In this document: piece after piece, positions 1-25,956 of the stretch
How positions within the stretch are numbered: the first letter of the stretch is position 1
Layout: the number at the start of each line of letters is the position of its first letter
IMG/VR virus record: IMGVR_UViG_3300034374_008628
Location: 1 to 25,956 of that record
From: a virus
Length of the DNA stretch: 25,956 bases
Strand: one strand, 5' to 3'
The notes under the pieces: generated by a model
Databases searched by the model: none
What the model was told of the DNA's origin: nothing
The model's input: the letters and a program-made list of their open reading frames with translations, nothing else
Program-made: the position numbers and the translations under genes

Positions 1-1
1 T

Positions 2-130
2 CGATACGTTGAGCAGAGACATAAAGTCGAGCAGAAGAAAATAGGTCCTGCTGAGAAACGAAGAGCTGGCTATATAGGTATGCGACTTAAAATAGATACG
101 GATGCTGATGATACCACGCCTTGGTCATAA
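2..130 (+). CDS. C-terminal end of an unidentified upstream phage gene (5' partial)
   Basis: An open frame enters from the left edge of the window and ends at a TAA at 128-130, leaving 42 residues. The visible tail is rich in lysine, arginine and glutamate (about the first 25 residues). It then ends in an acidic stretch followed by Pro-Trp-Ser (DADDTTPWS). A hairpin terminator follows 24 bases downstream, so this is probably the last gene of its operon. The acidic tail with a terminal aromatic residue loosely recalls the C-termini of single-stranded-DNA-binding or replication proteins, but this is only a resemblance and no family can be assigned from this fragment. Confidence 0.6.
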   Translation, partial: RYVEQRHKVEQKKIGPAEKRRAGYIGMRLKIDTDADDTTPWS

Positions 131-153
131 CAGCTAACAGACAACAACCTAAG

Positions 154-179
154 AAAGCTCAAGAAATTGAGCTTTTTTT
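154..179 (+). terminator. Rho-independent terminator of the upstream operon
   Basis: A perfect 9-bp stem, AAAGCTCAA (154-162) with TTGAGCTTT (167-175), has a GAAA tetraloop (GNRA class) and runs into seven T residues (173-179). It lies 24 bases after the stop of the partial gene and separates that gene from the long control region that follows. Confidence 0.92.
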
Positions 180-184
180 GTACC

Positions 185-258
185 TGTCCCTGTTCTGTCC
201 GTGTTAAGAGGGACATCTGTCCGTCATGAGCCAAAGAACACGGACAGCCGTAAGTCCT
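185..258. repeat. Cluster of TGTCC(GT)/(AC)GGACA boxes, left
   Basis: Boxes are visible at 185-189 (TGTCC), 196-202 (TGTCCGT), 211-215 (GGACA), 218-224 (TGTCCGT) and 240-246 (ACGGACA), with a related AAGTCC at 253-258. The pair at 211-222 forms the dyad GGACA-TC-TGTCC. The 17-mer at 211-227 recurs exactly and in the same orientation at 11824-11840. These look like binding sites for one DNA-binding protein, either an origin-binding protein or a repressor. Confidence 0.6.
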
Positions 259-393
259 TATAAAATATAGACTTACAGCGATATTTTACTATTGTGTCTC
301 TGTTGTTCTTGATGTTTAAGAAGTAGATAAATAAATAATAATAATAGAAGTAATAATAGAATATAGAATAGTATAATAGCATAGAGCCAGTAG
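241..393 (+). repeat. Left arm of a long imperfect inverted repeat
   Basis: Positions 241-326 align without gaps to the reverse complement of 11719-11804, with about 71 of 86 bases identical by hand count. This includes a 27-base block (272-298) with one mismatch. The similarity continues through AT-rich DNA to a perfect 19-base match (375-393 against 11651-11669). Within the arm, GTAAGTC (250-256) and GACTTAC (270-276) form a stem that the other copy also forms with different bases (TAAGTCCTT/AAGGACTTA). Retention of that stem despite substitutions suggests that the structure matters. Confidence 0.8.
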
Positions 394-422
394 GCTGGCT
401 GAGTACTTTAAAATAGGCTGCA

Positions 423-448
423 GGATTTTACAGAAATTTAACTATATT
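423..448 (+). promoter_or_regulatory. Candidate phage-type promoter P1 (weaker match)
   Basis: GG at 423-424, then 15 bases, then AACTATATTA (440-449), matches the spacing of the three stronger elements upstream of the late units. The -35-side block here is CAGG, not ACGG. A start site would be expected near 456. The only thing downstream before a terminator at 491-524 is about 70 bases of non-coding DNA. Confidence 0.4.
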
Positions 449-455
449 AATACTT

Positions 456-524
456 GACGTTGCTACTCTAATGTCTTTGTTTTGTTCGGGAAGCCGTGGC
501 CTTTAAATAAGGCTGCGGCTTTTT
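456..524 (+). ncRNA. Possible short non-coding transcript between P1 and a terminator
   Basis: If the promoter-like element at 423-448 is active, its transcript would run about 70 nt to the terminator at 491-524 and contain no ribosome binding site followed by a usable reading frame. It could be a small RNA or simply a blocked leader that keeps transcription out of the next operon. The sequence alone does not show which. Confidence 0.25.
491..524 (+). terminator. Rho-independent terminator inside the left control region
   Basis: AAGCCGTGGCC (491-501) pairs with GGCTGCGGCTT (511-521) over 11 bp, including two G-U wobbles. The loop is TTTAAATAA and a run of T residues extends to 524. It isolates the operon starting at 651 from transcription arising further left. 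Confidence 0.85.
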
Positions 525-550
525 CTTTGCCAATTTGACAAAAAATAATA

Positions 551-595
551 AATGTTACATTTTGTTTGACATTTTGTTTTTTATTAATCTATATT
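551..595 (+). promoter_or_regulatory. Sigma70-like promoter P2 with adjacent palindrome, for the small-gene operon
   Basis: TTGACA (566-571), an 18-base spacer and TATATT (590-595) form a good host-type promoter with an expected start near 602. A second TTGACA lies at 535-540. The palindrome AAATGT-T-ACATTT (551-563) sits just upstream of the -35 box. It is a plausible operator for the ribbon-helix-helix protein encoded immediately downstream, since proteins of that family often repress their own promoter. That link is inferred. Confidence 0.65.
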
Positions 596-650
596 AGTTA
601 TTGAGGTGGGGAAAGAACTTCTCACCCAGAACAAAACCAAGGGCATAAAA

Positions 651-833
651 ATGAAAAACAAGCCAAGACATGAAATCAAAGAGCTATTGCAAGTACGAAT
701 CAATGGCGACCAAATGGATAGGATAGACGAGATTTGCAATATGATGGGATACTCTAAAAGTACCACCACTCGTATGCTACTTGACTACGGCATAAAAGCT
801 TTAGAGGGCACACTAGAGGAGGTAGCACCATGA
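651..833 (+). CDS. Ribbon-helix-helix (Arc/CopG-type) DNA-binding protein
   Basis: This is a 60-residue protein. A basic start (MKNKPRHEIKE) leads into a beta strand of alternating residues (LLQVRIN, about residues 12-18). Two helices follow, the second beginning at GYSKSTTTRMLLDYGIKAL (about residues 33-51). This is the strand-helix-helix layout of MetJ/Arc repressors, which bind DNA as dimers through the strand. The ATG at 651 is preceded by AAGGG with 7-base spacing. A GTG at 606 in the same frame lies only a few bases after the expected transcription start and was not used. The gene overlaps its neighbour by ATGA, so translation is coupled. It is probably an early regulator, perhaps of its own promoter. 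Confidence 0.75.
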   Translation: MKNKPRHEIKELLQVRINGDQMDRIDEICNMMGYSKSTTTRMLLDYGIKALEGTLEEVAP

Positions 834-1072
834 GTTATGCAGACGAACGCAAGGAGTTTAGACGGCTGATGGGATACCCTATGAACTTCCCGACCAAAAT
901 CTGGGACGAGTACGTAGAGCTTAGAACTCAGGTCGCTGGCTGGGAGACTGAGCTCACTGAGCAGGAGTTCAAAGACACCTTCAATAAAGCCAAGGATGCC
1001 TACCACATCAAGGTCCAAATCAAGGAAGACAGGTGGAAAGCCATTAGGTCCAAAATAGCCTCAAGGTCCTAA
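830..1072 (+). CDS. Small protein of unknown function
   Basis: This is an 80-residue charged protein, lysine- and glutamate-rich, with several tryptophans (near residues 25, 38 and 68). It is probably mostly helical, with no signal peptide or membrane segment. The start overlaps the previous stop (ATGA) and is preceded by a strong AGAGGAGG (815-822). It ends in TAATG, coupling it to the next gene. No family was recognised. Its position in the operon headed by a DNA-binding protein suggests an early accessory role, but nothing in the sequence shows which. Confidence 0.7.
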   Translation: MSYADERKEFRRLMGYPMNFPTKIWDEYVELRTQVAGWETELTEQEFKDTFNKAKDAYHIKVQIKEDRWKAIRSKIASRS

Positions 1073-1353
1073 TGCTACTACTCAAGCACCTAATACTCGA
1101 ACTAGCTATAGACACATTCTTTGAGAGTGTGTCTTTGGCGTTTTCCCAGCCACCATTCACAGCCACAGACCTATACCTAGAAGAGCTTTTAACTGAAGGT
1201 ATAACCTTTGTACCGGATAGTGAGGTAGCTACGGTCCTAGCAGAGATGAGAGCTCGTGGTATAATGGTAGACTACTCAGGAGACCAAGAGTGGGATGATG
1301 AAGATGGTGTCTGGGGAGATGTTTGGTATGGAATAGAAAAAACTTCCAAGTAA
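1072..1353 (+). CDS. Small acidic protein of unknown function
   Basis: This 93-residue protein has a hydrophobic first 25 residues (MLLLKHLILELAIDTFFESV) and a strongly acidic C-terminal third (GDQEWDDEDGVWGD). Its start codon overlaps the previous stop (TAATG), with AAGG a few bases upstream, as expected for translational reinitiation. The N-terminus is not a clean signal peptide or membrane span because charged residues interrupt it. No family was recognised. The acidic tail could let it act on DNA-binding proteins as a DNA mimic, but that is speculation. It is the last gene of the operon and is followed by a terminator at 1443-1475. Confidence 0.65.
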   Translation: MLLLKHLILELAIDTFFESVSLAFSQPPFTATDLYLEELLTEGITFVPDSEVATVLAEMRARGIMVDYSGDQEWDDEDGVWGDVWYGIEKTSK

Positions 1354-1356
1354 GCC

Positions 1357-1385
1357 TTGAAAGTTTAAAATAGTTTTACTATAAT
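1357..1385 (+). promoter_or_regulatory. Consensus-like sigma70 promoter in a convergent intergenic gap
   Basis: TTGAAA (1357-1362), exactly 17 bases, then a perfect TATAAT (1380-1385) lie just after the stop of the previous gene. The predicted start is near 1392. There is no gene downstream on this strand before the terminator ending at 1475. The match is good, but the DNA is AT-rich and it could be a chance occurrence. Confidence 0.4.
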
Positions 1386-1386
1386 T

Positions 1387-1421
1387 AAAAATGCAGTCGG
1401 AGCCTATTTAGCCTGACTGCA
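1387..1421 (-). terminator. Probable terminator of the minus-strand sigma-factor gene
   Basis: Read on the minus strand, TGCAGTC pairs with GACTGCA (1392-1421) and is followed by five T residues (the A run at 1387-1391). This is a rho-independent layout about 57 bases beyond the sigma gene's stop. The central part of the stem is imperfect. Confidence 0.55.
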
Positions 1422-1475
1422 CAATAAAAATATTTCATATTGAAAGCCCTGAGTGTTATTGCTCAGGGCTTTTTT
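1392..1475 (+). ncRNA. Candidate small RNA of about 85 nt
   Basis: The region runs from the predicted start of the promoter at 1357-1385 to the T-run of a strong terminator. It would contain a first hairpin (TGCAGTC 1392-1398 with GACTGCA 1415-1421), an AU-rich linker and the terminator stem. That is a common small-RNA layout. The first hairpin can instead be explained as the minus-strand terminator of the sigma gene, so this is a hypothesis. A six-codon frame from the ATG at 1391 lacks a ribosome binding site. Confidence 0.3.
1443..1475 (+). terminator. Strong rho-independent terminator after the small-gene operon
   Basis: AAAGCCCTGAG (1443-1453) pairs perfectly with CTCAGGGCTTT (1462-1472) over 11 bp. 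The loop is TGTTATTG and a T-run extends to 1475. It ends rightward transcription two bases before the convergent sigma gene's stop codon. Confidence 0.93.
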
Positions 1476-1477
1476 GT

Positions 1478-2125
1478 CTATACGTATTCGTGAGCATACT
1501 CTTTTAGTAACATCATAATCTCTTTCTTACGTCTGTAAATAAACTCTTCAGAGCGTCCGAACATGCGGCCAATTTCTTTCTGAGTTTTACCTTCAGCTAC
1601 TTTTCTAAGGATGTAAAAATGTACTGCATATTTTGGGAATCTACGTTCCATGTCTGAGATTATATCCGTGAGCTCTGAGCTTGCGTCCGTTGCCGATTGG
1701 CTCTCGTCTTCTATGGTGTAGAAGTCTTCACTATCTGTGTAGTGGTAGTTGTACTGGTACTCTTCTTTTCTTTGTTGTCTGACAGGTACCTCAACCGGCC
1801 CTGACTCTTTACCCCGTAGGTACTGCAGGTCTCCACGAAGGCGTTGTAGCACGTAATGGTAAAATGGTAGCCCTTTGCTAGGGTCGTATATCTCTAGGCA
1901 GCGCATGATGGTTAAATGAAGCTGTCCTGCTATTTCCTCGACCTCGTATCCATAACTAAATTGTCTATGGGCTACAAAGCATAATCTACAATTAAGCTCG
2001 AAGAGCTTCTCCCGTATTTGTACTTTTCTAGACTCCGTAGCTGTGGGATACTCAGCGGCTAATTGAATGTTTAAATCCTTTCCGTTATTCGGGAATGGGT
2101 GGTTGTTTATGTACTCTATTATCAT
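1478..2125 (-). CDS. Phage-encoded sigma70-family RNA polymerase sigma factor
   Basis: This 215-residue protein has the two essential domains of a compact sigma factor. Region 2 lies at about residues 40-105: the helix around LNCRLCFVAHRQF, then IYDPSKGLPFYHYVLQRLRG, which matches the DPxxGxxFxxYAxxxIRG block of regions 2.2-2.4 that contacts core polymerase and melts the -10 element. A linker rich in Tyr, Asp, Glu and Ser follows. Region 4 is a C-terminal helix-turn-helix (about residues 169-212, with GKTQKEIGRMFGRSEEFIYR) that reads the -35 element. The start is supported by GAGGA 7 bases upstream. It is transcribed against its neighbours, divergently from the packaging unit. Its likely role is to redirect host polymerase to the unusual promoters in front of the three late units. 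The family call is confident; the targets are inferred. Confidence 0.82.
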   Translation of the reverse strand: MIIEYINNHPFPNNGKDLNIQLAAEYPTATESRKVQIREKLFELNCRLCFVAHRQFSYGYEVEEIAGQLHLTIMRCLEIYDPSKGLPFYHYVLQRLRGDLQYLRGKESGPVEVPVRQQRKEEYQYNYHYTDSEDFYTIEDESQSATDASSELTDIISDMERRFPKYAVHFYILRKVAEGKTQKEIGRMFGRSEEFIYRRKKEIMMLLKEYAHEYV

Positions 2126-2136
2126 GTTTTTTCCTC

Positions 2137-2158
2137 GGGATATTTAGTTCTCTATCCC
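2137..2158 (-). promoter_or_regulatory. Hairpin in the leader of the sigma gene
   Basis: GGGATA and TATCCC (2137-2142 and 2153-2158) form a 6-bp stem with a 10-base loop. It lies immediately upstream of the sigma gene's Shine-Dalgarno sequence on the minus strand. It could modulate translation of the sigma factor, but it is a modest structure. Confidence 0.35.
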
Positions 2159-2202
2159 TGTTTATAAAATAGACTTTTTTTAATTAAAAAACCCATTTAT
2201 TA

Positions 2203-2220
2203 GTACCAAATTGGTACCAA
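2203..2220. promoter_or_regulatory. Overlapping palindromes between the sigma gene and the packaging unit
   Basis: GTACCAA-A-TTGGTAC (2203-2217) and TTGGTACCAA (2211-2220) are perfect dyads that overlap. They lie in the 153-bp divergent gap between the sigma gene and the first late unit, so one bound protein could control both. The TTGGTAC half is repeated at 2253-2259 and twice around the tail promoter. Confidence 0.55.
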
Positions 2221-2222
2221 AT

Positions 2223-2250
2223 ACGGCAAAACTACTCAGCTGACTATATT
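2223..2250 (+). promoter_or_regulatory. Candidate late promoter P3 for the packaging unit
   Basis: ACGG (2223-2226), 15 bases, then GACTATATTA (2242-2251) has the same layout and spacing as the elements at 5933 and 11904. The predicted start near 2257 gives a leader of only about 20 bases. TTGGTAC boxes at 2211-2217 and 2253-2259 flank it, 42 bp apart. The -35 side does not resemble TTGACA, which points to an alternative sigma factor or an activator. Confidence 0.7.
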
Positions 2251-2278
2251 ATTTGGTACAAGAGAGGTTTACAGCTAT

Positions 2279-2671
2279 ATGACTACTGATTTGTATGAAA
2301 TATTCGCCCAAATGACATACCAAACTATGGTGCTCACGGACGTAATATCCCCAATAGAAGTGGAAGACGTTCGCTCCCCAATTATAACTGAGGAAGACGT
2401 TGAAGACTCTTGTATAGGTGGTCTAAGTTTTAAAATGTACAGTGAGCTTTCAGAGCTATATTGCTTTGAGTTTAAGTTCTATGATACATCTAAAGTCCAT
2501 ACCCTTGTGGTAAATCTAGAGAGCCTTGAGCTTATTAAATTTAACTGCAATACGGATGACTTTCAGTCCTTTGTCCACGACCTCTTCGATAGTTTAAGAA
2601 TCCAAGGCTTTCAGAAGTCGTTGGACCAAATAGCCGTCCATCTAGAGATTAGAGAGATGACAGGAGAATAA
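2279..2671 (+). CDS. Protein of unknown function heading the packaging unit
   Basis: This 130-residue acidic protein is rich in Asp, Glu and Ser (for example residues 28-45, with an EEDVEDS run). Hydrophobic stretches suggest a small mixed alpha/beta fold. There is no signal peptide or membrane helix. GAGAGG (2262-2267) lies 11 bases before the ATG, slightly far but usable. It is the first gene after the candidate promoter P3 and is followed two bases later by the small terminase gene, so it is probably made with the packaging proteins. No family was recognised and its role is unknown. Confidence 0.75.
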   Translation: MTTDLYEIFAQMTYQTMVLTDVISPIEVEDVRSPIITEEDVEDSCIGGLSFKMYSELSELYCFEFKFYDTSKVHTLVVNLESLELIKFNCNTDDFQSFVHDLFDSLRIQGFQKSLDQIAVHLEIREMTGE

Positions 2672-2673
2672 CC

Positions 2674-3075
2674 ATGGCACGTCCATATAAGAAACCAGAA
2701 TATAAGGTCGGCAGACCTACTAAATATCGCCCTATCTTTTGTGAGCGTATCCAAGAGCTAGGTAAAGACGGTAAACTACCCGTCCATGTGGCTACAGAGT
2801 TCGCTGTATCTAAAGCTACTATACATCAATGGCGTGAAGACTATCCAGAATTTTCTGACGCTTATGATGTCTACAAGGAGCTATGCGAGCAGTGGTGGAT
2901 AGATTTGGCTACGGAACAAGCTGCTACAGACCATCCCGGCAAGGCAAATATGACTCAGTTTATGTTGGCCAGAGCTTTCAATTATCACGAGAAGAAAGAA
3001 GTTAAAACTGACGTGACAAGTGGTGGACAGCCAATGGCTCCTATAATTAACATTATTGCCCCAGATGAAGAGTAA
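2674..3075 (+). CDS. terS: Terminase small subunit (DNA recognition for packaging)
   Basis: This 133-residue protein recognises the phage genome and hands it to the large terminase subunit. A basic N-terminus (GRPTKYRP, residues 13-20) is followed by a helix-turn-helix in VHVATEFAVSKATIHQWRED (about residues 37-56). Next come helical oligomerisation segments (YKELCEQWWIDLATEQA) and a loose C-terminal tail ending IIAPDEE, which probably contacts TerL. This order is characteristic of small terminases. The start is backed by AGGAG ahead of the ATG. The gene lies directly upstream of terL, which strongly supports the call. Confidence 0.88.
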   Translation: MARPYKKPEYKVGRPTKYRPIFCERIQELGKDGKLPVHVATEFAVSKATIHQWREDYPEFSDAYDVYKELCEQWWIDLATEQAATDHPGKANMTQFMLARAFNYHEKKEVKTDVTSGGQPMAPIINIIAPDEE

Positions 3076-3085
3076 AGTAACTTAA

Positions 3086-4420
3086 GTGTCTAGTCAAATC
3101 AATATACAGTTTAAGCCAAGTGCTAAGCAATACCGAGCCTTGAAGCTACTACAAGACGATACCACTAGGTTTATTGGCTATGGTGGCTCTGCGTTCTCAG
3201 GCAAGTCCTATTTCATGTGCTATTTTATTACCATGATGGCTTTGGCTTACCCTGAGACAGCTTATGGTTTATGTCGTAAAGAGCTGACTACGCTTAAGAA
3301 GACCACTTTACTTACGCTATTTAAGGTATTCCAAGAGAGTGGAATCACAGGAGAGCATTATACGTATAACCAACAGCTTAACACTATTACTTTTTATAAT
3401 GGCTCTGTTATCTTTCTTATTGATGTTGCTCATAAGCCTTCAGACCCCCTGGCTACTAGACTAGGTGGCTATGAGCTGACTCTGGCTTGTGTGGACGAGT
3501 CGGCTGAGGTTAGCTATGATATCATCAAGATATTATGGTCTCGCTGTAATCGTAAAAATAACGCTAAATATGGTATCAAGGCTAAATTGCTTGAGACTTT
3601 TAACCCTGACAAGGGACACGTCTATCAACGATATTACAAGCCGTTTAGAGATGGCGAAGAGACGGATGACAAGAAGTTTATTAAGGCTTTGCCTCATGAT
3701 AACCCGAGCCCAGAGGTTGACGAATACATTGCCAACATTATGGCCAGTGGAGATAGGACTACTATTGAGCGTCTGATTCAAGGTAATTTTGAATACGATG
3801 ATAACCCTTATGCCTTGATAGACTACGATAAGATATTGGACATGTATACCAATGATTTTGTAGAGACTGGCACTATGTACTTGACGGCTGACGTAGCTAT
3901 GATGGGTGCCGATGCCTTTGTTATTATGGCCTGGTCTGGCTTACGTGTACTAGAGATAAAATCTATTGCCAAGAGCGATGGCAAGGAAGTAATAGATGCA
4001 CTGACTGAAATGAAGAATAAGTACCAAGTGCCTCAAAGCAATATTATCTATGATGCCGATGGCGTTGGCAATTTTATAAGCGGCTTTTTAAAAGGAGCCA
4101 GAGAGTTCCATAATAATGGCAGAGCTGAGAAGGGTGAAAATTACAAGAACCTTAAGACTCAGTGTTATTTCAAGCTGGCAGACTATATTAACAAGGGACA
4201 GATATTTGTTGAAGACAAGAAGTATCGTGAAAAACTTATCGAAGAACTGGAAGTAGTGAGACGTAAGCCTACCGACCCTACACAGCCTTTACAGATAATA
4301 AGTAAAGAGGACACTAAACAGCTCTTGGGCAGAAGCCCCGACTATTCGGATGCAATGATGCTCCGTATGCAGGTAGAAGTAGTACCAAAATTAACAGCAG
4401 CAAGAGCTGACTTTCTTTAA
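3086..4420 (+). CDS. terL: Terminase large subunit (packaging ATPase and nuclease)
   Basis: This 444-residue packaging motor pumps DNA into the prohead and cuts it. The ATPase half shows Walker A GGSAFSGKS (residues 33-41), Walker B ending in CVDE, and the coupling motif TFNP. The RNase H-like nuclease half has three acidic clusters: TADVAMMGADAF, IIYDADGVG and SPDYSDAM near the C-terminus. All expected catalytic residues appear intact. The start is a GTG at 3086 with only a weak upstream Shine-Dalgarno. No later start is possible because the next methionine in the frame lies beyond Walker A. The weak start may set a low TerL level relative to TerS. Confidence 0.95.
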   Translation: MSSQINIQFKPSAKQYRALKLLQDDTTRFIGYGGSAFSGKSYFMCYFITMMALAYPETAYGLCRKELTTLKKTTLLTLFKVFQESGITGEHYTYNQQLNTITFYNGSVIFLIDVAHKPSDPLATRLGGYELTLACVDESAEVSYDIIKILWSRCNRKNNAKYGIKAKLLETFNPDKGHVYQRYYKPFRDGEETDDKKFIKALPHDNPSPEVDEYIANIMASGDRTTIERLIQGNFEYDDNPYALIDYDKILDMYTNDFVETGTMYLTADVAMMGADAFVIMAWSGLRVLEIKSIAKSDGKEVIDALTEMKNKYQVPQSNIIYDADGVGNFISGFLKGAREFHNNGRAEKGENYKNLKTQCYFKLADYINKGQIFVEDKKYREKLIEELEVVRRKPTDPTQPLQIISKEDTKQLLGRSPDYSDAMMLRMQVEVVPKLTAARADFL

Positions 4421-4434
4421 GAGGAAAATAAAAC

Positions 4435-5850
4435 ATGAATTACAGTGAATACCCCTATTATACCAACCAAGGCTGGATAAACCCTAAGAACCCAGCAAGC
4501 CGCTTTACCTTCTTAGAAGATAGCTATCAAGGCAGTGGTGGCTATGCTACTGGTGCCTACCTTATTCCCAATAAACGAGAGAAGCAGGTTGACTTTGAGG
4601 TAAGAAAAATGCGTAGCCGTATTATTAACCACTTTAAACCAATAGTTGACGGCATGGTAACTCCAATATTCCGTGGCTCACCTACTCGTGAATTTGGTAA
4701 TGAGGATATAACTATGTCTCAAGCCGAGGCTGTGGCAATGTTCTTGTCAGACTGTGACGGCAGTGGCACGAGCTTTGAAGACTTTATGAAGAAGTGTGCA
4801 AGGAGCTCTCGTAAATACGATTCGACTTTTGTACTAATTGATAACAAAGCTATCACTGGATACTTAACTGAAGCAGACCTACAGGAGCGCAATAATCTAC
4901 CATACCTGGTCAACATAACACCTGACCGTATAGTTGAAGTGTCTATGGATGAGGCTGGCAATGTTCGGGATATTCAATGGATAACATATGAGATAGTGGA
5001 AGACGTTGGCAAAGTGCCAGTAGATGTCTTCTGGAGTGCTACCCATTGGCGTAAAGAAGTCAAGGGCGAGATAATTGAGCAGGCTGAGAATGAGCTAGGC
5101 TTTGTACCAGTGTTCCCACTATACCCATGTGACAATGAAGACTACACAACTGACCCTATGCCTTATGGCTTATCGTTTTCATTGGCAAGTATTCAGTACA
5201 ACCTATTTAACCTTGCCTCAGCTATCAATCAAATTGCTGAAGACCAAGCCTACTCTATCCTATGTTTTCCGGGAGAGGCTGCTGAGCTGACACTAGGTAC
5301 CAATAACGCCTTAGTTGGATATGGGAAGGACGGCAATGAGCCTAAATTCATATCTCCAGACGCTGGACAGCTTGATACCTTATATGATAAACTCTTTACT
5401 GGCATGGTTAATGAGATGTATAGCACGGCTTCTATGAATCATTTGCGTACCTTCCAGCAGTCAGCCGACTCTAAACGTTTAGATAACGAACGTACTTATG
5501 AAGTGCTTATTGACTTTAGAGAGCAAATTGCTACCCTAGACAAAAAGCTTATAGCTTCCTTAGGTCTGTACTTAGGAGTCGACTTAGAATACAGTGTATC
5601 ATATCCACATAACTTTGGTATCAAGAACCTTGAGCAAGACATTGAAGTATTCGGTGCATTGCAAGGGACAGCTCCAACTGAGGTTATTTCTGAAATAGTT
5701 AAACGTATTAAGAACGCTTCATTAACTGGCAACTCGCCTGAGAAGATGGAAGCTCTGGACTTAATCATTGATAATTATTATAAGCTACTTAACACTGAGC
5801 CAGTGGCTGAAGAGCAGGTAGCTGTCGAGGACGAAGAACCAACCAATTAA
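4435..5850 (+). CDS. Portal protein
   Basis: This 471-residue protein follows terL with AGAGGAAA ahead of its ATG. Its position, size and composition fit the dodecameric portal that forms the DNA entry channel at one capsid vertex. The stretch YLIPNKREKQVDFEVRKMRS with the following NHFKPIVDGMVTPIF (about residues 42-80) resembles the N-terminal wing of portals related to the DUF4055/SPP1-like group. The long helical C-terminal half and acidic tail (EEQVAVEDEEP) also fit. It is the last gene of the packaging unit and is followed by a terminator. Confidence 0.85.
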   Translation: MNYSEYPYYTNQGWINPKNPASRFTFLEDSYQGSGGYATGAYLIPNKREKQVDFEVRKMRSRIINHFKPIVDGMVTPIFRGSPTREFGNEDITMSQAEAVAMFLSDCDGSGTSFEDFMKKCARSSRKYDSTFVLIDNKAITGYLTEADLQERNNLPYLVNITPDRIVEVSMDEAGNVRDIQWITYEIVEDVGKVPVDVFWSATHWRKEVKGEIIEQAENELGFVPVFPLYPCDNEDYTTDPMPYGLSFSLASIQYNLFNLASAINQIAEDQAYSILCFPGEAAELTLGTNNALVGYGKDGNEPKFISPDAGQLDTLYDKLFTGMVNEMYSTASMNHLRTFQQSADSKRLDNERTYEVLIDFREQIATLDKKLIASLGLYLGVDLEYSVSYPHNFGIKNLEQDIEVFGALQGTAPTEVISEIVKRIKNASLTGNSPEKMEALDLIIDNYYKLLNTEPVAEEQVAVEDEEPTN

Positions 5851-5865
5851 TTGACTTAAGTAACT

Positions 5866-5893
5866 AAAGTGCTCCAAATCGGGGCACTTTTTT
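5866..5893 (+). terminator. Terminator of the packaging unit
   Basis: AAAGTGCTCC (5866-5875) pairs with GGGGCACTTT (5881-5890) over 10 bp with one G-U wobble. The loop is AAATC, followed by a T-run to 5893. It lies 15 bases after the portal stop. Confidence 0.92.
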
Positions 5894-5898
5894 GCTTT

Positions 5899-5910
5899 TA
5901 ACTTAAGTTA
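5899..5910. promoter_or_regulatory. 12-bp perfect palindrome upstream of the head promoter
   Basis: TAACTTAAGTTA is a perfect dyad between the packaging-unit terminator and the candidate promoter P4. The related core ACTTAAGT recurs nearby after the portal stop (about 5854). It may be an operator; no further support is available. Confidence 0.3.
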
Positions 5911-5932
5911 TTGAACCGAATTAGTCCGTTTT

Positions 5933-5960
5933 ACGGAAAACTTTAGAGCCGGACTATATT
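5933..5960 (+). promoter_or_regulatory. Candidate late promoter P4 for the head unit
   Basis: ACGG (5933-5936), 15 bases and GACTATATTA (5952-5961) match P3 and P5 in sequence and spacing. The predicted start is near 5967, about 55 bases before the scaffold gene. Unlike P3 and P5 it has no TTGGTAC boxes. Instead CCGT-TTT-ACGG forms a small dyad over the -35 side. Confidence 0.7.
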
Positions 5961-6021
5961 AATTTTCAGAAAATGCTCAAGTGAGCAAGGTAAGTACCTA
6001 ACATTTTTCTGGAGGAAACCC

Positions 6022-6744
6022 ATGAATGAAAATCAAACATCGTCAAGTGACGTAAGTAACCCAGCCACTTCAACTGAATCTACGACTACCCCACAGGGTA
6101 GCAGTGAGCCAGTAGAGGTACAACTGGAAAAAGTTAAAGCTAATAACGAGAAACTACTAGGTGAACTAATAGCTGCTCGTCAAAAAGATGCCGACATTGT
6201 TGAAAAAGCGAAGAGCTTTGAGAAACTGCTCAACACCTTAGAGCTCGACCCATCGAAAGATGTATTTCAGCAACTAGAAAGCCGCAAAAATGAACAGGTA
6301 TCTAAACAGCGTGAGACTATGACAGAGGCTGAGAAGCTCCGTGCAGACCTTGAAAGCACTCAATCCAAAGTGAATGAGTTGTTGGAACAGAACCGTGCAG
6401 AGCGTGAAAAGAATCTCAAAATGGGTCTAGATAACACAATTAGTGAGGTGCTGGGAAGTGCCGGAGTTAATGATAAAGGACGTGAACTAATCGCTACGTA
6501 CATTAAAAATGGACTACAGCGTGACGGGGATGACTTCTTTGCCCTTGACGGAGATACTAAGGTAAGCGTGTCTGAATACGCTGCTAAAGTAGCCGACAGT
6601 TTCCCAGAGTTTAAGAGTGCGACTGTTAAAAGCGGTAGTGGCTCTCAGACTCCAGCACGTATCACTGGTAAAGAGAAATTAAATCAAGCTATAGCCAAAG
6701 GAGATTACGCTTCAGCAATCGACAGCTTGATTAAGAGAAAATAA
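6022..6744 (+). CDS. Capsid scaffolding protein
   Basis: This 240-residue, highly charged protein directs assembly of the major capsid protein into a prohead and then leaves. The N-terminal 35 residues are Ser/Thr/Pro-rich and disordered (SSSDVSNPATSTEST). A long coiled coil follows (about residues 36-135, rich in Glu, Lys, Leu and Gln). The C-terminal part ends in a short basic helix (SAIDSLIKRK), where scaffolds typically bind capsid protein. GGAGG precedes the ATG. Its position between portal and major capsid genes is the usual one. No protease motif is seen. Confidence 0.87.
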   Translation: MNENQTSSSDVSNPATSTESTTTPQGSSEPVEVQLEKVKANNEKLLGELIAARQKDADIVEKAKSFEKLLNTLELDPSKDVFQQLESRKNEQVSKQRETMTEAEKLRADLESTQSKVNELLEQNRAEREKNLKMGLDNTISEVLGSAGVNDKGRELIATYIKNGLQRDGDDFFALDGDTKVSVSEYAAKVADSFPEFKSATVKSGSGSQTPARITGKEKLNQAIAKGDYASAIDSLIKRK

Positions 6745-6769
6745 ATTAAACTTTTAAGGAGTTTTAAAC

Positions 6770-7726
6770 ATGGCTTTTTATAATCATGATGCTAGACACT
6801 TACCTAATGCAGGTAGTTCTATTGTTGCGGACTTACCTCCGTACTTAAAAATGTTGGTTGAACTAGGTTCAGCTAAATACCCGTTCCTTGGACTTGCAGG
6901 TGGACTTAATGGTGCTAAAATTGCAAACGCTTGGGAATACGATATGTCTCAGACATTTGACCCAGGTGCTGGTGCTGATGTTAGTATTTCTGAAGATGCA
7001 GCTAAAACTGCTCCTTCTGCTACTTCTATCGCACGTGCCTTGAATAAAAACGTAGCGCAGATATTCCAACGCAAAGTCTCAGTTACTTATGCTCGTGAAT
7101 CTGACACAGCTGGTTTAACTAACCTGTCTACGGACGGTGCAAGTGCTTCTCCTGAGGCTTTCCAAATTCAAGGTGCTTTGGCTAAAATGTCAAGAGACTT
7201 TGGTTGGGCTGGTCTTAACGGGACTAAAGTTGTATCAACTGACTCAACTGTCGCTTACAAAACTGGTGGTATCATTGCTTCCGCAACCTCTCAGGTAGAT
7301 ACTGCTTCTAACAGCGTTATTGTTAAAGGTGACATCGACAATTTACTTGCTACAATGTTCGAAAATGGCGCAGAGTTCTCTGAGTCTATGACGATATTCT
7401 GTAATGCACGTAACAAAATAGTTCTTACAGACCTTTATGGTATCGCTGAACGTAACTTCTTTGTTGCTGGTATTTCTGTTGACCGTCTTATCACAGACTT
7501 TGGTGTATTCAACATCGTTATTGACCAGTCAATCGATGCTAACACTATCGTTGCTGCTGACATGAAATATGTAGCTCCAGTTATCCTACCATTCAAATCA
7601 AATGATATCCTAGTTGAAGAGCTTGCCAAAACTGGTGCGTCTTCTGACTATCAAATCTATGGTCAAATGGGTTGGTCTTTCACTGCACCTGAATTACACG
7701 GTGTTTTGACTATTACTCAACCATAA
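6770..7726 (+). CDS. Major capsid protein
   Basis: This 318-residue protein forms the head shell. AAGGAG with good spacing precedes the ATG, and codon use is noticeably regular, as expected for a highly expressed gene. Features such as NAWEYDMSQTF, FQRKVSVTYARESDTAGLTN and the helix ending DFGWAGLNGTK, followed by a Gly/Thr-rich beta region, resemble HK97-fold capsid proteins of the SU10-like group. It lies directly after the scaffold gene. A hairpin just after the stop (7748-7770) may trim or stabilise the mRNA so that capsid is made in excess over downstream neck proteins. Confidence 0.9.
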   Translation: MAFYNHDARHLPNAGSSIVADLPPYLKMLVELGSAKYPFLGLAGGLNGAKIANAWEYDMSQTFDPGAGADVSISEDAAKTAPSATSIARALNKNVAQIFQRKVSVTYARESDTAGLTNLSTDGASASPEAFQIQGALAKMSRDFGWAGLNGTKVVSTDSTVAYKTGGIIASATSQVDTASNSVIVKGDIDNLLATMFENGAEFSESMTIFCNARNKIVLTDLYGIAERNFFVAGISVDRLITDFGVFNIVIDQSIDANTIVAADMKYVAPVILPFKSNDILVEELAKTGASSDYQIYGQMGWSFTAPELHGVLTITQP

Positions 7727-7747
7727 TTCATAACTGGATAACTAAAA

Positions 7748-7770
7748 GGGAGAGGGGGTAACTCTCTCCC
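7748..7770 (+). terminator. Hairpin after the capsid gene (weak or partial terminator)
   Basis: GGGAGAG (7748-7754) pairs with CTCTCCC (7764-7770) around a 9-base loop, but no T-run follows (TATTCTTC). It is more likely an mRNA-stabilising or attenuating structure than a full stop. Confidence 0.5.
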
Positions 7771-7790
7771 TATTCTTCACGGAGGAAAAG

Positions 7791-8015
7791 ATGAAAGAAA
7801 TTAAAGATATAGAAAAGAGCCCAAAGGCTGAATCTAAACCAAAAGCAAAAGCTAAACCAGCTGCCCCTAAGAAATACTTCTTTGGTTGTGGTAACGCTAT
7901 CCGAGTTAAAGGCAGGGACATTGGTACTGTTATTGAAGGCAGACTTATCGTAGAAGGTGAGGAAGATGCTGAAATAGTGGCTAAGATATTGAACGCTCCT
8001 TTAAGGGAGTACTAA
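7791..8015 (+). CDS. Small protein of unknown function after the capsid gene
   Basis: This 74-residue protein has a Lys/Ala/Pro-rich flexible N-terminus (residues 9-27, KSPKAESKPKAKAKPAAPKK). A compact C-terminal half (YFFGCGNAIRVKGRDIGTVI) looks like a small beta fold. A strong GGAGG precedes the ATG. Proteins with a basic disordered arm next to the capsid gene are often capsid decoration or minor head proteins, but no family is recognised here. Confidence 0.72.
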   Translation: MKEIKDIEKSPKAESKPKAKAKPAAPKKYFFGCGNAIRVKGRDIGTVIEGRLIVEGEEDAEIVAKILNAPLREY

Positions 8016-8017
8016 GC

Positions 8018-8266
8018 ATGTTGGTTAATATTAAACGTGGCGACCAAAAACGCTCAGTAAGCGTAAGCCGTGCTACTAAACTTATTGCACAGGGTTGGTC
8101 TTTTGATGTAAACCTAGCGGCTGAGAAGATTGAAAAAGAATATGACTGTGGTTGTGAAGATAAAACAAAGGTTGAAGCTGAACAGCTAGTTTTAGATTTA
8201 GAGCCGGCAGAAGAAATAATTGAAGAGCCTATTATGGCTACAAAGAAAAAACGTAAAGGTAAGTAA
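8018..8266 (+). CDS. Small head-region protein of unknown function
   Basis: This 82-residue protein starts with a basic segment (VNIKRGDQKRSVSVSRATKLI), has a Cys-Gly-Cys (YDCGCED), an acidic middle (LDLEPAEEIIEE) and a very basic tail (MATKKKRKGK). GGGAG lies 8 bases before the ATG. That Shine-Dalgarno can pair with an upstream CTCC in a tiny hairpin. The gap to its neighbours is two bases on each side. It probably acts at the head or neck; no family was recognised. Confidence 0.7.
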   Translation: MLVNIKRGDQKRSVSVSRATKLIAQGWSFDVNLAAEKIEKEYDCGCEDKTKVEAEQLVLDLEPAEEIIEEPIMATKKKRKGK

Positions 8267-8268
8267 TC

Positions 8269-8709
8269 ATGGCTGAGCAGGATATAAAGTCGTTTATTGC
8301 TAAGCTTAATAGTGTCGCTATTGAGCCTATAGTAGGTAAGCGTTTTAATCAAGCTCTAGGTGCCGTGGCTGAGTTTTCTAAAACTACGAATCGTTTCGTA
8401 TCCAGAACAGGTAGGCTTATAACCTCGACACAAGGTAAAGCTACGGGTTTTGAAGGCAAGCTTTTCAACGAAGTATCCTATGCTGGGTATGTGCACGATG
8501 GCACTAAGCCCCACGTCATTAGACCTAAGAGCGCTAAGGCTCTAAAGTTTAAAGTGGGTGGGTCTACAGTGTATGCTAAGAAGGTGAATCATCCCGGATA
8601 TAAGGGTGACCCCTGGATAGAGAGAGCATGGAAGGCTAGGGAAAACGCAGTAATAAACTTTATTGAGCGCACTACCGTGAGTGATATTACCAAGGAGATG
8701 AGGCTATGA
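8269..8709 (+). CDS. HK97 gp10-like head-tail joining / tail completion protein
   Basis: This 146-residue protein shows the hallmark block of the HK97-gp10-like family. A basic N-terminal helix is followed by YAGYVHDGTKPHVIRPKS (about residues 71-88), a beta stretch ALKFKVGG, and VNHPGYKGDPWIERAW (about residues 106-121). These proteins sit at the neck and help attach the tail to the filled head. AAAGGTAAG precedes the ATG. The stop overlaps the next start (ATGA), giving translational coupling. Confidence 0.82.
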   Translation: MAEQDIKSFIAKLNSVAIEPIVGKRFNQALGAVAEFSKTTNRFVSRTGRLITSTQGKATGFEGKLFNEVSYAGYVHDGTKPHVIRPKSAKALKFKVGGSTVYAKKVNHPGYKGDPWIERAWKARENAVINFIERTTVSDITKEMRL

Positions 8710-9107
8710 GCCATGTGTTAAGTGTGGATGACTTTACGTCTCCTGATATAAAACCAAAAGTAACTGATGCTTATCTCTCTAGATGCGATAGACAGTACAA
8801 TTGGTTATTGAGATATTGGAGTATATCCCAAGACGATAAACCAGTAGACCCTGATACAGGTGTTGATGTTTTATCCCCAGAGGTTATGGAATATTTAATT
8901 AATTGGACCTCATATGTAATTTGTAAGGACAGAGTCAGCGTATCGTTGAGAGAAACTCAAAACGGTGCTATTGACGAAGACCCTTACTCAAAGATGATGG
9001 ATGTTTACCAAGCTGAGTATGAAAATTGGTTCGCAGTCATCACTAGAGAAGGAATTTTGAACGACTTTCCTGGTTCCCATAATAGTGCGGTTATTAATAG
9101 GAGCTAA
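8706..9107 (+). CDS. Probable neck/connector protein
   Basis: This 133-residue mostly helical protein is coupled by ATGA overlap to the gp10-like gene. It has several Trp and Tyr residues (NWLLRYWSI, LINWTSYVI) and a C-terminal helix (MMDVYQAEYENWFAVIT). Lying between a gp10-like protein and a tail-terminator-like protein, it is most likely a head-completion or adaptor protein stacked below the portal. The family is assigned only by context; the sequence signature is not diagnostic. Confidence 0.68.
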   Translation: MSHVLSVDDFTSPDIKPKVTDAYLSRCDRQYNWLLRYWSISQDDKPVDPDTGVDVLSPEVMEYLINWTSYVICKDRVSVSLRETQNGAIDEDPYSKMMDVYQAEYENWFAVITREGILNDFPGSHNSAVINRS

Positions 9108-9110
9108 GGT

Positions 9111-9533
9111 ATGTTGAACAAAATAGATAGTAAAATAGTAGAGAGTCTTACTAGTCTGGGTTACAATGTAGACCCACCTCTTAAGAATATCTCTGATTTA
9201 AGGGATGTGCCGGCTCCTGTAGCCCTCGTTAAGTATGGAACTGAGCTGCCAGACACGAGAAGTACTGCCCAATATTTTACTCAGACTATTCCAGTTGAAA
9301 TTCAGGTATATCCTGAATGCGATTGGTCTAATCTAAAAGAAAAGGCTTTCGAACAGGTCACTCTGATAAAGAAGTGGCTACAAGACTTTGATGATTTGGA
9401 GGATACAGTTATCGACCAAGAGTATCTAGGTTTTGAAATTATTGAAACAGGTGTTGAGCATATGCCGGGTGGAATTAGTGTTTTTATCGGTATCGTTTAC
9501 AGGCAGCGTAGGGATGACCCTTCTCGTTGCTAA
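9111..9533 (+). CDS. Probable tail terminator protein
   Basis: This 140-residue protein has the alternating helix-strand pattern of tail terminators such as lambda gpU and its relatives. An N-terminal helix (KIVESLTSLGY) is followed by strands around VALVKYGTELPD and IPVEIQVYP, a long helix (LKEKAFEQVTLIKKWLQDF) and C-terminal strands (GISVFIGIVYRQR). It caps the tail tube at its correct length and joins it to the neck. Its location just before the tail tube gene supports the call. Confidence 0.72.
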   Translation: MLNKIDSKIVESLTSLGYNVDPPLKNISDLRDVPAPVALVKYGTELPDTRSTAQYFTQTIPVEIQVYPECDWSNLKEKAFEQVTLIKKWLQDFDDLEDTVIDQEYLGFEIIETGVEHMPGGISVFIGIVYRQRRDDPSRC

Positions 9534-9566
9534 GAAAAATTTAAAATATAACTAGGAGTTATACTT

Positions 9567-10976
9567 ATGGCAAATCTTTGCTCCCCTAAAATTTACCGCA
9601 AAAGAGCGGTATATGGAAAACTCCAGACTGTATGTAATGAGCCCGTTGAGCTACTAGATACAGATGGTGGAATCCGTGTAGCAGTTGGACAAACTGCTGA
9701 CGCAGAAGTGGACATGTATGAACGTGATATTGCACGCTCTACGCTTACACCTCTTCCTGACGTTCCGGGTGCCGTTGTAGGTACTATGTCTTTCTCTAGT
9801 GAGCTAACTGGCTCAGGTGACTTAACTGTTCCTCCAGAGCATGACGTATACCTTAAAGCATGTGGCATGTCTCGTACTGACCTACAAGTAATTGAAATGG
9901 ACCTGACTGTTGACCTTGCTTATGGCGATGTTATCAACCAGCCGGCAGAAACTCCGGGACCTATTACAGCTACTGGTATCGTATATAAAGACGTTAAAGC
10001 TGGTACAGCTGTTAAGGTATTCGTATCTACTGCTGACACTTTTGCAGTATCGACTGCAACCTTCAAAGGTGACATTTCTATAGGTGACACTACAGCTACA
10101 GCTCAAACAGCTGGTGGTTTTGCATATACTCCAGACTCAGACAGCACAAACAACATTACGTTGATGTCTTTTGAGGATGGCTATGCTAAATCTATCTATG
10201 GTGCTACAGGTACTTGGTCTTATTCAGCTGACTCTTCTAACCCAGCTATCATTGAATTTACGTTCAACGGTGTTGTGTCTCAAGACTACAGCTTTACATT
10301 GGCTCCATACGCTGGTACTGAAATACCTAAAGGTGAACAGCTGACTGACGGTGCTGGTAAAGTAATCGAACTGCTACGTGCGCTTAAAGTTGGCGAGCAG
10401 GAAGTACTTTATACACGTATCTCAGGTGACGCTATCGTGGCCACAGACGTAATGACTGGTACTACTGGTTCCGCTACTGCTTTGACTAACGAGTTTAACG
10501 CTGGCTTCGGCACACGTTTAGCTCCGACTGACTCTGCTGGTAACGTATCCGAGCCTACATATTTCTCAACTCTTCCTCCAGTATTGCAAGATGCTCGCTT
10601 GAAAATTGGTGACTTTTCACCTATCTTCGGCAATGTGTCTGTAGATATTGCGAACGATGCTGTTGTACGTGTAGACGGTAATAGCCGTAATGGCTTGGTA
10701 GCTGGTTACATTACTAACCGCATGCCTACTGCTTCTGTAGACCCTGAGATGATTGACTCAACGGACATTGATTTGTACCGTGGTTGGTTCGAAGGTCAAG
10801 TTGGTACATTCCAACATAGAATCGGTAAATCGGATGGTAATACCATCGACCTATACTCACAAGGTGCTCAATACTCTAGCTTATCAGACGGTGAGCGTGA
10901 TGGTGTTGCGACTGTGACAGCTGAGATGAAATTAGTTGGTACTGACGATGACGAGCTCGTTTTAGTATTCACCTAA
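9567..10976 (+). CDS. Major tail tube protein with an inserted domain
   Basis: This 469-residue protein polymerises into the inner tail tube. The N-terminal part ends with the tube-type block GTMSFSSELTGSGDL...PPEHDVYLKACGMS (about residues 72-101). The C-terminal part (from about residue 340) has the matching beta strands, a turn NGLVAGYITNRMPT and RDGVATVTAEMKLVG. Between them, about residues 137-250 form a Thr/Ser/Gly-rich stretch that could be an Ig-like or decoration domain. That makes the protein roughly twice the length of minimal tube proteins. AGGAG precedes the ATG, and codon use suggests high expression. It is the last gene of the head unit, followed by three hairpins. Confidence 0.8.
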   Translation: MANLCSPKIYRKRAVYGKLQTVCNEPVELLDTDGGIRVAVGQTADAEVDMYERDIARSTLTPLPDVPGAVVGTMSFSSELTGSGDLTVPPEHDVYLKACGMSRTDLQVIEMDLTVDLAYGDVINQPAETPGPITATGIVYKDVKAGTAVKVFVSTADTFAVSTATFKGDISIGDTTATAQTAGGFAYTPDSDSTNNITLMSFEDGYAKSIYGATGTWSYSADSSNPAIIEFTFNGVVSQDYSFTLAPYAGTEIPKGEQLTDGAGKVIELLRALKVGEQEVLYTRISGDAIVATDVMTGTTGSATALTNEFNAGFGTRLAPTDSAGNVSEPTYFSTLPPVLQDARLKIGDFSPIFGNVSVDIANDAVVRVDGNSRNGLVAGYITNRMPTASVDPEMIDSTDIDLYRGWFEGQVGTFQHRIGKSDGNTIDLYSQGAQYSSLSDGERDGVATVTAEMKLVGTDDDELVLVFT

Positions 10977-10985
10977 ACAACATTG

Positions 10986-11020
10986 CCACCTAGTGGTAAT
11001 ATTCTCAACCTCCAGTGAGA
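10986..11020 (+). other. Two small hairpins downstream of the tail tube gene
   Basis: CCAC-CTA-GTGG (10986-10996) and TCTCA...TGAGA (11003-11020) lie between the tail tube stop and the terminator. They may protect the 3' end of this abundant mRNA. Confidence 0.4.
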
Positions 11021-11023
11021 GAG

Positions 11024-11050
11024 AAGGCAGTTCGCAAGAGCTGCCTTTTT
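11024..11050 (+). terminator. Terminator of the head/tail-tube unit
   Basis: AAGGCAGTTC (11024-11033) pairs with GAGCTGCCTT (11038-11047) over 10 bp with one G-U wobble. It closes on a GCAA tetraloop and is followed by T residues to 11050. It ends just before the stop of the convergent HNH gene. Confidence 0.93.
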
Positions 11051-11054
11051 CTGT

Positions 11055-11531
11055 TTAAGCTTTCTCTATGGACTCAACTTTATTTTTATAGGCTTGGTGG
11101 GCTTCTTGAGGAGTATCGTAGCTCCCTGCTATATAGGTACGTTTACCGTCTATATAGATATGGGCTCTGAATTTACCTTCCCATTGGAATACACCTTTAG
11201 GTAGTTTTAAACGTTTAGTCTTTTTAGGGGGACGGCTTACGACTTCTCTATTACATAAGTTCTCGAATCTATTGTCGTCTACAACACCATTGATGTGTTT
11301 TACATAACTGCCTGTACCTTTCAAGTCAAAACATAGTTGTATTAACTTATGGATACGGAACATTTTAGACTTATTTTGGTGAGACAACAATAACTTGGGA
11401 TAGCCGCATGGGTCCTTAGACTGCTTGAGGAGTTGGTTACGTTTTACGGATAAAACCTCTGGCTGGTAGTTATGGAATCGAATTTTGTAATTGGGATAGT
11501 TAGGGATATCAACCCAGTCGCTGTTTTTCAT
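11055..11531 (-). CDS. NUMOD4-HNH-AP2 homing-type endonuclease
   Basis: This 158-residue protein sits antisense between the head and tail units. It contains a NUMOD4 motif at the N-terminus (WVDIPNYPNYKI, residues 6-17). An HNH nuclease core has His61 in RIHKLIQLCF and His79/Asn87 in VKHINGVVDDNRFENL (residues 77-92). An AP2-type DNA-binding domain follows at the C-terminus (GVFQWEGKFRAHIYIDGKRT with IAGSYDTPQEAH). These domains together are typical of selfish homing endonucleases in phages, which nick DNA and promote their own copying. The start chosen has GGAG 6 bases upstream (an in-frame start at 11555 lacks one). It has its own sigma70-like promoter on the minus strand. Active-site residues look intact. 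Confidence 0.9.
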   Translation of the reverse strand: MKNSDWVDIPNYPNYKIRFHNYQPEVLSVKRNQLLKQSKDPCGYPKLLLSHQNKSKMFRIHKLIQLCFDLKGTGSYVKHINGVVDDNRFENLCNREVVSRPPKKTKRLKLPKGVFQWEGKFRAHIYIDGKRTYIAGSYDTPQEAHQAYKNKVESIEKA

Positions 11532-11618
11532 AATAAACTCCTTTATTATACTCAATTAAAAAATAAGGCAGCAAGTTGAGTTGACTTGTTTTCGGTGGCG
11601 AACCTAGCCTTGATTACT

Positions 11619-11646
11619 AATATAGACATTATCTATAAAAAGTCAA
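11619..11646 (-). promoter_or_regulatory. Sigma70-like promoter P6 for the HNH gene
   Basis: On the minus strand, TTGACT (11641-11646), a 16-base spacer and TATATT (11619-11624) give a predicted start near 11612 and a leader of about 80 bases. The surrounding bases (CTATATTAGT, then AAGG or GAGG) resemble promoter P2 at 566-595, consistent with a shared origin of the two control regions. Confidence 0.6.
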
Positions 11647-11650
11647 CCTT

Positions 11651-11804
11651 CTACTGGCTCTATGCTATTCTATTATTCTATGTAACTCTTTACTCTTATT
11701 CTTTTATTATTTTATACTCTACTTCTAAATCATCTAGAACATCAAGGACACAATAGTAAAATATCGTTGTAAGTCCTTGTAAAATAAGGACTTAAGGCTG
11801 TCCT
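11651..11804 (-). repeat. Right arm of the long imperfect inverted repeat
   Basis: Positions 11719-11804, read on the minus strand, match 241-326 at about 71 of 86 bases. Positions 11651-11669 match 375-393 perfectly. It contains a perfect 9-bp hairpin, TAAGTCCTT (11770-11778) with AAGGACTTA (11786-11794), equivalent to a differently paired stem in the left arm. Confidence 0.8.
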
Positions 11805-11878
11805 CTAGGACAGTTTCTACCACGGACATCTGTCCGTCATCTCTATTCAAGACGGACAGATTTTAGGGACAAAGGACA
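11799..11878. repeat. Cluster of GGACA/TGTCC boxes, right
   Basis: Boxes occur at 11799-11803, 11808-11812, 11822-11828, 11831-11837, 11852-11858, 11867-11871 and 11874-11878. CTGTCC-TCTA-GGACAG (11798-11813) is a perfect dyad and ACGGACA-TC-TGTCCGT (11822-11837) another. The unit is the same as in the left cluster, so both regions probably bind the same protein. Confidence 0.65.
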
Positions 11879-11903
11879 CTTTTCAGCTAATTGGTACACA
11901 AAA

Positions 11904-11931
11904 ACGGCTTTTACCTAGATATAACTATATT
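11904..11931 (+). promoter_or_regulatory. Candidate late promoter P5 for the tail unit
   Basis: ACGG (11904-11907), 15 bases and AACTATATTA (11923-11932) match P3 and P4. TTGGTAC boxes lie at 11891-11897 and 11933-11939, 42 bp apart as at P3. The predicted start is near 11938, about 30 bases before the tail chaperone gene. Confidence 0.7.
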
Positions 11932-11966
11932 ATTGGTACATATTGTTAACAAACTGGAGTAATACA

Positions 11967-12368
11967 ATGAAAATACTAGCATTAAACCCAAACACTGAGT
12001 TCGACTATGTCTTGGAGTCCCAACGTGACGACAAGAAACAAGACCAAATTATTTGGAAACTTAAAATGCTGTCAGCTAAAGAAGACGAGCTTCTTGATAA
12101 CGCATGGAGCCTTATGGATGGCGAGATGAAGCTAAACTTAGGTACACAGACTCGCTTGGCTTTAGATATCGGTTTAGTAGGAGTTGAGAACTTTTTCTAC
12201 GCTGACGGAACGCCAGTGACTATCGAGAGAAGTACACGCAAGATGCATGGCTTTGTACGCCAATTGACTGACGAAACCTTATCTGCTATCCCTAAAGAAG
12301 TACGTGGTGAGCTTGCTAAAGCTATCATGGAAGGCTCTCAGATAGGGGAAGAAGACGTAAAAAACTAA
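11967..12368 (+). CDS. Tail assembly chaperone (short, zero-frame product)
   Basis: This 133-residue protein is the short partner of a lambda G / GT-type pair. The pair coats the tape measure during tail assembly and recruits tube protein. It is mainly helical and charged (KLKMLSAKEDELLDNAWSL; LTDETLSAIPKEVRGELAKA). The ATG at 11967 has GGAG 8 bases upstream; an earlier in-frame start at 11943 has none. The gene ends ...GTA AAA AAC TAA, so the slippery heptamer A AAA AAC (12359-12365) directly abuts the stop. Its position before the tape measure gene is diagnostic. Confidence 0.87.
   Translation: MKILALNPNTEFDYVLESQRDDKKQDQIIWKLKMLSAKEDELLDNAWSLMDGEMKLNLGTQTRLALDIGLVGVENFFYADGTPVTIERSTRKMHGFVRQLTDETLSAIPKEVRGELAKAIMEGSQIGEEDVKN
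12359..12365 (+). promoter_or_regulatory. -1 ribosomal frameshift site A AAA AAC
   Basis: The heptamer sits in the correct zero-frame register (GTA AAA AAC) and is followed at once by TAA. After a -1 slip the frame stays open from 12365 to 12796. It fits the X XXY YYZ rule and is located where siphophages conserve this event. Confidence 0.88.
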
Positions 12369-12796
12369 TTATCCTAGCGAGCATTTACGGTGGACATATC
12401 ACTCACAGCTGTGGAGTTGAGGATGGTGTGGACCACTGGGGCTGCTTTAAACCTGTAGAAAAAGCTCGCTGGGCTATACTTTGTTATAAATGTCTAGGTA
12501 GTGGGATAATTGATGGACAACTTTGCACCGAATGTGAAGGACGTAAATCAATACCCCAAGACCGCTGCCCCCACTCTACGAATACACGAACATGTGAAAG
12601 ACTATTCAGGGCAATAGCCTTGTTTAAAGAGCATGGTATTTTGCCCCAAGAAGGTGGTACCCTAAATCAGTCTATTTTATTAGTAAATGGATTAAATATC
12701 GTTGAAGTTGTACTCTCTGTGCTTGATAAAGTTAAAAAAGAAAAAGCAGAGGCTATGAAACAACTGGCAGCGAAAGCCCCCAAAGTAGGTAGATAA
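12365..12796 (+). CDS. Frameshift extension of the tail assembly chaperone (GT-type product)
   Basis: A -1 slip at 12359-12365 joins the 133-residue short form to 143 more residues, giving a 276-residue fusion. The junction frame has no stop between 12365 and 12428. The extension carries a zinc-ribbon-like motif, CYKCLGSG then CTECEG (Cys173/176 and 187/190 of the fusion), like half of a DnaJ zinc finger. A possible third pair is Cys-Pro-His...Cys, and a helical tail rich in Lys and Ala follows. The extension should bind the tape measure, whose gene begins in the overlapping TAATG. A separate gene starting at GTG 12428 is possible but less likely. Confidence 0.83.
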   Translation, partial: LIILASIYGGHITHSCGVEDGVDHWGCFKPVEKARWAILCYKCLGSGIIDGQLCTECEGRKSIPQDRCPHSTNTRTCERLFRAIALFKEHGILPQEGGTLNQSILLVNGLNIVEVVLSVLDKVKKEKAEAMKQLAAKAPKVGR

Positions 12797-15700
12797 TGGC
12801 AAAAGGCATAGTGATTCCAATACGAATCAAACAGGTGGGTGAAGCTGCCCTAAAACGCATGGGTAAAGACTTTGATGCTCTATCAGATAAAGCTAAGAAA
12901 AATAGTAAAGTATTCGAAGAATTAAATAAAAGCCTAAAGTCGGCAAGTTTTGCCTTCGGTGGCACCAGTACGTCTATTGCTGGCTTTACTATGGGTATGG
13001 GCTCAATAGCTAAGGTGTCAGGCACTGCCGCTTTAGGGTTGATGGTAGCCGTTAAGGCAGTTAAGCTACTTACGGATACCATGGTGGCAGCTACTAAAAC
13101 TGGTGCTGAGTTTGAATCAACAATAAGTAATTTACAAGCACAGGGTGGTTTATCAACCGACAAGATAGCTGAGTTAAGTGTTGTAATCCGAGAGCTCGGT
13201 GCTTCCACTAAATTCACAGCCACAGAAGTAGCTAAAGGTGCTACTGAGTTGGCTAAGATGGGTAAAAGCTCTGAAGAGATATCTAAGATGCTGCCAGCTA
13301 TAACTGGTTTTGCAGCTGCAGTAGGTACTGACTTTACTACAGCCTCGACCACTGCTGTTAATATAATGAATCAATTTGGCTTAGAGGCTGAAAATACACA
13401 GGTTGTTGTAGACTTTATGTCGAACTCTTTTAGGTCTTCAGCACTAGATATTGGTAAATTTAGCACCATAATGGGCTATGTTGGACCTATTGCTGCTTCA
13501 ACCGGTAACTCGTTAGAAGAAACAGCCACGGCTGCTGGTCTATTGGCAGACGCAGGTTTCAAAGCTTCTAAAGTTGGTACTGGTCTTAGAACTATTATGT
13601 TAGAGCTAGGTGACGCTGGCTCTAAGGCTAGTAAACTAATAAGCGAACAAGCCAAAGCACAAGGAGTTGTTGAATCAACTTCACTGTCCCTTGGTCAGAA
13701 ATTAAAAATACTTAAAGACTCTTATGTAGATGCTACTGTAGCTACCGACATTTTTGGCAAACGAGCTGCAGCGCAGTCTTTGGTTTTAATCAATGCTGGG
13801 CAGAGATATGATGAGCTTGCCAAGAAGATAAGTAACTACGAAAAGGCTTCTGAAGAAATGGCAGCTACTCAATTAGATAACGTAGCAGGTGCTTTCACCA
13901 TACTAAAATCGGTGACCGATAATGCACTACTAAGTTTATTTGAAGGCTTTGGTCCTACTTTACAAAACGGTATAGAGAACACATCAAGACTGGTAAACGA
14001 TGTAGCCTTTGCTATAGAAGGTGCAGTGGAGCGTAGTGAGCACTGGGTAACTGCCTTTGACATAGTATTGGAAACGGCTATACGTGTTTTTAGAACTATC
14101 ATTGCTTCTCTAAATGAAGTAGCGGCTATTGTAGATGTAGTAACTAACAGCCTTCAGTATGCGTGGAGACAGACGTTCGGTAGAATCCTAGATGACGCAA
14201 TTAGAATTTATAACAAGATACCATTTTTTAATGAGATTGAAAACATTGACAGCATAGAACAGTATGCTGACGATGTGAGTGCTGTATGGGATAGACTATA
14301 TGAAGCTTCCGTAAACGTACAACAGGCTATGGGTATTGCCGAAGAGGACAGCTTGATAGCACGTAGTGAAGCTAATGGAAGGTACTACGATAAAGCTATC
14401 ACCGATAGAATTAATTTTGGTGCAGCTAGTTTAAAAGTTATAAAAAAGAACGGTGAGCTTATTTCCGATTTTCAGTCTCAGATGAATGAGGACGAACTGA
14501 CGGATTTAGAAAAGAAACAACTCACCGAGCGCACTAATTTACAGGTGGCTTTAAAACAACAAGAAGCTGATTTAACAGACCATTATGATGAAAGACTACG
14601 AATAGTAGAAGCTGCCGGTGACTCGGGTGCTTTACAGGCTCTTAGAACTCAACAAGCTAGAGAGCTTAAAGCTATTCAAGAGCAGAATGGACGTGTACTT
14701 ACTGCTCAAACAGAGCTGCACAAGAAGCAAGGCGAGCTAGATGAAAAACGTAGACAACGCAGAGAGCGTGCTGTTGAGAAGGCCATAGCTGATTGGAAGC
14801 GATTACAGGAAGCTATTAACAACCTAGAGATACCTGATGAGGGATTATTATCCACGAATCAATGGTCTAAAAAGTTCGCAGAGATTAGAAGCACTTTTAA
14901 GAAAGAGTCGGATAAACTAATTGACCAAATAGGACAAGCAATGGAGAAAGGTGCTGGTTCTAAAAAGCTAGAAGCTGCTTTAGATAAACTGTACACTGTT
15001 TTGGACAGTAAAACTAAAATATTTTGGTCGAAAATGGATTCAGCATGGTCTGGATTTATGTCCTCAGCTCAATCTATCATAGATAAGAATCTCCCCTCAT
15101 TTGCAAAGAAGATGACCAACCCTTTCATGGAGGTAGTTGAAGAGCTTGAAGAGATGGAAGTTTTCATGTCAGGTTTTCTAGGCGATATGCGAGACCCTTT
15201 TGAATCTATAAAATTGGATATGTTTACTAGAATGCATCAAGAGCGTAAGAAGGCTATCGAAGCTGAACAAGACTTGAGAGGAGAGTTGATGGACAGCGTC
15301 TCTTCCTATACCGAACATGAAAAAGCACTTAACGCTATAGGACGAGAATACCGCAAGTTGGCCCGTGATGCTGCAGATGCTTTGGGTGTTAATGAAGCTA
15401 CAGATGCAAGAAATAACAGCCAGGCCACTATAGCTTTACTAAAGGCTAGAAAAGATATAATCGACCAAACTGTGTCTAGTCTTGATGAAGTGATTTTAAA
15501 ATCCAAAGCCAACTTGGAAGTGCAGAAAGAGGGTACTGCAGAATACCGCAGGACTGAAGCCCATATAGCTGATGCTGTATCTAGAAGAGGAGAATTGGCT
15601 AAAAAAGGTAAAGAGATACTAGAAGACATGGAGGAAGAGTTCTCTATTTTAGCAGTCTCTGAAGAGCTTCTAAAAGCCAGAACTTCGAATATGGACGAAT

Positions 15701-16902
15701 ATCTAGTAAGATTACGCCAGGCAAGACAGCTAGAACTGGATAGGTTAAACATAGCACAAGAAAGAGCTAAAACTACTTTTGAAGTAGAACTTCAAGCTGC
15801 TGACCCTACAAATGTCAAAGCTCAGTTGGATAAAGCCAATAACTTATTTGAGCAGGCATATAACGCTCGTGCTGAGTTTATCATGCAGAATTATACTGAT
15901 ATTGATGAACGTCAAAAACTACTACAAGAAGCTCAAGCTGTTCGAGACCAAGAACTGGATAGGTTAAAAAGAGCACGGGAAAGAGCTAAAGCTACTTTTG
16001 AAATAGAGCTATCTGCTGCTGACCCTAAAAATTTCAAAGCTCAGTTGGATAAAGCCAATAACTTAGTTGAACAGTCCTATAACGATCGCACCGAGTTCAT
16101 CATGCAGAACTATGCTGACCTTGATGAACGTCAAAGACTACTACAGGAAGCTCAAGCTGTTCGAGAACAAGAGTCTCTTATGGCTAGTGTCAACCAGTAT
16201 GCTACATGGGGTGATACAGTAGCTGGATATCTAAATCAAGCCTTATCTTTACAAAGCCAATTGGCTGATGCCGAAAGAAGCCGTATTGAACGTAGACTTG
16301 AAGACGAGAAAGGAGCTATCAAACGCTTAGAAAAACTAGGTACTATTAGTGCTCGTACAGCTGCTCAACGTGAAGAGAAAGCCACTCAACAAGCAAGAGC
16401 TAGACAAGAAGAAATTTTTGAAAGCCAAAAACGCATAGCCAAGATGCAGGCCCTAATTAATGGTGCTGTAGCTGTAACCAAGGCTTTCGCAGACTATGGC
16501 TGGCCTGTCGGTGCTGTAATTGGAGCTACTGTGGCTGGACTAACTGCAGCTCAAGTCGGTGTAATTGATTCCCAACAATTCGCTACAGGGGGTTTCCCGG
16601 CTGGTGCTAACGCCAACGTGACAATGAATGAACGTGGTCAAGAGTCAATTTTGAACGCTTCAGCTACTTCACGTTTAGGTAGACGAGCTATTGAGGACTT
16701 AAACGCAGGTAGAAGCGTAGACTTTAGTACTGGTAGTAAAGTTGACACCAATGCTTCAAGCTCACCAACATTTATCTACAGTCCTTCGCACACGTTCAAC
16801 ACCAGCTCACAAGACACGGATATCTTTGCAGCACTTGAGCAGGATAGAGAAAAGTTCAGTGAGTTTATTAACGACACACGCTCAAGAGGTTATGCAGTAT
16901 GA
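12796..16902 (+). CDS. Tail tape measure protein
   Basis: This 1368-residue protein sets tail length and is the longest complete gene here. The N-terminal third (about residues 95-330) is the TP901-type tape measure region (helices with GASTKFTATEVAKGATELAKMG, then AAGLLADAGFKASKVGTGLR). Long coiled coils rich in Glu, Lys, Gln and Arg follow. A hydrophobic segment near the C-terminus (GAVAVTKAFADYGWPVGAVI) could cross the host membrane at ejection. The C-terminus has the usual ATGG...NERGQESI block. A 73-residue tandem duplication lies at residues 980-1125. The start overlaps the previous stop (TAATG), and the end overlaps the next start (ATGA). At about 1.5 angstrom per residue this suggests a tail near 200 nm. 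Confidence 0.95.
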   Translation: MAKGIVIPIRIKQVGEAALKRMGKDFDALSDKAKKNSKVFEELNKSLKSASFAFGGTSTSIAGFTMGMGSIAKVSGTAALGLMVAVKAVKLLTDTMVAATKTGAEFESTISNLQAQGGLSTDKIAELSVVIRELGASTKFTATEVAKGATELAKMGKSSEEISKMLPAITGFAAAVGTDFTTASTTAVNIMNQFGLEAENTQVVVDFMSNSFRSSALDIGKFSTIMGYVGPIAASTGNSLEETATAAGLLADAGFKASKVGTGLRTIMLELGDAGSKASKLISEQAKAQGVVESTSLSLGQKLKILKDSYVDATVATDIFGKRAAAQSLVLINAGQRYDELAKKISNYEKASEEMAATQLDNVAGAFTILKSVTDNALLSLFEGFGPTLQNGIENTSRLVNDVAFAIEGAVERSEHWVTAFDIVLETAIRVFRTIIASLNEVAAIVDVVTNSLQYAWRQTFGRILDDAIRIYNKIPFFNEIENIDSIEQYADDVSAVWDRLYEASVNVQQAMGIAEEDSLIARSEANGRYYDKAITDRINFGAASLKVIKKNGELISDFQSQMNEDELTDLEKKQLTERTNLQVALKQQEADLTDHYDERLRIVEAAGDSGALQALRTQQARELKAIQEQNGRVLTAQTELHKKQGELDEKRRQRRERAVEKAIADWKRLQEAINNLEIPDEGLLSTNQWSKKFAEIRSTFKKESDKLIDQIGQAMEKGAGSKKLEAALDKLYTVLDSKTKIFWSKMDSAWSGFMSSAQSIIDKNLPSFAKKMTNPFMEVVEELEEMEVFMSGFLGDMRDPFESIKLDMFTRMHQERKKAIEAEQDLRGELMDSVSSYTEHEKALNAIGREYRKLARDAADALGVNEATDARNNSQATIALLKARKDIIDQTVSSLDEVILKSKANLEVQKEGTAEYRRTEAHIADAVSRRGELAKKGKEILEDMEEEFSILAVSEELLKARTSNMDEYLVRLRQARQLELDRLNIAQERAKTTFEVELQAADPTNVKAQLDKANNLFEQAYNARAEFIMQNYTDIDERQKLLQEAQAVRDQELDRLKRARERAKATFEIELSAADPKNFKAQLDKANNLVEQSYNDRTEFIMQNYADLDERQRLLQEAQAVREQESLMASVNQYATWGDTVAGYLNQALSLQSQLADAERSRIERRLEDEKGAIKRLEKLGTISARTAAQREEKATQQARARQEEIFESQKRIAKMQALINGAVAVTKAFADYGWPVGAVIGATVAGLTAAQVGVIDSQQFATGGFPAGANANVTMNERGQESILNASATSRLGRRAIEDLNAGRSVDFSTGSKVDTNASSSPTFIYSPSHTFNTSSQDTDIFAALEQDREKFSEFINDTRSRGYAV
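15733..16170 (+). repeat. 219-bp in-frame tandem duplication within the tape measure gene
   Basis: Two consecutive copies run 15733-15951 and 15952-16170, each encoding 73 residues. Both begin ELDRL, continue through ATFE.EL.AADP and KAQLDKANNL, and end LLQEAQAVR. Differences are scattered and mostly conservative, so the duplication is not brand new. Each extra copy would lengthen the tail by roughly 10 nm. Confidence 0.93.
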
Positions 16903-17300
16903 GTAGATTTACAATAGCTCCTGAGGCTACACCTAACACTCCTATCAATTTGACGGAGTGTTTAGCTGTGGCTATTCCTATAGAGTACGAGCTGGACACA
17001 GCAGGGTACACCGTTCAAAGAGATAACGGCACTTATGGTGTCGGTACTTTTGCTGACCGCACTTCAAACCCAGAGACTCGCCTAGCTGGGATGAAAATTA
17101 CTGCTAGTGAAGCTGACGCTGGACTGCTACAACGGTTTATGTTTAATAACGAAAGGTTTTACTTAAAGCTAGATAATATGGATATTTTCCTAAATAACTC
17201 GGCTGGAGTAAACCAACTAGTTCGGAAAAAAGGTCTAAAGCTTTCACAACGTAAGCTCCAAAAAATTTGGGACCTAACACTTGAGGTTGAATTGATATGA
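16899..17300 (+). CDS. Small distal tail protein
   Basis: This 133-residue, beta-rich protein is coupled by ATGA overlap to both the tape measure and the next gene. The stretch DAGLLQRFMFNNERFYLKLDN followed by an ending WDLTLEVELI resembles the first 130 residues of the next protein in layout. The two may be related tail-tip domains of the distal tail (Dit-like) sort. The position right after the tape measure fits a baseplate or tail-tip component. The exact family was not recognised. Confidence 0.72.
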   Translation: MSRFTIAPEATPNTPINLTECLAVAIPIEYELDTAGYTVQRDNGTYGVGTFADRTSNPETRLAGMKITASEADAGLLQRFMFNNERFYLKLDNMDIFLNNSAGVNQLVRKKGLKLSQRKLQKIWDLTLEVELI

Positions 17301-18940
17301 TTTTTAATGACTATATTGCGGATAAGAGTTTTAATGTACTCCTAGACTCTATAAATGCTGGAGACCAGACACAGGAGTCTAGCGATGTGACTTTAACTTA
17401 TCTCGATGGGGGTAAGGATGAAATACGTTTTGGCTCAAGAAAAAGAGTAGCATCTTCCTTCAGAATAGTCGATTTAACCCATGATGAGTTTATAGCTCTT
17501 AATGACTGGCTACAAGCTAACTTAGCGGATAGGCTTACTATCACGCAAGACAATAACGAACTACCTTTTGGGCCTGCTTGGAACACTCCTGAGCTTTATA
17601 TAGAAGTAGTTGAAGCTATTCCTATTGGAGAAGAGCGATATAGCCAAGGACGTAACCAATTTGCTATTGAAATTAAGTCAATACTTTTAGGTGACGAAGA
17701 CGGTGACATCAATGTCACAGACGACAGTATTTACGACTATGCGGTAGAAGTACAACTCAGTGTTGGCTCTACAGACTACTATGCGAACACAAGCGCTGAG
17801 CTACCAGTAACAGCTCAGCCGGGTGAGACGGTATATCTACATAATGTAAACGGAGCTGACCCTGCTTTAGGCGAATATATCCGTAATGTAATTTTAATTT
17901 GGCTAGATGATGGTATCAACCCAGCTGGTTGGATTCAAGAATTCCCATTAAATGAAAATGAAGTAGACTTTTGGCTAGAGACTGAGGCTGACATGCCTTA
18001 TGTTAACTCAACCTTTATGAAGAAAGGGATGACTCGTTGGATACAAGATACCAGAGAGTATCAAATCTATGATGACGAGTTCCTACTAAACCCAGCTTAC
18101 CAAAACCCTTTGCAATGGTCAACTTTAGACAAAGACCCTCACTGGGACGTGCCTCAGTATAAAAGATACGTGGCCAACGTAGCCGAAGAAGGTTTAAAGA
18201 ACGGTAAGTTTTGGTGGAGTGCTTTTGCTGACCAGCCTACAAGACCGTTTACTGGTGTGGCTGAGTTTAACCCAGCTCCTGAGTTTTATAAAAGTGGCTT
18301 GATAGCTAAAAATGGTTTAGATGCTCCTAACTTAAGTACAGCCATGGAGCAAGGACCCAGTATTGAAAAACTGGAAGGCTATACAGTTAAGCTTGATAAT
18401 AGTGACCGTTTTCATTGGAAAACTCTAGGCTTCAATTTCTTTGGAGCTCGTGTTAAGCTATACTATATTGACAAAACTAACCCACTGGATATTAAATACA
18501 TATTGGTACGTAGCGGTATCAACAGAACAAATAGTTTTGATTTCAATAACTATGTTTTCAATGTTGAGCCTGAGTTGGTTGAGTTTTTACAAAAACAGCT
18601 TCCAAGCACTACAGTAATTGAGACTATTGGCTCCACTAATGTTCAAGAGAACGAGTTCACTGGAGCCACTGTTCCAATGATTTATGGCTACTGGAGATAC
18701 GCTAAAACTTTACCCTACGCTCGTAAAAATACTAAGCGTTTCTTCTTAGTAGATGATGGCCCTAGAGGTCGAAAAACATACGACTCATTTACAATTAATA
18801 CCTTTGAAGAAGGTGGAGATTATCCCCAAAGTGGAGCATGGTCTTCGGGAATCAACGTTATCGAAAGTACTGTCTATGACTATGATAATGAAGTTTGGTT
18901 AGCTCTAAATACTTTTAGTAATAGTACGACACCGTACTAA
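17297..18940 (+). CDS. Large distal tail protein, possibly the N-terminal part of a split tail hub
   Basis: This 547-residue protein has a Dit-like N-terminal domain (about residues 1-130, with DLTHDEFIALNDWLQANL and NQFAIEIKSILL). It continues into a long beta- and aromatic-rich region (for example EFPLNENEVDFWLETEAD). It overlaps the previous gene (ATGA). The stop at 18938-18940 is followed at once, in another frame, by residues that read as a smooth continuation (NFLGPFDNAKTFALAF), with no ribosome binding site in between. It may therefore be the first part of one tail protein of about 1,490 residues. Its role is probably at the tail tip in host contact. Confidence 0.75.
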   Translation: MIFNDYIADKSFNVLLDSINAGDQTQESSDVTLTYLDGGKDEIRFGSRKRVASSFRIVDLTHDEFIALNDWLQANLADRLTITQDNNELPFGPAWNTPELYIEVVEAIPIGEERYSQGRNQFAIEIKSILLGDEDGDINVTDDSIYDYAVEVQLSVGSTDYYANTSAELPVTAQPGETVYLHNVNGADPALGEYIRNVILIWLDDGINPAGWIQEFPLNENEVDFWLETEADMPYVNSTFMKKGMTRWIQDTREYQIYDDEFLLNPAYQNPLQWSTLDKDPHWDVPQYKRYVANVAEEGLKNGKFWWSAFADQPTRPFTGVAEFNPAPEFYKSGLIAKNGLDAPNLSTAMEQGPSIEKLEGYTVKLDNSDRFHWKTLGFNFFGARVKLYYIDKTNPLDIKYILVRSGINRTNSFDFNNYVFNVEPELVEFLQKQLPSTTVIETIGSTNVQENEFTGATVPMIYGYWRYAKTLPYARKNTKRFFLVDDGPRGRKTYDSFTINTFEEGGDYPQSGAWSSGINVIESTVYDYDNEVWLALNTFSNSTTPY

Positions 18941-18977
18941 TTTCCTAGGACCATTTGACAATGCTAAGACCTTTGCT

Positions 18978-21785
18978 TTGGCTTTCACAGGGGCTGGTTA
19001 TGCCGGTGGACCTAATGTGCCTAAGATTCGTGGGCTTACCAATGGTGGTAAAGTATTTGGTAAGTTATTAGGCTCTGACGAGCTGTTTACACTACAATCC
19101 GATAATTGGAACGGGTGGACACCTCAATTCAATCCTTTCTCAACCATACGAGATGAAGCTTATTGGTTAGTTAAAGAGTCAGACCTACCAACAACTCCAG
19201 AAGAAGTTATAGGGCTACCTATAAGTGCTTGGCAAGTAGAGTGGGGCACTATCCACGATAGTGAGCTTCTTTATGACTACTACGGTAGCCAGAACCCTAT
19301 AGTCTACAAATTCGAGTCTGACTTAAATGATTACGTTGATACTACACCAGCTTTGTTTAAAGACGTATTTGGTGCACGTTTTGGTGGGCAAAACGGCTTT
19401 GACAGTGGCAGTGGAGTTATTGAGCATAATGCGATGAAGATAAACGACCTCGCCAACTTTGCGCTAGTAAACGCTACGACCTTCGAGACTACGTCTTTTG
19501 AGGCTGTGCCTGCTACGGGGGATGATTATGCTACAGCCACCTTTGAGACCTATGAGAGTGAGGACCCTACTTTTGCTTATAATTCCACGCAAGGGCCTCC
19601 TAACCCTATATTAACTCGTTTCTTTGATTATCCCCTATTGAATAACCCTTTACCTATAACTTATTTAAGACTAGCTGCTTTTAATGAGAGCGACTATGCT
19701 ACATGGTATGCAAACGAATTAGCAACAAATCCGTCTTTTGCGGGCTCTTTTTACACTAGTGTACATGTCTCAAACAATGTCACCGTATGGCAACGTGTTC
19801 CGAATAGCCAACAAACTCCTATCGTTGTAGCTCAGGGGACTTCTGGAAATTCTACACCTGGTCAAAATGTAAATATCCAACAATTTAGGGACGCTAGACC
19901 TTATGGTATCGTAAACCCTACTGCTGCACTCCACAGAGCTACACACTGGGCTGGTGGACAGCTAAACCTTCGAGATGAAGGTATAGGTGTCAGCATGTAC
20001 TATCCATTTAGTGAAGAAATTTACGAAAAGCTTAAAGGTCAGACGGATGTTAAAATACTTACATCCCTCCTTGTTCAAATGAATAGAGGGCAGCGTAAAG
20101 ACGTACCGTTAACTATGACTGTAATTTTAGTGCATAAGGAAAACCCAACTGCCAATATTACAATAAACAGAGCATGGTTCGAGCAGTCGGATGGCTATGG
20201 AAACGTAATGCCTTTCGTATTCAATAATCTACCTAATGGGGTAACTGGTGGTAGTGATACACTCTATAATTGGCCCGATTTAAACACTAAGGTAGATACA
20301 GGTGTAGAGATTGAGAGCTACTTTTATCCAGGAGCCACTGACACTATGCAGGTATTTGCTGGGCAGGACCAATTTGGAACCCTACCCGATAGCTTATTTG
20401 ACCCTGACAACTACGTGTTCGAAGACTATGATGGTATTGAAATAATATTCAGAAATAAAGACGCTCAGAAGGCTGGAGCTATGGATATTATATTTGGCAA
20501 TAATGCCCCACAAGGCTGTGACTTAACGATGTATTTATTATCTAGCCAACAGGTTGAGATAAATAATGACGACTTATTTGTACAGACCACTGGACGCTAT
20601 AACCGTACATATAACCCAGCTGACCAGACTACCAGTAGTAAAATAATGGAGACTCCGGTTGAGTTGATTAACGATATCTATAGACAAGTGGTGCCTTCAC
20701 AAGTTATTACCAGCCAAAACATTACAAATGAGCCTAAATGGAGACTGCGTAAACAGGTTTTAGAAAATGAGTCTATGGGTTCTTTGGTTTTAGATGTTAC
20801 TAAACATGCGTGGGCTACTTTAGCTATTGACGAGACAGATGGCTTAGCACTTAAGTCACTTGACTATGAAGACTATGGAGTAGATGCGGATGCGTATTTC
20901 ACAGAAGCCAATATTCTAAAAACAACCAAAATGCCAGTGCAATATCGCAAGATGGAGAGTATTATTCGTGACTATACGTTTAACTTCCACAGAGATAGTG
21001 CTTCTGGCGATTTATGGAGAACTGTCACTGTTAAGTGGGATGATGTAACTCAGACTTTAAACATAAGTGGTTTTGAAGGACAGGATGCTGCCGGAACAAC
21101 TGAGGCTCGTACTCAGATGGCCCAGAGCTTACGCACTAGCCTAGAGCCTAAATTTCAACGCAGTGCTCAGTACTACAGCACAGCTGGCTATGGTAATTCA
21201 TTAGTGACAGATTTTGACTGGTGTTATGATGAACTAACCGACTTTAAAGACGGAGCAGTCCCAGCTGTAGAACAGCTCAGTGATTCCATGTATACGATGT
21301 TTAAGTTGATTGAGAAAACTATCCAATTTCATTTGTTTAATAGTTGGACAGTAGAATTTGATACTCACATTAAATATATCATAGACACTGACGAGGTGAC
21401 GAGTGGAAGACTGCGTATCGGGGACTATATTGATGTTAGAACATATCACCATTCGGACAATAACCCAATGCGTGGCTTTGTTAAAGCACTCAAGCCTAAC
21501 TTTTATAATGGTACAGTGAGAGTAGTTTTATTTTGCCCAGTACCTCCGGATGTGTATTTTGAGTTCTATGACCCATTATGGGATGGCGGAATAACTGATG
21601 AAAATTATGCGATTACTGATTATCAGCACTCAATTAATGCAGGAATTAAACCAGTCTACCCCTTTGCTGACCCAGTAGTTGAGGATACTTTCTCTGACGC
21701 AGGCAGTGGTGCCATAGACCCAAATGATTATACTTTTAATGACGGCTCAGTGGCTGACCCCCAGGACCCGAATATACCTTACTAG
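18978..21785 (+). CDS. Tail hub / minor tail protein (start uncertain, maybe joined to the preceding gene)
   Basis: The open frame runs from about 18909. The first usable start is TTG at 18978, without a Shine-Dalgarno, giving 935 residues. The C-terminal third has strands such as GRLRIGDYIDVRTYHH and a GFVKALKPNFYNGTVRVVLFCP block like those in phage tail hub proteins. An Asp/Pro-rich tail (DPNDYTFNDGSVADPQDP) follows. The poor start, together with the smooth protein continuity with the preceding gene, suggests a frame change (programmed or mutational) near 18938. A separate gene using TTG 18978 or GTG 19018 remains possible. Confidence 0.68.
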   Translation: MAFTGAGYAGGPNVPKIRGLTNGGKVFGKLLGSDELFTLQSDNWNGWTPQFNPFSTIRDEAYWLVKESDLPTTPEEVIGLPISAWQVEWGTIHDSELLYDYYGSQNPIVYKFESDLNDYVDTTPALFKDVFGARFGGQNGFDSGSGVIEHNAMKINDLANFALVNATTFETTSFEAVPATGDDYATATFETYESEDPTFAYNSTQGPPNPILTRFFDYPLLNNPLPITYLRLAAFNESDYATWYANELATNPSFAGSFYTSVHVSNNVTVWQRVPNSQQTPIVVAQGTSGNSTPGQNVNIQQFRDARPYGIVNPTAALHRATHWAGGQLNLRDEGIGVSMYYPFSEEIYEKLKGQTDVKILTSLLVQMNRGQRKDVPLTMTVILVHKENPTANITINRAWFEQSDGYGNVMPFVFNNLPNGVTGGSDTLYNWPDLNTKVDTGVEIESYFYPGATDTMQVFAGQDQFGTLPDSLFDPDNYVFEDYDGIEIIFRNKDAQKAGAMDIIFGNNAPQGCDLTMYLLSSQQVEINNDDLFVQTTGRYNRTYNPADQTTSSKIMETPVELINDIYRQVVPSQVITSQNITNEPKWRLRKQVLENESMGSLVLDVTKHAWATLAIDETDGLALKSLDYEDYGVDADAYFTEANILKTTKMPVQYRKMESIIRDYTFNFHRDSASGDLWRTVTVKWDDVTQTLNISGFEGQDAAGTTEARTQMAQSLRTSLEPKFQRSAQYYSTAGYGNSLVTDFDWCYDELTDFKDGAVPAVEQLSDSMYTMFKLIEKTIQFHLFNSWTVEFDTHIKYIIDTDEVTSGRLRIGDYIDVRTYHHSDNNPMRGFVKALKPNFYNGTVRVVLFCPVPPDVYFEFYDPLWDGGITDENYAITDYQHSINAGIKPVYPFADPVVEDTFSDAGSGAIDPNDYTFNDGSVADPQDPNIPY

Positions 21786-21799
21786 GTGGAGGACTATAG

Positions 21800-24700
21800 A
21801 TGGCTAAAATATTAGTTAGATTCAACGAAAGTAGTAGCCGTACTGATGCGGCTTCTACCCTTACTCAACGTATGATGAGCTTCTACAACGATGAAGGTAA
21901 TTTACTTTTCATCGCTGAAGATAATAGCTTATACGATTTTTTAAGTAAACAGTATTTACAAGATGTGACGAATAATGCAGCCCTCCTTATCGGTTTACAG
22001 TGGAGTGGTTCGGCTACCAACGTTCAAGCAGCTTTAGAAGAGCTCAGAACAGCCGTGAATAATAACACTATTCAGACGTTTAATTGGCGTGGAGAGTGGA
22101 GCTCTGGTAGCAATTATGCACCTTATGATTTAGTTGAGTATAACGGGTCTACCTATATTTGCACGAATACGGTAACTGGGGGCACTACAGCTCCAGATAC
22201 CAGTGCTGACTGGGATGTTTTTGTTGAAGGTGGCACAGGTGGTGGTGGCTGTACAACTACAGCTCATGTAAGCACAGAGACAGGCCTAAGCTCGGCTTTA
22301 AGTGACGACACCATTGATAACATTCACCTCTGTAATGATATTGAAATAACTAGTGGTGGCACTTGGTCAGTAAATATGGCCAGCACCTCAGAGTATAAAG
22401 TTGTCGAATATTCTGGAGATAACACTTTAATCATTAGCGCAGCCGTGAACATCGTTGCAGGAAATTCACAAGGCTTACAAATAGCGGCTAACGTGGCAGC
22501 AGGAGCTGACGTAACCGTAACTTTTGCTCCTAGACTTATGCTCCGAACTGTCGAATCCGGGGCTACATACACACTAAATTTCAGCGGTTCTACATACTCT
22601 GTTTTGTATGAAAAATTAGTCCAAGATTTAACAATACCCTACGTTGCAGACGGTACAATAACGGGGGATACCCAAAAGGCTTATTGGTTAAATACTAACG
22701 GAGATATTGGTTTCTCCGATAACTACGCTGTAGTCAAAACAGAACCAGAGTTAAGAGCAGCCTTAGCTAACACAGCTATTGATGTAATAATACTAGGAGA
22801 AGATATTGGAGCATCAGGAGCGGCCTATACTGTGGCGGCAACCTCTGGTAGAAAGATTATACTAGATACCGGGTTCGGGCTATTTGGTGCTTCTAGTACC
22901 GTGCAGTTCAGCTCTACTGTTGACTTTCAGATACTTTGTCCTTACACAGCTACTACTTTCACAGCCAACGTACATACTCTAGAGCTCTTAGCCGGGGGTG
23001 TGTCCATGGGTAGGCTTTCCACAGGTGGGTCAGCTAATTCGATTAATACTATTGGCACTATTCGTTATGAGGACGTTGTCGAAGGTTTAAATGACCAGCC
23101 TCTTGTTGACGGGACTGTAACCGGCTCGGCTGTGCAAAGTTTCTGGAGCAACACTAACCGAAATATAGGCGGAGCAACAGGAACTAGCTGGATTATAGTT
23201 AACAACTCTAGTGAGTTACTGGCTGCTTTATCTTTAGAAAACGATATTAAAAATATCTTAGTCAACGCCGCGGGTATAAATGCTCAGCCAACTAGTGATG
23301 TGGCAATACCTGTATGGGGTGTTAACAACATCTATGGCGGCACCCTGAACTTTGTGTCTTTTGACACGAGCTCTACATTGAAGATGGAATCCAAAGTAGG
23401 GGCTCCAAATGCTAGGGTATATGCTCACAACACACTGTCAGGCTTTATCGCAGGTTTAGCTCCTAATGATATAATTCAATTCGATGATGTAGAGGTTTAC
23501 ATTACCCAAATGTCCCTGCCGCTAGATTATACTTTTACACAGCTGAACTCAGGAACTTTGTACTATGAAACTAAAATTGGTACAACCTCTGTCACAGGCA
23601 CAGGAGCTGGCCAACTTTTCTGGAAACACTGGGGGCTTCAGAAAACCGTAGGTGTTACATCATGGGGCGGCCTAAAAAATGCACTACAGGATAGTGGGGT
23701 ATCTACCATCCACGTGCTCAATAATATTGACTCAATCGCTACCGATACCGTAGAGATAACAGGCTCTAAGAAAGTTTTTGGCTATGGTTTAAACTTTAGT
23801 GGTACGAGCGTGATGACTTTCAACTCTACGCTAGGGGATACTGTAGAGTTTTACAACAAAATTGGGGCTTTCACTGGCGGCCAAGGAACTACCTTTAACG
23901 GTAATACTAACATATACCTACGCCATATCAACAATATCCCCGCTACATCATACACTGGTACAGCGGCTTTATATTATGAAAAAGCTAGTATTGAGCCGGT
24001 AACCGGAGGTACTCAACTCTATTGGGATAATACAATTTCCGACTCGTTACAGAATGTTTATGATAACTCAACAGACCCTGAAATAGTAACAGATGCCACA
24101 AGGGGGGCTTTGACTCTCAAGAGAGGTTCTACACTAGACTCAGACTCAGTCCTTGAGATTCAAAATGGTGCGGGCAGTAATACAACAATACTTACGGGGA
24201 ATGGTCAATTACAATTAGATAGTGCAACTGTACAACCGCAGATTGTGTTTAACTCTAATGGTGGTGTAGATTTAGACCACTATATCCAATACAATCCAGG
24301 TGGTCAAGGTGGGATTACTCTTAAATCACAACAAGTGGGTAGCGAAGTAACTACGCTAGAACTGAATAGAAACTCTAGTGGGGAGTTTAAACTATCAGGC
24401 AATAGTTCAGATACATTTAAATCTGCACAAGTAATTAATACATATTCTGTACCTTCTGACGAGGCATATTTACAGTTAATCTCTCGCAATGATAAGACTG
24501 CAACTAAGACTGCAACTCTAACAATTGCGTCAGGTTCTACTGATTTGTTAACAGATTCTGAGATTTCATTGAGTGCTGATAAAATCAATACGCACTCAGC
24601 AAGTGTCATAGGTCGTGACCCAGTTGCTAGTAACGAGTTTGCCACTAAGAATTATACCGACTCTGCTATAGGTTCGGCAGTCGTAGGCAGTGCGGTTTAC

Positions 24701-25956
24701 AAAGGTGCCTGGAACGCTTCAAATAATACGCCAGACCTTACAAGTGTTGCGAAAGCACAAGGTGACTTCTACATTGTATCGGTAGCAGGGAATACCTTAA
24801 TCGATGGTGTAAGTGAATGGTCAGTAGGTGATTGGGTTTTATTCAATGGTACTACATGGGAAAAGGTTGATAATAGCCAAACTATTCCAGTTAATGTTGG
24901 TACTGGTGTAGAAGTATTTAAGTCACTCAATAATACAACTAACCAAGCAGATTTCAGGACACTTGTCGGTGGAACTAAAGTCGGTTTCACACAAAATACC
25001 AATGATATTACAGTTGATGATAGCAATGTAGCGGGTGTTAATGTTGCTAATACATTTACTCAAGCTCAAACTATTAACGGCGACTTAAGCTTAACCAGTA
25101 TTAATAGCCGAATTAAAGGTGGATTTGGTACAGTATCAACAGCAGGTGTTTTAGACTGGGACGATGTTTCTAACTCGACATCAGGGAGTGGTTACACATT
25201 ATTAACAACTACCGCTACTAACTCGCCACAAAACTCTGGTATTAACTATTGGTACCCATTCACTTTTGAACACACTAAAAAAGATGGTTCAGGTAATAGA
25301 ACACAGATGGCTATACCTTACGGTAACTTAACAAGTCTTGGTAATTTAAACTACCGTTCTTACTATAACACAGGTTGGACTGGTTGGAGAGAAATCATTG
25401 CTACCAAAGAGGATAGTCGTGATGTTGATTTCCAAGGTGTAGTAAACCTAGCCTCCGCCACAAACGGAAGCCCGGGCAATGGCGATATTTGGTATGATGG
25501 GGATAATCTAATAGGTGTAGAAGATAGCACTAGCTTTAATCTTAGCGGGTTATATGGTACAAGCGCAGATACAGACCTAAATAACTACACGCAAGATGGA
25601 AAATACTTAACACCTTCAACCGCTTTAACAAATGCCCCCGCAGGATTTACTACAAGTAGTAGAAGGTTAATACAGGTATCTCAATACGCTTTAGGCACAA
25701 GCAATTATATTATTCAAACGCTTTACTCAATCAACGATAACAAGGTAGCTTGGCGAGTTTATGCTACTGCTTCTTGGAGTGAATGGCACGAAGTACCTTA
25801 TATGGTGGACGATGTCTTAAAGCTTCAATCCACCACAAACGGAAGTGCTACCACAGGGGATGTGTGGTATGATGGTAGTGAAGTTAGGATAGAAGGTGGT
25901 CTAATAATATCTGATGGTAGTTTTAGCTTGAAGTATTCATCATCAACAGGAGCTTT
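21800..25956 (+). CDS. Modular tail fibre / receptor-binding protein (3' partial)
   Basis: An open frame starts at the ATG at 21800 (strong GGTGGAGG upstream) and runs without a stop to the window end, giving at least 1385 residues. An N-terminal attachment part (about 1-90) is followed by a carbohydrate-binding-like module (GEWSSGSNYAPYDLVEYNGS, about residues 96-115). Four beta-helix-like repeats of about 155 residues then begin near residues 157, 312, 467 and 619. Next come a Gly/Ser-rich shaft and a YKGAWN...GDWVLFNGTTWEKVD module common in tail fibres. Finally there are two pyocin-knob-like segments (GWTGWREI; SWSEWHEV), each followed by a TTNGS/ATNGS...GD.WYDG unit. It should bind, and perhaps degrade, a host surface glycan. 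Confidence 0.87.
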   Translation, partial: MAKILVRFNESSSRTDAASTLTQRMMSFYNDEGNLLFIAEDNSLYDFLSKQYLQDVTNNAALLIGLQWSGSATNVQAALEELRTAVNNNTIQTFNWRGEWSSGSNYAPYDLVEYNGSTYICTNTVTGGTTAPDTSADWDVFVEGGTGGGGCTTTAHVSTETGLSSALSDDTIDNIHLCNDIEITSGGTWSVNMASTSEYKVVEYSGDNTLIISAAVNIVAGNSQGLQIAANVAAGADVTVTFAPRLMLRTVESGATYTLNFSGSTYSVLYEKLVQDLTIPYVADGTITGDTQKAYWLNTNGDIGFSDNYAVVKTEPELRAALANTAIDVIILGEDIGASGAAYTVAATSGRKIILDTGFGLFGASSTVQFSSTVDFQILCPYTATTFTANVHTLELLAGGVSMGRLSTGGSANSINTIGTIRYEDVVEGLNDQPLVDGTVTGSAVQSFWSNTNRNIGGATGTSWIIVNNSSELLAALSLENDIKNILVNAAGINAQPTSDVAIPVWGVNNIYGGTLNFVSFDTSSTLKMESKVGAPNARVYAHNTLSGFIAGLAPNDIIQFDDVEVYITQMSLPLDYTFTQLNSGTLYYETKIGTTSVTGTGAGQLFWKHWGLQKTVGVTSWGGLKNALQDSGVSTIHVLNNIDSIATDTVEITGSKKVFGYGLNFSGTSVMTFNSTLGDTVEFYNKIGAFTGGQGTTFNGNTNIYLRHINNIPATSYTGTAALYYEKASIEPVTGGTQLYWDNTISDSLQNVYDNSTDPEIVTDATRGALTLKRGSTLDSDSVLEIQNGAGSNTTILTGNGQLQLDSATVQPQIVFNSNGGVDLDHYIQYNPGGQGGITLKSQQVGSEVTTLELNRNSSGEFKLSGNSSDTFKSAQVINTYSVPSDEAYLQLISRNDKTATKTATLTIASGSTDLLTDSEISLSADKINTHSASVIGRDPVASNEFATKNYTDSAIGSAVVGSAVYKGAWNASNNTPDLTSVAKAQGDFYIVSVAGNTLIDGVSEWSVGDWVLFNGTTWEKVDNSQTIPVNVGTGVEVFKSLNNTTNQADFRTLVGGTKVGFTQNTNDITVDDSNVAGVNVANTFTQAQTINGDLSLTSINSRIKGGFGTVSTAGVLDWDDVSNSTSGSGYTLLTTTATNSPQNSGINYWYPFTFEHTKKDGSGNRTQMAIPYGNLTSLGNLNYRSYYNTGWTGWREIIATKEDSRDVDFQGVVNLASATNGSPGNGDIWYDGDNLIGVEDSTSFNLSGLYGTSADTDLNNYTQDGKYLTPSTALTNAPAGFTTSSRRLIQVSQYALGTSNYIIQTLYSINDNKVAWRVYATASWSEWHEVPYMVDDVLKLQSTTNGSATTGDVWYDGSEVRIEGGLIISDGSFSLKYSSSTGA

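Follow-up and report, generated by a model that had tools for sequence, protein, structure and literature searches.

Whether a phage that encodes its own sigma-like protein also carries a separate set of late promoters, and which factor reads them, is the question raised by this locus. The DNA analysed, referred to below as the window, is a 25,956-base fragment of an uncultured, orphan tailed phage. Its gene units and the sites in front of them are as follows.

2223 to 2251, + strand: predicted late promoter 1, ACGG-N15-GACTATATTA, preceding the packaging unit
2279 to 5850, + strand: packaging unit (an unknown 130-aa gene, small terminase, large terminase, portal)
5866 to 5890, + strand: terminator between the packaging and head units, just 5′ of site 2
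5933 to 5961, + strand: predicted late promoter 2, ACGG-N15-GACTATATTA, preceding the head unit
6022 to 10976, + strand: head unit (scaffold, major capsid, neck/completion, putative tail tube)
11904 to 11932, + strand: predicted late promoter 3, ACGG-N15-AACTATATTA, preceding the tail unit
11967 to 25954, + strand: tail unit (first gene with its ATG at 11967, then tape measure, tail and fibre genes), continuing past the window end

A bipartite element in front of three late units

A motif scan of the window revealed three exact + strand copies of ACGG-N15-RACTATATTA, at 2223, 5933, and 11904, with a constant N15 spacing, and no exact copy on the − strand. These are the positions and the spacing given in a preliminary description of this DNA, which had also assigned one copy to the head of each late unit; the packaging, head, and tail units do lie directly 3′ of sites 1, 2, and 3. 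The scan that it had proposed was run on the 25,956-base fragment, outside which the early region lies, and exact copies were found only 5′ of the late units and nowhere else, including inside genes. Within the 29-bp element, the 15-base spacer between ACGG and RACTATATTA was unconserved, and ACGG occupied the −35 position, 18 bp 5′ of TATATT. The end of site 1 was 28 bases from the first gene of the packaging unit. That the three sites are promoter-like is supported by their orientation and distance, which fit, by the ribosome-binding sites, and by the predicted terminator 5′ of site 2.

The number of exact matches expected from base composition was 0.0004 per strand. Considering that the motif was picked after viewing the data, which inflates its significance, three fairer tests were carried out. 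A 4-mer/gap/9-mer recurring at three or more positions, wherever in the window these lay, was present in 17 of 300 third-order Markov simulations, indicating that recurrence alone is just moderately significant. A 4-mer/gap/9-mer common to at least three of the 8 intergenic gaps (1,668 bp) was obtained in none of 3,000 simulations, and a comparable element common to three gaps was present in 3 of 179 real phage or prophage loci of 10–45 kb; these two results indicate that the recurrence before transcription units is real. The same test yielded no comparable common element in 12 other phage loci. With 3 mismatches allowed, the window contained 9 sites against 4.8 expected, so that only the exact element is informative. 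A weight matrix built from the three sites scored them at 21–23 bits, followed by a site at 421 with 13.9 bits, while the best coding background reached 13.7.

421 to 449, + strand: degenerate copy, CAGG-N15-AACTATATTA, with 2 mismatches, a partial duplicate of promoter 3
488 to 524, + strand: terminator hairpin 3′ of this copy (fold of 455–527, −29 kcal/mol, z −6.0)

A weaker copy had previously been placed at 423. A degenerate copy does exist there, but it occupies 421–449, has CAGG instead of ACGG, is level with the coding background, and heads no late unit. It matched the 11904 site at 81% over 27 nt (repeat D17). As it is followed by the strong hairpin at 488–524, a short RNA (predicted at ~70 nt) rather than a late unit would be expected from it. 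A further candidate small RNA of ~85–90 nt (z −6.9) was noted at 1357–1473, where TTGAAA-17-TATAAT, a hairpin, and a strong terminator (1442–1473) lie between two genes and contain no open frame. No credible match was obtained in an Rfam search.

Sequences within and around the sites

To the question of how far the sites resemble host promoters, the −10 and −35 parts gave different answers, as had been described before: TATATT matches 5/6 of the sigma70 −10 consensus, whereas no register at any of the three sites fits a TTGACA-like −35. A TG extension was likewise absent from all three. A sigma70 scan found no + strand promoter of at least 9/12 in the gap of either site 1 or site 2, and the two weak + strand matches in the gap of site 3 were not located at the site. 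Two sigma70-type promoters were predicted elsewhere in the window.

566 to 595, + strand: TTGACA-18-TATATT (11/12), before a ribbon-helix-helix gene at 606–833
11619 to 11646, − strand: TTGACT-16-TATATT (10/12), before an AP2/HNH-like gene

The −10 octamer CTATATTA was common to the late sites and both of these promoters (566 and 11646), which suggests that region 2 of the host sigma could read the late −10; the base preceding the octamer was A in the late sites and T in the sigma70-type promoters. A short inverted match, 588–606 with 11608–11626, spans the −10 of both sigma70-type promoters, and a longer intergenic inverted duplication pairs 242–393 with 11651–11803 (109 nt at 80%, 31 nt at 94%). 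The ORF at 11055–11555 on the − strand, with weak AP2 and HNH matches, is probably a free-standing homing endonuclease between the head and tail units that has its own promoter.

Conserved sequences were also found outside the 29-bp element.

2209 to 2217, + strand: upstream box AATTGGTAC of promoter 1, the right part of the near-palindrome GTACCAAATTGGTAC at 2203–2217
2253 to 2259, + strand: downstream box TTGGTAC of promoter 1, over the expected start site and 42 bp from the TTGGTAC at 2211
5919 to 5927, + strand: upstream box AATTAGTCC of promoter 2, AATTRGT block
11889 to 11897, + strand: upstream box AATTGGTAC of promoter 3, AATTRGT block
11933 to 11939, + strand: downstream box TTGGTAC of promoter 3, over the expected start site and 42 bp from the TTGGTAC at 11891

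An AATTRGT block preceded ACGG at all three late sites, by 14, 14, and 15 bases, respectively, and no block of this quality was common to three sites in 2000 simulations. A common 7-mer pair with a common spacing, such as the TTGGTAC pairs of promoters 1 and 3, arose in 1 of 3000 simulations. Together, the block and the pairs suggest a second DNA-binding factor. A plain sigma promoter would not usually have a conserved block such as AATTRGT, which suggests an activator or repressor, and a second regulator may act at the TTGGTAC boxes around sites 1 and 3.

The sigma-family gene and the reader of the late sites

1478 to 2125, − strand: phage sigma70-family factor of 215 aa (region 2 at ~36–104, region 4 at ~148–210), with a GAGG ribosome-binding site before its ATG

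This gene lies beside site 1 and is divergent from it, and the sigma70 scan revealed no canonical promoter (at least 9/12) before it. The 215-aa protein matched phrog_351, a sigma factor family (E 2.8e-9), and TIGR02937 (sigma70-ECF, E 3.8e-9, residues 38–210), the latter under the curated cut-off. The preliminary description had called it a compact sigma70-family factor with regions 2 and 4. The family assignment and region 4 were borne out, the helix-turn-helix of region 4 matching Pfam Sigma70_r4 over the gathering score (E 4.8e-6), but Pfam Sigma70_r2 gave a match below its cut-off (E 0.015), and region 2 is covered by the TIGR02937 and RpoS alignments. RpoS chains (E 2e-4) aligned at region 2, and SigE aligned along the length. 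Judged by these matches, the protein is a true yet very divergent sigma70-family member. In the alignment with RpoS it lacked the tryptophan pair and the glutamine of region 2.4, and the recognition helix in its region 4.2, GRSEEFIYRRKKEIMMLL, was unlike that of SigE, as would be expected if promoter specificity were altered. Structure prediction without an alignment gave a poor model of the whole protein (pLDDT 54), in which region 4 was modelled as helices (pLDDT ~67–81), and fold searches with the model returned no significant match. No relative of the protein was found in viral or genome contigs; its sole matches in gut 'phage' records were genes resembling bacterial SigE.

The likeliest reading, in which we have moderate confidence, is that the phage sigma encoded at 1478–2125 reads the ACGG late promoters. 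Transcription of the early genes, and probably of the sigma gene too, would at first depend on the host sigma70 holoenzyme. As the phage sigma builds up, it would join the host core RNA polymerase at the three late promoters, its region 4 contacting ACGG at −35 and its region 2 contacting TATATT at −10 and the C just before it, and the packaging, head, and tail units would be switched on together. The reader, the timing, and the start sites are all inferred here, with late transcription expected to begin 20–60 bases before the first start codons. Promoters 1 and 3 may be under a further layer of control, exerted by a DNA-binding regulator through the straddling TTGGTAC boxes. A composite switch can tentatively be imagined, though we hold it to be doubtful, in which a phage sigma recognising a novel −35 (ACGG) is combined with a regulator at the TTGGTAC boxes, whose 42 bp correspond to about four helical turns, so that the packaging and tail units are timed apart from the head unit.

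The octamer shared with sigma70-type promoters and the AATTRGT block make an activator working with host sigma70 a serious rival, although on balance we regard it as unlikely. A phage activator other than the sigma would bind AATTRGTNC-N5-6-ACGG and recruit the host holoenzyme to TATATT in a MotA-like manner. T4 middle promoters, which need MotA and AsiA, have a sigma70-like −10 and a phage-specific box replacing the −35, and the late sites likewise combine a sigma70-like −10 with a non-sigma70 box at −35. This explanation accounts for the late −10 also being present in sigma70-type promoters and for the block near ACGG at every site, but it leaves aside the sigma gene beside the first late unit; the only candidate regulator in the window is the small ribbon-helix-helix protein, which has weak matches, and no MotA/AsiA-like gene was seen there. 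Host sigma70 acting alone through TATATT, with ACGG incidental or a repressor operator, is a quite improbable reading: the hexamer is 5/6 to consensus and is paired with TTGACA elsewhere in the window, but the late sites have neither a −35 nor a TG extension, and ACGG is identical three times at identical spacing.

The 215-aa protein might itself be a RinA/ArpU-type late activator that cooperates with host sigma70 instead of acting as a sigma. Genes for such activators often directly precede the small terminase gene, and the gene here adjoins the terminase genes; a capsid relative (L450) carries an activator-like gene (phrog_36, phrog_248), and sigma-like genes of phrog_1740 are found upstream of the large terminase in several terminase relatives. 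Against this, the sigma70-ECF match over 38–210 takes in region 2, and neither an ArpU nor a RinA profile was matched at E 0.1 in Pfam, NCBIfam, or PHROGs, and we consider the idea improbable. It is very hard to credit that the sites are promoters for a T7-like, single-subunit phage polymerase whose gene lies beyond the window. The ACTATA core, just before a possible start, is like the initiation part of such promoters. T7-type promoters are contiguous, however, and conservation from −17 to +3 is absent here, the bases directly 5′ of ACTATA being the unconserved 15-base spacer, for which reason this reading was set aside; a single-subunit polymerase gene was not seen in the fragment either.

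Known systems and relatives

SPO1, a large Bacillus myovirus, uses the phage sigma factors gp28 and gp33/34 on two-element promoters; the promoters of the window phage are alike in having two elements, and differ in their −35 and −10 sequences. In Salmonella phage 7-11, the sigma gp47 reads the bipartite GTAAtg-16-aCTA before late genes (PMC8948821). Compared by description, both phages have a sigma and a bipartite late promoter, but the −35 and the spacing are different, and the 7-11 promoters were proven experimentally whereas those in the window are predicted from sequence. In addition, 7-11 is phiEco32-like, and the window phage has a tape measure gene and an SU10-type capsid protein. The gp36 of phiEco32, which lacks region 4 homology, serves middle and late genes through the single element tAATGTAtA (PMC8948821); it is likewise a phage sigma for late genes, with one element instead of two. 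Late promoters of Staphylococcus Kayvirus, TGTTATATTA, have been attributed to a phage sigma (PMC7698491). This −10 is close to RACTATATTA, but there is no −35 element in Kayvirus, whereas ACGG is invariant in the window phage.

As 7-11 and Kayvirus use such switches, the one proposed here falls within a known strategy. A partial literature search found no published description of ACGG-N15-RACTATATTA, so the promoter sequence is apparently undescribed. Phage sigma promoters have also been inferred earlier by comparing intergenic regions (PMC4331800). If the preferred reading, a phage sigma at ACGG promoters, is true, a compact sigma and its promoter from an orphan phage would join the few phage sigma/promoter pairs of known specificity. 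The two could serve at the bench as an orthogonal transcription pair, and attempts to predict −35 specificity from region 4 could be tried out on them. In that case, the flanking boxes would illustrate the division of one sigma regulon into differently timed units.

An IMG/VR scan with the exact motif gave 78 single matches, with no second exact copy in the 39 longer records, covered whole, or in the stretches examined of the rest. The A-version gave at least 119 matches, and among the matches listed none had two exact copies in a stretch; with a looser pattern, two copies were present in each of four loci and three copies in none. In these scans, the motif appears to mark no wider clade. A search combining the −10 with TTGGTAC produced 50 matches, all unrelated, and no relative carrying both the sigma and the motif was present in the collections searched.

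Single-protein patterns gave no capsid relatives; a capsid alignment search gave relatives in Firmicutes and Actinobacteria, with a best identity of 38%. Large-terminase relatives, found in Bacteroidota phages, had at most 45% identity and no other gene in common with the window, and tail relatives were found in alphaproteobacterial phages. Within the tail unit, the tape measure gene contains a tandem 219-bp repeat (86%, 15725–16162), and 21800–25954 encodes a large, repeat-containing tail or fibre protein that has pectate-lyase-like adhesive and carbohydrate-binding matches and runs past the window end.

Four large-terminase relatives from uncultured phages (L007, L011, L017, and L029) encode a conserved protein of 173–175 aa located 1.5–2.2 kb 5′ of the large terminase. 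The proteins of L011 and L029, the two tested, matched phrog_1740 'RNA polymerase sigma factor', as did the 215-aa protein of the window. Sigma-like late regulators are thus recurrent near the terminase in this terminase clade; the same test detected no repeated element in these loci. In another phage contig (L328), TTGGA-N13-TTCTTATAT was common to three gaps and is possibly another phage promoter.
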